Source: Winogradskyella marincola (lineage in GTDB: Bacteria > Bacteroidota > Bacteroidia > Flavobacteriales > Flavobacteriaceae). From it: a DNA stretch of 64,000 nucleotides. This document shows positions 1 through 64,000 of the stretch, in pieces (position 1 is the first letter of the stretch; every line of letters starts with the position of its first letter). The DNA is taken from NCBI RefSeq assembly GCF_029624125.1, contig NZ_JARSBN010000006.1, forward strand, positions 1 through 64,000, in the 5' to 3' direction. The notes beneath the pieces were generated by a model that saw only the letters and a list, made by a program, of their open reading frames with translations, was not told the DNA's origin and did not search any database. The translations under genes and the position numbers were made by a program.

Positions 1-77
1 ATAAAACACCGAATATGGTATATTTAAAAACAGCGTAAATCAATCTTTAACCTGTAGCCATATTTCAGGACTAGACA
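1..77 (-). mobile_element. Possible insertion-sequence terminus interrupting the adjacent restriction-modification gene
   Basis: Read on the minus strand, the restriction-modification reading frame stops abruptly at a TAG inside TGTCTAGTCCTGAAATATGG. The remaining bases to the window edge carry stops in all three frames and do not continue the methyltransferase. A TG-starting end followed by a short noncoding AT-rich stretch is what the terminus of an IS element looks like, and from memory the CCTGAAATATGGCTACAGG motif resembles ends of IS3-type elements. No transposase is visible because the window ends here, so this is an inference. Confidence 0.3.
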
Positions 78-1813
78 CCTTTAGCATCTGCTAAAATGCC
101 TAATTGGTTTTTAATTACAATAAGCTCGTTTAAAGCACTAACCAAAAAGTGACCAGAACCTACTGCTGGGTCGCATATACGTAAACTGTTTACTATGGTG
201 TTAAAGCGTTTTATATCGTCTATTTTAAAATAGCGTTGGCAATAGGATTGTAGGTCTTCAAAGGTTTCTATTTGGTCGTTTTCTTGTTCTTTAAACTTTT
301 GCACTACTGCACGACGTAAAGTTTCTTTACACATATACATTGTGATGTATGCAGGTGTGTAGAAAGAGCCTTCTTTGTAGCCATTAATTTTTTCGAATAT
401 TAAACCTAATACTGATGCGTTAATTAAAGATTTTGTTTCTTGAGCATCTTCTATACCTTCGTTACCATCTGTAGCAAAATCGTAAGCATCTAAAAACAAG
501 AATAGGTAATCTAATGTTTTTAGTTTTCCTTTTTGTTTTTTACCGTTAGCGTCTTTTAAAACGGTACTGTTGTATATTTCAATTTCATCATTGTTAAGCG
601 CAGAAATTTCGAAAGCTTCGTCTTCTAATATACTACGTTCAAAAAGCGAACTGTTTAGATAAGGTATATGTTGGTATTTGTCTTTAAATCTTGGGTGGCG
701 GTCTTCTTCTTTTTTTGCTAATGCAGAAAAGAATAGGTCGTTTAAATCATCATAACCATTTATAAATTTGCTATTAAGGAATTTGTAAACTGAATTGTTT
801 TTATGATAGGCTAGCAATTGCGATTCTAAAAGTTTTAAAAACAGTATTCTGTTTACCCAAGTAAGACATAACTCTAAACCAGCGTTAAATGCTTTTTCGT
901 TATTGTTATCTATGCTTTTTATTTTGTGTAGATAGTCTCTGTCTTCTAAATGAAAAATGGTACTTTCTAAAAGTGAGGCATAGTCACGGTCTTTTTCGGC
1001 TTTACGACTTATTACTTTTTTACCTTTATCTTTTACTTCCTCTAAACCTATAATGTGTAACAACTCATTATAAAAGGTTTTGTTAAGTTGATTACTATCA
1101 TTACCAAACGAATGTCCTAAAAGGTGTACATTAGAGAATATTTTGTATAACGTGTTTAAGTGCGTATCGCTTAACTTATTAAAGTTGGTTTTGGTAAAGT
1201 CTAAATGAACAAATGGAAGTGTTTGTTGTACTTCTTCTATATATTTTTTAGCAATTTCGTTATAGAAGAGTTCGTTTTTTGAGGTGTCTTTTAAACCATC
1301 TCTAAAGGCTTTGTATTCTTTTAATAGTGCTTTGTTTTTATAGAAGTAATTATAAAAGTCTTCGGCTTTAAATAAAAACCATTCGTAACCATTGGTAGCA
1401 ATAAGATGCTTAATGTTATTATTTTGATTATCTACACGCTCGCGTAGGTAGTATAATAGTAATTCTTGTAATGCTTTACGGTTTAAATTAGTTTCTGTTA
1501 AAAATTCGGCTTTATTACTTGGTTTTTTAGCTTCAATAATAACACTAACATCTGATTTGGCAGTTTTACCTGTATAGATAGCTAAATCAATACGGTCTTT
1601 AGTATTAATATAATTTTCAGCATAAAATGTATTGTTGAAAAATTGAATGAAGTGCGATTTAATATGTTCTTCGCTTTCTCCATTATCATCACTAATTTTT
1701 ACTTCTTGAAGGCATTTTTTTAACTCTTCTACAAATGTATTGACGTCTTTACGAAGCGGTTTATGTTTTCTATATGCTGGATTAAGTGCTTTTCTGGTAT
1801 TGGTTTTGTTCAT
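71..1813 (-). CDS. Type IIG (Eco57I-like) restriction-modification enzyme, 3'-truncated
   Basis: This looks like the N-terminal half of a combined restriction endonuclease and adenine methyltransferase. Around residues 70-95 there is a PD-(D/E)xK-like nuclease signature (DRIDLAIY followed by VIIEAKK). The methyltransferase motif I, DPAVGSGHFLVSALNEL, appears near residues 545-562. The protein then ends at residue 580 with no NPPY catalytic motif and no target-recognition domain, whereas full-length members usually exceed 1000 residues. The catalytic methyltransferase is therefore missing, and the gene is probably broken, perhaps by a mobile element at the window edge. It lies on the island inserted at tRNA-Ser and faces the same way as the integrase. 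The family call is confident; whether any part of it is still functional is doubtful. Confidence 0.75.
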   Translation of the reverse strand: MNKTNTRKALNPAYRKHKPLRKDVNTFVEELKKCLQEVKISDDNGESEEHIKSHFIQFFNNTFYAENYINTKDRIDLAIYTGKTAKSDVSVIIEAKKPSNKAEFLTETNLNRKALQELLLYYLRERVDNQNNNIKHLIATNGYEWFLFKAEDFYNYFYKNKALLKEYKAFRDGLKDTSKNELFYNEIAKKYIEEVQQTLPFVHLDFTKTNFNKLSDTHLNTLYKIFSNVHLLGHSFGNDSNQLNKTFYNELLHIIGLEEVKDKGKKVISRKAEKDRDYASLLESTIFHLEDRDYLHKIKSIDNNNEKAFNAGLELCLTWVNRILFLKLLESQLLAYHKNNSVYKFLNSKFINGYDDLNDLFFSALAKKEEDRHPRFKDKYQHIPYLNSSLFERSILEDEAFEISALNNDEIEIYNSTVLKDANGKKQKGKLKTLDYLFLFLDAYDFATDGNEGIEDAQETKSLINASVLGLIFEKINGYKEGSFYTPAYITMYMCKETLRRAVVQKFKEQENDQIETFEDLQSYCQRYFKIDDIKRFNTIVNSLRICDPAVGSGHFLVSALNELIVIKNQLGILADAKGV

Positions 1814-1890
1814 TCTTTTGATTGACCTTTGCTTTTAAAAAATATTAAATGTATGAATATTTTTTATTGTAAGAATAAGGAAACCCGTAA

Positions 1891-1917
1891 AAAGAAAACC
1901 CAACCTAAAAGGTTGGG
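1891..1917 (-). terminator. Rho-independent terminator of the polymerase-like gene
   Basis: On the minus strand CCCAACC-TTTTA-GGTTGGG is followed by TTTTCTTTTT. It lies just after the stop of the gene ending at 1928. Confidence 0.8.
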
Positions 1918-1927
1918 CTTATTTGTA

Positions 1928-3406
1928 TTATGATGCTGTTGCAAAAGTTTTTTGTTTAAGCTTTTCAAGATGCTTTATCATTTTGTTTTTGCTCCATTCT
2001 TCACAATTTATCATAGGGGCTTTACCAATTTTCTTTTCAAATTCTTCTTCCATAATTCTGCGAACATCAGTAATGTATTCTTCAGTAGTTGAAATACTAT
2101 CATGAATAGTAAATATAGGTGCATTAGGTATCTCTTCTGAAATTCTCTTACAAATAATATCAACGATAAGATAACTCTCAATGCTTTGTAATAGACGAGG
2201 TAAAACAGTCTTATCCGTTCTTTTAATATCTGAAAATATCTTATAGACTTCTGGGAATAATTCAGCAAATAGCTTTTTAGGCTTTGCTTTTTCACATCCA
2301 AAATAATTATTGGCAGTAAAGAGCACCTGAAAAACGGTAGCCTTAATATCCTTTCTTAACTCAAATGTGATTCCTAAATCCTCCTTGTACTTCTTTTCTA
2401 ATTCCTCATAGAAGCGCCCACCAACTGCCAGTCTAATATACTCTTGTATATCAGTATTCATAGGGGATTCCCTAAAAAGTCCTAACATAATGTAAGAATC
2501 ACTTAATTTAAAATTATATTGATTTATAGATAAATTATTAATTATTTTATTAGAAAAAGAAGCATATAGGTTCCGCGGATCGTCAAGACTTATCGATAAA
2601 CTTTTATTTTCAGGGTCACATTTGATTAAATAGTCTTGTGATAATAAAATAGTGCTCAAATAGGGTTGACTGTTTGTAATATCAAGCGTAAATAGTTTTT
2701 TGCCATCGTAGGTTATCGCATTACGCAATATACTGCGCATATTCGTTAACACTGTATGATACCGATAAACATTCTCATCTCTTTTAAGCGCATAATATTT
2801 GTCGCGTAATCTTGTTACCGACATTATTGCGTGGTCTCTTTGGTATAATGGACTTTTAAATTTCTCTTTGATAAAATCGTAATCCCAAAGTTCTTTATTA
2901 TCCTTTTTTAACTCATATTCTTCTTCAATCAGTTTAATTGCTAAATTGAAATCAATTTGAAGTTTATCATTATACCATTTATTTAAATAGGGATAATTTT
3001 TAACCGACAAATTAATAGCGTTCAAGTTTTGGATAATTTTTCTACGCAAAGAAGTATCTTGTATTTGGTCTTCGGAAGGAATAATAGGGGTTCGATATTT
3101 TTCAGTAAATCTATAACCCTTTGATTCCTTGTTAACTTGATACGATTCGTCCCTTTCTACAATTTTTAATTCATTGATGAAATAGTCCCAATATTTATAA
3201 TAATTATGAACTTTGTGTTGCATCGATTTAGAGGATAATTTTACATAGTCCTCTGTAAGTAAACTTTTCTTGTTGTGTCTTACCGCACTTATTAGATGTA
3301 ATAGATATTTAGCCTTTTGCAAATTAAAAGGTTTAAATTTTGGTCTATTTTCATTTATAAGGTTTTCTAAATCTAAATTGTTAGGTAGAAAATATGTTAA
3401 TCTCAT
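1928..3406 (-). CDS. Polymerase-like replication protein of an integrative element (family A / T7-RNAP style motifs)
   Basis: No standard product name is recognised. The 492-residue protein has an N-terminal part that may be winged-helix (residues about 45-105). It then shows four motifs in the order and spacing of family A DNA polymerases and single-subunit RNA polymerases. These are YRYHTVLTNMRS (214-225, parallel to the GR.SS..PNLQ segment), LDITNSQPYL (241-250, motif A with Asp242), RKDIKATVFQVLFTANNYFG (351-370, motif B/O-helix with Arg351 and Lys355) and IFTIHDS (431-437, motif C with His435-Asp436). There is no 3'-5' exonuclease region. Its start codon overlaps the stop of the upstream excisionase-like gene by one base (TAATG), so the two are probably translationally coupled. 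The likely role is replication of the excised element; that is inference from motifs and context. Alternatively it could be a defence polymerase. Confidence 0.6.
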   Translation of the reverse strand: MRLTYFLPNNLDLENLINENRPKFKPFNLQKAKYLLHLISAVRHNKKSLLTEDYVKLSSKSMQHKVHNYYKYWDYFINELKIVERDESYQVNKESKGYRFTEKYRTPIIPSEDQIQDTSLRRKIIQNLNAINLSVKNYPYLNKWYNDKLQIDFNLAIKLIEEEYELKKDNKELWDYDFIKEKFKSPLYQRDHAIMSVTRLRDKYYALKRDENVYRYHTVLTNMRSILRNAITYDGKKLFTLDITNSQPYLSTILLSQDYLIKCDPENKSLSISLDDPRNLYASFSNKIINNLSINQYNFKLSDSYIMLGLFRESPMNTDIQEYIRLAVGGRFYEELEKKYKEDLGITFELRKDIKATVFQVLFTANNYFGCEKAKPKKLFAELFPEVYKIFSDIKRTDKTVLPRLLQSIESYLIVDIICKRISEEIPNAPIFTIHDSISTTEEYITDVRRIMEEEFEKKIGKAPMINCEEWSKNKMIKHLEKLKQKTFATAS

Positions 3407-3669
3407 TAGGCACTTTTGTTTTGGGTTAAAATTTTGATTACGTCGTCATACTCATAGTACATTGTTTTACCCATCTTGGTAAAGGGTAATGTGCCGTTTA
3501 CACGTAAGTTTTGTAGCGTACCTGGTGAGATGTTAAGCATCTCTCTTACGTCTGCTGATTTTAACCACTTTTTTTGCTCTGTTTGGCTTCCTAAAATTGT
3601 CTTCAGTTCTGTGATGATTTCTTGTTTTAGAGTCTTTAAATCATCCTTTGTAATTACTTCGAATGTCAT
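3406..3669 (-). CDS. Excisionase/AlpA-like helix-turn-helix protein
   Basis: An 87-residue protein whose second half is a MerR/excisionase-type DNA-binding domain: KKWLKSADVREMLNISPGTL (residues about 38-57) forms the helix-turn-helix and LPFTKMGKTMYYEYDDVIKIL (about 66-82) the wing. This is the helix_turn_helix_17 type common in Bacteroidota integrative elements. The N-terminal half is a short predicted coiled coil. It sits between the integrase (upstream on the same strand) and the polymerase-like gene, whose start it overlaps. Likely roles are excision control, transcriptional control of the element, or replication initiation. Confidence 0.75.
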   Translation of the reverse strand: MTFEVITKDDLKTLKQEIITELKTILGSQTEQKKWLKSADVREMLNISPGTLQNLRVNGTLPFTKMGKTMYYEYDDVIKILTQNKSA

Positions 3670-3717
3670 TCTATATTAAAATGTATTAAAAGGTGTAAAT
3701 ACCTGATTTATATTGTG

Positions 3718-3772
3718 TTAATTTACGATATTTTGAGCTTTACATAAAACAAACTTATTAACAGTTATTAAC
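3718..3772 (-). promoter_or_regulatory. Upstream region of the excisionase-like gene, shared motifs with integrase upstream region
   Basis: Contains TTAATTTACGA (3718-3728) and ACAGTTATTAAC (3761-3772). The same two words recur in the same order upstream of the integrase (5142-5152 and 5195-5206). Shared control of the two genes, by a common promoter architecture or a common regulator, is inferred. Confidence 0.4.
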
Positions 3773-3796
3773 GTATTTATAATCATAAAAAACAGT

Positions 3797-3822
3797 AAAA
3801 CCCTCGCGTTTACAAGGGTTTT
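3797..3822 (-). terminator. Terminator downstream of the integrase
   Basis: The inverted repeat AAAACCCT / AGGGTTTT lies 45 bases past the integrase stop. On the minus strand it is followed by a T-rich run (ACTGTTTTTT). Confidence 0.6.
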
Positions 3823-3866
3823 AGTTAGTTTAACACTAAAACAATAATAATGGATGTTTATATCTG

Positions 3867-5117
3867 CTAATTGGCTAAACGCTTGGATGTTTCTACATTG
3901 GTTTTATTAGCGAACTTTTGTTTTAAAATTGCCATATCATCACTTACTTTTCTATCTAATATTTTAGCATAGTGTTGGGTTGTTTTAAGTGATTTATGAC
4001 CTAACATTTTACTTACTGATTCCATTGGTACACCATTAGACAATGTTACCGTAGTTGCAAAGGTGTGTCGCGCTAAATGGGTGGTTAAGTTTTTATTAAT
4101 ACCACACAAGTCTGCTATCTCTTTTAAATAGGCATTGGACTTTTGATTGCTTAATACAGGAAGTAAAACACCTTTTGTTACTGCCTCTGGGTGGTTTTCG
4201 TATTTCTTTATAATCTCTAAAGCTGTTGGAAGTAGTGGAATATTACTGCGTGTATCGGTTTTAGTACGCTTTGTTTTAATCCATTTATCCCCATCAATAC
4301 CAAATACCAAATTATCTTTTGAGAGCTTCTTAACGTCGCTATAGGCTAAACCAGTAAAGCAACAGAAAATGAAAATGTCTCTTACTTGCTCTAATCGATT
4401 GGTGTGCAATTCTTTTTCGAGCATTGTTTGTATTTCTTCTTCTGAAAGGAATTGACGCTCGACTTCTTTTAAACGTACTTTGTAATTTAAAAATGGGTCT
4501 TTTGCTATCCAACCATTAGCCAGAGCAATACGCACTATTTTTTTGAAGTTCTTTATGTATTTAATGGTGCTGTTGTGTCCGCAGTTTCTAACGGTTTTTA
4601 AGTAAAACTCAAAGTCTGTTATAAATTGGTGGTTTACTCGCTTAATACTTATATCGCTTACTTTATACTGATGCTGCATAAATTCTTTAAGATGCTTGCA
4701 TACGGTTTTGTAGCGCTCTAAAGTACCTGCTGAAAATTCTCTACCAACTAACTTTTTTACTTGTGTATTATGGTTTTCAAAAATGGTTATGAGTGTACGC
4801 TCTTTTTCTTCAATACCTAAAAACTTATTCTTTAGGGTTTCTGTAGTGACCTCTTTATTGTCTTGAATTAGGTCTCTTTGACTTTGATATACTTTTGTAG
4901 TAAGGGAATCTAAATAGGCGTTAAGTTCTCTAATATCTTCAGTTCTTCCAATTGCTTTATTGCCTTGACTGTTCCATTTATTAACTTCAATACTGCGCTT
5001 TGTACTGATTTCTGTACGTTTACCATCTATGGTAATACGAAGATAAATAGGGCATTTGCCCTGTGCATCTACCTTACTTTTCTTCAAGTAGAATAATAAT
5101 CCAAATGTTTTGTTCAT
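3867..5117 (-). CDS. Tyrosine recombinase/integrase of the tRNA-Ser island
   Basis: A 416-residue phage-type integrase. The N-terminal arm-binding domain (about 1-95) has the FLKKSKVDAQGKCPIYLRIT pattern typical of Bacteroidota elements. A SAM-like core-binding domain follows (about 105-205), then the catalytic domain (about 225-400). Visible active-site residues are HLARHTF (His and Arg), LGHKSLKTTQHY (His and the nucleophilic Tyr) and a Lys-bearing beta-hairpin region. The first catalytic Arg position reads TGLAYSDV, so the usual Arg is absent; the IntDOT group of Bacteroides elements is known to lack this Arg as well. The gene lies next to the 3' end of tRNA-Ser, with repeated GGTGACC sites beside it, as expected for an element that inserted into that tRNA. 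Confidence 0.92.
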   Translation of the reverse strand: MNKTFGLLFYLKKSKVDAQGKCPIYLRITIDGKRTEISTKRSIEVNKWNSQGNKAIGRTEDIRELNAYLDSLTTKVYQSQRDLIQDNKEVTTETLKNKFLGIEEKERTLITIFENHNTQVKKLVGREFSAGTLERYKTVCKHLKEFMQHQYKVSDISIKRVNHQFITDFEFYLKTVRNCGHNSTIKYIKNFKKIVRIALANGWIAKDPFLNYKVRLKEVERQFLSEEEIQTMLEKELHTNRLEQVRDIFIFCCFTGLAYSDVKKLSKDNLVFGIDGDKWIKTKRTKTDTRSNIPLLPTALEIIKKYENHPEAVTKGVLLPVLSNQKSNAYLKEIADLCGINKNLTTHLARHTFATTVTLSNGVPMESVSKMLGHKSLKTTQHYAKILDRKVSDDMAILKQKFANKTNVETSKRLAN

Positions 5118-5120
5118 TCT

Positions 5121-5255
5121 GGTGACCTTTAAAATTATACATTAATTTACGAAATAATTAGGTCTTATTTTGTGTTTAACTAATTGATTTATAAACAGTT
5201 ATTAACAAATAGGTGACCTAAAAAAGGTTTTAAAAAGGTCACCCAAAAGGTCACC
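5121..5255. repeat. Four GGTGACC/GGTCACC sites, probable integrase arm-type or regulatory sites
   Basis: The heptamer occurs at 5121-5127, 5212-5218, 5237-5243 and 5249-5255. The 10-mer AAAGGTCACC is exact at 5234-5243 and 5246-5255 (12 bases apart) and, inverted, at 5121-5130. All four lie between the integrase start and the tRNA attachment site. Confidence 0.55.
5142..5206 (-). promoter_or_regulatory. Integrase upstream region with motifs shared with the excisionase-like gene
   Basis: Contains TTAATTTACGA (5142-5152) and ACAGTTATTAAC (5195-5206), matching 3718-3728 and 3761-3772. The core motif lies about 25 bases before the integrase start codon, a plausible promoter position on the minus strand. 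Confidence 0.4.
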
Positions 5256-5301
5256 AACAGAATGGTTTTTAATACACTTTTTGCTGTTTTGTAGAAACTA
5301 A

Positions 5302-5333
5302 AAAGTCCCGTAAACATAGTGTTTACAGGACTT
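5302..5333 (-). terminator. Terminator of tRNA-Ser
   Basis: Stem AAAGTCC.GTAAAC / GTTTAC.GGACTTT with a 5-base loop and one mismatch. On the minus strand it is followed by TTTTT and lies 22 bases past the tRNA 3' end. Confidence 0.75.
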
Positions 5334-5354
5334 TGATCGATTTTGAATAAATCT

Positions 5355-5442
5355 TGGCGGAGAAAGAGGGATTCGAACCCCCGGAGGTGTGACCCTCGCT
5401 GGTTTTCAAGACCAGTGCATTCGACCACTCTGCCATTTCTCC
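5355..5442 (-). tRNA. tRNA-Ser (anticodon TGA)
   Basis: On the minus strand an 88-base cloverleaf begins GGAGAAATGGCAGAGTGGTC and ends with an encoded CCA. The anticodon loop CTTGAAA gives TGA. A long variable arm typical of serine tRNA is present, and GGTTCGAATCC forms the T arm. The 3' end faces the integrase, so this is the likely attachment site of the left island. A second copy of the tRNA 3' end was not seen in 1-5355, so the far island boundary lies outside the window. Confidence 0.97.
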
Positions 5443-5453
5443 AATTGCGGATG

Positions 5454-5483
5454 CAAATATAAAACCCTTTTTGAAGTAGCCAA
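5454..5483 (-). promoter_or_regulatory. Promoter of tRNA-Ser
   Basis: On the minus strand TTG (5483-5481), 19 bases, then TATATTTG (5461-5454), a perfect match to the Bacteroidota -33/-7 consensus, 11 bases before the tRNA. Confidence 0.85.
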
Positions 5484-5612
5484 AGATTTTTTAATAGTTT
5501 TTTAAAAAATGTTTCTAAGTGAACCTAAAAAAAATTAGCAACATTAAATAATGCATTGTATTTTCGGCACATTATATGATAGTTACATCATTATTATTAC
5601 AAATCAATCTCT

Positions 5613-6392
5613 ATGAAAAAATATTTTTTTGTTATTGCAATTTTATGCGGATTGTTGGCAAATGCTCAAAATAATACTATTGGCTTTGGTGAAAAACTAG
5701 TCTTTTCTGCCTCTTATAACATGTCTGGGATTTTAACAGACATTGCCGAAGTAAAAATGGAGACTAGTGAGGTTAAGACTTCAAAAAATAGTCTAATGCG
5801 CTTAAAGTGTACAGCTGCCACATATAAAAAATGGGACAACTTCTTTAAAATTAGAGATTTGTACGAAAGTTATGTCAACCCTAAAACGTTGACTCCCTAC
5901 TTATACAAAAGAGATATTAGTGAAGGTGGCTATTACAAGTTTATGCAGTATAAGTACAACCATAAAGCTAAATTGGTAAAAAGCTTAAAGCGTAAAAAAA
6001 GAAAAGATGGTACAACGTGGGATGAAAACAAGAATGTAAAAATTAATGCTACTACAAAAGACATCGTAAGCACATTGTATTATATAAGAAATCTAGACAT
6101 TCATAAAGCAACACCTGGAGACCAACAAGACTTCACAGTGCTTTTTGATAATAAAGAAACTACAATTACTTTAAAATATATTAGCAAGGAGACCATCTCA
6201 ACAAATATTGGATCTAAAGAATGTTATAAATTAGCTCTATCTGTAAAAGGAAGCGATGTACTAAAAGGAAGTAATTCTAATTTACTTTGGTTAACCGCAG
6301 ACCAAAACAAAATTCCTGTATACGCAAAGTTCAAAATTGCTGTTGGTAATGGCGAATTAAAAATACAATCTGCAACCGGATTAAAACATTAA
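5613..6392 (+). CDS. DUF3108 domain-containing exported protein
   Basis: A 259-residue protein with an N-terminal signal peptide (MKKYFFVIAILCGLLANAQ, cleavage after about residue 19). The rest matches the DUF3108 pattern: the opening GFGEKLVFSASYNMSGILTDIAEV, a central YYKFMQYKYNH region, and a C-terminal LWLTADQNKIPVYAKFKIAVG beta-strand motif. The family is periplasmic or outer-membrane associated and of unknown molecular function. It is the first chromosomal gene after the tRNA-Ser island and lies 7 bases before the next gene, so the two are probably co-transcribed. Confidence 0.85.
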   Translation: MKKYFFVIAILCGLLANAQNNTIGFGEKLVFSASYNMSGILTDIAEVKMETSEVKTSKNSLMRLKCTAATYKKWDNFFKIRDLYESYVNPKTLTPYLYKRDISEGGYYKFMQYKYNHKAKLVKSLKRKKRKDGTTWDENKNVKINATTKDIVSTLYYIRNLDIHKATPGDQQDFTVLFDNKETTITLKYISKETISTNIGSKECYKLALSVKGSDVLKGSNSNLLWLTADQNKIPVYAKFKIAVGNGELKIQSATGLKH

Positions 6393-6399
6393 AAAAACC

Positions 6400-6738
6400 A
6401 TGGGAAAGAAACTCATCATAATTTTAGGATTTATAGCTGCTGTTTTGGCTGTTATTATAGCCGTTACACCATTTTCTAATCTTTCTGTTATACCTATTGC
6501 TATTGCTTTTGTTGCTGGGTTAATAATTGTTTTTTTATCAAAAAAAGACAATTCCAAAACAAAATCTATTCAATATATATTTTTAATGGTAATCATTGCT
6601 TTAGTCTTAACGGTATACAAAAGCGTTTACTACACATCAGAGGTTGGTAACACTGAGCAATTAGAACAACGAGACGAAGAAAATCTTGAAGATTCTAAAG
6701 AACTTTTAGAAGAAATAGACTTTGATGAAGATATCTAA
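6400..6738 (+). CDS. Small hypothetical membrane protein
   Basis: A 112-residue protein with three predicted membrane helices: residues about 4-22, 28-45 and 57-74. A strongly acidic C-terminal tail (EQLEQRDEENLEDSKELLEEIDFDEDI) follows. No family is recognised. It begins 7 bases after the DUF3108 gene and is probably in the same operon. Confidence 0.7.
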   Translation: MGKKLIIILGFIAAVLAVIIAVTPFSNLSVIPIAIAFVAGLIIVFLSKKDNSKTKSIQYIFLMVIIALVLTVYKSVYYTSEVGNTEQLEQRDEENLEDSKELLEEIDFDEDI

Positions 6739-6780
6739 AATTTCAAACTAACTGTAAGAAAATATTTCAAAGTTTTAATT

Positions 6781-6788
6781 TATTTTTG
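6781..6788 (+). promoter_or_regulatory. Candidate -7 box upstream of the first M28 peptidase
   Basis: TATTTTTG fits TAnnTTTG and lies 108 bases before the start codon. No TTG is found at the usual -33 distance, so this is a weak call. Confidence 0.35.
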
Positions 6789-6895
6789 CTAACGTCAAAC
6801 AGTTACATGTACTCTTTATCATTTAGCCCCAATTTTTCGCAAGAGAATAAATGATAACGTTTAGTAACAATTAAATTATAACAAGTATTAGTTAA

Positions 6896-7927
6896 ATGAA
6901 AATTTTAGTTACCTCTGCACTTATTCTTGTAGGTTCTTGCGCTACATTAAGACACAGTGAAAAAATTGAAAAGTTAAAAAACAGTATTTCTTACAACAAT
7001 AAAAGCGTTGTAGAAAACTATATAAATACTATTACTCCTGAAGAACTTAGGGCCTTTGTAGAAGAAGTTTCTTCAGAAAAATACGATGGTCGCATGACTG
7101 GTGAAGAAGGCCATAATAAGGTCTGTAATTACATAAAAACGTATTATGATTCACTAGGCATAAAACCTCCCACAACTCATCCTGATTACTTTCAAAAAGT
7201 ACCTAAATCAAGCTTACCTGATGACGTAAAAGATTCTCAGAACGTTATTGCTTATATCGAAGGCTCTGTTTTTCCTAACGAATATATTTACATTACAGCA
7301 CACTCTGACCATGAAGGTATTGTAGAAGGCGAGGTTTATCCTGGAGCAGACGACAATGGCTCTGGTACTGCTGCTGTGTTAGAGATTGCTGAGGCTTTTA
7401 AAAAAGCTGCAGAAGATGGCAACGGTCCTAAGCGTAGTATAGTATTTTTGCATGTAACAGGTGAAGAAATTGGACTTTATGGCTCAAGATACTACACAAA
7501 CAATCCTGTTTTTCCTATAGAAGAAACTGTGACTACCCTAAATATAGACATGATTGGTCGTGTAGATAAAAAGCACAAAAACAATGAAGATTACATCTAT
7601 GTTATAGGTGCAGATCGTATAAGTTCTGAGTTACATTTTGTTGTTCAGGAAGCTAATTACAACTTTGTAAATTTAGAATTAGATTATGAATTTAATGCTA
7701 AAAATGATCATAATCGTTACTATTACAGATCAGACCACTATAACTTTGCTACCAAAGGTATTCCTGTAGTTTTCTTCTTCAATGGAGAACACGAAGATTA
7801 TACCAAACCAACAGATACTGCAGATAAAATTAATTATCTACTACTTACCAAACGCACAAAACTCATCTTTGCTACAGCATGGTATTTGGCAAATTCACCA
7901 GAACGCTTAAAACCAGAAATTATATAA
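6896..7927 (+). CDS. M28 family zinc aminopeptidase, lipoprotein
   Basis: A 343-residue peptidase, probably anchored as a lipoprotein (LILVGSC lipobox around residue 15). The co-catalytic zinc motifs are visible: AHSDHEG (His and first Asp region), PGADDNGSGTAAVLE (bridging Asp), HVTGEEIGLYGSRYY (catalytic Glu-Glu), NIDMIGR (Asp) and YYRSDHYNFA (His). It is expected to remove N-terminal residues from peptides in the cell envelope. The next gene is a longer paralogue with near-identical motifs plus a PA domain, so the pair arose by tandem duplication. This copy lacks the PA insertion. Confidence 0.9.
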   Translation: MKILVTSALILVGSCATLRHSEKIEKLKNSISYNNKSVVENYINTITPEELRAFVEEVSSEKYDGRMTGEEGHNKVCNYIKTYYDSLGIKPPTTHPDYFQKVPKSSLPDDVKDSQNVIAYIEGSVFPNEYIYITAHSDHEGIVEGEVYPGADDNGSGTAAVLEIAEAFKKAAEDGNGPKRSIVFLHVTGEEIGLYGSRYYTNNPVFPIEETVTTLNIDMIGRVDKKHKNNEDYIYVIGADRISSELHFVVQEANYNFVNLELDYEFNAKNDHNRYYYRSDHYNFATKGIPVVFFFNGEHEDYTKPTDTADKINYLLLTKRTKLIFATAWYLANSPERLKPEII

Positions 7928-7968
7928 TCTTAAAGTTTACTAAAAGAAAGCCAACCAAACAACAAGGC

Positions 7969-7976
7969 TAATTTTG
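7969..7976 (+). promoter_or_regulatory. Candidate -7 box for the second M28 peptidase
   Basis: TAATTTTG fits TAnnTTTG and lies 53 bases before the start codon, in the gap between the two peptidase genes. No TTG is seen at -33. Confidence 0.4.
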
Positions 7977-8029
7977 ATTTTCGTAATTTAGGCCAAATTT
8001 GTTAGGATTAAATAAATCGTTATAATAAA

Positions 8030-9610
8030 ATGAAACAATTATCATTATTCTTTTTTACTGCACTATTAATTACCAGTTGCGGTACATCTTCAAAAAGCAA
8101 TTCATCTTCAGTACATAAAAATGAAGCAAAAGTTGAAGACCCAAAAAAATATGCTTCATCAATTACAGCAGAAGAGCTTAAAGAAATGCTTTATAAATAT
8201 GCTTCAGACGAGTTTGAAGGTAGAGAAACTGGTGAAAAAGGACAAAAAATGGCCGTTGAATACTTAAAAGCTCAATATCAAGCATTAGGTATACCAACAC
8301 CTCTAGGAAATGATGATTATTTTCAAGAAGTACCACTCGAAAAGCAAAGCATTGCCGAAGCAAAAATCTCTATAAATGGTACAGACTTTAAAAGTTTTGA
8401 AGACCATATGGTTTTAAGAGCTTCTGGCAGTACAAATGTTTCAACAAAAGAAATAATATATGTTGGTTACGGAATTCATTCCGAAAACTATTCGGACTAT
8501 AAAGACCTTGATGTTAAAGGTAAAATTGTTTTAGCCAAAGCTGGTGAGCCTAAAGATGCTGACGGTAATTACGTAACAACAGGAAGTAAGGAAGACACAA
8601 AATGGTCTAATGGTCGCCAATCGTTATCCAGCAAAAGAGATGCTGCTATAGAAAACGGTGCTAAAGGATTAATTTTGTTAGACACAAATATGTTTACCAG
8701 ATATGCTCCATACTATCAAAGACAAGCTGAAAGTGGCGCTTCTGGTCGTTTATCTTTAAAAAGTAATGAAGATGAAATGATGATGCTAATGATAACTGAA
8801 AATTTAGCAAAAGCATTATATCCTTCCATATTAGAAGATGATAAAGCAAAAACATTAACAACCGATTTAAGCATAGAAATAGAAAATAAATCTGAACAAA
8901 TTACTTCAGAAAACGTCGTTGCCTACATTAAAGGTTCTACAAAACCAGATGAAATTGTAGTAATCTCTGCACACCTAGATCATGAAGGCATTAAAAATGG
9001 TGAAGTATACAACGGAGCAGATGACGATGGCTCTGGCACAGTAGCAATACTAGAAATTGCTGAGGCTTTTAAAATAGCTGAGAAATCTGGTCATGGTCCT
9101 AAGCGCTCTATTCTTTTTCTTCATGTTACTGGCGAAGAAAAAGGGCTTTTAGGCTCTAGACACTACACTGATAACGACCCTATTTTTCCTTTAGAAAATA
9201 CTGTAGCAGATCTAAATATAGATATGATAGGAAGAACAGATCCTAATAGAAAAGAAGGAGACAGAAACTATGTATACCTTATAGGAAGCGACAAGCTTAG
9301 TACAGATTTACACAATATTTCAGAAGAGGTAAATAAAAAATACTGTAATGTAGAGTTAGACTACACTTATAATGATGATAATGATCCTAATCGTTTTTAC
9401 TACAGATCTGATCATTACAACTTTGCAAAAAACAATATACCTGTAATATTCTATTTTAATGGTACGCACGATGATTATCACCGACCAAGTGATACTCCAG
9501 ATAAGATAGAATACGATTTATTAGAGAATAGAACTCGCTTGGTATTTCATACAGCATGGGAAATTGCTAATAGAGCTAACAAACCCGTTGTAGATAAAGC
9601 TACAGAATAA
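8030..9610 (+). CDS. M28 family aminopeptidase with PA domain, lipoprotein
   Basis: A 526-residue secreted peptidase with a lipoprotein signal (LLITSC, residues about 12-17). A protease-associated (PA) domain lies about residues 115-225 (EIIYVGYGIHSENYSDYKD...GKIVLAKAGEP). The M28 catalytic domain occupies about 285-515, with SAHLDHEG, NGADDDGSGTVA, HVTGEEKGLLGSRHY, NIDMIGR and YYRSDHYNFA carrying the zinc ligands and catalytic Glu. It is a paralogue of the gene just upstream. It ends before a bidirectional terminator and convergent tRNA-His. Likely role: nutritional degradation of peptides outside the inner membrane. Confidence 0.93.
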   Translation: MKQLSLFFFTALLITSCGTSSKSNSSSVHKNEAKVEDPKKYASSITAEELKEMLYKYASDEFEGRETGEKGQKMAVEYLKAQYQALGIPTPLGNDDYFQEVPLEKQSIAEAKISINGTDFKSFEDHMVLRASGSTNVSTKEIIYVGYGIHSENYSDYKDLDVKGKIVLAKAGEPKDADGNYVTTGSKEDTKWSNGRQSLSSKRDAAIENGAKGLILLDTNMFTRYAPYYQRQAESGASGRLSLKSNEDEMMMLMITENLAKALYPSILEDDKAKTLTTDLSIEIENKSEQITSENVVAYIKGSTKPDEIVVISAHLDHEGIKNGEVYNGADDDGSGTVAILEIAEAFKIAEKSGHGPKRSILFLHVTGEEKGLLGSRHYTDNDPIFPLENTVADLNIDMIGRTDPNRKEGDRNYVYLIGSDKLSTDLHNISEEVNKKYCNVELDYTYNDDNDPNRFYYRSDHYNFAKNNIPVIFYFNGTHDDYHRPSDTPDKIEYDLLENRTRLVFHTAWEIANRANKPVVDKATE

Positions 9611-9635
9611 CAAACCTTAATATAGATAAACAAAA

Positions 9636-9661
9636 AAAGCCTTTCATTTCTGAAAGGCTTT
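9636..9661. terminator. Bidirectional terminator between M28 peptidase and tRNA-His
   Basis: Perfect stem AAAGCCTTTC-ATTTCT-GAAAGGCTTT. It has A/T runs on the left side and T-rich sequence (TGCGTTTTT) on the right, so it can serve the forward peptidase gene and the reverse tRNA. Confidence 0.85.
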
Positions 9662-9670
9662 GCGTTTTTG

Positions 9671-9745
9671 GGTGGAAGATCGGTCTCGAACCGACGACCT
9701 CCTGAACCACAATCAGGCGCTCTAACCAACTGAGCTACAACCACC
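9671..9745 (-). tRNA. tRNA-His (anticodon GTG)
   Basis: On the minus strand the anticodon arm CCTGA-TTGTGGT-TCAGG gives GTG. The D arm (GCTCAGTTGGTTAGAGC) and T arm (GTCGGTTCGAGACCGAT) are intact, and a G sits at position -1 as histidine tRNAs require. The acceptor arms GTGGTTG and CTTCCAC place two T-T oppositions at pairs 5-68 and 6-67. CCA is not encoded. Confidence 0.95.
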
Positions 9746-9761
9746 ATTTAAAATCGGATTG

Positions 9762-9791
9762 CAAATGTAATTTATTTAACCTTTTCTACAA
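9762..9791 (-). promoter_or_regulatory. Promoter of tRNA-His
   Basis: On the minus strand TTG (9791-9789), 19 bases, then TACATTTG (9769-9762), 16 bases before the tRNA. Same architecture as the other two tRNA promoters in the window. Confidence 0.85.
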
Positions 9792-9805
9792 AACGTTTTC
9801 TTTAT

Positions 9806-10525
9806 TTATTTTAAATCAAATAACGAATCTACTGCAGGATAGCGTTCTACGGTAAAACCTTCTCCGTATTCAGTACCTATAAGTCGCCCTGCATTTCTTG
9901 CTCTATAGATAATACTGTCTGTAAAGTTCTTGCTAGAGATCGGAGTTTGAGGTTCTTTGCTATCTGGATCAAAAAACTGTGTTTTGTATGCTAAAACAGC
10001 TTCCATTTTCTTTTCTACAAAACCTGTTACATCTACAATAATATCTGGCTTTAAGTCTTTCCATTGTATATAATGATAAACAACTTTAGGCCTCCATGGC
10101 TCTTGATAATTTTCATCATCTAGCTTGGTTTCAATCTTTCTCAGACCACTCAAAAAACAGGCTTCACTTACCAGCTTACTCCCTTTGCCATGATCTATAT
10201 GCCTATCATCTATTGCATTGCACAAAACAATTTCTGGTCTGTATTTTCTTATTTCCTTTATAAGTTCTATCTGGTGTTCTTTATTATTAACAAAAAAACC
10301 ATCAGCAAATTTCATATTAGTTCGCATCGCTACGTTAAGAATCTTAGCTGCATTAAAAGCTTCTTCATCTCTTGTGTCTGCAGTTCCTCTTGTACCTAGC
10401 TCACCTCTGGTTAAATCTATAATTCCAACTTTTTTTCCTCTTGCTACTTCTTTTGCTATTGTAGCACCACAACCCAGTTCTACATCATCAGGGTGAGCAC
10501 CTATTGCCAATATATCTAGTTTCAT
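9806..10525 (-). CDS. bshB1: Bacillithiol biosynthesis deacetylase BshB1
   Basis: A 239-residue LmbE/PIG-L family zinc deacetylase that removes the acetyl group from GlcNAc-malate in bacillithiol synthesis. The zinc and catalytic motif AHPDD is at residues 10-14, followed by the family-typical RGELGTRGTADTRDEEA. The later HIDHGKGS motif supplies another zinc ligand. Length and motif order match BshB1 rather than general PIG-L proteins. It lies 5 bases after the trans-sulfuration enzyme on the same strand, so the two are probably co-transcribed. This fits sulfur and thiol metabolism, since cysteine is the next substrate in the pathway. Confidence 0.93.
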   Translation of the reverse strand: MKLDILAIGAHPDDVELGCGATIAKEVARGKKVGIIDLTRGELGTRGTADTRDEEAFNAAKILNVAMRTNMKFADGFFVNNKEHQIELIKEIRKYRPEIVLCNAIDDRHIDHGKGSKLVSEACFLSGLRKIETKLDDENYQEPWRPKVVYHYIQWKDLKPDIIVDVTGFVEKKMEAVLAYKTQFFDPDSKEPQTPISSKNFTDSIIYRARNAGRLIGTEYGEGFTVERYPAVDSLFDLK

Positions 10526-10530
10526 AAATT

Positions 10531-11685
10531 TTACTTTAAAATGCGCTTTATGGCATTATTTATATCTTGTTTTAAATCTTTAACATCTTCAATACCTACA
10601 GAAAACCTTATTAATTGGTCGCTAATACCAACGTTTTTGCGTTCGTCTAGAGTTAACAATGCATGAGATGTTAAGTGTGGCGAAATTACTGTACTTTCTA
10701 CACCTGCCAAACTCATAGAAGATTTAATTAATGTTAATGATTTCTGAAATTGATAAGCATCGAGATCATCTACCAATTCAAAAGACAACATAGCACCAAA
10801 GCCTTTCATTTGAGACTTTGCCAAATTATACTCTGGATGCGATTTTAGACCAGGATAATACACTTTGGCTATTTTTGGGTGTTTATTTAACCATTTTGCC
10901 ATTTTCATAGCATTTTTGGTTTGTGCTTTTACACGTAAGCCTAAAGTTTTCATACTACGCTCTAACATCCAAACGGTCATATCACTAAGACTGCCTCCCA
11001 GATTCTTACTTACATTCCAAATGCGCTCTATATGCTCATTTGTACCAGCAACAGCACCTGCGCAGATATCACTGTGTCCGCCAAAGTACTTTGTTGCCGA
11101 ATGCATTACCAAATCAATGCCTAAATCTATTGGATTTTGATTTACTGGAGACGCAAACGTATTGTCTATAGATGTTACGATATTTTTAGATTTACCAAGC
11201 TTAGCAATAGCTTTAATATCGGTAATAGTTAATAAAGGGTTAGAAGGTGTTTCAATATGAATAAGCTTTGTGTTAGGTTGAATAACAGCTTCAAAATCAT
11301 CAACTTTATAACCATTAGTAAACGTATATTCTATACCATATTTTGGAAACTCTTCTTTTATAAAATTCAGTGTTCCACCATACAAAGTGTTCTGAACAAC
11401 CAAATGATCTCCTTTTTGTAAAAACGCTAAAAACATATGACTTATAGCTGCCATGCCTGATCCAAAAATCAAAGCTGCTTCTGCGTGTTCTAATGCTGCT
11501 ATTTTTTTGGATAAATATTCTTGATTTGGTGTATTAAAATATCTTGGGTAGCGCTTAACATCAACATCTAAAAACTCATAAGACGAGCTTAAATATATTG
11601 GCGAAACAGCACCTTTAAACTGCTCATCCTTTATTTCGCCTACATGTGTACAGATGGTATTTAACCCTAATTTTTCTTTTGACAT
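10531..11685 (-). CDS. PLP-dependent trans-sulfuration enzyme (cystathionine gamma-synthase/beta-lyase family)
   Basis: A 384-residue Cys/Met metabolism PLP enzyme. Visible motifs are FGSGMAAISHMFLAFLQKGDH (cofactor-phosphate binding, about residues 74-94), SIDNTFASPVNQNPIDLGIDLVMHSATKYFGGHSD with the Schiff-base Lys in SATKY (about residue 200), and SLAGVESTVISPHLTSHA near the C-terminus, the family substrate-binding loop. Which of synthase, beta-lyase or gamma-lyase it is cannot be told from sequence alone. It is paired with bshB1 downstream. Confidence 0.88.
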   Translation of the reverse strand: MSKEKLGLNTICTHVGEIKDEQFKGAVSPIYLSSSYEFLDVDVKRYPRYFNTPNQEYLSKKIAALEHAEAALIFGSGMAAISHMFLAFLQKGDHLVVQNTLYGGTLNFIKEEFPKYGIEYTFTNGYKVDDFEAVIQPNTKLIHIETPSNPLLTITDIKAIAKLGKSKNIVTSIDNTFASPVNQNPIDLGIDLVMHSATKYFGGHSDICAGAVAGTNEHIERIWNVSKNLGGSLSDMTVWMLERSMKTLGLRVKAQTKNAMKMAKWLNKHPKIAKVYYPGLKSHPEYNLAKSQMKGFGAMLSFELVDDLDAYQFQKSLTLIKSSMSLAGVESTVISPHLTSHALLTLDERKNVGISDQLIRFSVGIEDVKDLKQDINNAIKRILK

Positions 11686-11734
11686 AGTATTATAATTATT
11701 GAATAAAATTAAGAAAAATTACTCCGAAACTGCC

Positions 11735-13141
11735 CTAAACCTGTGTCGTTTTCCAATACCCTTTTTTAAACCAAACAAGACTTAAAATAGTTATAAGAAC
11801 CTCTGCTAATGTTATGGCTATAAAAACACCTAAAGGGCCAAAATCTAAAGCTAATGCTGTGATGTAAGCAAGCGGTAACTGAAACAACCAAAAACAAATA
11901 AAGTTTATCCAAGTTGGTGTTTTTGTATCTCCTGCTCCATTAAATGCATTTATAATTACCATTCCATAACCATAGAAAACATATCCTGCAGCTATAATCC
12001 TAAGGCATAGCGCTCCACTTTTTATTACCTCTGCTTCTTGCGTAAACCAAGATATTATTTGCGGTGCAAAAATGAGATATACAACAGATACAAAAGCCAT
12101 AAAAATTGCACTATATTTTCCTGTTTTCCAAACAGAAGCCTCTGCTCTATCTGGTTTTTGAGCTCCTAAATTTTGACCAACTAAAGCAGCAGCAGCATTG
12201 CTCATTCCCCAAGCTGGCATAAGTGTAAGCATCATAACTCGTATTGCAATGGTATAACCTGCTAAAACTTCGCTACCAAACTCGCTCATAATTCGCATTA
12301 AAAACACCCAAGACGATGTACCTATTAAAAACTGACCTATTCCACCTAACGATACTTTAACTAGGTTTAACATAACAGCTGCACGAAATACCAAATCTTT
12401 AAATCCAACTTTAATTTTACTCCAACCATAAAACAATACCATAAGTTGAAAAACAACTGCTATTCCTCTACCTATAGTTGTTGCAATAGCTGCACCTTGT
12501 ACACCTAAAGCCGGAATTGGCCCTAAACCAAAAATAAAAATCGGGTCTAAAATAATGTTTAAGCCATTAGATAACACCAAAGCCCACATAGCTATAGATG
12601 CATCACCTGCTCCTCTAAAAATAGCATTGATTAAAAACAAAAGCATTATAGTAACGTTGCCTCCCAATAATACTTGAGTATATCTATAACCTTCAGCTAT
12701 TAGATCTGGTTCTCCTCCCATTAATTGCAATATTTCTCTTGGATAAAGAACACCAACAACGCTTATAAGCGTAGCTACAATAATTCCCAAACCTATAACT
12801 TGTATTGCTGCTTGCGACGCTCCTTCTCTATCCTTCTCTCCAATACGTCTGGCAACAATAGCTGTAGCAGCCATACTAAGCCCTATTGCTACCGCATATA
12901 CTAGTGTTATAACAGACTCTGTAAGGCCTATTGTAGAAACGGCATTTACACTTACTCTAGACACATAGAAAATATCAACAATAGCAAATATAGATTCCAT
13001 TAACATTTCTAGAATCATAGGAATAGAAAGCATAAAAACTGCTTTGCGAATGCTACCTGAAGTAAATTCTTGCTCTTTTCCTGAAATAGCAATTTTTAAA
13101 TATTTGAAAAACTGTTTTATTGAAATTTTATTAGACTGCAT
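11735..13141 (-). CDS. MATE family multidrug efflux transporter
   Basis: A 468-residue inner-membrane protein with about 12 hydrophobic helices in two MatE halves (about 33-195 and 255-420). The N-terminal half has the family-typical PMILEMLMESIFAIVDIFYVS and the second half MLTLMPAWGMSNAAAALVGQNLGA. It is expected to export cationic compounds in exchange for Na+ or H+. It stands alone on the minus strand; neighbours give no hint of substrate. Confidence 0.92.
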   Translation of the reverse strand: MQSNKISIKQFFKYLKIAISGKEQEFTSGSIRKAVFMLSIPMILEMLMESIFAIVDIFYVSRVSVNAVSTIGLTESVITLVYAVAIGLSMAATAIVARRIGEKDREGASQAAIQVIGLGIIVATLISVVGVLYPREILQLMGGEPDLIAEGYRYTQVLLGGNVTIMLLFLINAIFRGAGDASIAMWALVLSNGLNIILDPIFIFGLGPIPALGVQGAAIATTIGRGIAVVFQLMVLFYGWSKIKVGFKDLVFRAAVMLNLVKVSLGGIGQFLIGTSSWVFLMRIMSEFGSEVLAGYTIAIRVMMLTLMPAWGMSNAAAALVGQNLGAQKPDRAEASVWKTGKYSAIFMAFVSVVYLIFAPQIISWFTQEAEVIKSGALCLRIIAAGYVFYGYGMVIINAFNGAGDTKTPTWINFICFWLFQLPLAYITALALDFGPLGVFIAITLAEVLITILSLVWFKKGYWKTTQV

Positions 13142-13308
13142 AACTTAAAAAAATGTACGATTAGTTTTAGCTGAACATACAGAAATGTTCAACATTATTA
13201 CATCACATGAAGTGTTGACGTTTTATATCCGATAGGTAAATTAGGCAATCATAATAGCACAAATATGGGTTTTATTTTTGAATAATCTAGATTTAGCTAA
13301 AAATACAG

Positions 13309-14181
13309 TCAATAATTACATTGTGTATATTCTATAAGAACTGAATTATTACTGTCTAACATTTTAAGATGGTTTTGATCATCTAATTTATAATACCAAC
13401 CAAATGGCTCATTTTCTATTTTAAATGTCTCTATGATTTTTTCTGAATCTAAAGGAACTAATTTCTGAAGGTATTCCTTATGCTTAATGTATATATTATT
13501 ATCTTCCAGTATTACAATCTCAAAGCAGTAATCTTCCTTAAAATTTTTAAATGGCTGAATAAACCACTGACCTACAACTTCTTTTATATTAAGTACTCTT
13601 AATCTTTTTTGATTAACATATGCTTCTTCAAGCCTAGAAGCAACTGATTCTATTGATAAAACTTCAATATTATCAACTAATTTTTCATGTTTATCTTGCT
13701 GACCAGATAATGAATATTTATAAAAATTATTAGCAATAGCTTCTAATTGGTAAGCTGGAAAGCCTGTAGCAAATGTATCTATCTGCCCTCCTACTTCAAC
13801 ACATTGATTTATAATTGACCAAAAGACTAAACTAGCTTCACTTAAATAATTATGAGTAAAATTAAGTACAGGCACAACATTATTCTTCTTGTATACTTTT
13901 CTCCCATGAACCTCAAACATTAAAGCTGTCTTAATCATAAGAGTTGTAGACAGAGAATCATATTTTGTAATGTCATCTGTGGGCAACTTTAATAAGGTAT
14001 CTTGATCTACACTGTAAAGACTATGCCAATACACTTCTATATCGGCTTCAGACTTTAATTTCAATATTTCATCTCTGTATTTTTCAATCGGAATTTGAGC
14101 AGATATTGTAGAAAATATAAATCCTAAAAATAAGAACAAAATAGATTTCCTGACTGTGCTAAAAGTGAACCTATTAATCAT
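13309..14181 (-). CDS. Exported hypothetical protein, last gene of the CcsBA operon
   Basis: A 290-residue protein of unknown function. The start chosen (MINRFTFSTVRKS) overlaps the stop of the upstream 36-residue gene (ATGATTAA) and is followed by a signal peptide (SILFLFLGFIFSTISAQ). An alternative start lies 24 bases upstream. The mature part is mixed alpha/beta, with a C-terminal region rich in beta strands (VVGQWFIQPFKNF...CFEIVILEDNNIYIKH) that could bind or sense something, though no domain is recognised. Gene order and overlaps tie it to the two small membrane proteins and ccsBA upstream. Confidence 0.65.
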   Translation of the reverse strand: MINRFTFSTVRKSILFLFLGFIFSTISAQIPIEKYRDEILKLKSEADIEVYWHSLYSVDQDTLLKLPTDDITKYDSLSTTLMIKTALMFEVHGRKVYKKNNVVPVLNFTHNYLSEASLVFWSIINQCVEVGGQIDTFATGFPAYQLEAIANNFYKYSLSGQQDKHEKLVDNIEVLSIESVASRLEEAYVNQKRLRVLNIKEVVGQWFIQPFKNFKEDYCFEIVILEDNNIYIKHKEYLQKLVPLDSEKIIETFKIENEPFGWYYKLDDQNHLKMLDSNNSVLIEYTQCNY

Positions 14182-14284
14182 TTTTACTAGCTTTATTATA
14201 AGCACGAATCATTAAAATTGCCCAAATAGCAACTAAGACAACAACTACAACAGAAAACCATAATACGATATCATTTGCTTCCAT
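14174..14284 (-). CDS. 36-residue single-pass membrane protein
   Basis: A short reading frame encoding MEANDIVLWFSVVVVV, then LVAIWAILMIRAYNKASKND: one long hydrophobic helix with a positively charged C-terminal end. It overlaps the gene upstream by 14 bases (ATGGAAGCAAATGA) and the gene downstream by 8 bases (ATGATTAA). That is strong evidence that it is translated as part of a coupled operon. No family is recognised. Its position after ccsBA suggests a small partner in cytochrome c maturation or assembly, an inference only. Confidence 0.6.
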   Translation of the reverse strand: MEANDIVLWFSVVVVVLVAIWAILMIRAYNKASKND

Positions 14285-14459
14285 TGTCTACAAGTTTTAA
14301 GTATATCATTACACCTAATAATGTAGGTGCCCAAAGGCCTACAAACAAGCCGTGCATCTGATATCCTGTTAAAAATAAGTATTCGGCAACAAGGATAATA
14401 ACTGCACACAAAATGAGCATTAAAACATTTGCTGTTCCTATTTTTTTGAAGTAATTCAT
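14271..14459 (-). CDS. Small two-helix membrane protein downstream of ccsBA
   Basis: A 62-residue protein from the first ATG (MNYFKKIG). A GTG start 24 bases further upstream would give 70 residues. Two hydrophobic helices (about residues 8-28 and 33-54) are separated by a GYQMHG turn. Its stop overlaps the start of the 36-residue gene by 14 bases. No family is recognised. It lies about 60 bases after the ccsBA stop on the same strand. Confidence 0.6.
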   Translation of the reverse strand: MNYFKKIGTANVLMLILCAVIILVAEYLFLTGYQMHGLFVGLWAPTLLGVMIYLKLVDNGSK

Positions 14460-14520
14460 TCTTTGAGGGTTGGTTTTTAACACCTCAATTTAAGAAAAAT
14501 TACAATGACATAGCAAAATA

Positions 14521-17500
14521 CTATTTGTAATGCTTCTTATGCTTAAAATAAGCTGCAGTTGCTATAACGCCAATTACAGACAATGTATATGCACTTATTT
14601 CAAAACTCAAGATTTGGTCTCCACTAGCATAAGCATGCAGTCCTGACAAATAGAAATTAACACCAAAATAGGTCATTAAAATACTGGCAAAGGCGAGTAT
14701 AGATAATAAATTAAAAATCCAACGTCCACGTAGTCCTGGCACTAAACGCATATGTACAACAAAGGCATAAATCATAATACTAATTAAAGCCCATGTTTCT
14801 TTTGGGTCCCAGCCCCAATAACGTCCCCAACTTTCATTTGCCCACATACCACCTAAGAAGTTACCAATAGTTAGCATAATTAAACCTACCGTTAATGCCA
14901 TTTCATTAATAATGGTGAGCTCTTTTATGTTTATTTCCATTCGTTTTTTGTTCTCTTTAGTTGTAAAAATCATTAATAACAATGATACAACACCCAGAAT
15001 CATTCCTAATGTAAAAGGTCCATAACTCGCTACAATCACAGAAACGTGAATCATTAACCAATACCCTTGCAAAACAGGTTGAAGATTTGCTATTGCAGGA
15101 TCCATCCAGTTCCAGTGAGCAATCATTAGTATCATTGAAGTTACAAATGCCGAAGCTGCAACGGTTAAGTCAGATGATCGCTTTTCAAAAAGACCATAAA
15201 AAGGCACAAATGACTTAAATGATACTTTTTTAGGTAAAAGTTGTCTGTTGTACGCCAACAATAAACCAAAAAGCATTAAGGACCAAGCCACGTATATTAA
15301 AGACTCGTACGCATCACTCCATGGTGCATGGCCAGATAGGTACCAACGCCATATTAACCCTAACGTGTGTAATAAAAACAGAACCACTACGATACCAACC
15401 AAGGATTTTACAATTATGTTTATAGCCTTGCTTTTATGATAAAATATTTGAACAATTATAAACACAAATAAAAATGTAGCAGCATACATATACCAGCTAA
15501 ATAATTGCTTAAAAATATCGTACTCGTTATATAAAATTTCTGACTCTACCTTCTTATCAGATAACATAACTTCGCTTCCATATTTCTGTTGTGTTTTTCT
15601 AAAATCACCCAACAACTTATCAGCATTATCAAAATTTCCTGTTTGTTTTGCATTATCTAAGGTCATTAAATAATAGCCAAAACCATTTTTCACAAATGCT
15701 TTGTACGACTCATCTTTAATAGCTTCGTCGTAACCTCCTTGCTTAAACTCAAAAGAAGAAATCCATTTATTATTATCGTTTTCTGGAATTGGAAAGATTT
15801 TAATATTTCTACCTTCAATAACATCAGACAATAGGCTTAATCTATCATAAGTGTTTTTTACTTCTTTCTGAAATCCATTAGGAATTTGAGTACTGTAAGC
15901 TTCTTCTATATATGGTCCAAGTTTATTTCTGCCATTCTCAGCAAAAAAGTCTAACAAACTCACATACTTCTGATCTTTATCTACACCTATTATAGTTCTT
16001 ATAGAATCTGCTTTTCTAGGTGTTAGATATATAATTGGCATATTGTACCATAACATCGGACTTTCTTGTATAGATAAGAAAATCTGAGAAGCATTTAGAC
16101 CTTCGTATGTATCGTGTTTACTTAATTTTCTGAGCATTTCAGAAGCATAAGTATGTATTGGCATCATACGTCCGCTGTAGTCTTGTATTACCATTTTAGC
16201 AAACTTACCAGCATGCTCTTTTGGTGTTATATTAGCTTTTAATATAGAATCTAAACTTGCTTTTGTTGGTCGCTCTTGTGAGTGGTTATGCCCATCGTCT
16301 TGTGTGTGGTCTTGAGCAAAACCAGCTAAACTAAACAACAGAAGCAACGTGGTCATTATTTTCACCTTCTTTTCCTTAAGCTTTTTAAGGCGCTTTCTAA
16401 TGTCATCAAACCTGGTGTTTTTAGCAAATAAAATAGCTATAAGTCCAAAGTACAACAGCATATAGCCTGTGTAGGTAATGTATGTTCCCCAACGATCGTG
16501 ATTTACAGATAGAATTGTACCTTTTTCATCTTTATCAAAATCGGCTTGAAAAAATCTAAATCCTCTGTGATCTAAAACATGATTCATGTAAATATGAAAA
16601 TCAAAGTCGCCTTGCTCTTTATCTATAACGGTTACCTTACTTTCAAAAGTTCTAGGAATATCTGTTCCTGGTCTTTTTTCAGAAATAAAATCGTTTAGTT
16701 TTACTTCAAAAGGTAATTGCTCCATTCTAGAGCCAAATCTTAATGCAAATTCTAAGCCGCCAACTTTAAATTCTTCAACTCTGTAATACGTCCATGGACC
16801 ACCAATAATGTTTACATCTTTAGTTTCTCCATTAGCCGAAACTTCTAAAACAATACCACTGTCATCTCCTTTTAGACGTTCTGGTTTTTTTACAACATCA
16901 AATACACCTTTTGTAACTGGTTTTGGAAACACCAATTGCATATTGCCAATAATGTATCTAGATCTAAGAATTAATGGTTGTAAACTATCCTTTGCCAGCG
17001 TGCCTGTTTGGCCTGTTGCCATAGTCATATACTCACCTTCAAAAGGAGACTTAACAAACAACCCTTCGTCTGTATTAATTATATTGATAGCACCTTGCTG
17101 CTCTTTGTTTAGTGATATAAGAACATTGTGCAAGCTAGATACCTCTCCTTCTTTTAAGAAGTGGTTGTGCGGATTACCATCTGCACCTGCTTCTACAATT
17201 TTAAGATAGTTTTCGCCATTTTCATTTGGTACAACATCTTTCTCTGCACCAAGAATAAACTTTTTTAGTTTGAAGGTAACTTGAGAACCTCCGTAATTAT
17301 ATGTTCTTTCGAATTTATTATCTAAACGAGACGAAAAATCTACTTCTTCCATAACAGGAAGCTGTTGTAGTTGCCCATTAATTTCGTAATCACCAAGTAT
17401 TCTTCCGCTTATGTATGTTTTTTGAGAACGAAATTGACTTTCAGATTCGCCTTCTCTTACTGCCAACATACCTTCGTAACCAATATATCTGGTAACTGCA

Positions 17501-17802
17501 GCTCCTACGATGATTAAAATCCAAGACACATGAAGAATTAGTATAGACCACTTTTCTTTTTTAAGAAGTTTGTAGCGTGAAATATTCCCTACAAAATTGA
17601 TAACAAAAAACACCATAATAGCCTCAAACCACCAGGTATTGTATATCAATGTTCTGGTGTAAGGTGTTGGAGATTGATCTGTTGGATTTCCGTAAGCTGG
17701 TGCATCTAGTATTGTACCAACAGCCATGGCAACGGCAAATACAATAAATAAAACAGCGGTAAGTTTGGTTGAAAAGAGGAAGTTTGCGATTTTCTTTTGC
17801 AT
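14521..17802 (-). CDS. ccsBA: Cytochrome c biogenesis fusion protein ResB-CcsA (CcsBA)
   Basis: A 1093-residue fusion of ResB (CcsB) and CcsA, the system II machinery that carries heme across the membrane and attaches it to apocytochrome c. Residues 1-470 are ResB-like, with helices near 7-27, 60-80 and 85-105 and a large periplasmic loop. The C-terminal CcsA part (about 790-1080) has the tryptophan-rich heme-handling motif WGWDPKETWALI near residue 1000 and external His residues. At residue 483 a Met begins a signal-peptide-like segment (MTTLLLLFSLAGFAQ), followed by a His/Asp-rich stretch. This looks like the relic of a formerly separate gene start at the fusion joint. I chose the ATG at 17802 over a TTG 30 bases upstream. 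Confidence 0.93.
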   Translation of the reverse strand: MQKKIANFLFSTKLTAVLFIVFAVAMAVGTILDAPAYGNPTDQSPTPYTRTLIYNTWWFEAIMVFFVINFVGNISRYKLLKKEKWSILILHVSWILIIVGAAVTRYIGYEGMLAVREGESESQFRSQKTYISGRILGDYEINGQLQQLPVMEEVDFSSRLDNKFERTYNYGGSQVTFKLKKFILGAEKDVVPNENGENYLKIVEAGADGNPHNHFLKEGEVSSLHNVLISLNKEQQGAINIINTDEGLFVKSPFEGEYMTMATGQTGTLAKDSLQPLILRSRYIIGNMQLVFPKPVTKGVFDVVKKPERLKGDDSGIVLEVSANGETKDVNIIGGPWTYYRVEEFKVGGLEFALRFGSRMEQLPFEVKLNDFISEKRPGTDIPRTFESKVTVIDKEQGDFDFHIYMNHVLDHRGFRFFQADFDKDEKGTILSVNHDRWGTYITYTGYMLLYFGLIAILFAKNTRFDDIRKRLKKLKEKKVKIMTTLLLLFSLAGFAQDHTQDDGHNHSQERPTKASLDSILKANITPKEHAGKFAKMVIQDYSGRMMPIHTYASEMLRKLSKHDTYEGLNASQIFLSIQESPMLWYNMPIIYLTPRKADSIRTIIGVDKDQKYVSLLDFFAENGRNKLGPYIEEAYSTQIPNGFQKEVKNTYDRLSLLSDVIEGRNIKIFPIPENDNNKWISSFEFKQGGYDEAIKDESYKAFVKNGFGYYLMTLDNAKQTGNFDNADKLLGDFRKTQQKYGSEVMLSDKKVESEILYNEYDIFKQLFSWYMYAATFLFVFIIVQIFYHKSKAINIIVKSLVGIVVVLFLLHTLGLIWRWYLSGHAPWSDAYESLIYVAWSLMLFGLLLAYNRQLLPKKVSFKSFVPFYGLFEKRSSDLTVAASAFVTSMILMIAHWNWMDPAIANLQPVLQGYWLMIHVSVIVASYGPFTLGMILGVVSLLLMIFTTKENKKRMEINIKELTIINEMALTVGLIMLTIGNFLGGMWANESWGRYWGWDPKETWALISIMIYAFVVHMRLVPGLRGRWIFNLLSILAFASILMTYFGVNFYLSGLHAYASGDQILSFEISAYTLSVIGVIATAAYFKHKKHYK

Positions 17803-17907
17803 AGTCTCAAGGGCTTTTTTTAAGCGCGTCAAAGATAATGCTTTTTAGTGGCTTGACTTTATTTTTAACTTCCCAAAAAGCGTTAAAATTCGCTAATGTA
17901 TTTTCAT

Positions 17908-18357
17908 TTATTTTGAAACCTGAGATTTTAAAAGTCGGTTTTGTTCTTCCATTAATGTTTTTAAATCAGACAACAACTGAATATCCTTTGGTGTAGCTAC
18001 AGTTTTATCTTTAGTGTCTTGAGCTCTGTTTCTTAGTTTATTCATAGCTTTTACAACGATAAACACGGTAAATCCTATGATTAAAAAATCTAAAAATACT
18101 TCGAAGAGTTTTCCATATTCAACAGCTACTTCACTTATTGTTATTGCACCTGAAGTATCGGTTACACCTTCTCTAAGAACTAATCGCTTATCACTAAAAC
18201 GTGCACCATCAGATAATAATGATAATGGAGGTAATAGTACCTGCTTTGCCAAGACATCTATAACTTTATTGAAGGCTGCACCAATGATGATACCAATTGC
18301 CATGTCCATCATGTTTCCTTTTACAGCAAACTCCTTAAATTCTTTAAGTAACTTCAT
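17908..18357 (-). CDS. mscL: Large-conductance mechanosensitive channel MscL
   Basis: A 149-residue MscL. The N-terminal amphipathic helix and first membrane helix read KEFKEFAVKGNMMDMAIGIIIGAAFNKVI, the pore-lining segment. The second helix is FLDFLIIGFTVFIVVKAMN (about residues 92-110). A periplasmic loop and charged C-terminal helix complete the usual layout. It releases solutes during osmotic downshock. A short intergenic gap separates it from ccsBA, which it precedes on the minus strand. Confidence 0.96.
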   Translation of the reverse strand: MKLLKEFKEFAVKGNMMDMAIGIIIGAAFNKVIDVLAKQVLLPPLSLLSDGARFSDKRLVLREGVTDTSGAITISEVAVEYGKLFEVFLDFLIIGFTVFIVVKAMNKLRNRAQDTKDKTVATPKDIQLLSDLKTLMEEQNRLLKSQVSK

Positions 18358-18407
18358 ATAATTTTGGTTTTAGGATATAAACCGACAAAAGTAATAAGAA
18401 GTAATCG

Positions 18408-18797
18408 TTATGTGTTTCTGGCTTCAAAAATTTTGAGATATAGAAATGTACCCATTTTGCGAGCTCTGCGTTTTGCATTTTCGGCATAATCGCCTTCAAA
18501 AAGTTCGTCAATGGTCTGGTACCACAGGTTTAACCAAAGTCCGAAATGCTCGTTTTTAATGCTGTGATTATGAGCTGCATCTACCTTAACATGAGCTTCT
18601 AAAGGATTGCCATAATAGCGCGTTTTTAAAAACAAACTCGATTCCCAAAACGTTGTAAGATGTTCTAAATGTGTATCCCAATCTTTAATGGTTGTATTAA
18701 AAAACGGTCCCAACACCTCATCTTTACGCACTTTAGCATAAAACTGCGAGACTAAATGATAAATATCTTCTCTGGTTTTAATATCAGATTTACTCAT
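18408..18797 (-). CDS. Group III truncated hemoglobin
   Basis: A 129-residue single-domain globin. The family layout is visible: a helix-B region FYAKVRKDEVLGPFF, the CD segment WDTHLEHLTTFWESSLF, and the F-helix region HVKVDAAHNHSIKNEHFGLWL with the proximal heme-binding His. Functions in the family include binding of oxygen or NO and protection from nitrosative stress. It is divergently transcribed from the DUF2520 gene, with 45 bases between start codons, so their promoters overlap. Confidence 0.88.
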   Translation of the reverse strand: MSKSDIKTREDIYHLVSQFYAKVRKDEVLGPFFNTTIKDWDTHLEHLTTFWESSLFLKTRYYGNPLEAHVKVDAAHNHSIKNEHFGLWLNLWYQTIDELFEGDYAENAKRRARKMGTFLYLKIFEARNT

Positions 18798-18842
18798 ACC
18801 TCAAAGTTATTCTTTTAATCTAAATCTTACTATTTTTACAGC

Positions 18843-19637
18843 ATGATAACAGTTACAATTTTAGGTGCTGGTAATGTTGCCACACATTTATATAAAGCGT
18901 TTAAAAACGCTAAGGATGTTACCGTAAAACAATGGTACAACCGTACTTACAGAGCTATTTCTTCTTATGCCAATGAGGTAGAAACTATTGACGATTTATC
19001 ACAGCTAAAAACTGCAGACATATACATTATGGCTGTTAGCGATGATAGTATTGCGGCATTATCTAAAGCCTTACCATTTGAAAACAGATTGATTGCACAC
19101 ACCTCTGGCAGTGTTTCTATCCATGATATGGACAAAAAAAATCAGCGTGCTGTTTTTTATCCTTTACAAACCTTTTCTAAAGATGCGGAGGTGAATTTTA
19201 GTGAAGTTCCTATTTGCGTTGAAGTTACCGAAAAAGCAAACCTTCAGTTAATGAAAGATTTAGCAGAAGCTTTAGGCTGTACAGCTCATAAGATAAATAC
19301 AGAGCAACGACAAACGTTACATCTTTCGGCAGTATTTATTAATAATTTCACCAATCAATTGTACAGAATAGCTCATGAAATTAGTGATGCAAAGAGTATT
19401 AACTTTGATATTCTAAAACCGTTGATACTAGAAACTGCAAAAAAAGTGCAAGATATGTCGCCATACATGGCGCAAACAGGACCTGCAAAACGCAACGATA
19501 AAAAGACTATAAAACGTCATCTAAAACAAATTGAAAACGAAGAGCATAAAGCTATTTATGAAATGCTAACCGCTTCTATAAAGAAAACGCATGGTGTTAC
19601 GACTAGGCTAAACAAACATAGAAAAGCAAAAAATTAA
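18843..19637 (+). CDS. Rossmann-fold and DUF2520 domain-containing protein
   Basis: A 264-residue protein. An N-terminal NAD(P)-binding Rossmann fold (TVTILGAGNVATHLYKAF, Gly-rich loop at residues about 7-12) is followed by a helical DUF2520 domain (about 130-255) resembling the C-terminal half of ketopantoate and pyrroline-carboxylate reductases. The substrate is unknown; a dehydrogenase role is inferred. It is the first gene of a forward operon running through kdsC to maf. Confidence 0.85.
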   Translation: MITVTILGAGNVATHLYKAFKNAKDVTVKQWYNRTYRAISSYANEVETIDDLSQLKTADIYIMAVSDDSIAALSKALPFENRLIAHTSGSVSIHDMDKKNQRAVFYPLQTFSKDAEVNFSEVPICVEVTEKANLQLMKDLAEALGCTAHKINTEQRQTLHLSAVFINNFTNQLYRIAHEISDAKSINFDILKPLILETAKKVQDMSPYMAQTGPAKRNDKKTIKRHLKQIENEEHKAIYEMLTASIKKTHGVTTRLNKHRKAKN

Positions 19638-19640
19638 CAG

Positions 19641-19665
19641 GTCACTGAAGCGTAGTCGAAGTGAC
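19641..19665. repeat. Intergenic palindromic repeat (GTCACT..AGTGAC)
   Basis: GTCACTGAAGCGTAGTCGA ending AGTGAC forms a 25-base imperfect palindrome between two operon genes. A degenerate relative (CGACTGCGCTCAAAGTGAC) occurs at 38870-38887. From memory this word is a dispersed intergenic repeat in many flavobacterial genomes. Confidence 0.6.
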
Positions 19666-19679
19666 ATATAAAGTAACAA

Positions 19680-20219
19680 ATGGATAAATCTGAAAATAAA
19701 AGCTATAAAGAATACCTTGTAAACATCAACACCTTTATTTTTGACGTAGATGGTGTATTAACCGATGGTACTGTTACCATTACTACAACGGGCGAAATGC
19801 TTAGAACAATGAGCATTAAAGATGGCTTTGCCTTAAAAACTGCTATTGATGCTGGTTTTAATGTATGTATAATTTCTGGTGGTTCTAACGAAGGTGTTCG
19901 TAAGCGTCTTCAAGGTTTAGGCATTACAGACATTTACCTTGGTGCACACAATAAAATAGAGCAACTCAACGATTATTTAGAAAAGAAAAACGTTAAAGCT
20001 TCTGAGGTTTTGTACATGGGAGATGACATTCCGGATTATCCTGTTATGGAACTTATCGGTTTACCATGTTGTCCGCAAGATGCTGCACCAGAGATTAAAG
20101 CCATTTCAAAATACATTTCACATAAAAATGGAGGAAAAGGTGCTGCCAGAGATGTTATTGAGCAAGTGCTAAAAGTACACTACAAATGGAATGGTAATTT
20201 TGACGCTAAATACGATTAG
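19680..20219 (+). CDS. kdsC: KDO 8-phosphate phosphatase (HAD family, KdsC)
   Basis: A 179-residue C0-type HAD phosphatase that converts KDO 8-phosphate to KDO for lipopolysaccharide core synthesis. Motif I is FDVDGVLTDG (residues about 19-28, two catalytic Asp). Motif II lies in IISGGSNEGVRKR (about 65-77), with a Lys in the AHNKIEQLNDYL segment. Motif IV is YMGDDIPDYPVM (about 112-123). The absence of a cap domain and the length fit KdsC. It is second in the operon, with a palindromic repeat between it and the DUF2520 gene. Confidence 0.92.
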   Translation: MDKSENKSYKEYLVNINTFIFDVDGVLTDGTVTITTTGEMLRTMSIKDGFALKTAIDAGFNVCIISGGSNEGVRKRLQGLGITDIYLGAHNKIEQLNDYLEKKNVKASEVLYMGDDIPDYPVMELIGLPCCPQDAAPEIKAISKYISHKNGGKGAARDVIEQVLKVHYKWNGNFDAKYD

Positions 20220-20253
20220 ATATAGGTTATAGTAGACAGTTGGCTATAAAGTT

Positions 20254-20766
20254 ATGGAGTCTTCAGAATATAAAAAAAGATGTAAAAATTTTAGAGATAA
20301 AGCCAGAGCTTCCTTTAACTATCTAATAGAAGAATTTAATTACGAATTAAAACACGAAAGTGATAGATCTAAATCTGACTCTATTATCGTTGATACGTTA
20401 ATTTACACAAACAAAAAAAGAAATAGAATCATCAAAATTTCTAATTCTTTTCATCCAAAAGACTATGGTTTTCAATTAACTATTCTAGATACTAGTCAAA
20501 TTCAAAATAAAGTGATGAGCGAAAAATTGCTGTTTAATACACTTTTAATAAACCAAGATGTTAATCAAAATCACATCGAACAAACCGCTGAAAAATTGAA
20601 AGAATATTACTCTAATGCAATTGAAGGAAAAACTTTTTTTGATGATGCTTTTGAATTTTCAACAGACGTAAAAAAGAAAGAGAAATCTATTCCTGTAAAA
20701 CACATATTAATTTGGGTAACTGTATATTTGATATTTTTACTCCTTCAATTTTTATTTAACAAATAA
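20254..20766 (+). CDS. Hypothetical protein with C-terminal membrane anchor
   Basis: A 170-residue protein without a recognised family. The first 145 residues are charged and soluble. The C-terminus is a single membrane helix (HILIWVTVYLIFLLLQFLF, about 148-166), so it is tail-anchored with its body in the cytoplasm. It sits between kdsC and another small unknown; the next gene starts 1 base after its stop, implying coupled translation. Confidence 0.65.
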   Translation: MESSEYKKRCKNFRDKARASFNYLIEEFNYELKHESDRSKSDSIIVDTLIYTNKKRNRIIKISNSFHPKDYGFQLTILDTSQIQNKVMSEKLLFNTLLINQDVNQNHIEQTAEKLKEYYSNAIEGKTFFDDAFEFSTDVKKKEKSIPVKHILIWVTVYLIFLLLQFLFNK

Positions 20767-20767
20767 T

Positions 20768-21082
20768 ATGGCTCGTAGAAGCAGAAGACATAGCACTGGT
20801 TTTGGTTATATAGGTTTTGGCAACAACCAATCTACTTTTAACCAAAAAACAAGCACTCCCTTTTCTGTTTATAAAGAAAAGCTAGATCTAGAAGCTCATC
20901 TCCATTACCAAATGGAGTTTATGCACAAAAATCTTACTAAAGAAGACAAAAAAAAAATAAAGAACAAAATCCGAAATCAAGAGCAAAAGCTTTTTAAAAG
21001 AACTGTTGCAATTAGCCTTATTATTTTTGGTTTTGTGGTATATGTTGCTTACTATTTAATTAATCAAATCCTTTCACATTAA
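20768..21082 (+). CDS. Hypothetical small protein with C-terminal membrane helix
   Basis: A 104-residue protein with a basic N-terminus (MARRSRRHSTGFGYIGFGN), a Lys-rich amphipathic stretch (THE KEDKKKIKNKIRNQEQK region) and one membrane helix near the end (TVAISLIIFGFVVYVAYYLI, about 78-97). No family is recognised. It has the same tail-anchored layout as the preceding gene and follows it immediately, so the two may act together. Confidence 0.65.
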   Translation: MARRSRRHSTGFGYIGFGNNQSTFNQKTSTPFSVYKEKLDLEAHLHYQMEFMHKNLTKEDKKKIKNKIRNQEQKLFKRTVAISLIIFGFVVYVAYYLINQILSH

Positions 21083-21091
21083 TCACTATAA

Positions 21092-22018
21092 ATGATTCAT
21101 TTTCTTAACCTCATTCGCTGGAAAAACCTTGTTATGATTGCGCTTGTGCAAATCTTAATTAGATATGCTCTATTACTTCCTTTTAGCGCAAGTCAAGGTG
21201 TTACAACTACTCTAAGTACTTTTACTTTTGCGCTTTTGGTTTTTGTAACTTTATGTATTGCTGCAGGAGGCTACATTATTAATGACATCTATGATGTTGA
21301 CACCGATAAGGTGAACAAACCAAACAAAGTTATCATTGATAAACACATTTCTGAGAAAGATGGTTACACGTACTTTATGCTACTAAATGTTATTGGTGTT
21401 GGACTAGGATTTTACCTTTCGCACCTTATTAATTACTCTTCATTATTTGTGGTATTTTTTATTAGTTCGGCTTTATTGTACATCTACTCCACTGCACTAA
21501 AACAAATGTTTTTAATAGGAAATATAGTTGTATCTATTGTAGTAGCGCTAAGCATTTTAGTAGTTGGTATTTTTGAATTAATTCCTTCTATGATGTCTTT
21601 TAAAAATGTAGCAAACATGCCTTTTTTAGAAATTATAAGAGACTATGCCATTTTTGCTTTTTTAATCAACTTTGTTAGAGAGGTTGTAAAAGATATTGAA
21701 GATATAAACGGAGATCATAAAGTTGGTATGCAGACCATGCCAATAGTTTTAGGCAGAGATAGAGCAAATAAAATTGCATTTGTATTAGCGCTAATACCGC
21801 TTTTTGCTGTAGTGTATTACATAATTACAACTCTATACACACAACAGATTTTAGTTGGTTACTTTTTAATTTTTGTTGTTGCACCACTAATTTATATTAC
21901 CCTAAAAATCTTTAACGCAGAGCAGCAATCGCATTATAAACATATTAGTTTGATGCTAAAACTAGTTATGCTTACTGGTATGCTTTCTATGAGTCTTTAT
22001 CCTTTTATTTTGAAGTAA
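21092..22018 (+). CDS. UbiA-family prenyltransferase (geranylgeranylglycerol-phosphate type)
   Basis: A 308-residue integral membrane prenyltransferase with about nine helices. The first Asp-rich motif is NDIYDVDTDKVNKPNK (residues about 65-80). The second is KDIEDINGDHKVGMQTMP (about 202-219). Both bind the Mg-diphosphate of the prenyl donor. The spacing resembles the geranylgeranylglycerol-phosphate synthase subgroup found in Bacteroidota more than MenA or UbiA proper. The acceptor cannot be decided from sequence. It lies in the kdsC-maf operon, 1 base before maf. Confidence 0.85.
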   Translation: MIHFLNLIRWKNLVMIALVQILIRYALLLPFSASQGVTTTLSTFTFALLVFVTLCIAAGGYIINDIYDVDTDKVNKPNKVIIDKHISEKDGYTYFMLLNVIGVGLGFYLSHLINYSSLFVVFFISSALLYIYSTALKQMFLIGNIVVSIVVALSILVVGIFELIPSMMSFKNVANMPFLEIIRDYAIFAFLINFVREVVKDIEDINGDHKVGMQTMPIVLGRDRANKIAFVLALIPLFAVVYYIITTLYTQQILVGYFLIFVVAPLIYITLKIFNAEQQSHYKHISLMLKLVMLTGMLSMSLYPFILK

Positions 22019-22019
22019 T

Positions 22020-22610
22020 ATGCTAAACGAAAAATTAAAAGATTACAACATCATTTTAGCATCTGCTTCTCCTAGACGCCATGCCTTTTTAAAGTCTATG
22101 AATATAGATTTTGAAGTGCGTCTTCACCCTGTTGATGAAGTTTATCCAGATACCTTAAAAGGTACTGAAATCACAGATTATTTAGCAAAATTAAAAGCTG
22201 AAGCCTTTAAAAGGCAACTCAAAGAAAAAGACATTTTAATAACAAGCGACACTATTGTTTGGTTAGACAACAAACCTGTTGAAAAACCAAAAGACAAGGA
22301 TGATGCCTTTAGAATGATAAAATCGCTTAGCAACAAAACCCATGAGGTAATGACCTCTATTTGTTTTACACAAACCAACCAACAAAAGCTTGTAAACACT
22401 ACAACCAAAGTAACCTTTAAGACTTTAACAGACGACGAAATCTGGTATTATGTAGACACCTACAAACCATTAGACAAAGCAGGTGCTTATGGTATACAAG
22501 AATGGATTGGAGCTATAGCTATTACTAATATAGAAGGCTCTTACAACAACGTTGTTGGCCTGCCTACACATTTACTTTACGAAACGTTAAATAGCATTGC
22601 TAAGCCTTAA
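22020..22610 (+). CDS. maf: Maf family nucleotide pyrophosphatase
   Basis: A 196-residue Maf/YhdE-type house-cleaning enzyme that hydrolyses dTTP/UTP or modified nucleotides to monophosphates. Family signatures are ILASASPRRHAFLKSM (residues about 11-26), ITSDTIVWLDNKPVEKPKD (catalytic Asp) and YKPLDKAGAYGIQEW (about 150-164). It starts 1 base after the UbiA gene and ends the operon. Confidence 0.93.
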   Translation: MLNEKLKDYNIILASASPRRHAFLKSMNIDFEVRLHPVDEVYPDTLKGTEITDYLAKLKAEAFKRQLKEKDILITSDTIVWLDNKPVEKPKDKDDAFRMIKSLSNKTHEVMTSICFTQTNQQKLVNTTTKVTFKTLTDDEIWYYVDTYKPLDKAGAYGIQEWIGAIAITNIEGSYNNVVGLPTHLLYETLNSIAKP

Positions 22611-22741
22611 GCAAATTGTAACTTTGTTAAGAAGCCTATAATAAGCACTTACCTATCAACAGATAGATAAAGTGAGTCGGTAAATAATTCTTATCAACAT
22701 CGTTAAATTACTGACAAGCAGTTTATTTAAATTTTAATTAG

Positions 22742-23665
22742 ATGAAAAAGTTACTTTACATACTCCCTGTTTTAGCATTGGTATTTCTAAGTTGTAAAGA
22801 AGCTGTTGAAACCACTTCTGAAATTTCGGAAAGTTTACGTCCAGACACCAAAACTAAAGAACCTGTAACCAAGTTATCGCAAGCATTTAAAGATTATTGG
22901 TATTCAGGCGAAGCAGAAATTACATCTTACCAACTAGAACAAGCACGCTATGGCGAAATAAGAAATGGAAAAGCGGTTTTGGTTTTTGTTACCGAAGATT
23001 TTTTACCAGACACACAAGTAAAAGCAGACAATTACAAGGAAAGTAACATCCCTATTTTGAAGCTAAATACTACCAAAGCCTTTAACACAGGCATCTATCC
23101 GTATTCTATAATGCAGAGTACTTTTTTTCCTGTTGCCAATAACCAACATGCTTTAAAAATATCTGCCTCTGTGCAAGAATGGTGTGGCCATGTGTACACA
23201 CAACTTAATAATCGTGATGATTTTGAAATTATTTCACACTCCTATTTTCAAGGTGAAGCTGATCAAAATTTCAACTTAGAAAAAACATGGACAGAAAATG
23301 AATTATGGACAAAACTCCGTATAGATCCTAACATGCTTCCGGTTGGAGAAATTGATGTAATTCCTTCTTTAGAATTCATACGATTAAAACATGTTGAACT
23401 TAAAGCGTACAAAGCCAGAGCTACTTTAGAAAAAGACAGTTATATACTTACTTTTTCAGAATTAAACAGAATTCTAAAAATCACCTTCAATCCTAACTTT
23501 CCTTTTGAAATTAATGGATGGGAAGAAACCACGAATAGTGGTTTTGGTAAAAATGCTAAAACACTTACAACTAAGGCTATAAAATTAAAAACGCTAAAAA
23601 CAGATTACTGGAATAAGAAAAGTAACAACGATATTATCTTAAGAGATAGTTTAAATTTGAGATAA
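22742..23665 (+). CDS. Lipoprotein of unknown function
   Basis: A 307-residue protein with a lipoprotein signal (PVLALVFLSC, Cys at about residue 18). The mature part includes GEIRNGKAVLVFVTEDFLP, a YPYSIMQSTFFPV segment and an EWCGHVY motif. Homologues are often labelled septum formation inhibitor Maf, apparently by carry-over from the adjacent maf gene; nothing in this sequence supports that. The function is unknown. It is preceded by 131 noncoding bases. Confidence 0.7.
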   Translation: MKKLLYILPVLALVFLSCKEAVETTSEISESLRPDTKTKEPVTKLSQAFKDYWYSGEAEITSYQLEQARYGEIRNGKAVLVFVTEDFLPDTQVKADNYKESNIPILKLNTTKAFNTGIYPYSIMQSTFFPVANNQHALKISASVQEWCGHVYTQLNNRDDFEIISHSYFQGEADQNFNLEKTWTENELWTKLRIDPNMLPVGEIDVIPSLEFIRLKHVELKAYKARATLEKDSYILTFSELNRILKITFNPNFPFEINGWEETTNSGFGKNAKTLTTKAIKLKTLKTDYWNKKSNNDIILRDSLNLR

Positions 23666-23682
23666 TATCACTTTATCTAGAT

Positions 23683-23690
23683 TATATTTG
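23683..23690 (+). promoter_or_regulatory. Candidate promoter -7 box for the MscS-like/CorA operon
   Basis: TATATTTG is a perfect TAnnTTTG, 22 bases before the start codon. A TTG at 23657-23659 gives a 23-base spacer, at the long end of the usual range. Confidence 0.5.
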
Positions 23691-23712
23691 TTTTAAAATA
23701 CAAATTAAAAAT

Positions 23713-24234
23713 ATGTCGGTTTACAAAGACGAATTAATATACACAGCTATAGTATTAATAATATTGTTAGTCACTAGAGCAATCATTGTACTTACGGTAA
23801 AAAAAATAGGACAAAAAAGCGGTACAACAGAAGCCAGAGCAGCTCTTATTGGCAGATATGCTACTGTAACTTTGGTATTACTTGCTCTATTGATTGAAGC
23901 TTTTATTTTTGGTGCTAAATCATCAGACATAACCCTTGTATTCTCTTCTGTTTTTGCTGTAATTGGTGTTGGTTTGTTTGCTGTATGGTCTATCTTAAGC
24001 AATGTCACCTCTGGTGTTATTATGTTTTTCTCGTTTCCGTATAAAGTAGGTGATAAAATAAAAATACACGATAAAGACTATCCTGTAGAAGCTATTATTG
24101 AAGATATTAGAGCCTTTCAACTTATTCTAAGAGAAGACAATGGAGATTTGGTTACCTATCCAAACAACTTAATTCTTCAAAAAGCTGTAACTTTAATGGA
24201 GAAAGATGCTTTAGACGATAGTAGTATTCTATAA
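23713..24234 (+). CDS. MscS-like mechanosensitive ion channel (short form)
   Basis: A 173-residue membrane protein with three helices (about 7-28, 48-68, 73-98). The conserved MscS pore and beta-domain stretch is present: LFAVWSILSNVTSGVIMFFSFPYKVGDKI (about 88-116), then DIRAFQLILREDNGDLVTYPNN. The C-terminal cage domain of full MscS is missing, so this is a minimal form. It is 3 bases from corA. Confidence 0.85.
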   Translation: MSVYKDELIYTAIVLIILLVTRAIIVLTVKKIGQKSGTTEARAALIGRYATVTLVLLALLIEAFIFGAKSSDITLVFSSVFAVIGVGLFAVWSILSNVTSGVIMFFSFPYKVGDKIKIHDKDYPVEAIIEDIRAFQLILREDNGDLVTYPNNLILQKAVTLMEKDALDDSSIL

Positions 24235-24237
24235 ATT

Positions 24238-25317
24238 ATGCTGAAAAAAAAGATTAAAAAGCGTACCCAAGAGTACAAAAAACATGTAGGACAAGTTCCT
24301 GGAACCCTTATTTACACAGGTCAAAAATCCGACAAAGATTTTCATGTTGAATGTTTTGATTACACTAAAGACCATATTGAAGAATCTGTTCTTCTAAACA
24401 TAGAAGATGCCATAAACTACAAAGAAACAGACTCTGTTACCTGGATAAATGTAGATGGTCTTAAGCATACAGAACAGATAGAAAACATAGGAAAACAGTA
24501 CGATTTACACCCTTTAGTACTAGAAGATATTGTAAATACAACACAACGTCCTAAAATAGATGAGTACGATGATTATCTTTTTGTAGTGCTAAAAATGCTC
24601 TATTATGATACAGACGAAAATATTATCATAGAACAAGTGAGTATTGTCCTCGGAAAAAACTACGTAATCACTTTTCAAGAAGCAGAAGGAGATGTTTTTG
24701 GATCTATACGAGAACGCATCCGATTGAGTAATGGACGCATTAGAGGCTTAAAATCCGATTACCTAATGTACGCACTCATAGATGCTATAGTAGATCATTA
24801 TTTTAGCATTATTGAAACTCTAGGCAATAAAATTGAAGATCTAGAAACAGAACTTTTTTCTGGTCATGCCAGAGAAAACATAAATATTGAAGTACAACAA
24901 CTTAAACGAGAAATATTAAAAGTTCGTCGTGCTATTTTTCCGCTTCGCGAAATTATAAATCGTATAGAAAAAGGCGAGCATCCTCTCATCTACAAACGCA
25001 CCATAACATATTACAGAGATATTTACGATCACTTAATACAAGTATCTGAAAACATCGACATCTATCGCGAAATGATCTGGAGTTTAATGGATATGTACAT
25101 GACTACCATTAGCAATAAAATGAACGAAGTGATGAAAGTCCTTACTATCATTGCCACCATTTTTATTCCGCTTACGTTTATAGCTGGCATCTACGGTATG
25201 AATTTTGAAAACATCCCAGAATTGCATTACAAATATGGCTATCATGTACTTTGGGGAATTATGATTTTAATGTTCTTGGCTATGCTTTATTACTTCAAAC
25301 GAAAAAAGTGGTTGTAA
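24238..25317 (+). CDS. corA: Magnesium/cobalt transporter CorA
   Basis: A 359-residue CorA-family channel. A cytoplasmic alpha/beta domain (about 1-240) and a long helix precede two C-terminal membrane helices. The selectivity motif YGMNFENIPE (GMN at about residues 321-323) follows the first helix. The final helix ends in KRKKWL. It mediates Mg2+ (or Co2+) uptake. The gene directly follows an MscS-like channel, an ion-homeostasis pairing. Confidence 0.95.
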   Translation: MLKKKIKKRTQEYKKHVGQVPGTLIYTGQKSDKDFHVECFDYTKDHIEESVLLNIEDAINYKETDSVTWINVDGLKHTEQIENIGKQYDLHPLVLEDIVNTTQRPKIDEYDDYLFVVLKMLYYDTDENIIIEQVSIVLGKNYVITFQEAEGDVFGSIRERIRLSNGRIRGLKSDYLMYALIDAIVDHYFSIIETLGNKIEDLETELFSGHARENINIEVQQLKREILKVRRAIFPLREIINRIEKGEHPLIYKRTITYYRDIYDHLIQVSENIDIYREMIWSLMDMYMTTISNKMNEVMKVLTIIATIFIPLTFIAGIYGMNFENIPELHYKYGYHVLWGIMILMFLAMLYYFKRKKWL

Positions 25318-25326
25318 CTTAGCTTG

Positions 25327-25761
25327 ATGGAGTTAGCAGATAAACTTTTTGAAATCCCAATATTCATAAGTAGGCACATCATTTCCTATATTTATCTACC
25401 TGTATTACTACTTATCGTCCTAAAAATATCCATTAATGCAAATAGTATAGCTGTACCTTTAAAATTTATTAAGTGGATAATAATCAGCTATTGTGTTATA
25501 ACTATATTATGCTGGCTACTCATACTTATGTTGCCTCACTCTAGTAATTATGCATTTATAAAAAGAGCTACAGGACCATATGCTTGGGCTTACTGGCTGA
25601 TGTTGTTTTTTAATTGTCTTCTTCCTTTAGTTCTATTACACAAAAAATTTGGAAAGAATGTTTATATCGTATTCGTTATTTCATTTTTAATGAATTTTGG
25701 TGCATTGTTTGAAAAATTCGTCATTATAATTACAAGTTTTCACCGAGATTATTTACCATAA
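25327..25761 (+). CDS. Orphan membrane protein resembling the C-terminal part of NrfD/ActC
   Basis: A 144-residue protein with about four helices. The last third (GPYAWAYWLMLFFNCLLPLV, then NFGALFEKFVIIITSFHRDYLP) closely follows the ending of ActC/NrfD quinol-oxidoreductase membrane subunits. From memory those end in a WFERFVIIVTSLHRDYLP-like motif. A full ActC has about 450 residues and ten helices, so only the C-terminal four appear here. No other Alternative Complex III gene is nearby. It may be a degenerate paralogue or a repurposed quinone-binding fragment. The ATG at 25327 is preferred to a TTG one codon earlier. Confidence 0.55.
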   Translation: MELADKLFEIPIFISRHIISYIYLPVLLLIVLKISINANSIAVPLKFIKWIIISYCVITILCWLLILMLPHSSNYAFIKRATGPYAWAYWLMLFFNCLLPLVLLHKKFGKNVYIVFVISFLMNFGALFEKFVIIITSFHRDYLP

Positions 25762-25878
25762 GGACATTCTATTTTTATACATTTACTAAAACCCAATGTT
25801 GACGGTAATTTCGGAAAACCTCTAAAATTTAGTATTTTTCTTCAACAAAAAGATAAATCCTTTTTTAATAAACATCTA

Positions 25879-26739
25879 TTGAACCAAAAATATAACATAC
25901 CAGACTTCGCAGAATACCTAAATATAGAAACCCTAAAAGACGAAGATATTTTAATGGTGCTCTATGATGATAAAAGCAAAGTCCCTCTTAAGTCAGAACC
26001 CATAAAAATTGGCTTTTATCTTTTGGCATTAAAACTGGATTTTGATGATAGTGATATTTATGGTCGAACAGACTTTGATAAAACAGACTCTTTTCTATAT
26101 TTTGATGCACCAAACAACACTCTAGAATGGGATTTAGAAAAACCTATGACTGGTTATAACATTTTAATCAGTTCTAATTTTTTCGATAAATATGCAAAAC
26201 GGTATAGTTTTATGCATTACAACAATCACGAGGCTTTGTTTGTAAGGGATGAAGAGAAAGAAATTTTATTAGATTTATTTGAAAAAGCATATTCCGAATA
26301 CAATAACACAGAGTTTTCAAAAGACATTGTAACATCCTACGCTAATTTAATTCTAACTTATATTGAAAAGTTTTACAAACGACAGTTTGATACACGAAGT
26401 TCATTATACAACAAAGTAGTAGCTGATTTTCAGAAAAATTTAGATGCCTATTTTAATGACGCTACACAAATCAAAAAACTACCAACGGTAAGTTATTTTG
26501 CAAACAAATCTAATCTCTCTTCAAATTATTTTGGTGATTTAATTAAACATTTCACAGGTAAATCTGCCCAAAACTATATTCAAGATTACATTTTGCAAAT
26601 CGCCAAATCAAAACTTAAACAAACAACACTTTCTGTAAGCGAAATTGCATACAGTTTAGGCTTTGATTACCCAACCTATTTCACCCGATTATTTAAAAAA
26701 GAAGTTGGTGTTACACCTACTATTTTTCGTAAACAGTAA
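25879..26739 (+). CDS. AraC family transcriptional regulator
   Basis: A 286-residue regulator with a C-terminal AraC double helix-turn-helix (about residues 195-285). The first HTH is SYFANKSNLSSNYFGDLIKHFTG, the second VSEIAYSLGFDYPTYFTRLFKKEVGVTPTIFRK. The N-terminal region (about 1-180) is a cupin-like sensor found in Bacteroidota AraC proteins. The start codon is uncertain: the frame opens with TTG and the first ATG is internal at about residue 27. It lies 88 bases upstream of an alpha/beta hydrolase gene, and the gap carries AraC-style direct repeats, so the hydrolase is the probable target. Confidence 0.85.
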   Translation: MNQKYNIPDFAEYLNIETLKDEDILMVLYDDKSKVPLKSEPIKIGFYLLALKLDFDDSDIYGRTDFDKTDSFLYFDAPNNTLEWDLEKPMTGYNILISSNFFDKYAKRYSFMHYNNHEALFVRDEEKEILLDLFEKAYSEYNNTEFSKDIVTSYANLILTYIEKFYKRQFDTRSSLYNKVVADFQKNLDAYFNDATQIKKLPTVSYFANKSNLSSNYFGDLIKHFTGKSAQNYIQDYILQIAKSKLKQTTLSVSEIAYSLGFDYPTYFTRLFKKEVGVTPTIFRKQ

Positions 26740-26741
26740 TT

Positions 26742-26799
26742 TGTTTCAGTCTTCAAGTAATCTGTTTTAGTCCTAAACAGACAGCTCTCTGTAATTTTG
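26742..26799 (+). promoter_or_regulatory. AraC-type direct repeats and promoter of the alpha/beta hydrolase
   Basis: TGTTTCAGTCTTCAA (26742-26756) and TGTTTTAGTCCTAAA (26763-26777) match at 12 of 15 positions with a 21-base period, two helical turns. A perfect -7 box TAATTTTG follows at 26792-26799. The downstream repeat covers the position where a -33 TTG should be and is not, typical of activator-dependent AraC promoters. Confidence 0.6.
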
Positions 26800-26827
26800 T
26801 TGTATCATTAATTTAAAATAATATACA

Positions 26828-27847
26828 ATGGAAAATGAAGTAAATCTAGCCGGAAGTGAAAGAGCTTCGACTCATAAAGCAAGAATGTCAAAAGAAAGAA
26901 TAGAAAATGCGATTAAACAGCTAAATGAAATTTCTGAAGCAGATTATGAGAAAGTAATAGGATTGGCTAATGTTTGTAAACCTTTTAGAAGTGTTATTCA
27001 TAAAACACCAGATGACTACGGAATGACAGATTGGGAAGATGTTTTTCTTAAAGGTGTAGATGGTGTGCCTTTAGATGGTTGGTATATTCCTGCAAAAGGT
27101 GGAGAAAGTAACAAATTAGTAATTTTTAATCACGCCTTACCTATGTGCCGTTCAGGATTTCAAGGACATTTTGGCTTACCCTTTAGTGGATACGACAATG
27201 TTGAAATTGATTTTGTAATTCAAATGAAACATTTAACAGATGCTGGTTACAATGTTTTGGCTTACGACATAAGAAATCACGGAAGAAGCGGATCATCTAA
27301 CAACGGAGTTAGCGGAATAGGCCAATTAGAATGGCGTGATTGTGTTGGTGTAAAACAATATGTAGATAATCACCCAAGATTAAGCAAAATGAAAGTTGCA
27401 CTTTACAGTCAATGTATGGGTGGAAATTCCCAATACGAAGCCATTAGTCGTTATCCAGAATTATTTGAAAATGTAGCATGTATGGTAAGCCCAATGGTTG
27501 TGTCTATGAGAGCTATTTATGAAGCGTTTTCAGGTCTACAAGGTGTAAGTCAATATTTAGATTTGGTTGACTTTGAATTATTAAAAATGGGCGGATGGTT
27601 AATGGATGAAATGACACCGCATACAGCAGCACCAAACGTAAAAATGCCTGTATTTATGATACAAGTAAAAGATGATGCTTGGACTAAAAACCCTGAAGAT
27701 GGACAAAAGACTTTTGATCTTCTTGGTAGTAAAGAAAAGGAAATCCATTGGATAGAAAACACGCCTTTTAGATTTAAAGATGGTTACAATTACTTTGGTA
27801 GACATCCCGAAAAAGTGCTTGCATTTTTAGATAAGTATATGAAGTAA
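26828..27847 (+). CDS. Alpha/beta hydrolase with a Cys at the nucleophile position
   Basis: A 339-residue alpha/beta-hydrolase-fold protein. The oxyanion region VIFNHALPM (about residues 98-106), the DIRNHGRSG turn (about 149-157) and the nucleophile elbow YSQCMGGNSQYEAI (about 194-207) are visible. The elbow reads S-x-C-x-G-G rather than G-x-S-x-G, so the nucleophile is Cys, as in dienelactone hydrolase. A C-terminal His in GRHPEKV could complete the triad with Asp in VKDDAWTKNPEDG. The substrate is unknown. It is probably controlled by the AraC regulator upstream, and a strong terminator follows. Confidence 0.8.
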   Translation: MENEVNLAGSERASTHKARMSKERIENAIKQLNEISEADYEKVIGLANVCKPFRSVIHKTPDDYGMTDWEDVFLKGVDGVPLDGWYIPAKGGESNKLVIFNHALPMCRSGFQGHFGLPFSGYDNVEIDFVIQMKHLTDAGYNVLAYDIRNHGRSGSSNNGVSGIGQLEWRDCVGVKQYVDNHPRLSKMKVALYSQCMGGNSQYEAISRYPELFENVACMVSPMVVSMRAIYEAFSGLQGVSQYLDLVDFELLKMGGWLMDEMTPHTAAPNVKMPVFMIQVKDDAWTKNPEDGQKTFDLLGSKEKEIHWIENTPFRFKDGYNYFGRHPEKVLAFLDKYMK

Positions 27848-27890
27848 CCTAACAAACGAAAAAACAATCTTCAACAAGTTATATAAGTAA

Positions 27891-27928
27891 TAACGGTTTG
27901 AGTTAACCCTCAAACCGTTATTTTTTTT
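27891..27928 (+). terminator. Rho-independent terminator of the alpha/beta hydrolase gene
   Basis: Perfect 12-base stem TAACGGTTTGAG / CTCAAACCGTTA with a 6-base loop, followed by eight T. Confidence 0.95.
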
Positions 27929-28032
27929 AAGTTATACCATATCCTAAAATTTTTCGAAATAAGACCACTAACTTCTCATGCATAAAACCGTTAAACAAAC
28001 CCTAAAAACAAGGTTATAGTAACCAACTTTTT

Positions 28033-28040
28033 TATATTTG
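28033..28040 (+). promoter_or_regulatory. Candidate -7 box of the PIG-L protein operon
   Basis: TATATTTG is a perfect TAnnTTTG, 25 bases before the start codon; no TTG is seen at -33. Confidence 0.45.
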
Positions 28041-28065
28041 AAAAGCACACTAACTAAATAACCAC

Positions 28066-30585
28066 ATGTTTCAGATTAGACTCTGTATTCTCTTTGTTTT
28101 TAGCTGTTTAACTACTTTATCAGCACAACAACCCAAAAAACTCAATTCCTCAGAAATATACGAAGCCATCCAAAAACTTAATGTTTTGGGCTCAGTGCTT
28201 TATATCGCAGCGCATCCAGATGATGAAAACACGCGATTAATTTCTTATATGTCTAACCAGGTAAAAGCGCGCACTGCTTACCTTTCATTAACACGTGGAG
28301 ATGGTGGACAAAACCTTATAGGACCAGAAATTAGAGAACTTCTCGGAGTCATAAGAACTCAAGAATTATTAGCAGCTCGTCGTGTAGATGGTGGCGAACA
28401 ACGTTTTTCTAGAGCTAACGACTTTGGCTATTCTAAGCATCCTGACGAAACCTTAGCCATTTGGAACAAAGACGAAGTATTATCTGATGTGGTTTGGACG
28501 ATTAGAAATTTTAAGCCAGACATCATCATTAATCGTTTCGATCATAGATCGCCAGGTACAACTCATGGTCATCATACAAGCTCTGCCATGTTAAGTATGG
28601 AAGCTTTTGATTTAGCTAACGATGCTTCAAAATATGCTTCGCAATTACAACTTACAGACACCTGGCAACCAAAACGTATCTTTTTTAATACCTCTTGGTG
28701 GTTTTATGGTAGCCAGGAAAAGTTTGAAGAAGCCGACAAAAGCAACATGCTAAATTTTGATATTGGTGTCTTCTACCCTTCTAAAGGCCTATCTAACAAT
28801 GAAGTTGCTGCTATTGCAAGCAGTCAGCATTTATGTCAAGGATTTGGACGTTTGTCGCAACGAGGTACACAAGAAGAATATATTGAGTTTCTTAAAGGCG
28901 AACCTCTAAACGGTAGCAATAATATTTTTGAAGGTATTGATACCTCTTGGAGTCGTGTAAAAGGTGGAAAAGCCGTTGGAGAGATTCTTTATAAGGTAGA
29001 GCAAAATTTTAATTTTAGAAATCCTGCAACACACCTACCACAATTATTAGAAGCTTACAAACTACTTCAAAATATAAAAGACAAGCATTGGAAATCGGTT
29101 AAAACCAAAGAACTAAAAACAATTATTGAAGCTTGTGCAGGCTTATATCTAGAAGCTTCAGCAAATGTACCTTACACAGCACCAAACACAACGGTTAGCC
29201 TTAACATTGAAGCTTTAAACCGTAGTAATGCTACAATAGATTTAGTGTCCTACAAGCTTTCTACTCTAAACAGTGGCACTTCAAAAAACATGAAGATGCA
29301 GAACAATCAACGTTTAAATTTTGATGAAGGCATAACCATACCAAAAAACGCTTCTTACACCACTCCATATTGGTTAAATAAAAAGAGTACACTTGGTATG
29401 TATCATGTAGACAACCAGGATTTAATTGGTCGTCCTGAAACACCAAGAGCTGTTTTTGTTGATTTTAATCTCAATATTGAAGGAACTCCAATAACCTTTA
29501 CAAAGTCAGTTATTTATCGTTATTCTGAGCCAGATAAAGGTGAATTATACAGACCTTTTGAAGTGATACCAGAAGTTTCTGCAAGCATATCTGACAAAGT
29601 TTTCATTTTTGACAACGATCAACAAAAAGAGATTGAAGTGACTGTAAAAGCTGGTAGAGATGCTATTGAAGGCTATGTGCAAATGGCTTATCCTAATGAT
29701 TGGACTGTATTTCCGCAAAAGCAAAAAATTGAAATTGTAAATAAAGGCGATGTTCAAAAAGTTGTATTTACTGTAATTCCTCCAAAAACTCAAAGCGAAG
29801 GTCTTATTACTCCAATGGTAAACATCAACGGTAATTTTTATACAGACGAACTTATTGAGATCGATTACAGTCATATTCCTTTTCAGACTGTATTGATGCC
29901 TAGCGAAAGTAAAGTGGTGCGTTTAGATATTGAAAAACGAGGCAATAACATTGGCTATATTGAAGGTGCTGGCGATGTAGTACCAGAGAGTTTAAGACAA
30001 ATTGGCTACAACGTTACCATCATAAAACCTGAACAAATTTCAGCTGAAAACCTGGTTAATTTTGATGCTGTTGTTGTTGGTATTAGAGCTTACAATATTT
30101 TAGATGAATTAAAATTTAAACAAAAATTCTTACTAGATTATGTTAAAGAAGGCGGAAACCTTATCGTACAGTACAACACTAACAGACGTCTAAAAGTTGA
30201 TGATTTAGCACCATACCATTTACAACTTTCAAGAGATCGTGTTACCGATGAAAATGCTTCGGTAACCATACTTAATCCTAACCATTCACTTTTAAATTTC
30301 CCTAATAAAATTACAACACAAGATTTTGAAGGTTGGGTACAAGAACGTGGTTTATATTTCCCAAATGAATGGTCAGAAGAATTTACACCACTTCTATCTA
30401 TGAACGATAAAGGCGAGTCTTCTAAAGAAGGGAGTCTCTTGGTTGCCAAATACGGAAAAGGAAACTACATATACACAGGATTAAGCTTTTTTAGAGAGTT
30501 TCCTGCTGGTGTTTCTGGCGCATATCGTCTTTTTGCTAACCTGCTTTCTGCTGGTAAAGAAGAGACTAATAAACTAAAAAACTAA
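28066..30585 (+). CDS. Exported PIG-L family deacetylase, multidomain
   Basis: An 839-residue secreted protein (signal peptide MFQIRLCILFVFSCLTTLSAQ). Residues about 40-230 form a PIG-L/LmbE zinc-dependent N-acetylglucosamine deacetylase: YIAAHPDDENTRLISYM holds the AHPDD zinc motif and SPGTTHGHHTSSAM a further zinc ligand. Beyond that lie beta-sandwich segments (about 350-600) and a C-terminal ThuA/glutamine-amidotransferase-like Rossmann region (about 620-830, VPESLRQIGYNVTIIKPEQI, VVGIRAYNI). The likely task is de-N-acetylation of extracellular amino sugars or glycoconjugates. It is followed by a small membrane protein and an SSS symporter, suggesting a deacetylate-and-import unit. Confidence 0.85.
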   Translation: MFQIRLCILFVFSCLTTLSAQQPKKLNSSEIYEAIQKLNVLGSVLYIAAHPDDENTRLISYMSNQVKARTAYLSLTRGDGGQNLIGPEIRELLGVIRTQELLAARRVDGGEQRFSRANDFGYSKHPDETLAIWNKDEVLSDVVWTIRNFKPDIIINRFDHRSPGTTHGHHTSSAMLSMEAFDLANDASKYASQLQLTDTWQPKRIFFNTSWWFYGSQEKFEEADKSNMLNFDIGVFYPSKGLSNNEVAAIASSQHLCQGFGRLSQRGTQEEYIEFLKGEPLNGSNNIFEGIDTSWSRVKGGKAVGEILYKVEQNFNFRNPATHLPQLLEAYKLLQNIKDKHWKSVKTKELKTIIEACAGLYLEASANVPYTAPNTTVSLNIEALNRSNATIDLVSYKLSTLNSGTSKNMKMQNNQRLNFDEGITIPKNASYTTPYWLNKKSTLGMYHVDNQDLIGRPETPRAVFVDFNLNIEGTPITFTKSVIYRYSEPDKGELYRPFEVIPEVSASISDKVFIFDNDQQKEIEVTVKAGRDAIEGYVQMAYPNDWTVFPQKQKIEIVNKGDVQKVVFTVIPPKTQSEGLITPMVNINGNFYTDELIEIDYSHIPFQTVLMPSESKVVRLDIEKRGNNIGYIEGAGDVVPESLRQIGYNVTIIKPEQISAENLVNFDAVVVGIRAYNILDELKFKQKFLLDYVKEGGNLIVQYNTNRRLKVDDLAPYHLQLSRDRVTDENASVTILNPNHSLLNFPNKITTQDFEGWVQERGLYFPNEWSEEFTPLLSMNDKGESSKEGSLLVAKYGKGNYIYTGLSFFREFPAGVSGAYRLFANLLSAGKEETNKLKN

Positions 30586-30611
30586 CCTCCATCCACTAAC
30601 AACTGATTAAT

Positions 30612-30722
30612 ATGCAAAACCAACAACCAAAACAAAAATGGGATAAGATGTACACCATCGTACTCATTGCAAATGCACTTTATATCGTATTATTTTATTT
30701 TATAACTGCTTCATTCGCCTAA
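30612..30722 (+). CDS. 36-residue membrane protein preceding the SSS symporter
   Basis: A short frame starting MQNQQPKQKWDKMYTIVLIA and ending in a second stretch of hydrophobic residues (LYIVLFYFITASFA), one membrane helix with a basic cytoplasmic N-terminus. It lies 26 bases after the PIG-L gene and 4 bases before the symporter start. Small one- or two-helix partners are known for other SSS transporters (for example DUF4212 and YhdT-like proteins), and this resembles that arrangement without matching those families. Confidence 0.55.
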   Translation: MQNQQPKQKWDKMYTIVLIANALYIVLFYFITASFA

Positions 30723-30726
30723 GCTT

Positions 30727-32532
30727 ATGCAACAGACTTTAGACTGGATAGATTGGACCGTTCTCATTGTTACGTTAGCTATAATTGTAGGTTATGGCAC
30801 ATGGAAAACACGTGGTAGTAAAAATGTTCAGGATTATGTAAGAGGTGGTAATTCTACAAAGTGGTGGACTATCGGTTTGTCTGTAATGGCAACACAAGCC
30901 AGTGCCATTACATTCCTTTCTACCACAGGTCAGGCATTTTCTGATGGTATGGGATTTGTTCAATTTTATTTTGGACTACCCATTGCCATGGTTATTATCT
31001 GCCTGGTATTTATTCCTATTTACCATCGGCTTAAAGTATATACGGCTTACGAATTTCTCGAAAATCGTTTCGATTTAAAAACCAGAACGCTTACTGCTAT
31101 TTTATTCTTAATTCAGCGTGGCTTAGCTGCTGGTATTACCATATTCGCTCCTGCCATTATTCTATCTGTTGTATTAGGCTGGAACATTGTTACGCTCAAC
31201 ATCATCATTGGTGTTTTAGTTATTATCTATACCGTTTCTGGTGGTACTAAAGCTGTAACAGTAACCCAAAAACAGCAAATGTTTGTGATTTTTGCAGGTA
31301 TGATTGCTGCGTTAATCATCATCATTAATCTTATACCTAATGACGTCTCTTTTGTAGATGCTATTGATATTGCAGGTGCTACAGGAAAAATGCAGGTATT
31401 GGACTTTTCTTTCGATTTAGAAAATCGCTATACTGTTTGGACAGGACTTATTGGTGGCACATTCTTAATGTTATCATATTTCGGTACCGATCAAAGTCAG
31501 GTGCAACGCTACCTTTCTGGAAAAAGCATGAAGGAAATGCAAATGGGCTTACTCTTTAACGGACTACTAAAAGTGCCTATGCAATTCTTTATTCTTCTGG
31601 TTGGTGTTATGGTATTTGTGTTTTATCAGTTTAATCCTTCACCATTAAATTTTATTGATAAGTCTACTGAAATCGTTTTAGCTTCAGAATATGGAAATGA
31701 ATACAGAGCACTTCAAAATAAACAATCAGAATTGTTTGATATGAAGCAACGCCTTAGTTCTGCTTATGCAAAAGAGAATAAACCTGAGTTAAAACAAGAA
31801 TTATTTCAAATAGATAGTATTGAAAAGAGCTATCGCTTAGAGTCTAAATTCTTAATTAAAAAGGCCATTGATCCAGAATATAAGGCAAGCTATATCGCTC
31901 TAGAAAAATCAGTTAAACAACTAGAGTCTAACCCTAAAAGCGAAGCTTACAAAACCAAGTCGGCTGAATTAAAAACACTCTATAAAGACGCTGCCAAAGA
32001 CACACAGACCAATGACCGAGATTACATGTTTATTCGATTTATTTTGAATCATTTACCGACAGGTTTAATCGGTTTATTATTGGCTGTAATTTTATCGGCA
32101 GCTATGTCTTCAACTGCATCAGAAATTAATGCTTTAGCAACGATTACCTCTATTGATCTGTATGGTAGAAATCTCAAAGAAGATAAAGGTGAAACACACA
32201 TGGTAAACATGACCAAGTGGTTTACATTTGGTTGGGGAATTGTAGCTATAATTATTGCCTGCTTTGCAGATTTGGCAGAAAACTTAATTCAGCTCGTAAA
32301 CATAATCGGTTCTATATTCTATGGTAATGTTCTTGGTATTTTTTTACTGGCCTTTTTCTTTAAACACATAAAAGGAAATGCGGTCTTTATAGGTGCACTT
32401 ATCACACAATTTATTGTAATTATTGGTTGGGCTTTTGACTGGATGCCTTATCTATGGCTCAATTTATTTGGTTGTGTTGTAGTCATCATAATTGCAAACC
32501 TTTTACAAGTCTTCAACAAAAAAACTGCATAA
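30727..32532 (+). CDS. Sodium:solute symporter (SSS family)
   Basis: A 601-residue inner-membrane transporter with 13 or more helices. Family signatures are VRGGNSTKWWTIGLSVMATQASAITFLSTTGQAF (residues about 38-72), YTVSGGTKAVTVTQKQQM (about 168-185) and the helix-8 region LLAVILSAAMSSTASEINAL (about 455-474). An inserted hydrophilic segment of about 120 residues (about 320-435, rich in Lys and Glu, coiled-coil-like) lies between membrane helices. The substrate is unknown; the neighbouring PIG-L deacetylase makes a sugar or amino-sugar derivative plausible. Confidence 0.9.
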   Translation: MQQTLDWIDWTVLIVTLAIIVGYGTWKTRGSKNVQDYVRGGNSTKWWTIGLSVMATQASAITFLSTTGQAFSDGMGFVQFYFGLPIAMVIICLVFIPIYHRLKVYTAYEFLENRFDLKTRTLTAILFLIQRGLAAGITIFAPAIILSVVLGWNIVTLNIIIGVLVIIYTVSGGTKAVTVTQKQQMFVIFAGMIAALIIIINLIPNDVSFVDAIDIAGATGKMQVLDFSFDLENRYTVWTGLIGGTFLMLSYFGTDQSQVQRYLSGKSMKEMQMGLLFNGLLKVPMQFFILLVGVMVFVFYQFNPSPLNFIDKSTEIVLASEYGNEYRALQNKQSELFDMKQRLSSAYAKENKPELKQELFQIDSIEKSYRLESKFLIKKAIDPEYKASYIALEKSVKQLESNPKSEAYKTKSAELKTLYKDAAKDTQTNDRDYMFIRFILNHLPTGLIGLLLAVILSAAMSSTASEINALATITSIDLYGRNLKEDKGETHMVNMTKWFTFGWGIVAIIIACFADLAENLIQLVNIIGSIFYGNVLGIFLLAFFFKHIKGNAVFIGALITQFIVIIGWAFDWMPYLWLNLFGCVVVIIIANLLQVFNKKTA

Positions 32533-32562
32533 GTTTTTCTCTATAGCAAATGGTATAAAATA

Positions 32563-32593
32563 AAAAAGCGCAATCAAATTGATTGCGCTTTTT
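32563..32593. terminator. Bidirectional terminator between SSS symporter and DUF2911 gene
   Basis: Perfect stem AAAAAGCGCAATC-AAATT-GATTGCGCTTTTT, with A and T runs usable from both directions between convergent genes. Confidence 0.92.
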
Positions 32594-32621
32594 ATTTTCT
32601 ATTGTTAGAAACGAAACTACC

Positions 32622-33470
32622 TTACATAGCTCCCCATTCTTTTAAAGAATCTTCATTCATTTTTATATAATCTGCATTCTTTGCTTCTTTTGCACCTTCA
32701 AGAGACTTCTTAGCGGCAGCAATAGCACCTTTTTTGTCTCCATTTGCAGCATGAATTAAGGATTGCTTTCTTAAAAACCAAAAACGAGGCTCGTCTTTTG
32801 TCATTTCTACAGCCTTATCAATCCATTCCATAGCTTTGTCTAAATCTATATTTTCAGATAAATTATATGCTGCAGCAGAATAATAATCATTTGCAGAAGG
32901 ACCTGACATTACTTTATCCATAGACGCTGCTACTTTTTCTTTAGTAGGCACATCAAACTTAACAGCTGCGTATGCTTTTTCCCACATAAAACCAATCATT
33001 GCAGAATCATTAGTTAAATCATCAAAAGAAATTGTGAACGTCTCAATATCAATAGGTAATTCATAAACTTCAGCTTTTACTTTAGCTGCCACTTTAGACT
33101 CATCCCATTTTTGTGGTGTTCCCCAATTATTAGTATCTGTGTAAAAAACAACTTCCCAAGATTTCTCTGAAGGAGTAATAAAAACTGCATAGCTACCAGC
33201 CTTTAACTCATTATCGCCTACTGTAACATTATCACTAAAAGTAACAACAGTATTTTTGTTAGCTCCTGCTCTCCATAACTTTCCGAATGGCACTAAATCT
33301 CCAAAGATTTTTCTGCCTCGCATGTTTGGTCTAGAATATTCTACTGTAACATCTGTTAATCCAACCTTCTGCTCTACCTTACTATAAGGACTAGGTTGTG
33401 GTGTTTGTAATTGAGCATTTACAGAAACTGTAAGCGTCAATGCAAATACAAAAAGTATTAGTTTTTTCAT
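32622..33470 (-). CDS. DUF2911 domain-containing exported protein
   Basis: A 282-residue protein with a signal peptide (LILFVFALTLTVSVNAQ). The DUF2911 domain (about 25-180) begins with TPQPSPYSKVEQKVGLTDVTVEYSRPNMRGRKIFGDLVPFGKLWRAG (the RPNMRGRKIFG block is diagnostic). A C-terminal TPR-like helical region (about 195-275) includes a DKAMEWIDKAVEM repeat. The function is unknown; it is probably periplasmic. Confidence 0.88.
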   Translation of the reverse strand: MKKLILFVFALTLTVSVNAQLQTPQPSPYSKVEQKVGLTDVTVEYSRPNMRGRKIFGDLVPFGKLWRAGANKNTVVTFSDNVTVGDNELKAGSYAVFITPSEKSWEVVFYTDTNNWGTPQKWDESKVAAKVKAEVYELPIDIETFTISFDDLTNDSAMIGFMWEKAYAAVKFDVPTKEKVAASMDKVMSGPSANDYYSAAAYNLSENIDLDKAMEWIDKAVEMTKDEPRFWFLRKQSLIHAANGDKKGAIAAAKKSLEGAKEAKNADYIKMNEDSLKEWGAM

Positions 33471-33603
33471 TTTTGAAAAGTGTTGATTGTTATTAACGAT
33501 AAAATTACAATATAAGCCTACCTAAGAATGTTAACGAATCCTTAAAATGAAACTTTAACACAAGAAATAACATCTATATAACATTATTAAATTTCTTTTA
33601 TCG

Positions 33604-33617
33604 TAATATTGCAATAT
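33604..33617 (+). promoter_or_regulatory. Probable ArsR operator and -7 box of the arsenic operon
   Basis: ATATTGCAATAT (33606-33617) is a perfect 12-base palindrome, 17 bases before the arsR start. It overlaps a near-consensus -7 box TAATATTG (33604-33611). Binding of ArsR here would block transcription. Confidence 0.5.
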
Positions 33618-33633
33618 AATAATTAATCAAATT

Positions 33634-33966
33634 ATGGGATTAACGAAATCAGAGAAATTTTCAACAAAACAAAACCAAATTGCAACTCTTGCTAAGGCAT
33701 TTGCTCATCCTGCCAGAGTTGCCATTTTACAACAGATTTTTAAATCTAACACTTGTATTTGTGGCGATTTAGTAGACGAAATTGGTTTAGCACAAGCCAC
33801 TATTTCCCAGCACTTAAGAGAATTAAAAAACATTGGTCTTATAAAAGGAAACATCGAAGGTACCAGTGTTTGCTATTGTATAGATGAAGAAAACTGGAAT
33901 AACATGAAATCTGTTATCTCAAACTTTATAGAACAAAAAAATAATAACAGTAGCGACTGCTGCTAA
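33634..33966 (+). CDS. arsR: ArsR family metalloregulator
   Basis: A 110-residue winged-helix repressor. The recognition helix is in IGLAQATISQHLRELKNIGLI (about residues 49-69). The metal-sensing motif SNTCICGDLV places two Cys (CxC) in the alpha-3 region used by arsenite sensors. The C-terminus ends SSDCC, offering a further thiol pair. It is expected to repress this operon until As(III) or Sb(III) binds. The next gene starts 12 bases downstream. Confidence 0.92.
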   Translation: MGLTKSEKFSTKQNQIATLAKAFAHPARVAILQQIFKSNTCICGDLVDEIGLAQATISQHLRELKNIGLIKGNIEGTSVCYCIDEENWNNMKSVISNFIEQKNNNSSDCC

Positions 33967-33978
33967 ACTTAAAATATT

Positions 33979-34452
33979 ATGACATTAAAAGAGATTACAT
34001 CAGCTTTAAGTACTCTAGATAAGATTGCTTTTCAATTACCTAATGGAGACTTGGTTCCTTCGCATTTTCATGTTACTGAAGTCGGAAAAATAAACAAACT
34101 ATTTATCGATTGTGGAGGAACAATAAGAAACGAAGACGTTGTTAATTTTCAATTATGGAATGCCGATGACTATGATCACAGGCTACATCCTGAAAAATTA
34201 GTGAACATCATTAACCTTTCCATTGAAAAATTAAACATTAATGAAAACCTTCCTATTGAAGTAGAATACCAAGGTGAAACGATTGGAAAATTTGGGTTAG
34301 AATTCGATGGCACTAACTTCTTATTAACCACAAAGCAAACTGATTGCTTAGCTAAAGACAAATGTGGTATTCCTGAAGCTAAACCAAAACGTCAACTTTC
34401 AACCTTAACTGATGATGAACCATGTTGTTCACCTGATGGCAACTGTTGTTAA
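33979..34452 (+). CDS. DUF6428 family protein of the arsenic operon
   Basis: A 157-residue protein regularly found after arsR in Bacteroidota arsenic operons, of unknown function. Most of it is a compact alpha/beta domain (TLDKIAFQLPNGDLVPSHFHVTEVG at the start). The C-terminal 40 residues are rich in cysteine: TDCLAKDKCG, then DDEPCCSPDGNCC, six Cys in all. A role in binding or delivering arsenite is a reasonable inference from this tail and the context. It lies 16 bases before the reductase gene. Confidence 0.85.
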   Translation: MTLKEITSALSTLDKIAFQLPNGDLVPSHFHVTEVGKINKLFIDCGGTIRNEDVVNFQLWNADDYDHRLHPEKLVNIINLSIEKLNINENLPIEVEYQGETIGKFGLEFDGTNFLLTTKQTDCLAKDKCGIPEAKPKRQLSTLTDDEPCCSPDGNCC

Positions 34453-34468
34453 ATCCAAAAACTAAACC

Positions 34469-35089
34469 ATGATATATTCAACATTAAAAGATACTATTGA
34501 GGACTTTGATACCACTTCAATCTCTGAAGAACGAAAAAAAGTACTTCAACCTTTAATAGATTTTATTCAGTCTAAAGTTGATGCTAAAGCAACTGTAAAT
34601 CTCAATTTTATTTGCACGCACAATTCCAGAAGAAGTCACCTCTCACAAGCTTGGGCACAAGCGACTGGCTTTTATTTTGGGATAGAAAACTTGTTTTGTT
34701 ATTCTGCAGGTACAGAAGCAACAGCCTTATTTCCTGTAGCAGCAGAAACACTTTCTGACGCTGGATTTAATGTAGAACCATTATCTGAAGGCAACAATCC
34801 TGTGTACAGTTTAAAATATGCCGAAAATGCGCATCCTATCATCGGATTCTCAAAAACCATTACTTCAGAGTTTAATCCTCAAAATGAATTTGCAGCCATA
34901 ATGACTTGCTCTTCGGCAGATCAAGGTTGCCCTTTTATTGCTGGTGCAGAAAAGCGAATTCCTATTACTTACGAAGATCCTAAAGTATCAGATGGCACAC
35001 CGCAACAAACTGAGATTTATAACGAACGTAGCGTGCAAATTGCTACAGAAATGAAGTTTATCTTTTCTCAAATAAATCATATATCATAA
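34469..35089 (+). CDS. Arsenate reductase-like low-molecular-weight protein tyrosine phosphatase
   Basis: A 206-residue phosphatase-fold protein. The P-loop C(x)5R reads CTHNSRR (residues about 49-55, NFICTHNSRRSHLSQAWA). Further Cys occur in MTCSSADQGCPF (about 149-160), positions that could take part in the disulfide relay of thioredoxin-coupled arsenate reductases. It is expected to reduce arsenate to arsenite for export by the next gene, which begins right after its stop codon. Confidence 0.85.
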   Translation: MIYSTLKDTIEDFDTTSISEERKKVLQPLIDFIQSKVDAKATVNLNFICTHNSRRSHLSQAWAQATGFYFGIENLFCYSAGTEATALFPVAAETLSDAGFNVEPLSEGNNPVYSLKYAENAHPIIGFSKTITSEFNPQNEFAAIMTCSSADQGCPFIAGAEKRIPITYEDPKVSDGTPQQTEIYNERSVQIATEMKFIFSQINHIS

Positions 35090-36133
35090 ATGAAAAAGAA
35101 GCTAAGTTTTCTGGATAGCTACCTAACGCTTTGGATATTTTTAGCTATGATTGTTGGTGTTGCTATTGGTAATTTTTTCACTGAATTTCCTGAAATCGTT
35201 AATTCCTTTAGTAGTGGATCAACAAACATTCCTATTGCTATCGGACTTATTGTAATGATGTATCCACCACTGGCAAAAGTTAATTACAGCTTGCTACCAA
35301 AAGTATTTAAGGATGTAAAAATATTGTCCATTTCTTTAGTCTTAAACTGGATTATAGGTCCTGCTTTAATGTTTGTTTTGGCTATAATCTTTTTGCAAGA
35401 TTATCCAGAATATATGGTTGGACTCATTCTTATTGGTTTGGCGCGTTGTATTGCTATGGTTTTAGTTTGGAATGATTTAGCAGAAGGCAGTAGTGAATAC
35501 GGAGCTGGTTTAGTGGCTCTTAACAGTATTTTTCAGGTGTTTGGCTATAGTTTTTATGCTTACCTATTTATCACTGTTCTTCCTCCCTATTTTGGGTTTA
35601 AAGGTGCCATCGTAGACATCTCTATTGGAACCATTGCAGAAAGTGTTGCAATTTATTTAGGAATACCTTTTTTACTTGGCATTCTATCGCGTGTTGTACT
35701 TGTTAAGCTTAAAGGTGAAGTTTGGTATACTCAAAAGTTTATTCCAGCTATTTCACCGTTAACACTCATTGCATTATTATTTACAATTGTAATTATGTTT
35801 TCATTAAAAGGGGAATTGATTGTAGAAATTCCTGGAGATGTACTTATCATAGCCTTACCATTATTAATTTATTTTGTGCTAATGTTTCTTATTGGTTTCT
35901 TTATAAGCAAAGCGATGGGTGCACCTTATGATAAAAATGCAGCTATTGCTTTTACAGCAGCTGGTAATAATTTTGAATTAGCCATAGCTGTTGCTATTGC
36001 TGTATTTGGTCTTAACTCTGGTCAAGCTTTTACTGGTGTTATTGGTCCTTTGGTAGAAGTTCCTGCTTTAATACTATTAGTTAGAGTCGCATTTTGGTTA
36101 AGAAAAAAATACTATTTATCACAAAAAGCCTAA
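35090..36133 (+). CDS. arsB: ACR3-type arsenite efflux transporter
   Basis: A 347-residue inner-membrane permease with ten helices of the ACR3/BART family. Signatures are [19 protein letters not shown] (N-terminal), [16 protein letters not shown] (about residues 117-132, with the conserved Cys used for arsenite transport) and [19 protein letters not shown] (about 291-309). It exports arsenite made by the preceding reductase. Last gene of the arsR operon. ACR3 is sometimes given the symbol arsB although it is unrelated to true ArsB. Confidence 0.93.
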
Positions 36134-36169
36134 TTCATAAATCTGCTTACTCTAAGTTTAGTTAAATTT

Positions 36170-36212
36170 TGTTTAACTTTAAAAACAAATAGTTAAACAT
36201 TTAGTATCTTTA
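36170..36212 (+). promoter_or_regulatory. Photolyase-cluster promoter 1 with inverted-repeat operator
   Basis: TGTTTAAC (36170-36177), 14 bases, GTTAAACA (36192-36199), 5 bases, then -7 box TATCTTTA (36205-36212). The repeat centre (36184.5) coincides with the -33 position, where no TTG is present. The same layout with identical spacings occurs at 44894-44936. Confidence 0.75.
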
Positions 36213-36230
36213 CATTGTAAATCAATTACA

Positions 36231-36890
36231 ATGGCAAAGAAAAAAAACATAGAGCAAGCAGATTTAATAGCATTATACATGGATTATGTGCTAACGCACA
36301 ACCAACAACCCAAATCTGTGTATGTCTTTTCTAAAGACAACAATTTTGAAGAGCAAAAATTCTACGAACATTTCAATTCTTTTGAAGCCTTAGAAAGAAG
36401 CATTTTCAAAGCTTTTTTTAATAATACGCACGAGGTCTTACAAAAAAGCGAAGACTACCAATCTTTTGATGCGCGAAACAAACTTTTGAGTTTCTACTAC
36501 ACCTTTTTCGAAGTGCTTACAGCCAACAGAAGCTATGTAAATTATGCACTTGAAAAAGAAAAAAACAAACTCAAGACGCTTAAATCGCTATCAGGTTTAA
36601 AATCTAGTTTTACCAATTACATATCAACCTTAGATATTAAAACACTAGATCTCAAAGAAGAAAAATTAGAAAAACTTCAAAAGCGAAGCATAGAAGAATC
36701 CGCTTGGATTCAGCTATTGATGACCATAAAGTTTTGGATGGATGACACCTCTAAAGCATTCGAAAAAACCGATGTATTCATCGAAAAATCTGTCAATACC
36801 AGCTTCGATCTTATCGATACCACTCCATTAAAAAGCCTTATTGACTTCGGAAAGTTTATCTACAAAGAAAAATTTAAAATGAACGTATGA
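36231..36890 (+). CDS. TetR-like transcriptional regulator
   Basis: A 219-residue helical protein at the head of the photolyase cluster. The N-terminal 60 residues fit a TetR DNA-binding domain in a divergent form (PKSVYVFSKDNNFEEQKFYEHFNSFEALERSIF, the YEHF.S.E.L block matching the third helix end). The C-terminal part is a TetR_C-like helical bundle. It is the first gene after the inverted-repeat promoter, so it may be the repressor or activator that binds it. Its stop overlaps the next start (ATGA), coupling it to the ABC1 kinase gene. Confidence 0.75.
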   Translation: MAKKKNIEQADLIALYMDYVLTHNQQPKSVYVFSKDNNFEEQKFYEHFNSFEALERSIFKAFFNNTHEVLQKSEDYQSFDARNKLLSFYYTFFEVLTANRSYVNYALEKEKNKLKTLKSLSGLKSSFTNYISTLDIKTLDLKEEKLEKLQKRSIEESAWIQLLMTIKFWMDDTSKAFEKTDVFIEKSVNTSFDLIDTTPLKSLIDFGKFIYKEKFKMNV

Positions 36891-38197
36891 AGACGATTGA
36901 CAAAATTCCAGTTTCAAAAATATCAAGAGCAACGAAGTTAGTGTCTACAGGTGCAAAAGTTGGTGTTAACTATTTAAAATATTACGGAGACAAAATCACT
37001 AAATCCGAAGAGGAAGCCAAGGAACGTCTCAACCAAAATAATGCCGAAGATATCTATGACAGCCTAAAACAACTTAAGGGCAGCGCACTAAAAGTGGCAC
37101 AAATGCTTAGTATGGAAAAAAGCATTTTACCACAGGCTTACGTAGAAAAATTTTCGTTATCGCAATTCTCAGTACCACCATTGTCTGCGCCTTTGGTTAT
37201 TAAAACTTTTAAAAAATATTTTGGGAAACACCCAGAAGAATTATTCGATACTTTCAATGCAACTTCAGTAAATGCTGCAAGCATAGGCCAGGTTCACTTG
37301 GCCGAAAAGGATGGGAAAAAATTTGCTGTGAAAATCCAATATCCTGGAGTTGCAGAAAGTATTGCTTCTGATTTAGCTTTGGTAAAACCAATTGCTATTA
37401 AGATGTTTAATATTAAGGGCAAAGATTCTGATAAATATTTCAAAGAAGTAGAAAACAAACTTACCGAAGAGACCAATTACATCTTAGAGTTACAACAAAG
37501 TAAAGCTGTTGCCGAAGCTTGTCAACACATTCCAAATCTGAAGTTTCCAGATTATTATGAAGCATTTTCATCAGAGCGCATTATCACCATGGATTACATG
37601 CAAGGTGAGCATCTTTCTGAATTTGTACAACACAATACAGATCAGGAATTATCCAATCAATTAGGACAAGCGCTGTGGGATTTCTACATGTTTCAAATTC
37701 ATAAATTGAAAAAAGTACATGCCGATCCACATCCTGGTAATTTTTTGATTTCAGAGGAAGGCAACTTAATTGCTTTAGATTTTGGTTGTATGAAAGCCAT
37801 TCCTGAGGAATTTTACACACCTTATTTTGAACTTGCGGAAAAAGATACCATCAATCATCCTGAAAAATTTAAAGAAAAACTCTACGAACTAGAAATCTTA
37901 AGAAAAGATGATTCTGAAGAAGAAATCACCTTTTTTACAGCGATGTTTCATGAACTTTTAAGCTTGTTTACCCAACCGTTTCATTCGGAAACTTTCGATT
38001 TTTCTGATGCGGAATTCTTCGGAAAAATTACAGAAATGGGACAAAAATATTCTAAGAGTACAGAATTGAGAAACATGAACGGTAATCGTGGTTCTAAACA
38101 TTTTATTTACATCAATAGAACCTTCTTTGGGCTCTATAACTTAATGTTCGACCTCAAAGCTAAAGACATCAAAATCAACAACTTTAATACGCTATAA
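36887..38197 (+). CDS. ABC1/AarF (UbiB-like) atypical kinase
   Basis: A 436-residue ABC1 kinase-like protein. The KxGQ-type motif appears as LKGSALKVAQMLSME (about residues 64-78). The Ala-rich nucleotide loop is AASIGQVHLAE (about 129-139), the catalytic Lys lies in FAVKIQYPG, and HADPHPGNFLI plus LDFGCMK (about 281-302) hold the catalytic and metal-binding Asp. Family members act in isoprenoid-quinone or lipid metabolism. Its place in a photolyase cluster is conserved-looking but functionally unexplained. Start overlaps the TetR-like gene by 4 bases; the next gene starts immediately. Confidence 0.9.
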   Translation: MKTIDKIPVSKISRATKLVSTGAKVGVNYLKYYGDKITKSEEEAKERLNQNNAEDIYDSLKQLKGSALKVAQMLSMEKSILPQAYVEKFSLSQFSVPPLSAPLVIKTFKKYFGKHPEELFDTFNATSVNAASIGQVHLAEKDGKKFAVKIQYPGVAESIASDLALVKPIAIKMFNIKGKDSDKYFKEVENKLTEETNYILELQQSKAVAEACQHIPNLKFPDYYEAFSSERIITMDYMQGEHLSEFVQHNTDQELSNQLGQALWDFYMFQIHKLKKVHADPHPGNFLISEEGNLIALDFGCMKAIPEEFYTPYFELAEKDTINHPEKFKEKLYELEILRKDDSEEEITFFTAMFHELLSLFTQPFHSETFDFSDAEFFGKITEMGQKYSKSTELRNMNGNRGSKHFIYINRTFFGLYNLMFDLKAKDIKINNFNTL

Positions 38198-38830
38198 ATG
38201 ATAGAATTTGATATCAAGGATATAAACCAAATGCATCATTTATACCGCATAAACCTTATCAATAGTTGTTCTGGATACAAGTCTGCGAATCTCATTGGTA
38301 CAAAAAGTAAGGATGATATAAGCAACGTAGCTGTGTTTAGTTCGGTGACGCATCTAGGATCAGATCCTGCTTTGCTGGGCTTTTTTCTGAGACCAACTAC
38401 AGTTATTAGAAACACGTATGATAATATTAAAGAAACTGGTTTTTTCACGTTAAATCATATTCATCAACATATTATTGAAGATGCGCATCACACTTCTGCA
38501 AAATACGAAGCTTCTATTTCAGAGTTCGATGTTACCAAGCTAGAAGAAGAATATAAAGACGATTTTTTAGCTCCCTTTGTAAAAAACTGTCCATTACAAT
38601 TGGCAATGGAATATGTAGAAGAATACCCAATAAAAGCTAATGACACCATTTTATTGATAGGAAAAATCAAAAAACTGTATATAAAAGATGGCTTATTAGA
38701 GAAAGATGGTTTTATCAATTTATCAAAAGGAAACGTTGCTGCAATTAATGGTTTAGATGCTTATGCTGTTCCAAGTTCTAACTCACGTTTAGAATATCAA
38801 AGACCTAAAATGAACCTTTCTAATCAATAA
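38198..38830 (+). CDS. Flavin reductase family protein (FMN-binding split barrel)
   Basis: A 210-residue protein of the flavin reductase-like superfamily: NVAVFSSVTHLGSDPALLGFFLRPTT (about residues 44-69) and the TGFFTLNHIHQHI segment (about 83-95) are the FMN-binding signatures. It may supply reduced flavin for the photolyases and cryptochromes in the cluster, or act on an unknown substrate. The gene begins directly after the ABC1 kinase stop. Confidence 0.85.
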   Translation: MIEFDIKDINQMHHLYRINLINSCSGYKSANLIGTKSKDDISNVAVFSSVTHLGSDPALLGFFLRPTTVIRNTYDNIKETGFFTLNHIHQHIIEDAHHTSAKYEASISEFDVTKLEEEYKDDFLAPFVKNCPLQLAMEYVEEYPIKANDTILLIGKIKKLYIKDGLLEKDGFINLSKGNVAAINGLDAYAVPSSNSRLEYQRPKMNLSNQ

Positions 38831-38869
38831 AAATTTAAAAAGTTGAAGTTATTTAATTCAATGACATGT

Positions 38870-38935
38870 CGACTGCGCTCAAAGTGACAAATGAAACAAT
38901 ATGATTTCCCCTTTGGGGAATTAAAAGGGGCTTTT
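38870..38935. repeat. Mosaic of intergenic repeats upstream of the DUF2867 gene
   Basis: CGACTGCGCTCAAAGTGAC (38870-38887) is a degenerate relative of the repeat at 19641-19665. It is followed by the palindrome TTCCCCTTTGGGGAA (38906-38920) and AAAAGGGGCTTTT. The second part resembles the CCCC/GGGG repeats at 41780-41861. An open frame runs through it, but it is repeat DNA rather than coding. Confidence 0.55.
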
Positions 38936-40357
38936 ATGAAAATATTACTCACAGGTACAACAGGCTATATTGCCAAAAGATTAGCACTTCAGCTTTTAGA
39001 AGATGAGCATGAGCTCGTTTGTTGTGTTCGTGATTTAAATCGTATTCCAGATGAAATTGAAAATCATCCCTCTTGCTCCTTTATTAAACTCGACTTTTTA
39101 AATCCTGAACCCAACAAAATTCCTCAAGATATAGATGCTGCTTATTACTTGATACATTCTATGTCTACAAGTTCAAACGATTTTGAAGATTTAGAACGTC
39201 AGTGCGCTCAGAATTTTAAGAATTTGGTAAATGCCACACGTTGCAAACAAGTAATTTATCTCAGCGGAATCGTCAACGACAACTCTCTTTCAAAACATTT
39301 AAAATCTCGTCTTCAAGTTGAAAACACATTAAAGTCAGACCACTACGCACTTACCACATTTAGAGCTGGAATTATAGTTGGTAGTGGTAGCGCTTCGTTC
39401 GAAATCATAAGAGACATTGTAGAAAAACTACCTTTTATGATAACTCCACGATGGTTAAAAACCAAAACACAACCTATTGCTATTCGAGATGTTTTGGCTT
39501 TTCTTTCTGGCGGATTAGACAAAGAGGAATTGTACAATAAATCCTTCGATATTTTTGGTCCAGAAGTCCTTACCTACAAGGAAATGTTGCTTCAATTTGC
39601 CGAAGTTCGTGAGCTAAAACGCTACATTGTAACACTACCTGTTTTAACACCCAAATTATCATCGTTCTGGTTGTATTTTGTAACCTCTACATCATTTAAA
39701 CTAGCTACTGCTTTGGTAGATAGTATGAAGGTTGAAGTCATTGGCAAACCTAGCAACATCAATAAAATTATTGGTGTTGAGCCTGTAGATTACAAAACAG
39801 CTGTAAATCTAGCATTTCAAAAAATTGAACAAAATGCTGTTGTATCCAGCTGGAAAGACGCTATAAGTAGTGGACGTTTTAATGTTCAACTTTCAAAATA
39901 TATTGAGCTTCCAAACTATGGTTGCTTTAAAGATATAAGGCACAGAACTGTACAAGATGAAACTTACACACTCAATAAAATTTGGAGTATTGGTGGCCGT
40001 AATGGCTGGTACAGTTTTAATGGACTTTGGCAAATTAGAGGTTATATCGATAAGATTTTTGGCGGAGTTGGTTTGCGTCGTGGAAGAACACACGATAACT
40101 ATCTCGAAGCTGGTGACGCATTAGATTTTTGGCGTGTGCTCTTTGCCGATAAAGACGAAAAGCGGCTACTTCTTTTTGCTGAAATGCGCTTACCTGGAGA
40201 AGCCTGGTTAGAATTCAAAATTGTAAAGAATCAACTTTACCAACGTGCTGTTTTTAGACCTAGAGGAATTTGGGGACGGCTGTATTGGTACGCAGTTCTA
40301 CCCTTTCACGCTTTTGTTTTTAACGGAATGATCAACGCTTTGATTAATAAAAAATGA
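38936..40357 (+). CDS. SDR (NAD(P)-binding) and DUF2867 domain protein
   Basis: A 473-residue two-domain protein. Residues 1-290 form an atypical short-chain dehydrogenase with the nucleotide loop [16 protein letters not shown] (about 6-21) and the active-site region [10 protein letters not shown]. The C-terminal DUF2867 domain (about 330-470) includes [27 protein letters not shown] and [23 protein letters not shown] start at the ATG at 38936 because the in-frame extension upstream is repeat sequence. The stop overlaps the DUF2256 start (ATGA). This protein is commonly found with photolyases; its substrate is unknown. Confidence 0.85.
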
Positions 40358-40500
40358 AAGGTATAAAAAAGCAACATCTGCCCACAAAAATATGTCCAGT
40401 TTGTGAACGACCTTTTATCTGGCGCAAAAAATGGGCAAAGAATTGGGACAACGTAAAATATTGTAGCGAAAAATGCAGAAGAACGACACAAAAAATCTGA
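40354..40500 (+). CDS. DUF2256 domain-containing small zinc-ribbon protein
   Basis: A 48-residue protein with [20 protein letters not shown] (residues about 10-29) and [10 protein letters not shown] near the end, so a CxxC...CxxxC zinc site. This is the DUF2256 family, known to accompany cryptochrome/photolyase genes in many bacteria. It starts inside the stop of the DUF2867 gene (ATGA) and its last 28 bases overlap the start of the DASH cryptochrome gene in another frame. The function is unknown; nucleic-acid binding is plausible. Confidence 0.88.
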
Positions 40501-41777
40501 TTTGGTTTAGAAATGACCTGAGAACTATAGATAATGCTGTTTTAAGTGAAGCTACTAAAAATGGCAATACTGTTTTTGGTGTGTATTGTTTCGATCCTAA
40601 ACACTATCAAATTGATGCTTTTGGTTTTAGAAAAACAGAAAAATTTAGAGCACAGTTTTTAATTGAAACCATTAAGGATTTAAAAACACAACTCAGTGAA
40701 CTCAACATAGAATTACTAGTATATAACGAGCATCCCGAAGTAATAATTCCGAAACTTTGCGACAAATTAAATGTTGAAGCCATTTACCTTCAAAAGGAAT
40801 GGACACAAGAAGAAATAGACTCTGAAAATGCAGTTAAAGCAAACATTGAAAACGTGACTTGGCATCACATTTATAATCAATTTTTGTTTCATCCTGAAGA
40901 TATCAATTTTGAGATTTCTAAAACACCGCAAGTCTTTACAGTTTTCAGAAAAAAATTAGAAAAATACATCAGTATTAGGCCTGAGGTTGAAATACCAAAA
41001 CTGCCAAAAAGCAATCGCATTGAAAACACCACAAGAATTCCAACACTTTCAGATTTAGGCTTTAATAATTTTGAAACACATCCACACTCAGCATTTCCAT
41101 TTAAAGGTGGTGAAACTGCGGCCCAAAACCGATTGGATGACTATTTTTTCAACACCAAAAAATTAGGTTTTTATAAGAAAACGAGAAACGGTTTGGTAGG
41201 CAAGGATTATAGTTCAAAATTTTCGCCTTGGCTGGCTAATGGCAGTATTTCTGCCAGAACGATCTTTTGGAAAGTAAAAGAATTTGAAAAAGAACATTAT
41301 AAAAACCAATCGACTTACTGGCTAATTTTTGAATTGATTTGGCGCGACTATTTCAAATACATTTCTCTGAAGCATGGCAACCAGATTTTTAAACTCGAAG
41401 GCATACTAAACAAAGATTATAATTGGTCTACAAATCAAGCGCAAATTCAACAATGGATAAATGGTGAAACAGCATCTGACTTTGTAAATGCCAACATGAT
41501 CGAACTTAAAGAAACTGGCTGGATGAGTAATAGAGGTCGCCAAAACGTAGCATCCTATTTTGCTAAAGAACTAGAGTTAGATTGGCGTATAGGTGCTGCG
41601 TATTTTGAGTCGCTCCTACTCGATTATGATGTGCACAGCAACTATAGCAATTGGATGTATGTAGCTGGAGTTGGTAACGATCCTCGTGATCGTAAATTCA
41701 ATGTGCAATTGCAAGCCGAGCGTTACGACAGCAATGGAAAATTTAGAAACCTATGGTTACAACCGAGTTTGTTTTGA
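40473..41777 (+). CDS. DASH family cryptochrome
   Basis: A 434-residue photolyase-superfamily flavoprotein. The N-terminal antenna-binding Rossmann domain (1-130) starts [19 protein letters not shown]. The FAD-binding domain (about 200-430) has [57 protein letters not shown] and [49 protein letters not shown]. The Asn near the flavin N5 and the Trp of the electron-transfer chain lie in the last block. DASH proteins repair lesions in single-stranded or looped DNA. Its start codon lies within the DUF2256 gene. A large inverted repeat follows its stop. Confidence 0.92.
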
Positions 41778-41779
41778 GA

Positions 41780-41861
41780 ACACCCCTAAAGTCCCCTCAA
41801 GGGGACAATACTCAAAAATGACTAGAGAACAAATGTCCCCTTGAGGGGACCTTAGGGGTGT
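41780..41861. repeat. Large imperfect inverted repeat with nested palindromes
   Basis: Arms of 28 bases (41780-41807 and 41834-41861) match with one mismatch when inverted. Each arm contains its own palindrome (CCCCTCAAGGGG, CCCCTTGAGGGG). It fills the gap between the DASH cryptochrome and the next photolyase gene and may work as an mRNA hairpin or be a dispersed intergenic repeat. Confidence 0.75.
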
Positions 41862-41874
41862 AAATAATTAAAAT

Positions 41875-43350
41875 ATGAAACAGAAAGCAACAGCATTAAT
41901 ATTTCCACATCAATTATTTCAGGATTCACCAATTCTAGAAATTGATGCAGCTATTTACCTCATTGAAGAATATCTGTTTTTTAAGCACTATAAATTTCAT
42001 AAACAGAAAATAGCGTTCCATAGAGCATCTATGAAAGCTTACGGTGATTTTTTAGGGTCTAAAGGTAAAACTGTTCATTATATTGAAGCAACTTCAGACG
42101 ATAGTGACATCAGAACATTGATACCCAAACTGATTGACAGTGGTGCAGAAACGCTTCATATTATTGACCCAACAGACAATTGGCTAGAAAAGCGTATTAA
42201 ATCAAAGGCAAAAGACATTACAGTTGAATGGTACGAAAGTCCACTGTTTATCAATACAAAAAAAGATCTCAGCTCATTTTTTAAACCTTCAAAAAAGAAA
42301 TTTTTTCAAACTTCATTTTATAAAGAACAACGAAAAAATCGAGACATTTTAATGGTTTCCAAAGAACCTGAAGGAGGCAAATGGACTTATGATTCTGAAA
42401 ACCGAAAGAAATATCCAAAAGACAAAACACCACCAAATATTCAGTTTCCTGAACGGTCAGAATACTATGAGGAAGCAAAAAAGTATACAGAAAAACATTT
42501 TGACAATCATTATGGTGAACTGAATGACTTCATTAATTATCCTATAGATTTTGAATCTTCTGAAGCGTGGTTACAGCAATTTTTTGACTATCGTTTTCAT
42601 GAATTTGGTGTGTATGAAGATGCCATTGTAAAGGAAGAACATTTTTTAAACCACAGTTTACTCTCACCATTAATTAATGTTGGTTTGCTAAACCCTTCAG
42701 ATGTAATTGATAAAGCCATTGCTTATGCTAAAGAAAATGACGTACCTATCAATTCAACAGAAGGTTTTGTAAGGCAAATTTTAGGCTGGCGCGAGTTTAT
42801 AAGAGGTGTTTACGAAGTAAAAGGAACAGAAGAGCGCACTAAAAACTTCTGGAACTTTGATCGCAAAATCCCTGCATCATTTTACGACGGTTCAACAGGA
42901 ATAAAACCTGTGGATGATGTGATAAAAAAAGTACTAAAAACAGGTTATGCGCACCATATAGAACGCCTAATGATTCTTGGGAATTTTATGGTGCTTTGTG
43001 AGTTCGATCCTGATGAAGTTTACCAATGGTTTATGGAATTATTTATCGACTCCTACGATTGGGTTATGGTGCCGAATGTGTATGGCATGAGCCTGTTTGC
43101 CGATGGTGGTTTAATGTCTACAAAACCATACATAAGCAGCAGTAACTACATCATGAAAATGAGTAACTACAGCAAAGGCGAATGGCAAGACACTTGGGAT
43201 GGCTTGTTCTGGAACTTTATGGATAAACATCGTGATTTTTTTGATAGCAATCCTAGATTAGGTATGCTTTTAGGCAACCTTGATCGTATGAAAAAAGACA
43301 CTCTCGAAAACCATTTTAATAACGCAGAAAAATTCCTGAACACGCTATAA
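41875..43350 (+). CDS. FeS-BCP/PhrB-type photolyase homologue lacking cluster cysteines
   Basis: A 491-residue member of the prokaryotic (6-4) photolyase/CryB group (deoxyribodipyrimidine photolyase-related). The opening TALIFPHQLFQDSPIL, the FVRQILGWREFIRGVYEVKG block (about residues 298-317), GYAHHIERLMILGNFMVLCEF (357-377) and VPNVYGMSLFADGG (399-412) are diagnostic. Classical members hold a [4Fe-4S] cluster with four Cys. Here only the first position (Cys375) remains, in fact the only Cys in the protein, and the CxxC position reads NYSKGEWQ (431-438). The cluster is therefore very probably absent. Its stop codon overlaps the start of the next photolyase. Confidence 0.9.
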   Translation: MKQKATALIFPHQLFQDSPILEIDAAIYLIEEYLFFKHYKFHKQKIAFHRASMKAYGDFLGSKGKTVHYIEATSDDSDIRTLIPKLIDSGAETLHIIDPTDNWLEKRIKSKAKDITVEWYESPLFINTKKDLSSFFKPSKKKFFQTSFYKEQRKNRDILMVSKEPEGGKWTYDSENRKKYPKDKTPPNIQFPERSEYYEEAKKYTEKHFDNHYGELNDFINYPIDFESSEAWLQQFFDYRFHEFGVYEDAIVKEEHFLNHSLLSPLINVGLLNPSDVIDKAIAYAKENDVPINSTEGFVRQILGWREFIRGVYEVKGTEERTKNFWNFDRKIPASFYDGSTGIKPVDDVIKKVLKTGYAHHIERLMILGNFMVLCEFDPDEVYQWFMELFIDSYDWVMVPNVYGMSLFADGGLMSTKPYISSSNYIMKMSNYSKGEWQDTWDGLFWNFMDKHRDFFDSNPRLGMLLGNLDRMKKDTLENHFNNAEKFLNTL

Positions 43351-44840
43351 TGACGAACAAACCACATATTAATGTTGTATGGCTAAAACGCGATTTACGA
43401 CTTCAGGATAATGAAGCCATTACTAATGCGCTCAGCACTGGTAAACCTACGCTACTGCTGTATGTGTTTGAACATATCTTACTAAACGACAATCATTATA
43501 GTGAACGACATTTTAATTTTATTAAAGAGTCAATCAATGACCTTAACAAGCAATTAGAGCCATATAATACCAAAATATTAAGCGTTACGAGTGATATTCA
43601 AACAGCATTTAACTTAATTCAAGAATTCTATAAAATAGATGCCATTTTCTCTCATGTTGAAACTGGTATTTTAGTGACATACAACAGAGATAAAGAATTT
43701 ACACGTTATTGTCGTAACAATTTCATCCGTTGGAACGAAAGTAAAAACAATGGTGTAGAGCGTGGACTAACCAATAGAGACAACTGGTTAGAACAATGGG
43801 AAGACTATATTAGTCAACCACTTCTAGAGTTTCATCCAGAAGACAATCAGTTAATAAGCCTTCATGCTATTTCAAAACTAGAAAGTGTACTAACAGTTAC
43901 AAACTTAGACACACCAAAAGACTCTTTATTTCAAAAAGGAGGAAGTTCTATCGCATGGAAATATGCTTCGTCATTTTTTGAAAATCGTCATAAAGACTAC
44001 ATGTTCAACATATCAAAACCAGAAGCATCGCGTACGAGTTGTAGTAGGCTTTCGCCTTATATTGCTTGGGGAAATGTTTCTATCCGACAGATTTTTCAAA
44101 AAGCTCAAAATATTAAAGAACAGAGCAAGGATAAACGACATATTGGCGGTTTTTTATCACGATTACGGTGGCAAGCCCATTTCATTCAAAAGTTTGAAAT
44201 GGAACACACCATGGAAAACGAAAGTGTTAACAAAGGGTATCACAAATTAAAAAAGAGTATTTCTTTAAAATACCAACAAGCATGGAAGGAAGGCCAAACA
44301 GGTTTCCCTCTAGTAGACGCAAGTATGCGTTGTTTAGTAGAGACAGGTTACGTAAACTTTAGAATGCGTGCCATGCTCGTCTCGTTTTTTACACATATTT
44401 TATGGCAACCTTGGCAAAATGCTTCAGAACATTTATCGCAACAATTTTTAGATTTTGAACCTGGTATTCATTTTCCGCAATTGCAAATGCAAGCTGGTGA
44501 AACCGGAATAAATAATTTGAGAATATACAACCCAACACTAAACGGACTAAAGCATGATCCTGATGCTGAGTTTATAAAAAAATGGGTGCCAGAACTTGCA
44601 CATTTAGATGTGCCTTTTATTCATGAACCTTACCTAATGACCGAATTAGAGCAAGGCTTATACAACTTTAAATTAGGCGAAGACTACCCAAAACCCATTG
44701 TAGATATTAAAGAAAACAGAAAGCGTGCCAGCGATATTTTATGGAATATGAAGAAAGATCCTGATGTTGTAAAAGAAAGTTTTCGCATTTTAAAACGACA
44801 TACTCTAAAAGACAGAAACAGCCTTTTACGAAACAACTAA
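43350..44840 (+). CDS. Divergent cryptochrome/photolyase family protein
   Basis: A 496-residue homologue of class I photolyases. The antenna domain starts NVVWLKRDLRLQDNEAI, and the FAD domain has SRLSPYIAWGNVSIRQIF, FPLVDASMRCLVETGYVNFRMRAMLVSF and a final block GIHFPQLQMQAGETGINNLRIYNPT. In ordinary photolyases that last block contains the NN.GNWQW motif (FAD-contacting Asn and the first Trp of the electron-transfer chain); here both are replaced. It belongs to a recognisable subfamily with this alternative block and of unclear activity. Last gene of the first transcription unit of the cluster. Confidence 0.85.
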   Translation: MTNKPHINVVWLKRDLRLQDNEAITNALSTGKPTLLLYVFEHILLNDNHYSERHFNFIKESINDLNKQLEPYNTKILSVTSDIQTAFNLIQEFYKIDAIFSHVETGILVTYNRDKEFTRYCRNNFIRWNESKNNGVERGLTNRDNWLEQWEDYISQPLLEFHPEDNQLISLHAISKLESVLTVTNLDTPKDSLFQKGGSSIAWKYASSFFENRHKDYMFNISKPEASRTSCSRLSPYIAWGNVSIRQIFQKAQNIKEQSKDKRHIGGFLSRLRWQAHFIQKFEMEHTMENESVNKGYHKLKKSISLKYQQAWKEGQTGFPLVDASMRCLVETGYVNFRMRAMLVSFFTHILWQPWQNASEHLSQQFLDFEPGIHFPQLQMQAGETGINNLRIYNPTLNGLKHDPDAEFIKKWVPELAHLDVPFIHEPYLMTELEQGLYNFKLGEDYPKPIVDIKENRKRASDILWNMKKDPDVVKESFRILKRHTLKDRNSLLRNN

Positions 44841-44893
44841 ACGGCTCTGCTCTCACTGTAAAAATAGTACAATCATAATTCCTTGTTAATTTT

Positions 44894-44936
44894 TGTTTAA
44901 CTTTTTAAAATAAAGGTTAAACATTTTGTATATTTG
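44894..44936 (+). promoter_or_regulatory. Photolyase-cluster promoter 2 with inverted-repeat operator
   Basis: TGTTTAAC (44894-44901), 14 bases, GTTAAACA (44916-44923), 5 bases, then a perfect -7 box TATATTTG (44929-44936). All spacings equal those at 36170-36212. The repeat centre (44908.5) falls on the -33 position, which has no TTG. The start codon follows only 3 bases later. Confidence 0.78.
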
Positions 44937-44939
44937 AGT

Positions 44940-45377
44940 ATGCTAATAGATACTACACATTATAATTCTGAACACAAACAAATCATTGCAGACCTTGTTG
45001 GCAGTCCTTTTTGTTTGGTACAGAAATTGAAATTAAGAGGTGTAGGTTCTAAGCGTATGATTGTAGATGAAGTTAGTCCTAATTTACAACAAGTGCTAAA
45101 CATAGTGTCAGATATTAACTATGGTAATATAGAACTACGACCAAAAGGCATTCTAATTCATATTACAAAAGGCTTAAAAAACTTTACTTGGATTATACCT
45201 TATTACCATTTGGTTATTTATAAAATCAATGGTTCTAGCATACATGCGCAAGGAAAATTTGTGCACTTTAGAGCTAACAAAACTTTTAAAGAAAATAAGA
45301 AATTTTTTGACAAGTTAATCGACCAAAAGACAAAGCATGACATGCTTTATAAAATGCCTGACACCTTATGGATTTAA
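44940..45377 (+). CDS. Hypothetical protein heading the second photolyase-cluster operon
   Basis: A 145-residue protein of no recognised family, soluble and basic. A C-terminal beta-rich part (WIIPYYHLVIYKINGSSIHAQGKFVHF, about residues 80-106) resembles a small barrel. The first ATG (44940) is only 3 bases past the -7 box, so the transcript would be leaderless. A TTG 6 bases upstream is impossible as a start if the promoter is right. The next in-frame Met would cut off about 35 residues. Its stop overlaps the next gene by 10 bases. Confidence 0.65.
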   Translation: MLIDTTHYNSEHKQIIADLVGSPFCLVQKLKLRGVGSKRMIVDEVSPNLQQVLNIVSDINYGNIELRPKGILIHITKGLKNFTWIIPYYHLVIYKINGSSIHAQGKFVHFRANKTFKENKKFFDKLIDQKTKHDMLYKMPDTLWI

Positions 45378-45640
45378 CACAAAGACATATTGATCGGGTT
45401 ATTGAAATGGCATGGGAAGACCGAACACCTTTTGAAGCGATAAAATTTCAATTCGATTTAAAAGAGCAAGAAGTCATCACTTTAATGCGAAAAGAATTAA
45501 AGCCAAGTAGCTTTAGATTATGGCGAAAACGCGTACAAGGAAGAGCAACTAAACACACAAAGAAACGAACATTTGACAAAGGCAGATTTAAATGCTCGCG
45601 TCAAAAAACAATAACGAATAACTCTATTTCAAAACGTTAA
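45368..45640 (+). CDS. TIGR03643 family protein
   Basis: A 90-residue basic protein with the TIGR03643 signature: IDRVIEMAWEDRTPFEAIKFQF (about residues 8-29), then EVITLMRKELKPSSFRLWRKRVQGRATKH. It looks like a small helix-turn-helix-type nucleic-acid binder. This family is typically found beside photolyase and light-response genes; the function is unknown. It overlaps the preceding gene by 10 bases. Confidence 0.85.
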   Translation: MDLTQRHIDRVIEMAWEDRTPFEAIKFQFDLKEQEVITLMRKELKPSSFRLWRKRVQGRATKHTKKRTFDKGRFKCSRQKTITNNSISKR

Positions 45641-45695
45641 CACGTGCTTTGATTTAAGCTTGGAGTACTTAAAGACAGCACATTAAAAAGATGCT

Positions 45696-46388
45696 ATGAA
45701 TACAAAAGCAATTTCCAAAAACAATGGTCAAAAACTTAATGGTTTTAGCACAGAAGCCATTGGTGACGACCACTTATTCACCAGCTTAGAAACACCAATG
45801 AAAGCAAATGCTTTCGATATGTCTAATGAAGAAAAAAAGAGCAGAATCTCTATTTTATTTTCAGAAATTATGGATGTACTAGGCTTAGATCTTACAGATG
45901 ATTCTCTAAGTGGCACACCAGACCGTGTAGCTAAAATGTACGTTGAAGAAATATTTTCGGGTTTAGATCCTCAAAATAAACCTAAAGTTGCATTATTCGA
46001 TAATAAATATCAATACAACCAAATGTTGGTAGAAAAGAATATTACATTTTATTCTAACTGCGAACATCATTTTGTACCAATTATTGGAAAAGCACACATT
46101 GCTTACAAATCTTCAGGAAAAGTTATTGGACTCTCTAAACTTAATAGAATTGTTCAGTATTACGCCAAAAGACCTCAGGTACAAGAACGATTAACCAATC
46201 AGATTGCTAACGAACTAAAAACGGTTTTAGAAACCGAAGATGTTGCTGTAATTATAGATGCCAAACACCTTTGTGTATCGTCAAGAGGTGTTCAAGATGA
46301 CACATCTACAACAGTAACGACCTATTATGGTGGAATTTTTAATACACCAGAAAAAATCAATGAAATTCAAAATTATATAAATAATTAA
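45696..46388 (+). CDS. folE: GTP cyclohydrolase I
   Basis: A 230-residue type I enzyme that converts GTP to dihydroneopterin triphosphate, the first step of pterin and folate synthesis. The zinc-binding and catalytic motifs are SNCEHHFVPIIGKAHIAY (about residues 116-133) and AKHLCVSSRGVQDDTSTTVT (about 189-208). LSKLNRIVQYYAKRPQVQERLT is the usual central block. Placed in a photolyase operon, it may boost supply of pterin-type antenna chromophores (such as methenyltetrahydrofolate). Confidence 0.95.
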   Translation: MNTKAISKNNGQKLNGFSTEAIGDDHLFTSLETPMKANAFDMSNEEKKSRISILFSEIMDVLGLDLTDDSLSGTPDRVAKMYVEEIFSGLDPQNKPKVALFDNKYQYNQMLVEKNITFYSNCEHHFVPIIGKAHIAYKSSGKVIGLSKLNRIVQYYAKRPQVQERLTNQIANELKTVLETEDVAVIIDAKHLCVSSRGVQDDTSTTVTTYYGGIFNTPEKINEIQNYINN

Positions 46389-46391
46389 GTT

Positions 46392-46619
46392 ATGGATATA
46401 TTAGATCAAGCCAAAGAATTTGAAAACAGAAAGTTTTCATTCAAGACAACAAGCGACAGAATTTTAGCTGCAAGAGAAGCAAAAGATATTATCCTTGGTG
46501 TAAACGAGGTTTATAAAAAGAAAAAAGACCAAAAACTTATGGATCTTATGAAGCGCCTTACGGTTATAAAACAAAAGATCGAAAAACGTCTGAAAGGTAA
46601 GCCTTTAACTGCAGCATAA
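46392..46619 (+). CDS. Small hypothetical helical protein
   Basis: A 75-residue, Lys-rich, wholly helical protein (EAKDIILGVNEVYKKKKDQKLMDLMKRLTVIKQKIEKRLKG). It begins 3 bases after folE and its stop overlaps the start of the SDR gene (TAATG). No family is recognised. The conserved position in the operon argues that it is real. Confidence 0.7.
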   Translation: MDILDQAKEFENRKFSFKTTSDRILAAREAKDIILGVNEVYKKKKDQKLMDLMKRLTVIKQKIEKRLKGKPLTAA

Positions 46620-47305
46620 TGAAAACTATAATTGTTATTGGAGGAAGCAAAGGCATTGGCAAAGCCTTAATTTCGTCTTTGCTTTCTTCTTATGATAACA
46701 TTGTTAATATCAGTAGAACTGAGCCTGCAATTTCTGGTGGTAATATAACGCATTATTCCTGTGATATTCTCACAGATGACTTACCTGATATTGAAAGCGC
46801 AGATGGTTTAGTGTATTGTCCTGGAAGCATTAATCTTAAACCCATTAATCGTTTGAGTATTGAGGATTTTCAAGATGATTTTAACCTCAATGTCATAGGT
46901 GCTGTAAAGGCAATTCAAAAATATTTACCAGCATTAAAGAAAGGAAATAATCCTTCTATTGTGCTATTTAGTACAGTTGCTGCAAAATTAGGAATGCCTT
47001 TTCACGCAAGTGTTGCTGCTTCAAAATCAGCGGTTGAAGGCTTAACAAAATCTTTAGGAGCAGAATTAGCGCCAACGGTACGTGTTAATGCAATTGCACC
47101 AACAGTAACTAACACAGAATTGGCTTCAAAACTCTTAAGGAATGACAGTATGATTGAAAAAATGAACGAGCGTCATCCTCTAAAGAAAATCCTTCAACCT
47201 GAAGAAGTTGCTGACATGGCTAAGTTTTTATTGTCTGATAAAGCTTCATCGTTATCTGGACAAATTTTTGAAATGGATTGTGGCATTGTAAGTTTTAAAC
47301 TTTAA
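46619..47305 (+). CDS. Short-chain dehydrogenase/reductase
   Basis: A 228-residue classical-type SDR. The cofactor loop is GGSKGIGKALISSLL (residues about 8-22). The catalytic centre shows Ser in VLFSTVAA and HASVAASKSAVEG in place of the usual YxxxK, so the catalytic Tyr is replaced (Val/Ala-Ala) while Lys remains. RVNAIAPT follows as normal. The Tyr loss suggests altered or absent reductase activity. It sits between folE and tspO in the photolyase cluster; a pterin-related role is conceivable but unproven. Confidence 0.85.
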   Translation: MKTIIVIGGSKGIGKALISSLLSSYDNIVNISRTEPAISGGNITHYSCDILTDDLPDIESADGLVYCPGSINLKPINRLSIEDFQDDFNLNVIGAVKAIQKYLPALKKGNNPSIVLFSTVAAKLGMPFHASVAASKSAVEGLTKSLGAELAPTVRVNAIAPTVTNTELASKLLRNDSMIEKMNERHPLKKILQPEEVADMAKFLLSDKASSLSGQIFEMDCGIVSFKL

Positions 47306-47311
47306 TTTTTG

Positions 47312-47776
47312 ATGAAAAAAATCCAATATCTCATACTGTTTTTAGTCATCAACTTTGGAGGTTTAGCATTAGGAGTTTGGCTGATGGATAATGGACCAAC
47401 ATCCGATTGGTATTTAAGTCTGAATAAAGCTCCATGGACTCCTCCTGGTTGGCTTTTTGGCGTAGCTTGGAGTACCATTATGGCTTGCTTTTCTTGGTAT
47501 TTAGCAGAGCTCTTTATATTAAGAGCCTCAAAATATTTATGGATGATATATATTTTTCAGGTCATTTTGAATGTTGGCTGGAACTTCGTCTTTTTTAATC
47601 AGCACTTAACAACTGTTGGACTTGGAGTTATAATTCTACTAACCTTGGTCATTCTTTATTTTTTCATCACATTTAGAAGCGATAGGCTCAAATATGCCAA
47701 ATATCTACTTCTGCCCTACATCATTTGGTTGTGCATAGCAACATCGCTCAATGCCTACATTGTTTTAAATAATTAA
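47312..47776 (+). CDS. tspO: TspO/MBR family tryptophan-rich sensory protein
   Basis: A 154-residue five-helix membrane protein. Typical motifs are DWYLSLNKAPWTPPGWLFGVAWSTIM (about residues 29-54), with the Pro-rich and Trp-rich loop, and NVGWNFVFFNQH (about 88-99). TspO proteins bind and degrade porphyrins and regulate pigment or stress responses in a light- and oxygen-dependent way, which fits the cluster. The ATG at 47312 is preferred to a TTG one codon earlier. Confidence 0.92.
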   Translation: MKKIQYLILFLVINFGGLALGVWLMDNGPTSDWYLSLNKAPWTPPGWLFGVAWSTIMACFSWYLAELFILRASKYLWMIYIFQVILNVGWNFVFFNQHLTTVGLGVIILLTLVILYFFITFRSDRLKYAKYLLLPYIIWLCIATSLNAYIVLNN

Positions 47777-47778
47777 TC

Positions 47779-48240
47779 ATGAAAATTTACACTCTACACA
47801 AAAAACAGAATTTACCAATCTCTGTAGACGAAGCATGGAATTTTCTATCTGATCCAAGAAATTTAAAAACCATTACTCCAGATTATATGGGCTTTCATAT
47901 ACTTTCTGGTGCTGACAGACCTATGTTTCCTGGGCAAATTATTCAATATATTGTTACACCTGTTTTAGGTATTAAAACAAAATGGGTTACAGAAATCACA
48001 CACGTTAAGGACAAAAAATATTTTGTAGATGAACAACGTTTTGGTCCTTATGCACTTTGGCATCATAAGCATTTTATAAAGCCAATTGAAGGTGGTGTAG
48101 AAATGGAAGATATTGTAGATTATAAAGTTCCTATGGGAATCTTAGGGCAAATGGTGCATCCTTTTTTGGTAAAACCAAAACTTGAAGAAATTTTTAATTA
48201 CAGAACAACAAAGCTTGAAGCGCTTTTCGGAAAATATTAA
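47779..48240 (+). CDS. SRPBCC family protein
   Basis: A 153-residue START/Bet v1-fold protein of the cyclase/dehydrase-like subgroup. The entry LPISVDEAWNFLSDPRNLKTITPDYMGF and the WHHKHFIKPIEGGVEMEDIVDYKVPMG block (about residues 94-120) are typical. It may bind a hydrophobic ligand. It starts 2 bases after tspO and ends 1 base before the last photolyase gene. SRPBCC proteins are frequent members of light-induced photolyase clusters. Confidence 0.88.
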   Translation: MKIYTLHKKQNLPISVDEAWNFLSDPRNLKTITPDYMGFHILSGADRPMFPGQIIQYIVTPVLGIKTKWVTEITHVKDKKYFVDEQRFGPYALWHHKHFIKPIEGGVEMEDIVDYKVPMGILGQMVHPFLVKPKLEEIFNYRTTKLEALFGKY

Positions 48241-48241
48241 T

Positions 48242-49546
48242 ATGAGCAAAGCAGTAAATGTATTTTGGTTTCGTAGAGACCTTAGAGTAGATGATAATGT
48301 AGGATTTTATGAAGCCTTAAAAGGCGAGCATCCTGTTTTACCAATTTTTATTTTCGATTCTGAAATATTAGATAAATTACCAGAAGACGATGCTCGTGTT
48401 ATCTTTATACACCGAACCTTGCAAAATATGAGACAAACCTTGCAAGACAAGCATAACAGCAGTATTGCCATATATCACGGCAAACCACTTGAAATCTACA
48501 AACAACTTACTGAGGATTTTGATATTGATACCGTCTACACTAACCATGATTATGAGCCTTATGCTAAAGAGCGTGATGAAGAAATTCTATCCTTTTTAGA
48601 AGCACAAAATATTGAATTTAAAACCTTCAAAGATCAAGTGATTTTTGAAAAAAACGAAGTCGTAAAAAACGATGGTGATCCATACGTTGTTTACACACCA
48701 TACATGCGTACATGGAAGGAAAAATTCAAAACAATTGATTTAGAAATTTTTTACACCAACAACTATCTAGACAATTTAATAGCACAAACACGCTTGCCAA
48801 ATTTAAGTTTATCAGATATAGGTTTTACAACGTCTAGCCAAGAGATTGCAGATTATGATGTTACACCAACCCTCATTCAAAATTACGAAGACACACGAAA
48901 TTTCCCAGCTAAAGATGGCACATCTCGTTTAGGACCTCACTTACGTTTTGGAACCGTAAGTGTTCGTAAAATGGTAAAAAAAGCCATAGCCGAAAAAAAT
49001 GAAATCTTTTGGCAAGAACTGATTTGGCGTGAGTTTTTTATGCAAATCCTATGGCATTTTCCGCATACAAAAGACAAAGCCTTTAAGAAAAAATACGATC
49101 GTATAGAATGGCGAAATAATGAAGATGATTTTAAAAAATGGTGTGAAGGAAAAACAGGTTATCCTTTGGTTGATGCTGGAATGCGTGAGCTAAACGAAAC
49201 AGGTTTTATGCACAATAGAGTGCGCATGTTGGTTGGTAGCTTTTTGTGCAAACATTTACTTATAGATTGGCGTTGGGGCGAAGCCTATTTTGCAGAAAAG
49301 CTTCATGACTACGAAATGGCAAGTAATGTTGGTAATTGGCAATGGGTAGCAGGTTCTGGTGTAGATGCTGCTCCTTATTTTAGAATATTTAATCCGACAA
49401 CTCAAATTCAGAAATTTGATAAAGACCATAAATACATAAAAAAATGGGTACCAGACTATCAAGAACTCACTTACCCTAAACCTATGGTAGATCATAAAGA
49501 AGCCAGAGAGCGCTGTTTGGCGACTTATAAATCGGCTTTAAAATAA
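48242..49546 (+). CDS. phr: Deoxyribodipyrimidine photolyase, class I
   Basis: A 434-residue CPD photolyase. The antenna domain starts VNVFWFRRDLRVDDNVGF. The FAD domain has GTSRLGPHLRFGTVSVRKM (about residues 222-240), IFWQELIWREFFMQILWHFP and GYPLVDAGMRELNETGFMHNRVRMLVGSFL. The complete terminal block MASNVGNWQWVAGSGVDAAPYFRIFNP (about 358-384) carries the FAD-contacting Asn and the Trp chain. It is the only one of the four homologues here with every classical photolyase residue, so it is the best candidate for the main light-dependent CPD repair enzyme. I start at the ATG at 48242; an upstream extension overlaps the SRPBCC gene. Confidence 0.93.
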   Translation: MSKAVNVFWFRRDLRVDDNVGFYEALKGEHPVLPIFIFDSEILDKLPEDDARVIFIHRTLQNMRQTLQDKHNSSIAIYHGKPLEIYKQLTEDFDIDTVYTNHDYEPYAKERDEEILSFLEAQNIEFKTFKDQVIFEKNEVVKNDGDPYVVYTPYMRTWKEKFKTIDLEIFYTNNYLDNLIAQTRLPNLSLSDIGFTTSSQEIADYDVTPTLIQNYEDTRNFPAKDGTSRLGPHLRFGTVSVRKMVKKAIAEKNEIFWQELIWREFFMQILWHFPHTKDKAFKKKYDRIEWRNNEDDFKKWCEGKTGYPLVDAGMRELNETGFMHNRVRMLVGSFLCKHLLIDWRWGEAYFAEKLHDYEMASNVGNWQWVAGSGVDAAPYFRIFNPTTQIQKFDKDHKYIKKWVPDYQELTYPKPMVDHKEARERCLATYKSALK

Positions 49547-49638
49547 TTACAAATGCACACAATAAATTCAAAATCTGAACGTTACAAACTCAAGACACCA
49601 TGTCTTATAAGAAATAACCATTTCAATAAACAATTTTA

Positions 49639-49666
49639 AAAACCCTGAATTAAAACTCAGGGTTTT
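49639..49666 (-). terminator. Hairpin between phr and murA (first of two)
   Basis: Stem AAAACCCTGA / TCAGGGTTTT with an 8-base loop. On the minus strand it is followed by TTT, and it can also act on phr transcripts. Confidence 0.6.
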
Positions 49667-49676
49667 GCAATAATAA

Positions 49677-49706
49677 AAAAGCTTCAATTATATAATTGAA
49701 GCTTTT
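49677..49706. terminator. Perfect 30-base palindromic terminator between phr and murA
   Basis: AAAAGCTTCAATTAT and its exact inverse form a 15-base-pair hairpin with A and T runs at the ends, suitable for both converging transcripts. Confidence 0.8.
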
Positions 49707-49730
49707 AATTTTCTTATTCATGATAATCTA

Positions 49731-51047
49731 TTAATTACCAGGAACACGTTCTATCTTAGCACCTATTGCTCTAAGACGTTCATCAATGTCCTCGTAACCA
49801 CGATCTATCTGTTCTATATTATGAATTGTAGATGTTCCTTTTGCAGATAATGCTGCTATTAATAATGATATACCAGCTCTAATGTCTGGCGATGTCATTG
49901 TTGTTGCCTTTAATTGCGATTTAAAATCATGACCTATAACAGTTGCTCTGTGCGGATCGCAAAGAATAATCTTAGCTCCCATATCTATCAACTTATCTAC
50001 AAAGAATAAGCGACTTTCAAACATTTTTTGGTGTATTAAAACTTCACCTCTAGCCTGTGTTGCTATTACCAAAACAATACTCAATAAATCTGGTGTAAAA
50101 CCTGGCCAAGGAGCATCTGCAATTGTAAGTATAGAACCATCTATATAATTCTGAATTTGATACCCTTCTGTGTGCGCAGGAATAAAAATATCATCTCCTT
50201 GCTGCTCTACGGTAATTCCTAGTTTTCTAAAAACATTAGGAATCTGCCCTAAGTCATTCCAACTTACATCTTTTATGGTAAGCTCACTTTTTGTCATAGC
50301 AGCTAAACCAATCCAACTACCAATTTCTATCATATCTGGTAGCATTTTGTGCTCTGTACCACCTAAGCTTTCTACACCATCAATAATAAGCATATTAGAT
50401 CCTATACCAGAGATTTTGGCTCCCATTCTATTTAGCATCTTACATAACTGCTGTAAATATGGTTCGCAAGCTGCATTATAGATTGTAGTTTGTCCTTTTG
50501 CCAAAACAGCAGCCATAACAATATTTGCTGTTCCGGTCACAGAAGCTTCGTCTAAAAGCATATAGGTTCCTTGTAGTTCATCTGCTTCTACACCATAGAA
50601 ATAATCTTCTCTGTTGTATCTAAATTTAGCTCCAAGATTAATAAAACCTTCAAAATGGGTATCTAAACGACGACGACCAATTTTATCTCCTCCTGGTTTT
50701 GGAATGTATCCTTTACCAAAACGCCCTAATAAAGGTCCGACAATCATAATAGAGCCTCGTAAACCTTTACCGTCTTCTTTAAATTCTGCTGATTCTAAAT
50801 ATTTTAAATTGACATCATCAGCCTTAAAACTGTAAGAGCCTTTTCCTAATTTTTCTATTTTAACACCTAGCTTTTTTAGTAAAGCAATAAGCTTGTTAAC
50901 ATCGATAATATCTGGAATATTATTAATGATAACAGTCTCTGGAGTTAATAATACTGCACAAAGAATTTGCAAGGCTTCATTTTTAGCACCTTGAGGCTTT
51001 ATTGAACCCTTTAACTGATGTCCGCCTTCTATTTTAAATGTACCCAT
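49731..51047 (-). CDS. murA: UDP-N-acetylglucosamine 1-carboxyvinyltransferase MurA, Asp at active-site position
   Basis: A 438-residue MurA, which joins enolpyruvate to UDP-GlcNAc in the first committed step of peptidoglycan synthesis. The substrate-binding Lys-Asn pair is in GSIKPQGAKNEAL (residues 14-26). The catalytic loop reads KPGGDKIGRRRLDTH (residues 117-131): Asp121 stands where most bacteria have Cys115 in PGGC. Enzymes with Asp here are known to work but to be insensitive to fosfomycin, as in mycobacteria and chlamydiae. It is followed downstream by the phr terminators and lies 6 bases after the DUF4290 gene. Confidence 0.96.
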   Translation of the reverse strand: MGTFKIEGGHQLKGSIKPQGAKNEALQILCAVLLTPETVIINNIPDIIDVNKLIALLKKLGVKIEKLGKGSYSFKADDVNLKYLESAEFKEDGKGLRGSIMIVGPLLGRFGKGYIPKPGGDKIGRRRLDTHFEGFINLGAKFRYNREDYFYGVEADELQGTYMLLDEASVTGTANIVMAAVLAKGQTTIYNAACEPYLQQLCKMLNRMGAKISGIGSNMLIIDGVESLGGTEHKMLPDMIEIGSWIGLAAMTKSELTIKDVSWNDLGQIPNVFRKLGITVEQQGDDIFIPAHTEGYQIQNYIDGSILTIADAPWPGFTPDLLSIVLVIATQARGEVLIHQKMFESRLFFVDKLIDMGAKIILCDPHRATVIGHDFKSQLKATTMTSPDIRAGISLLIAALSAKGTSTIHNIEQIDRGYEDIDERLRAIGAKIERVPGN

Positions 51048-51053
51048 TCGTTA

Positions 51054-51698
51054 TTAGTAACGTTTTCTGTTGTTAGAATATTTCTTTTTAGACTTTTTAG
51101 AATTGCTTTTATTGCCATACTTTGTCTTAGTACGCAATAAGCTAGAAGAATCACTTAAGTCCTCTTCACTGTTTTTCAGGTTTATTTTACCACCTGATAA
51201 TTCAAACAAATGATCAAAAATAACGTTATCTTCTACACTATCTTTATTCCAATTGAGATAACACTTCTTCATATGATTTGCAATCGTATAAATTAGCGCT
51301 TCTTTCATATCACCATCATCCCAAGTAATAGCTACATCTATCATTGTCTTTATGTTGTTACCATAAAAACGGTATTTAGGATGGTTTTGAGGGTATTTTA
51401 GAGGATCTGGTCCAGCTGATAATTCTTCGCGAGAAGGTTTTGGGTAAGGCGAATCTGCATCTAGTTCAAAATCGGCCATTATAAAAAGCTGATCCCATAA
51501 CTTATGCTGAAAATCTGGCACATCTCTTAAGTGAGGCTGAAGATTTCCCATCACAGAAATAATAGCTTTTGCCAGTTTGTTTCGTTCTTCTTTTGTCTCG
51601 CGCGTCTTAGCATGAGTTATCATTTTTTGCAGATGACGTCCATACTCTGGTATTATTAAATGCTCGCGCTCAGTGTTGTATTCTAAATTATCAATCAA
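51054..51698 (-). CDS. DUF4290 domain-containing protein
   Basis: A 214-residue protein whose start (LEYNTEREHLIIPEYGRHLQKMI) and middle (RYYGN-type RFYGNNIKTMIDVAI) match the Bacteroidota-specific DUF4290 family. The C-terminal 35 residues are a low-complexity Ser/Lys/Arg tail (TKYGNKSNSKKSKKKYSNNRKRY). The function is unknown. It is 6 bases upstream of murA on the same strand, a linkage that suggests an envelope-related role. Confidence 0.88.
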   Translation of the reverse strand: MIDNLEYNTEREHLIIPEYGRHLQKMITHAKTRETKEERNKLAKAIISVMGNLQPHLRDVPDFQHKLWDQLFIMADFELDADSPYPKPSREELSAGPDPLKYPQNHPKYRFYGNNIKTMIDVAITWDDGDMKEALIYTIANHMKKCYLNWNKDSVEDNVIFDHLFELSGGKINLKNSEEDLSDSSSLLRTKTKYGNKSNSKKSKKKYSNNRKRY

Positions 51699-51785
51699 AA
51701 TATAAAATGTGTAGTAAATTATATAAACCTGAAGTTTCTAGGTTTTGTCGCAAAGTACAAAAAAATAGCTAGCTTAGAAGAAATT

Positions 51786-52079
51786 TTATAGGGAAATTAC
51801 ACCTTCTACTTTTTCTCCTACTTCTTTATATTTTGCAATGACTTCGTCTGGGTTTTTCATTCTAACATTTACAGAAACACTTGTGTATTTACCATTCTTA
51901 GAAGGCCTTGTATTTATCACTGCTCCCAAATGGTTAAACAAAGACTTTATTTGTTCAATTTTTGAGGGATCAGAATCTACAATAAACTTATATAAATATT
52001 CTGTTGGCCAAAGCGCTGTGTCTTGTAATTGGCTTTTTAATTTCTTGTAAAATTCTTCTGATTTTTTATTCTTATCCAT
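51786..52079 (-). CDS. DUF493 (YbeD-like) family protein
   Basis: A 97-residue protein with the ACT-like ferredoxin fold of the DUF493 family: WPTEYLYKFIVDSDPSKIEQIKSLF (about residues 21-45) and GKYTSVSVNVRMKNPDEVIAKYKE (about 60-83). A regulatory small-molecule-binding role is suspected for the family. I start at the ATG at 52079 rather than the TTG two codons upstream. It is divergent from the ATPase gene. Confidence 0.85.
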   Translation of the reverse strand: MDKNKKSEEFYKKLKSQLQDTALWPTEYLYKFIVDSDPSKIEQIKSLFNHLGAVINTRPSKNGKYTSVSVNVRMKNPDEVIAKYKEVGEKVEGVISL

Positions 52080-52170
52080 TATCAATTTTTATAAATACAA
52101 AGATACATCTTACTTTGCATTTTTGGTTTTAATATTTTATCACGATTTTTACTGCAAAAATACTGCCAAT

Positions 52171-52710
52171 TTGAGTCCAAAGAAAATAGTAATTACAGGT
52201 GGTCCTGGTACCGGAAAATCTTCAATAATAAATCACTTAAAAAGCCGAGGTTTTTTATGCTATGATGAAATCTCTAGAGAGGTAACGCTACAAGCTAGAA
52301 AAGATGGTATAGAACAGCTTTTTTTAACTGAACCTCTGCTCTTTAGCGAAAAACTTTTAGAAGGTAGAATGCAACAGTATAATGATGCTTCTAAAGAAAA
52401 TGTAAATGCTGTTTTTTTAGACAGAGGTATACCAGACATTTTGGCTTACATGGATTATATTGGAGATGACTATCCTCAATATTTTGAAGATTCATCTCAA
52501 AACAATAACTACGACCATGTGTTTGTACTTGCGCCTTGGCAAGAGATTTTCACAAGTGACAGCGAACGCTATGAAAATTTTGAACAAGCCATAGAAATAC
52601 ATCATCACCTTCTAAAAACATATATGAAGTTTGGCTATCAATTAATTGATGTTCCGTTTGAAACTATAGAAAAACGTACAGATTTTATTTTAGAGGTCTT
52701 AAATTTGTAG
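52171..52710 (+). CDS. AAA-type NTP-binding protein (P-loop kinase-like)
   Basis: A small P-loop ATPase of about 179 residues. The Walker A is ITGGPGTGKSSIINHL near the N-terminus. The lid and catalytic region contains VFLDRGIPDILAYMDYIGD, and VFVLAPWQEIFTSDSERYENFEQA resembles thymidylate- or nucleotide-kinase-like folds (AAA_28). No ATG precedes the P-loop. I chose the TTG at 52171 (SPKKIVITGG), which leaves a normal short N-terminus; a TTG at 52123 would add 16 odd residues. It lies 2 bases before recQ. Confidence 0.75.
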   Translation: MSPKKIVITGGPGTGKSSIINHLKSRGFLCYDEISREVTLQARKDGIEQLFLTEPLLFSEKLLEGRMQQYNDASKENVNAVFLDRGIPDILAYMDYIGDDYPQYFEDSSQNNNYDHVFVLAPWQEIFTSDSERYENFEQAIEIHHHLLKTYMKFGYQLIDVPFETIEKRTDFILEVLNL

Positions 52711-52712
52711 TA

Positions 52713-54608
52713 ATGCATCCTATTGAAGTTTTAGAACGTTATTGGAATTACACTTCTTTTAGACCATTACAGGAAGACATTATCAATTCTGTATTAGCAA
52801 ACGAAGACACCTTTGCTTTGTTACCAACTGGTGGTGGAAAATCGATTTGTTTTCAGATTCCTGCTTTAATGAGAGAGGGTATTTGTATTGTGGTTTCACC
52901 ACTTGTTGCCTTAATGAAAGATCAGGTAACTACTCTAAAACAAAAAGGTATAAAAGCCATAGCACTTACTTCTGGCATGTCTTATAAAGATTTAGACACG
53001 CAATTAGACAATTGCATTTATGGTAATTACAAATTTTTATACCTGTCTCCCGAGCGCTTGCAACAACCGTTAGTACAAGAGCGTATAGAGCAAATGCGTG
53101 TAAACCTTATTGCTGTAGACGAGGCTCATTGTATAAGCCAATGGGGAAATGATTTTAGACCTGCTTACAAAAATATTGCTAGCCTAAGACAGATACATCC
53201 ACAAGCAAACTGTATTGCACTTACTGCTTCTGCAAAATATAGCATTATAGATGATATTGTAACCAACTTAGATTTTGTAGCTCCTAAAATACATAAGGCT
53301 TCTTTTACAAGAAATAATATTGCTTATCAAGTTATTGAAACTGAAGACAAATTGTTTCAGTTAAAGCATATTTTAAACAAAAATCAAGGCAGCTCTATTG
53401 TATATGCAAGAAACAGACGAGCTACAAGAGATATTAGTAATTATTTAGAAGCCCAAGGGTTTTCGTCAACCTTTTACCATGGAGGCATTACTAATAAAGA
53501 AAAAAATGAACGTCTACAGCTATGGCTTAGCGAGCAAAAGCTTATTATGGTAGCCACAACGGCTTTTGGTATGGGAATTGATAAACCTAACGTAAAAAAC
53601 GTAGTTCATTTTAATTTACCAGAGAGTTTAGAGAGTTATTATCAAGAAGCAGGAAGAGCTGGAAGAGATGGTCAGTTAGCAAGTGCCACAATCTTAAAAC
53701 AAACTATAGATGAGGATCACTTAAAACAGCAATTTTTAAGCACATTACCATCTTCAGAATATGTAAAAACCATTTATAAGAAGCTGTGTAACTATTTTCA
53801 AATTGCATATGGTGAAGGAGAAAACAGCACCTTTCAATTCGATTTTAAAACATTTTGTGCCACTTACAAATTAAATCCAAGCATTACTTACAATACACTT
53901 ACTGTTTTAGACCGAAACTCTATTATAGCACTAACTCAACATTTTAATTTTAGAACTAAAATTCAGTTTTTAATATCTAACAATACGCTGTTTCAGTACT
54001 TAGAAAGGCACCTGGATTTTAACACCTTGGTTAAGGTCTTACTGCGTACATATGGTGGCATTTTTGATTATGAAACAAAAGTGAACCTAAACTTGGTAAT
54101 AGACAAATCTGGTATATCAGAAAAAAAAGTAATCTACCAATTACAACAATTAGAGAAAGACGAAATCATTAGCCTAGAAATGGCAAATACAGACTCTGAA
54201 ATTACGTTTTTAAAGCCTCGTGAAGATAGCATTACCATAAACCCAATAATAAAGACCGTTGAGCAGCAACACATGCTAAAACACCAACAAGTTGCTTCGG
54301 TTATTAATTACGTTAACAACAATAGTGTTTGCAAAAACAATCAACTACTCACCTACTTCGGCGAAAAACCAAAAGAAGATTGTGGTTTATGCTCAGTATG
54401 TGTTCAAAAAAAAGTCAAGCCACTAGCTAAAACAAATGGTAATCTTGCTAGCAAAATTCTAGATATTTTAGGCGAAGAAGATTTATCTTCGCGCCAACTA
54501 CTACAGGCTATTACTTGTACCGAAACAGAACTAATAGAAGCGCTTAAAACACTCATCGAAACAAAAAAAATAAAAATCACAGACGCTAATACATATACAA
54601 TACTATGA
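52713..54608 (+). CDS. recQ: RecQ family ATP-dependent DNA helicase
   Basis: A 631-residue 3'-5' helicase. Motif I is LPTGGGKSICFQIPALM (residues about 37-53), motif II DEAHCISQWGNDFRPAY (about 137-153), and motifs V and VI MVATTAFGMGIDKPNVKNVVHFNLP and YYQEAGRAGRDGQ (about 288-328). A RecQ-C-terminal region follows, with a Cys cluster far downstream (CGLCSVC, about 561-567) and no clear HRDC domain, so it is a short RecQ. Roles are DNA repair and recombination. Its stop overlaps the fmt start by 4 bases. Confidence 0.94.
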   Translation: MHPIEVLERYWNYTSFRPLQEDIINSVLANEDTFALLPTGGGKSICFQIPALMREGICIVVSPLVALMKDQVTTLKQKGIKAIALTSGMSYKDLDTQLDNCIYGNYKFLYLSPERLQQPLVQERIEQMRVNLIAVDEAHCISQWGNDFRPAYKNIASLRQIHPQANCIALTASAKYSIIDDIVTNLDFVAPKIHKASFTRNNIAYQVIETEDKLFQLKHILNKNQGSSIVYARNRRATRDISNYLEAQGFSSTFYHGGITNKEKNERLQLWLSEQKLIMVATTAFGMGIDKPNVKNVVHFNLPESLESYYQEAGRAGRDGQLASATILKQTIDEDHLKQQFLSTLPSSEYVKTIYKKLCNYFQIAYGEGENSTFQFDFKTFCATYKLNPSITYNTLTVLDRNSIIALTQHFNFRTKIQFLISNNTLFQYLERHLDFNTLVKVLLRTYGGIFDYETKVNLNLVIDKSGISEKKVIYQLQQLEKDEIISLEMANTDSEITFLKPREDSITINPIIKTVEQQHMLKHQQVASVINYVNNNSVCKNNQLLTYFGEKPKEDCGLCSVCVQKKVKPLAKTNGNLASKILDILGEEDLSSRQLLQAITCTETELIEALKTLIETKKIKITDANTYTIL

Positions 54609-55564
54609 CACAAAAACACGATTTACGAATTGTTTTTATGGGTACACCAGATTTTGCTGTTGCAACCTTAAAAGCATTATTGGATAATAATTATAATGTT
54701 GTTGGCGTAATAACTGCTCCAGATCGTAAAGCTGGTCGTGGTCAAAAACTTAAATCTTCTGCTGTAAAAGAATTTGCGCAAAAGCACAACTTAAACATAC
54801 TTCAACCCACAAATCTTAAAGCCGAATCCTTTATTGAGGAATTAAAAGCCCTTAAAGCTAACCTACAAATTATTGTTGCGTTTAGAATGCTACCTAAAGT
54901 TGTTTGGCAAATGCCTGAGTTTGGCACCTTTAATTTACACGCCTCACTTTTACCACAATACAGAGGAGCAGCACCAATACATTGGGCAATTATAAATGGT
55001 GAAAAGAAAACCGGAGTTACAACATTTTTTATTGACGAAAAAATTGACACAGGAGCCATAATACTCAGTGAAGAAACCAATATAAAAGAAGATACTACCG
55101 TAGGTCAATTACATGATGAGCTTATGGCTATAGGAAGTAAACTTGTTGTAACAACAGTAAAACTTATAGAAGAAGGAAATGCAACAACAACAATACAACC
55201 TAAATCTGAAGACTTAAAAACAGCTTACAAACTTAATCGTGATAATTGTAAAATTGACTGGTCTGAAGATTTAGATACTATATATAATAAGATAAGAGGT
55301 TTAAATCCTTTTCCTACCGCTTGGTGCTATCTAGATAATGAAGAAGAAAAACCACTTTCGGTGAAACTTTATGGAGTAGAAAAGATCTATGAACCTCATA
55401 ATTTTGAAGCAGGTTTAATTTTTTCAGACAAAAATGAACTAAAAGTTTCATGCCAAGGAGGTTACATAAAAGTGAAAGAAATGCAGTTGCCAGGCAAACG
55501 AAAAATGGATGTAAAATCGTTATTAAATGGTTTTGAATTTTCTAAAAACTCTAAACTTCTGTAA
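54605..55564 (+). CDS. fmt: Methionyl-tRNA formyltransferase
   Basis: A 319-residue enzyme that formylates initiator Met-tRNA. Motifs are VFMGTPDFAVATLKALL (N-terminal nucleotide-fold start), NLHASLLPQYRGAAPIHWAIINGE (about residues 108-131, catalytic Asn-His and the formyl-folate site), GVTTFFIDEKIDTGAIIL and the C-terminal OB-like domain from about 205. It overlaps recQ by 4 bases (ATGA). Confidence 0.96.
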   Translation: MTQKHDLRIVFMGTPDFAVATLKALLDNNYNVVGVITAPDRKAGRGQKLKSSAVKEFAQKHNLNILQPTNLKAESFIEELKALKANLQIIVAFRMLPKVVWQMPEFGTFNLHASLLPQYRGAAPIHWAIINGEKKTGVTTFFIDEKIDTGAIILSEETNIKEDTTVGQLHDELMAIGSKLVVTTVKLIEEGNATTTIQPKSEDLKTAYKLNRDNCKIDWSEDLDTIYNKIRGLNPFPTAWCYLDNEEEKPLSVKLYGVEKIYEPHNFEAGLIFSDKNELKVSCQGGYIKVKEMQLPGKRKMDVKSLLNGFEFSKNSKLL

Positions 55565-55611
55565 AGCCTTGTTATTATTGAGATCGTGAAAATTTCGACA
55601 AAATGCACAGC

Positions 55612-55643
55612 TTTATTAACAAATAGCATGATTTATTAACAAA
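55612..55643 (+). repeat. Direct repeat TTTATTAACAAA upstream of the HU promoter
   Basis: TTTATTAACAAA occurs at 55612-55623 and 55632-55643, 20 bases apart and 25 bases before the -33 box, consistent with two sites for one regulator on the same face of the helix. Confidence 0.5.
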
Positions 55644-55667
55644 ATCGCCGATTTCCCTTGCTATTAC

Positions 55668-55697
55668 TTGCGTGGCTTAATTTTACTGATAAATTTG
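55668..55697 (+). promoter_or_regulatory. Promoter of the HU gene
   Basis: TTG (55668-55670), 19 bases, TAAATTTG (55690-55697): the same consensus and spacing as the tRNA promoters, 64 bases before the start codon. Confidence 0.8.
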
Positions 55698-55761
55698 TGT
55701 ACGGATTTTTAAAAATCTTTTTTTTAAAAACTGAATATTTAACAATTTAAATTTAAAATTT

Positions 55762-56034
55762 ATGAACAAAACAGATTTAATCAATGGTATGGCAGAGAAT
55801 GCTGGAATTACTAAAGCAGCTGCTAAAAAAGCGTTAGATTCTTTATTAATTGATATTGAAGGTGCTTTACAAAAAGGAAACAGAGTTTCTTTAGTAGGAT
55901 TTGGATCTTGGTCAGTTTCTAGAAGAGCTGCTAGAGATGGAAGAAACCCTCAAACTGGTAAGACTATCAAGATTAAAGCTAAAAATGTAGTAAAGTTTAA
56001 AGCAGGTTCTGATTTAAGCAACGCTGTAAACTAA
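55762..56034 (+). CDS. hup: HU family DNA-binding protein
   Basis: A 90-residue nucleoid protein. The start MNKTDLINGMAENAGITKAAAKKALDSL and the DNA-clasping arm GFGSWSVSRRAARDGRNPQTGKTIKIKAKNVVKFKAG (about residues 47-83) are diagnostic. It bends and compacts DNA. It has its own strong promoter, a long leader and a terminator, as expected for an abundant protein. Confidence 0.96.
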   Translation: MNKTDLINGMAENAGITKAAAKKALDSLLIDIEGALQKGNRVSLVGFGSWSVSRRAARDGRNPQTGKTIKIKAKNVVKFKAGSDLSNAVN

Positions 56035-56057
56035 GACGTTTTTTTCTTAAAAATATT

Positions 56058-56086
56058 AAGCCTGCTCAATGAGCAGGCTTTATTTT
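56058..56086 (+). terminator. Terminator of the HU gene
   Basis: Stem AAGCCTGCTCA / TGAGCAGGCTT followed by TATTTTT, 24 bases after the HU stop. Confidence 0.93.
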
Positions 56087-56166
56087 TGCTATAATTTTAA
56101 TACTACTAAAGTTGTTTAATTCCTAAAAAAACTTTAGATTTAGTTAAGAAAAAGCACATTTTTATA

Positions 56167-56721
56167 ATGATTAAACCCCAAAAAGGCAATTTGTTAATTG
56201 CAGAACCATCCATAATCGGAGATATTTCGTTTAACCGAGCAGTGATTCTTTTAGCAGATCATAATGCTTTGGGTTCTGTTGGGTTTATTCTAAACAAACC
56301 TTTAGAGTATAACTTAAAAGACCTTATTGAAGGTACAGACTCTGACTTTAAGGTCTACAATGGTGGGCCTGTAGAACAGGATAACCTGTATTTTATTCAT
56401 AAATCGCCAGAATTAATTCCTGATAGTATAGAGATCTCTAATGGAATTTTTTGGGGAGGTGATTTTAACGTTGTCATAGAACTCATAAATAACAATAAGA
56501 TATCCAAAGACGATATTAGATTCTTTTTAGGCTACTCTGGTTGGGCAGAACAGCAACTAGATAACGAGCTAGAATCTAATGCATGGCTTGTTTCTGAGAA
56601 CATATACAATAATGAGATTATTGCAAAGTCTTGTAATTCTTTTTGGCGCGAAAAAATGCTAGAGCTTGGTGGTGACTATAAAATATGGTCTAATGCACCT
56701 GAAAATCCTAGTTATAATTAA
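56167..56721 (+). CDS. YqgE/AlgH family protein
   Basis: A 184-residue protein with the YqgE signature: GNLLIAEPSIIGDISFNRAVILLADHNALGSVGFILNKPL (residues about 7-46), then GGPVEQDNLYFIH and RFFLGYSGWAEQQLDNEL. It is a conserved cytoplasmic family of unclear function, linked to alginate regulation in Pseudomonas. The last 4 bases overlap the convergent aminotransferase gene. Confidence 0.92.
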   Translation: MIKPQKGNLLIAEPSIIGDISFNRAVILLADHNALGSVGFILNKPLEYNLKDLIEGTDSDFKVYNGGPVEQDNLYFIHKSPELIPDSIEISNGIFWGGDFNVVIELINNNKISKDDIRFFLGYSGWAEQQLDNELESNAWLVSENIYNNEIIAKSCNSFWREKMLELGGDYKIWSNAPENPSYN

Positions 56722-57572
56722 GCACCTAATCTTATCCTAGCGTTTAATTTATTTGTTAGATCCTTAGCCAATTGGCACCCATAAGTTTTCTTTCTATATT
56801 TTGTAATAGGAATAATACCTTGAATTACATTAGTAATAAATAACTCATCTGCTTTTTGAAGTTCAAAAGGACTAATAGATGCCTCTTCAATGTATAAATT
56901 AACATCTTTAGATAATACTTCTAAAACCTGTTTTCGCATTACACCTTTTAGGCAACCATCTTCTAATGGTGGAGTTTTAATTTTATCTCCTTTAACTAAA
57001 AATAAATTTCCATTTAACGCTTCAATAACGGATTTATTGGTATTAAGTACTAAACAATTGTTTAAATCATTCTCTTTAGCATAAATACTTCCTATAACCT
57101 GAATCGCTTTATTATTAGATTTTAAACCCGAAAGTAAACCAGGCGCTATAAAAAAGTCTTTGTACAAATCAACTTCATATGTTTGACCTTCTTTAACTGT
57201 ATAAAAAGGTTCATCAAACGCTTCTGTAATAATACTATAGGTAACTTTTGAATTTTCTGAAGGTAAATACTTACCGCCTTCACCTCTATCTATATTTAAT
57301 CTTACTCGTGCTGAAGAACTTAATAAGTCGTTAGCCTCAATAGTTTTAAGAATTTCATTTTCTAAAAATTCCATAGTAAAACTCATAGGAATATCCATAC
57401 GAATTATACGCATTGATGCCATTAATCTAAAATAGTGATCTTCCCAAAAAAAGATTTTACCATTAACCACTTTTAAAGTTTCAAAAAGTGCATCACCATA
57501 CTTATAGCCTCTATTTTCTGAAGTGAACAAAGTGTCTTGAGAGCTTACAAGATTTCCATTAAAATTTACCAT
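56718..57572 (-). CDS. Class IV aminotransferase (PabC/branched-chain type)
   Basis: A 284-residue fold-type IV PLP enzyme. Features are the opening NGNLVSSQDTLFTSENRGYKYGDALFETLKV (about residues 4-34), the catalytic Lys near LKSNNKAIQVIGSIYAKEN (about 150-168) and EASISPFELQKADELFITNVIQGIIPI (about 232-258, the phosphate-binding end). It could be 4-amino-4-deoxychorismate lyase or an amino-acid aminotransferase; sequence does not decide. Confidence 0.87.
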   Translation of the reverse strand: MVNFNGNLVSSQDTLFTSENRGYKYGDALFETLKVVNGKIFFWEDHYFRLMASMRIIRMDIPMSFTMEFLENEILKTIEANDLLSSSARVRLNIDRGEGGKYLPSENSKVTYSIITEAFDEPFYTVKEGQTYEVDLYKDFFIAPGLLSGLKSNNKAIQVIGSIYAKENDLNNCLVLNTNKSVIEALNGNLFLVKGDKIKTPPLEDGCLKGVMRKQVLEVLSKDVNLYIEEASISPFELQKADELFITNVIQGIIPITKYRKKTYGCQLAKDLTNKLNARIRLGA

Positions 57573-57641
57573 AAAAAAAGTCTCGATTTAGTTTTTTAAA
57601 TTAAACCGAGACAAAGATATAATAGTTGAGTTAGTTACGGG

Positions 57642-58034
57642 TTACCTTGAGCCTAAAACTTGTTTTAGACTAGAAATCTGATTTTCCCAAAGCATTTTAC
57701 CTTCATCTATTTCGTCTTCTTCAGCAAAATCTGTAATCATAAGAGATACATCTTTGGTTATCTCATCCACTTGGATTCTAATTTCAAAGTAATAGCTTGC
57801 GCCATCCTCTTCATCGCTAATCCATCTAAATTTCACACGTTCACCACTCTTTTTGGTAAGTAATTTGGCTTGTTCTTCTGAGCCATCCCAAATAAAAGTA
57901 AATAGTTCTCCGCGAGAATTAACATTATCGGCATACCACTCAGATAAGCCAGAAGGTGTAGATATATATTGGTAAATTAAAGATGGAGATGCTTGAATAA
58001 CAAACTCCATTTCATATTTTTCTTTATCGTCCAT
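57642..58034 (-). CDS. START-like domain protein
   Basis: A 130-residue AHSA1/START-like protein: YEMEFVIQASPSLIYQYISTPSGLSEWYADNV (residues about 7-38), then FTFIWDGSEEQAKLL and RFKWISDEEDGASYYFEIRI. This subgroup is widespread in Bacteroidota; the ligand is unknown. It is the last chromosomal gene before tRNA-Met and the right island. Confidence 0.87.
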   Translation of the reverse strand: MDDKEKYEMEFVIQASPSLIYQYISTPSGLSEWYADNVNSRGELFTFIWDGSEEQAKLLTKKSGERVKFRWISDEEDGASYYFEIRIQVDEITKDVSLMITDFAEEDEIDEGKMLWENQISSLKQVLGSR

Positions 58035-58121
58035 AGAAGCATTTAATTATTTGCTCAATATATGCAATTATGATACAATTCAAAACTTTAGACTAAAAAT
58101 ATTTTTTTTAGAATGTATTGT

Positions 58122-58151
58122 TTGTGGTACTGAATTTTGTTTATATATTTG
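58122..58151 (+). promoter_or_regulatory. Promoter of tRNA-Met
   Basis: TTG (58122-58124), 19 bases, TATATTTG (58144-58151), 13 bases before the tRNA. Confidence 0.87.
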
Positions 58152-58164
58152 CAACCGCAAAAAT

Positions 58165-58238
58165 GGCGAGGTAGCTCAGTTGGTTAGAGCGTCGGATTCA
58201 TAACCCGGAGGTCTCGAGTTCAAATCTCGATCTCGCTA
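58165..58238 (+). tRNA. tRNA-Met (anticodon CAT)
   Basis: A 74-base cloverleaf from GGCGAGG to the discriminator A. The D arm is GCTCAGTTGGTTAGAGC, the anticodon loop ATTCATAA gives CAT, and the T arm is TCGAGTTCAAATCTCGA. CCA is not encoded. It looks like elongator tRNA-Met; a lysidine-modified tRNA-Ile cannot be excluded by anticodon alone. The integrase gene begins 56 bases past its 3' end, marking this tRNA as the attachment site of the right island. Confidence 0.95.
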
Positions 58239-58262
58239 CAAAAACTTAAATTACACAAAATC

Positions 58263-58293
58263 AACGGTTTAGTTCACGCTAAACCGTTTTTTT
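58263..58293 (+). terminator. Terminator after tRNA-Met
   Basis: Stem AACGGTTTAG / CTAAACCGTT with a 6-base loop, followed by T residues running up to the presumed integrase ATG at 58294. Confidence 0.9.
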
Positions 58294-59694
58294 ATGTGTA
58301 TTATTTATGATTTGATTACCTTAGACTTCTTAAACGAACACGATTTAGAACACGATTTGGAACACAAAAGAAAATTCTCACCTCCAAAAATTTTTGATGC
58401 AGACGGAGATTTAAGTAAGCGATGGTACGTTTATTTTTCGTACCGTAACCCGGAGACGGGAAAGATGAAACGCATGAAAAACATCTACGGAGGTGCAAAT
58501 CGATTTAAAACCAAAGCCGAGCGCTATAGTGTACTTAGTCTATATAAGAAGCGTTTATTACGGTTTTTGAAACAAGGGTATAATCCGTTTGAAGACAACA
58601 CATCACTTTACCAAAAGCACACTCAAAAACAAACACAAATAATTGAAAATCAACAAGTTTTAAAATCTACAGAAACTTTACCGCAGAAGGAACACGAAAA
58701 AGAACACGTTTCTGAAGTTATACCCAAAACAGAGCCAAAAACTGTTGAAAAAACAACACAAAATCCAGAAAAGCAAAAACCACCAAAACCCTTGTCACCA
58801 AAGGTTTTAGACGCTTTTAACCGTGCATTAGAGCTAAAAACCAACGTCACCAAAGCAAAAACACTCGAAGACTATACATCTCGTATCTATAAATTTCACA
58901 GATGGCTTAAAAAAAGACATAAAGCAATAACACATATTGAGCATTTAGAAAAAAAGCACGTCCTAGAATTTCTTAATGAGGTACAGCTTCAATCCTCTCC
59001 AAGAAATAGAAATAACTACAAAACGGTGTTTAGTACAATTTTTCAGGTTTTAGAGGATAATGAAATTATAGAGCGTAATTTTATTAAGAGTATTAAATCG
59101 CTAAAGTCTAAACCTCAACGACACAAAACCTATACAGACAAGGAGCAAGAGCGTATTTTTACGCACCTAGAAAAGGAAGATCCAATTCTCCTACTCTACA
59201 TTAAATTCATTTCGTATAACTTTCTAAGACCTTTAGAAGTTTGTCGATTGAAAATTAAGGATATCAATTTTGATGAAAAGACTCTAAAATTTGAAGCCAA
59301 GAATAAAGTTTTAAAGACTAAACTCATACCAGACATTTTGTTTGAAGAACTGCCTGATCTTTCAAAATGCCAACCAGAAGACCTATTGTTTACTCCTAAC
59401 AAAATTGGAAGTCAATGGGATGCTACAGAGGTAAATAGAAGAACCAATTTTGGTAAGCGTTTTTCGGCTGTAAAAAAGGAGTTAGGTTTTAATAAAGATT
59501 ATACCTTATATAGTTTTAGACATACCTTTATTACAAGACTATACAGAGCAATGGCTAAAGACTCCTCGCCTTTTGAGGCAAAAAGTAGGTTAATGCTTAT
59601 TACAGGTCACAGCACTATGACAGCTTTAGAAAAATACTTAAGAGATATTGATGCAGAATTACCACAGGACTATTCAAATCTATTAAAGAAATAA
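58294..59694 (+). CDS. Tyrosine recombinase/integrase of the tRNA-Met island
   Basis: A phage-type integrase of up to 466 residues. The N-terminal arm-binding part contains FSPPKIFDADGDLSKRWYVYFSYRNPETGKMKR (about 28-60). A Lys/Pro/Glu-rich linker (about 105-168) precedes the core-binding domain (about 170-260). The catalytic domain shows NFLRPLEVCRLKIKDI (Arg), YSFRHTFITRL (His-Arg) and LITGHSTMTALEKYLRD (His and Tyr). The start is uncertain: the ATG directly abuts the tRNA terminator, and the first in-frame Met alternative would remove the arm domain. A TTG at 58312 is possible. The coding start holds tandem GAACACGATTT repeats. Confidence 0.88.
   Translation: MCIIYDLITLDFLNEHDLEHDLEHKRKFSPPKIFDADGDLSKRWYVYFSYRNPETGKMKRMKNIYGGANRFKTKAERYSVLSLYKKRLLRFLKQGYNPFEDNTSLYQKHTQKQTQIIENQQVLKSTETLPQKEHEKEHVSEVIPKTEPKTVEKTTQNPEKQKPPKPLSPKVLDAFNRALELKTNVTKAKTLEDYTSRIYKFHRWLKKRHKAITHIEHLEKKHVLEFLNEVQLQSSPRNRNNYKTVFSTIFQVLEDNEIIERNFIKSIKSLKSKPQRHKTYTDKEQERIFTHLEKEDPILLLYIKFISYNFLRPLEVCRLKIKDINFDEKTLKFEAKNKVLKTKLIPDILFEELPDLSKCQPEDLLFTPNKIGSQWDATEVNRRTNFGKRFSAVKKELGFNKDYTLYSFRHTFITRLYRAMAKDSSPFEAKSRLMLITGHSTMTALEKYLRDIDAELPQDYSNLLKK
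58336..58365 (+). repeat. Tandem 12-base repeats at the integrase 5' end
   Basis: GAACACGATTTA (58336-58347), GAACACGATTTG (58348-58359) and a partial GAACAC (58360-58365), encoding EHDLEHDLEH. GAACACG recurs at about 58690 and 58702 in the same gene. They may be integrase arm-type sites near the attachment site. Confidence 0.45.
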
Positions 59695-59697
59695 GCT

Positions 59698-60396
59698 ATG
59701 GAAAATCAAACATTAGAAAATTTGATTAAAAGAATTTCCCAGCCAGCTATATTCTTTTACCCAAGAAATGTATTTGAAGAGGCATCAGGTATGGATTTAA
59801 AAGCACTAGATGTTATAGGAATGACTAATACATTAATTGTTAGGAATTCTATTGGGAATTTAAAACCTATGGAATCGGTTGTTGAAGGTATGCTCATCAT
59901 TAATAATAAGGAGTTATTAGAATCAAACACCTTTGAGATACTAAAAATGAGCAATTCATTAGACAAAGAGAGTTTTCTTTACTTTCTAAACAAGTACTTT
60001 CAAAGTTTAGACACTTGGTTAAGAATTACAGAACTTACACAAAACGATGCAAAACATCAAGCATCAAATTACTTATCAGGAATTCAAAGTTATTTAGAAT
60101 TGCAACACAAAATCACCTTAAATCATAAAACTGATCTTGTTAAAAGATTTGGTGAGTGGAGACGAATAGCAAACCTCAACAAAACTTTTAATGTTAAGCT
60201 TCCATCTTTCGAAGAAATTAAAAATAGAAAACCTATAACAATTCCTAAATCACTTAAAGAAAACCCTGTTAAGAGACTGATGCCTGAAAAGTCAAAACAA
60301 AAAACAAAAAAGGCAAAACCAAATGTTAATACTGTAGATGCAGACCTCTTAATTAATGTTTTTAATGTAGATGAAGAATTGTTTAACAATGGTTAA
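59698..60396 (+). CDS. Hypothetical protein of the tRNA-Met island
   Basis: A 232-residue protein, 3 bases after the integrase. It has no recognised family. The first two thirds are mixed helical (LLESNTFEILKMSNSLDKESFLYFLNKYFQSLDTWLRI). From about residue 175 it is basic and Lys/Pro-rich (MPEKSKQKTKKAKPNV), suggesting nucleic-acid contact, ending in an acidic tail. The operon position with an integrase suggests a partner in element mobility or control; that is inference. Confidence 0.65.
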   Translation: MENQTLENLIKRISQPAIFFYPRNVFEEASGMDLKALDVIGMTNTLIVRNSIGNLKPMESVVEGMLIINNKELLESNTFEILKMSNSLDKESFLYFLNKYFQSLDTWLRITELTQNDAKHQASNYLSGIQSYLELQHKITLNHKTDLVKRFGEWRRIANLNKTFNVKLPSFEEIKNRKPITIPKSLKENPVKRLMPEKSKQKTKKAKPNVNTVDADLLINVFNVDEELFNNG

Positions 60397-60404
60397 AATT
60401 GTAA

Positions 60405-60438
60405 TTTTACGTAAATTAAACGTTTAATTTACGTAAAA
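60405..60438. promoter_or_regulatory. Perfect 34-base palindrome overlapping a start codon
   Basis: The half TTTTACGTAAATTAAAC is followed at once by its exact inverse, with no spacer; the centre is between 60421 and 60422. The last base is the A of the next gene's ATG. An operator, a translational hairpin or a recombination site are all possible. Confidence 0.7.
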
Positions 60439-60872
60439 TGATAAAAGAGACTAAATATTACACCTGCGAATATTGCTTCAAAGAATTTGAACCAAAGCGA
60501 AGACGCGTACAAAAATATTGTAGTAATTCTTGTCGCTCCTCTGCATATCAGCAACGTAAAGCTAATTTAAACAACACAAAAGAGAACTTACCTAAGCTTA
60601 AAGATTCCAACGCTCCTCAAATACCTCATAAAGAAAAGATTTCAGCGGCAGGAGTTGGAAATGCAGCACTTGGATCGCTAGCTGCGGATGGTGTAAAATC
60701 CATTTTTACTCCTCGTAAAAATAGACCTGCAACTAAAGGTGATATAGATACTCTATTGGAAAAATTGGATAATCGTTTTCACTTAGTGAAAAACATGAAT
60801 CCAAATGCTCTAGGAGCGTATCCATATTATGATTTATTGGAAGGCAAAATAGTATATTTAAGACCACAATAA
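60438..60872 (+). CDS. Zinc-ribbon protein of the tRNA-Met island
   Basis: A 144-residue protein. The N-terminus holds a C4 zinc ribbon, YTCEYCFKEFEPKRRRVQKY, then CSNSCRSSAYQQRK (CxxC...CxxxC, residues about 9-35). A Gly/Ala-rich stretch (SAAGVGNAALGSLAADG, about 70-86) and a short C-terminal region with no known match follow. The zinc ribbon resembles those of HNH-type or DUF2256-like proteins. The start codon is part of the 34-base palindrome, so the protein may regulate itself through that site. Confidence 0.7.
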   Translation: MIKETKYYTCEYCFKEFEPKRRRVQKYCSNSCRSSAYQQRKANLNNTKENLPKLKDSNAPQIPHKEKISAAGVGNAALGSLAADGVKSIFTPRKNRPATKGDIDTLLEKLDNRFHLVKNMNPNALGAYPYYDLLEGKIVYLRPQ

Positions 60873-60879
60873 ATCAATT

Positions 60880-61374
60880 ATGACAATATTATATATTCAT
60901 GGTCTTAATGGCTCATTAAGCCCTGAAAAACGAACAATTTTAGAGCAATATGGTACTGTGATATCACCTTCAATAGATTATCACAATATCCCAAATGCTA
61001 TAGAGTGTTTATACGACACTTACAAAAACAAAACTATAGATGTTATTATAGGCAGTAGCATGGGAGGTTATACAGGGTTTCATCTTTGTAAACTGATACA
61101 AAAGCCAGCTTTACTTTTTAATCCTGCTCTAGCTTCCAGATCAGTTGAACAGCAAACACCTATTACACCTTCTAATAATGGAAATAACATTTCTATAGTA
61201 CTAGGTGCAAAAGACACCGTTGTAGACCCAAAAGGAACACTAAATTACATTGGTGACCATCTTAACACAGATCAGCATATTGATATTAAAATCCTTCCAT
61301 ATTTAGAACACAGGATTCCTGTTGATGTTTTTGAGGAGGCTGTTTTAAAATTTTTAAAAAATAAAAGGGCATAA
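60880..61374 (+). CDS. YqiA-like alpha/beta-fold esterase
   Basis: A 164-residue small hydrolase of the YqiA/UPF0227 group. The start ILYIHGLNGS (oxyanion loop), the nucleophile elbow VIIGSSMGGYTGF (GxSxG, Ser at about residue 60), Asp in VLGAKDTVVDP and His in YLEHRIP complete the triad. Esterase activity on short acyl groups is expected. It follows the zinc-ribbon gene by 7 bases and converges on the nuclease gene. Confidence 0.88.
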   Translation: MTILYIHGLNGSLSPEKRTILEQYGTVISPSIDYHNIPNAIECLYDTYKNKTIDVIIGSSMGGYTGFHLCKLIQKPALLFNPALASRSVEQQTPITPSNNGNNISIVLGAKDTVVDPKGTLNYIGDHLNTDQHIDIKILPYLEHRIPVDVFEEAVLKFLKNKRA

Positions 61375-61445
61375 AAAACTTGTAATTGCACACTTTAGAT
61401 AAATAAATAGATTTTAATATTTATATTAATGTCTTCTAAATGTTA

Positions 61446-62792
61446 TCATTTCAAGTTAAGGTTAATTTCATATTCTTTCAGGGTATTTTCCCATTTCATT
61501 TCCACATTTTGAGGAATTAATGTGCTTTCTTCGTTTGCTATTTTTTGACCTTGTTCTTTATTGAACGATAGAAAATTAAAACTTCCGTTTATATAGTAGT
61601 CGTTGTCCTTAATAATTAGTTTTTTGTGAGTTCCTGTCATTCTAAAATTACCTATTTTATCAAAATGAGTAGGCAAATGTATTAAATGAAAGTTTTCATA
61701 CAGGCTAGCCAATCGCTCCATTTCCTTTTCAGCTTTTCTATGATGTTCATCTTTTTCTTCAATGCCGTATAGTACAATCACATTCACATTCCGTTTCAAT
61801 GCTTGTTCAAAGGCTTCAATATATTTCAAAGTTGCACGCTTTATCCAAGGGCTTTCTATCAGTATTTTAGATTTAACTGTTTTTAATGCTTCAGCAAATT
61901 TTTCTTGCGTTTCCCAAACGGATAATGTTTGTAGTTCAATTAGTTTATGCTCTTCAACTACTGATTTAAAGACTTCTAAATTTTCTTCTTGAATTTTTGA
62001 AAAACTAGTTCTTTCAGAATCCGATAATAGATCGATTAACTCCTGATGTCTATTTTTTAAAATTCCAGTTACTCTTTTTTGTTTAGAAATATCTTTATCT
62101 ATATTTCTGATTTCCATATACGGCTCTAACTCATTTTCTCTCTCCTTTATTGGAACATACTCAATAAAATAGTACAAACAGAATTCTTTATTTTCACTAT
62201 CAAATCTTATATTAGACTTGTCATAATCTATTAAATAGGCTGCCCCTTCATTCTTATTTTTATAGATATCAGAAAGCTGTACACTCCTATCTTTTAATAA
62301 TTCAGGATTTCTATTAGGATATGTTATTTCAGATGGTAATCTTTTAATGTCCTGTTTAACTTGATATGTATTGAAATCTTTATTTAAAGCTTCATTAGAT
62401 ATTCCATCAATTAAAAATTCGAACTCTTCCTCTTCTAGAATTTTTAAAATACTATTATCCTTTACAAATTCTTCTCCTTGTTCGGTTACTAACCAAATAC
62501 CTGAAGCAAAATCTACAAAGCCTCTTTCACGCAAAAAGTATAATTCTCTTAATACAAAGTCTTCTTTGTTAAGACCTAAAAACTCGATTATTTGTTCTTC
62601 TTTATTGTAACCTGCTTTTATTGTTCTTAACAAAACAGAATAGACTTGTTGTATTGATTTTTCAGGCGATTTATTCACAGTTGCGTTAACACGAACTCGT
62701 CTATAAGGATATGCAAATTGGATAATTTCATTTATTTTATAATCGCTTGGACATTGTTTGTCTAACTTTATATGTATTTCTTGTATATCCAT
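61446..62792 (-). CDS. Phospholipase D-like nuclease of a helicase-PLD defence pair
   Basis: A 448-residue protein. The N-terminal third has a winged-helix-like segment (YNKEEQIIEFLGLNKEDFVLRELYFLRERGFVDFA, about residues 73-107). The C-terminal PLD-type domain (about 300-435) carries the HxKx4D motif in GTHKKLIIKDNDYYINGSFNF, with the NGSxN element following. One HKD motif per chain implies a dimer, as in PLD nucleases of the Nuc type. The ATG overlaps the helicase stop by one base (TGATG), so the two are coupled. The pairing resembles the Mokosh anti-phage system. Confidence 0.8.
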   Translation of the reverse strand: MDIQEIHIKLDKQCPSDYKINEIIQFAYPYRRVRVNATVNKSPEKSIQQVYSVLLRTIKAGYNKEEQIIEFLGLNKEDFVLRELYFLRERGFVDFASGIWLVTEQGEEFVKDNSILKILEEEEFEFLIDGISNEALNKDFNTYQVKQDIKRLPSEITYPNRNPELLKDRSVQLSDIYKNKNEGAAYLIDYDKSNIRFDSENKEFCLYYFIEYVPIKERENELEPYMEIRNIDKDISKQKRVTGILKNRHQELIDLLSDSERTSFSKIQEENLEVFKSVVEEHKLIELQTLSVWETQEKFAEALKTVKSKILIESPWIKRATLKYIEAFEQALKRNVNVIVLYGIEEKDEHHRKAEKEMERLASLYENFHLIHLPTHFDKIGNFRMTGTHKKLIIKDNDYYINGSFNFLSFNKEQGQKIANEESTLIPQNVEMKWENTLKEYEINLNLK

Positions 62793-64000
62793 CAAAATAT
62801 TTGTTCTACATTTTTAACAATCCAATCTTTCTTCAATTCACTTAAATATTTTTGTAATGCTGGTTTTTGATTTGTGATTTCTATATCTTTTGGCGGTTTT
62901 GCACTTAATATGCTATCTAAATTTCCAACAATAATTAATAGTTTTTTTTGCCTTGACAAAGCGACATTAATACGATTTGCATTAGATAAAAATCCTAATG
63001 TTTGTTGCTGACTTCTTACCAAATCAAAAATGATAATATCCTTTTCTAAACCTTGAAATTTATCTACGACATCTATAACTACATTGTTAGATTTTACATT
63101 TTTAAGTTTACGGTAATTAACTTTACGATTAAGAACTTTTGTTATTTCTTTTTTCTGTGCTGAATATCCTGAAAGAATACCAATTGTGTAATTCTTTACT
63201 TTATTAAATTTATCTAAACCATTTAGAAGTTCTGGAATTAATTCAGCACTTAATTTATTTCTAGACGAACCATTTCCGTCAATTTCACTTTTGTATGAAT
63301 TTCCAATATCAAGAAAGATAATTGAACTATCAATTTTTAAATCAAGATTATGTTCCTTGTCAGAATTTCGTTTGACTGGTTTTATTGGTTCATCTCCTTC
63401 TACTTCGTAAAAGCATTTTGAAGTAAGTAAAACTTGATCTTTAGAACTCCTTCTAGATTCCTCTAACTGACTTTTAAAATCGTCATCAATAATTTCTATA
63501 ATATTTTCAAATAAACTCGGCCTATTGAAATAATCATCCCACTCTAAGTCTTCTGATTCTTTCTTATGTTCATTTCTTAACCATTTTTCAACTTCTCGAT
63601 TTGCAGTTAGCATTGGTCGTAATTGTCTATGGTCGCCAACTAAAACTAGTTTATCAGCCATAACAATTGGTATTAAAGCTTCTGCTGTGGTTGCTTTACC
63701 ACTTTCGTCCATTATGACGTAGTCAAACTCAAAATTATATTTTTGATATTTTTTTGATGCAATATGATTTGTTGTTGCTCCAATTACCCTAATGCTATCT
63801 ATTAATTTTTGATTGAGATTGCTATTCTCATCTAACGAACTAATTGTTGCCAACCAATCATTAAATATTTGTTGTTTTAAAAAATATTCTTCAAAATTTA
63901 CTTTTACATAACTATTGATTGAAGTTATAAACTCTGTTTCAGAAGTTAAAGATTTTTCTAAACCTTTAAACATATTGAAACGTTCTAGCATTTTTTCTAT
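62792..64000 (-). CDS. Upf1/Dna2-like SF1 helicase, 5' part beyond the window
   Basis: About 403 C-terminal residues of a large superfamily 1B helicase (COG1112-like, AAA_11/AAA_12); the frame runs off the window edge. Visible motifs are YVIMDESGKATTAEALIPI (Walker B, DES), KLVLVGDHRQLRPML (motif III), NVVIDVVDKFQGLEKDIIIFDLVRSQ (motif V) and RINVALSRQKKLLIIVG (motif VI). Walker A lies outside. It probably unwinds RNA or DNA and hands substrate to the PLD nuclease encoded next. No kinase domain can be confirmed or excluded because the N-terminus is missing. Confidence 0.85.
   Translation of the reverse strand: MEKMLERFNMFKGLEKSLTSETEFITSINSYVKVNFEEYFLKQQIFNDWLATISSLDENSNLNQKLIDSIRVIGATTNHIASKKYQKYNFEFDYVIMDESGKATTAEALIPIVMADKLVLVGDHRQLRPMLTANREVEKWLRNEHKKESEDLEWDDYFNRPSLFENIIEIIDDDFKSQLEESRRSSKDQVLLTSKCFYEVEGDEPIKPVKRNSDKEHNLDLKIDSSIIFLDIGNSYKSEIDGNGSSRNKLSAELIPELLNGLDKFNKVKNYTIGILSGYSAQKKEITKVLNRKVNYRKLKNVKSNNVVIDVVDKFQGLEKDIIIFDLVRSQQQTLGFLSNANRINVALSRQKKLLIIVGNLDSILSAKPPKDIEITNQKPALQKYLSELKKDWIVKNVEQIF

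Follow-up and report, generated by a model that had tools for sequence, protein, structure and literature searches.

Inverted-repeat operators at two photolyase-cluster operons of Winogradskyella marincola and their probable recognition by a CarH/LitR-type regulator

Two recognised arrangements of related regulators are the LitR/LitS system of Streptomyces, in which a light regulator is paired with an ECF sigma factor gene, and the classical MerR/SoxR activators, whose operator lies between the -35 and -10 elements. Known CarH operators are described, in the available text of PMC9304148, as tandem 11-bp direct repeats of the form nnnnTnnACAn in which TnnACA is the contact motif. For the Pseudomonas LitR/PplR proteins (PplR1 and PmlR2), the available part of PMC9758184 reports paired TGTACA half-sites, with one pair overlapping the -35 region. 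Light-induced carotenoids are reported for Chryseobacterium, where no car or lit operon was found according to the portion of PMC7064467 available. In the partially accessible open-access literature, searched by subject rather than by the operator letters, neither the operator presented here nor regulation of photolyases by CarH in Flavobacteriaceae was found described.

The DNA analysed (the window) is a 64-kb stretch of the W. marincola genome. An exact TGTTTAAC-N14-GTTAAACA inverted repeat followed after 5 bp by TAnnTTT was read directly from the sequence at 36170-36212 and 44894-44936, and the 5-bp gap claimed by an earlier, sequence-only reading is exact at both sites. Operator 1 (36170-36199, + strand) is separated by TTTAG (36200-36204) from the predicted -7 box TATCTTTA (36205-36212, +), and the same gene is preceded by the operator in relatives. 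Operator 2 (44894-44923, +) is separated by TTTTG (44924-44928) from the predicted -7 box TATATTTG (44929-44936, +); the operator precedes the same gene, orf145, in 32 of the 38 genomes read and is absent there in the other 6. The half-site centres are 22 bp apart, approximately two helical turns. The repeat centre had been placed at -33 with the TTG missing, and indeed both operators are centred on -33 and neither 14-bp spacer contains TTG. The genome-wide motif search suggested at that time was run as a pattern search and returned these two as the only zero-mismatch copies, both in the window and in the whole 3.52 Mb genome, where 0.005 exact matches are expected from base composition. The statement that the motif occurs nowhere else therefore holds for exact copies; it fails for a one-mismatch copy at a fasciclin promoter and for a half-site before a CarH-like gene.

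All genes of the two operons lie on the + strand and were assigned by Pfam unless otherwise given. The first gene behind operator 1 encodes a TetR-fold protein (TetR_C_23; 36231-36890), an assignment also based on a structure model and a PDB fold match. It is followed by genes for an ABC1/UbiB-type atypical kinase (36887-38197), a flavin reductase-like protein (38198-38830), an NAD-binding/DUF2867 protein (38891-40357), a DASH-type cryptochrome/photolyase (40473-41777; also above the TIGR02765 cut-off), a deoxyribodipyrimidine photolyase-related protein (DPRP; 41875-43350) and, as the final gene ahead of operator 2, a photolyase/cryptochrome family protein (43350-44840). The second operon begins with orf145 (44940-45377), which is conserved, gave no profile match to a named family and adjoins the operator in relatives. 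Next come a DUF2805/TIGR03643 protein (45368-45640; profile match), GTP cyclohydrolase I (folE; 45696-46388) and a short-chain dehydrogenase (46619-47305; profile match), which belongs to the cluster and may have its own promoter. The cluster is completed by a TspO/MBR family protein (47309-47776; profile match), a polyketide cyclase-like (SRPBCC) protein (47779-48240; weak, under the Pfam cut-off) and a DNA photolyase (48242-49546), the start of which was set at ATG in place of the TTG at 48182 in the ORF list.

Several partial copies were found in the same genome. The one-mismatch copy lies at G000:C10:119769 upstream of a fasciclin-domain gene, its right half-site overlapping with the -7 box of that promoter. 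A lone half-site stands directly after a TAnnTTTG box 15 nt upstream of the organism's own carH, while the carH-crtI junction is without an operator in this genome and in two close relatives. A two-mismatch copy at window position 51911 lies inside an ORF. The -7 box fused to GTTAAACA has two matches in this genome, the fasciclin promoter and C16:496914, the latter with no fitting ORF start nearby.

Across the family, 149 exact operator sites were found in 102 of 299 genomes, compared to 2 for the reversed-pattern control. Of 50 exact sites examined (30 loci returned for exact motif matches plus 20 consecutive further entries among the matches listed), 48 adjoin carotenoid, photolyase-cluster, pterin or fasciclin genes. 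Random scatter of the motif upstream of unrelated genes would have counted against the earlier reading; this check did not refute it, and the proposal of a regulon is supported by these four gene groups. Among 57 distinct carH-crtI neighbour pairs, some of them chosen because of the motif, 48 have an operator with up to 3 mismatches between the two genes, and TAnnTTTG lies inside it in 45 of the 48. At these crtI promoters of relatives the right half-site and the -7 box overlap, and upstream of carH a half-site is fused to the TAnnTTTG box in 35 of the 42 genomes read. Across 109 sequences, conservation is 97-100% in the outer seven bases of each half-site, whereas the operator middle drifts. 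That the repeat is a product of chance or shared ancestry with no function might be entertained given the AT-rich sequence and only two exact copies in the genome; this reading is already contradicted by the site counts against the control and by the half-site conservation, and it can be considered extremely improbable. Reading the operator middle as tandem 11-bp repeats was also tried and was discarded, as such repeats are not conserved there. A third GTTAA-type half-site upstream of the left arm was seen by eye to be frequent in Winogradskyella and is weakly conserved overall.

The putative regulator is an off-window CarH/LitR-type MerR-family protein encoded at G000:C10:21932-22834, heading an operon of the order carH-crtI-crtB-crtZ. 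The gene names were assigned by eye from domains of the FAD amine-oxidase type (crtI-like), phytoene-synthase type (crtB) and fatty-acid-hydroxylase type (crtZ-like). The protein has an N-terminal MerR-type helix-turn-helix (HTH; PF13411, E 6.8e-16) and a B12-binding helical domain (B12-binding_2, PF02607), and it aligns with T. thermophilus CarH over residues 7-226. Among 66 aligned CarH proteins, the W-x9-EH motif is nearly invariant (W143 and E153 in 66/66, H154 in 65/66), and the histidine of E/D-x-H-x-x-G that serves as lower cobalt ligand (H193) is present in all 66. The position of Thermus His132, the upper cobalt ligand in the light state, is occupied by Gln in all 45 standard proteins, and in the 21 divergent ones it is never His (Gly, Thr or Ser); His132 was treated as a Thermus trait and not as family-defining. 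The divergent class was defined by best E-values from 1e-60 to 1e-40 (21 genomes) and the remaining 221 genomes were taken as standard, including one partial match (G295) and two genomes carrying both types (G135 and G212).

The assignment of this protein to the operator is supported by co-occurrence. The motif was found in 98 of the 221 standard-CarH genomes, the other 123 having no exact site, versus 2 of 57 genomes without any CarH (Fisher p 2e-10; these counts were compiled by hand from search listings). The sequence-only reading had favoured the TetR-like product of 36231, whose gene lies directly downstream of operator 1; on this alternative, the protein would bind the repeat and autoregulate the operon that its gene heads. 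The predicted TetR fold, with helices in the HTH positions, is in keeping with such a role (model pLDDT 88; best PDB match 3c07, E 1.7e-4), although no Pfam TetR_N match was obtained at E 0.001. The gene is, however, absent in 17 of the 102 motif genomes, all 17 of which have carH, and operator sites are also found ahead of crtI and, outside this family, at carH-linked genes. The DNA upstream of the TetR-like gene was examined in 99 of the 197 genomes that have it. Ten genomes have the TetR-like gene with CarH absent, and in the seven whose upstream DNA was read the operator was missing in five and present in two, both incomplete genomes. Six genomes (G014, G033, G127, G259, G279 and G291) have CarH and the TetR-like operon with no operator upstream of that operon, and the match there in G084 is poor.

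Further support was obtained from co-variation of operator and protein. A variant operator, TGTCTAAY-N14-RTTAGACA, was found in 9 of 299 genomes, and a Lys26-type CarH paralogue in 9 of those 9, while the standard recognition helix has Ile26 and Lys29 in 45 of 45 aligned proteins. Among the 242 CarH genomes, the helix was examined for 45 standard and 21 divergent proteins plus six further paralogues. Exceptions to this code are Val26 or Met26 in paralogues of three further genomes (G135, G166 and G057), TCT-type sites with a right arm other than TTAGACA (G066 and G230) and Ile26 together with a mixed site (G253), and few evolutionary events may underlie the co-variation. Since the operator type follows the MerR type and 17 of the 102 motif genomes lack its gene, the TetR-like protein was rejected as the binder, a role we regard as very unlikely for it; it is predicted to be a regulon target instead. 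The second candidate of the earlier reading, an off-window MerR/CarH-type protein, and the idea of one dedicated regulator are both supported. It is likewise highly improbable that another crt-region protein binds the repeat and that CarH merely travels along. Close to the crt operon there is a gene (L007:14197-14919) whose product has cNMP-binding and Crp-type HTH domains, but an N14 gap is at odds with CRP/FNR sites and the operator variant tracks the CarH recognition helix. In favour of such a protein, the title of a work cited in PMC7064467 indicates a CRP/FNR-type positive regulator for the light system of Thermus.

We therefore consider it probable that the inverted repeats are operators of the CarH/LitR-type protein, most likely acting as a dark repressor released by light, and the same protein appears from comparative sequence to control carotenoid genes as well. 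The motif, the regulon and the regulator assignment are supported by genome comparison, while repression, dependence on B12 and light, and oligomeric state are features that we infer. A CarH dimer, or one pair of subunits within a tetramer, would grip TGTTTAAC and GTTAAACA on one face of the DNA. In terms of predicted promoter elements, the operators of the photolyase-cluster promoters (class B) cover the -33 position and those of class C cover the -7 box. Bound protein centred on -33 would block RNA polymerase at the former, and a block would also follow where the right half-site overlaps with the -7 box, as it does at the fasciclin promoter and, in relatives, at crtI. By analogy to Thermus CarH and Pseudomonas LitR, the protein would be bound in the dark with adenosylcobalamin and released by light, and release would jointly switch on photolyases and the synthesis of carotenoids and pterins. 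The light link proposed earlier is probable.

The same regulator might instead be an activator, since promoters without a -33 TTG could need bound protein for RNA polymerase to act at the photolyase operons. The arguments for this are the operator-to-box distance, 5 bp for 94 of the 109 promoters having a recognisable box (taken as the best-scoring box within 12 bp), and a -33 TTG rarer than in the background: at a spacing of 19-22 it occurs in 9 of 109 promoters with the operator versus 36 of 193 background promoter-like sites (Fisher p 0.018). The missing TTG is, however, only mildly unusual, as most background sites lack it too, and this count weakens the -33 argument for activation. Furthermore, operator placement differs at the promoters of crtI, carH and some fasciclin genes, known CarH/LitR proteins repress according to the source texts available, and a -33-centred operator is well placed for blocking RNA polymerase. 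The earlier claim that the regulator replaces the -33 contact is thus not required, and activation is deemed unlikely. A two-mode B12 photoreceptor, its mode depending on operator position, would block carotenoid and fasciclin genes at their -7 box and, at the -33-less photolyase promoters, would replace the -33 contact and recruit RNA polymerase, with a photochemistry independent of the Thermus His132 ligand; this is conceivable and likewise doubtful.

If the assignment to the CarH/LitR-type protein is correct, a single B12-type light regulator connects photolyase operons and pterin synthesis with carotenoid genes in a large marine bacterial family, and the operator given here opens the light response to testing in cultures of Winogradskyella and its relatives. 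The paired change of TTT to TCT in the operator and Ile26 to Lys in the recognition helix would provide a natural experiment on DNA reading by CarH/LitR proteins, and the missing His132 raises the question of how light would release these proteins.

In comparison to other systems, the operator here is centred on -33 whereas MerR/SoxR activators, which have a related HTH, bind between the promoter elements. The likeness to Streptomyces LitR/LitS is that among 12 motif genomes of other Bacteroidia families the site precedes a sigma-factor-like gene in six (Pfam-checked in 4 of the 6). In contrast, the sites examined in the window's family directly precede structural genes, and an ECF sigma factor as reader of the class B promoters could not be singled out from 17 matches in the W. 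marincola genome to the sigma gene of L334, all 25-34% identical. The available text of PMC9758184 describes paired half-sites of Pseudomonas LitR/PplR, as here, with one pair overlapping the -35 region, and lists a light-inducible set (phrB, folE, cryB and a short-chain dehydrogenase) resembling the gene set here. The half-site and spacing (TGTACA-N12-TGTACA) and the gene order differ, and those proteins belong to class II under LOV photoreceptors. CarH of T. thermophilus, B. megaterium and myxobacteria shares the MerR HTH, the B12-binding domain and the crt neighbours. According to the available text of PMC9304148, its operators overlap promoter elements, as predicted here, and TnnACA is present in both half-sites here too but inverted. 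The CarH operators described there are tandem direct repeats and their targets are carotenoid genes, whereas here the middle is poorly conserved with no conserved third repeat. The differences from known CarH systems are the inverted repeat, photolyase operons as targets and Gln in place of Thermus His132.

Direct reading of the sequence located both operator-box copies that the sequence-only reading had described. On the + strand, operator 1, an inverted repeat with N14 between its half-sites, lies at 36170-36199 with its predicted -7 box, TATCTTTA, at 36205-36212, and operator 2 lies at 44894-44923 with its box, TATATTTG, at 44929-44936. They were the sole exact matches in the window and in the whole 3.52-Mb genome, for which 0.005 exact matches were predicted from base composition. 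The claim that the motif occurs nowhere else was thus borne out genome-wide for exact copies, but with up to two mismatches allowed, two additional sites emerged: a one-mismatch operator with the -7 box within it, upstream of a fasciclin-domain gene on contig C10 (119769-119798, locus L003), and an operator-like copy within an ORF at window 51911.

Across 299 family genomes, 149 exact sites were found in 102 genomes, compared with 2 for the reversed pattern. Gene context was read for 30 and then 20 further consecutive sites among the matches listed. Of the 30, 12 were upstream of crtI directly behind a CarH-like gene, seven belonged to the TetR-like/ABC1 operon, and six to the orf145 operon; two were at fasciclin-domain genes assigned by Pfam, and folE, a DASH cryptochrome cluster, and a cluster holding DUF2805 plus a distant photolyase match accounted for one each. 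Of the 20, 13 were at crtI, two at the TetR-like gene, two at fasciclin genes, one at a DUF2805 cluster, and one at a D-arabinono-lactone-oxidase-type gene, with one unknown. From these tallies it was deduced that 48 of the 50 exact sites examined belong to one gene set rather than lying at random before unrelated genes. The same two operons, with sites ~8.5 kb apart as in the window, were also present in genomes G265, G044, G107, and G175. Fasciclin genes with a site were seen in further genomes (loci L014, L025, L223, and L227). A scan of 149 genomes at class level gave 12 with an exact site apart from our own, against 2 control matches. Nine of these sites were near carH, crtI, folE, or photolyase genes, which were not found close by at L323, L330, and L333. 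Six (L324, L327, L328, L331, L332, and L334), from other Bacteroidia families and near carH, crtI, or photolyase genes, precede a sigma-factor-like gene, Pfam-checked in four.

The class B promoters, those of the TetR-like and orf145 operons, have the form TTTTGTTTAACTTTT...GTTAAACATTTTGTATCTTTAC or ...TATATTTG. The operator was present upstream of the TetR-like gene in 85 of 99 regions and upstream of orf145 in 32 of 38; a 15-bp middle was present in G283, G256, and G040, which are among the 14 TetR-like regions counted as lacking it. In 109 promoters with a recognizable box, the operator-to-box gap was 5 bp (94), 4 bp (8), 6 bp (4), or 8 bp (3); the outer seven bases of the half-sites were 97 to 100% conserved, the inner C 74%, and the inner G 59%, the operator middle being poorly conserved. 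The orf145 ATG (window 44940) stands just 3 bp past its box. The -33 TTG is indeed missing from both window sites, from which an activator-type promoter had been argued. With position counts summed over spacings 19 to 22, TTG was found in 9 of 109 operator promoters versus 36 of 193 promoter-like sites of a noisy background set (P = 0.018); most of the background sites thus lack TTG too, and the difference weakly favors an activator.

In class C promoters, TAnnTTTG lies within the operator, overlapped by the right half-site. This arrangement was found in 45 of the 48 operator-bearing carH-crtI junctions, out of 57 junctions, some fetched for having the motif, and at the fasciclin genes of our genome and G044, not of G119. 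At 12 crtI sites the ATG lies 0 to 2 bp past the operator end (e.g., L010, L022, and L038) and the -7 box is inside; the crtI mRNA would therefore be nearly leaderless. The operator was not found between carH and crtI in our genome, where carH runs straight into crtI, or in G157 and G009. In 35 of the 42 genomes read, TAnnTTTGTTTA occurs in the carH promoter no more than 40 nt from the start, and our own carH has a half-site ending 15 nt before the ATG. By eye, an extra GTTAA-type half-site-like sequence ~10 bp 5' of the left arm was frequent in Winogradskyella loci L241 to L312.

The regulator had been proposed to be the TetR-like protein, with an off-window MerR/CarH-type protein as the alternative. 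A PF13411 search found two MerR proteins in the genome. That at C10:21932-22834 has 300 aa and a B12-binding_2 domain, matches Thermus thermophilus CarH across residues 7 to 226, and is encoded first in an operon with crtI-, crtB-, and crtZ-type genes. The exact motif was present in 98 of 221 genomes with a standard CarH, 2 of 21 whose sole CarH is divergent, and 2 of 57 without CarH, both incomplete (81% and 76%). The TetR-like gene was absent from 17 of the 102 motif genomes, all 17 of which have carH, which argues against the TetR-like protein as the binder. Ten genomes have the TetR-like gene without carH; of seven upstream regions read, five lacked the operator and two, from the incomplete genomes, had it. 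Counting against CarH, in six genomes with both CarH and the TetR-like operon the operator was not found before that operon, and one further genome gave only a poor match.

The variant TGTCTAAY-N14-RTTAGACA (TCT type) was found in 9 of 299 family genomes, eight among the 21 with a divergent CarH and the ninth, G135, also with such a paralogue. The recognition helix has Ile26 and Lys29 in the 45 standard proteins aligned and Lys26 in 17 of 21 divergent proteins; a Lys26-type protein was present in all nine TCT-operator genomes. Of nine divergent genomes whose TetR-like operator was read, six were TCT type in the left arm, all Lys26, the right arm differing in G066 (GTTAAACA) and G230 (GTTGAACA); the Ile26 genomes G025 and G253 had TTT and mixed operators, and no operator was found upstream of the TetR-like gene in G014 (Lys26). 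Exceptions to the pattern were paralogues in G135, G166, and G057, with Val26 or Met26 at this position. In G212, with both CarH types, the TetR-like operator is TTT type and the standard carH adjoins the TetR-like operon. The co-variation may represent few events on the tree. Together, co-occurrence, uncoupling from the TetR-like gene, and co-variation point to CarH at C10:21932 as the probable binder, and these genome comparisons support the motif, its gene set, and the putative regulator assignment.

The 36231 product, whose best match, at 93% identity, comes from a Winogradskyella MAG and marks the organism as Winogradskyella-like, is modeled with TetR topology (pLDDT 88; best PDB match, 3c07); no Pfam TetR_N match was found for it. 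An ABC1/UbiB-type kinase gene follows in 21 of 21 loci where tblastn found the TetR-like gene, and the two form a conserved pair (window 36231-38197). The fold matches included, at rank 44 (E = 0.023), human Coq9, which has a TetR fold, binds lipids, and acts together with the ABC1 kinase Coq8. Given this pairing and match, a Coq9/Coq8-like lipid function is possible, and the protein may, as a lead only, bind lipid in partnership with the kinase rather than bind DNA. Directly upstream of operon 1 (window 33634-36133) are an ArsR-type regulator and a phosphatase-like protein, both assigned by eye, the latter with no Pfam match found, and an SBF-family transporter; similar genes are also upstream at L054.

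CarH and Pseudomonas LitR are described, in portions of PMC9304148 and PMC9758184, as dark repressors whose sites overlap -35 or -10. Because of this, and since the operator positions are predicted to be compatible with blocking at all three promoter types, we favor, by analogy, a model in which light lifts repression of the genes for carotenoids, photolyases, and pterins. CarH would sit on the operators in the dark, repressing these genes, and light would relieve the repression; we infer both the repression and its dependence on B12 and light. Two further features count against the CarH reading: the operator does not consist of tandem direct repeats, and the residue of the Thermus light-state ligand differs. 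Part of PMC10442372 gives His132 as the light-state ligand of Thermus CarH. Here, unlike in Thermus, the equivalent position (144) is occupied by Gln in all 45 standard flavobacterial proteins, by Gln or Gly/Thr/Ser across the CarH proteins aligned, and by His in 0 of 21 divergent ones, whereas the Trp, Glu, and lower His that make the dark-state contacts are retained. The gene set resembles that of the Pseudomonas LitR-type regulators, given in part of PMC9758184 as phrB, folE, and cryB.
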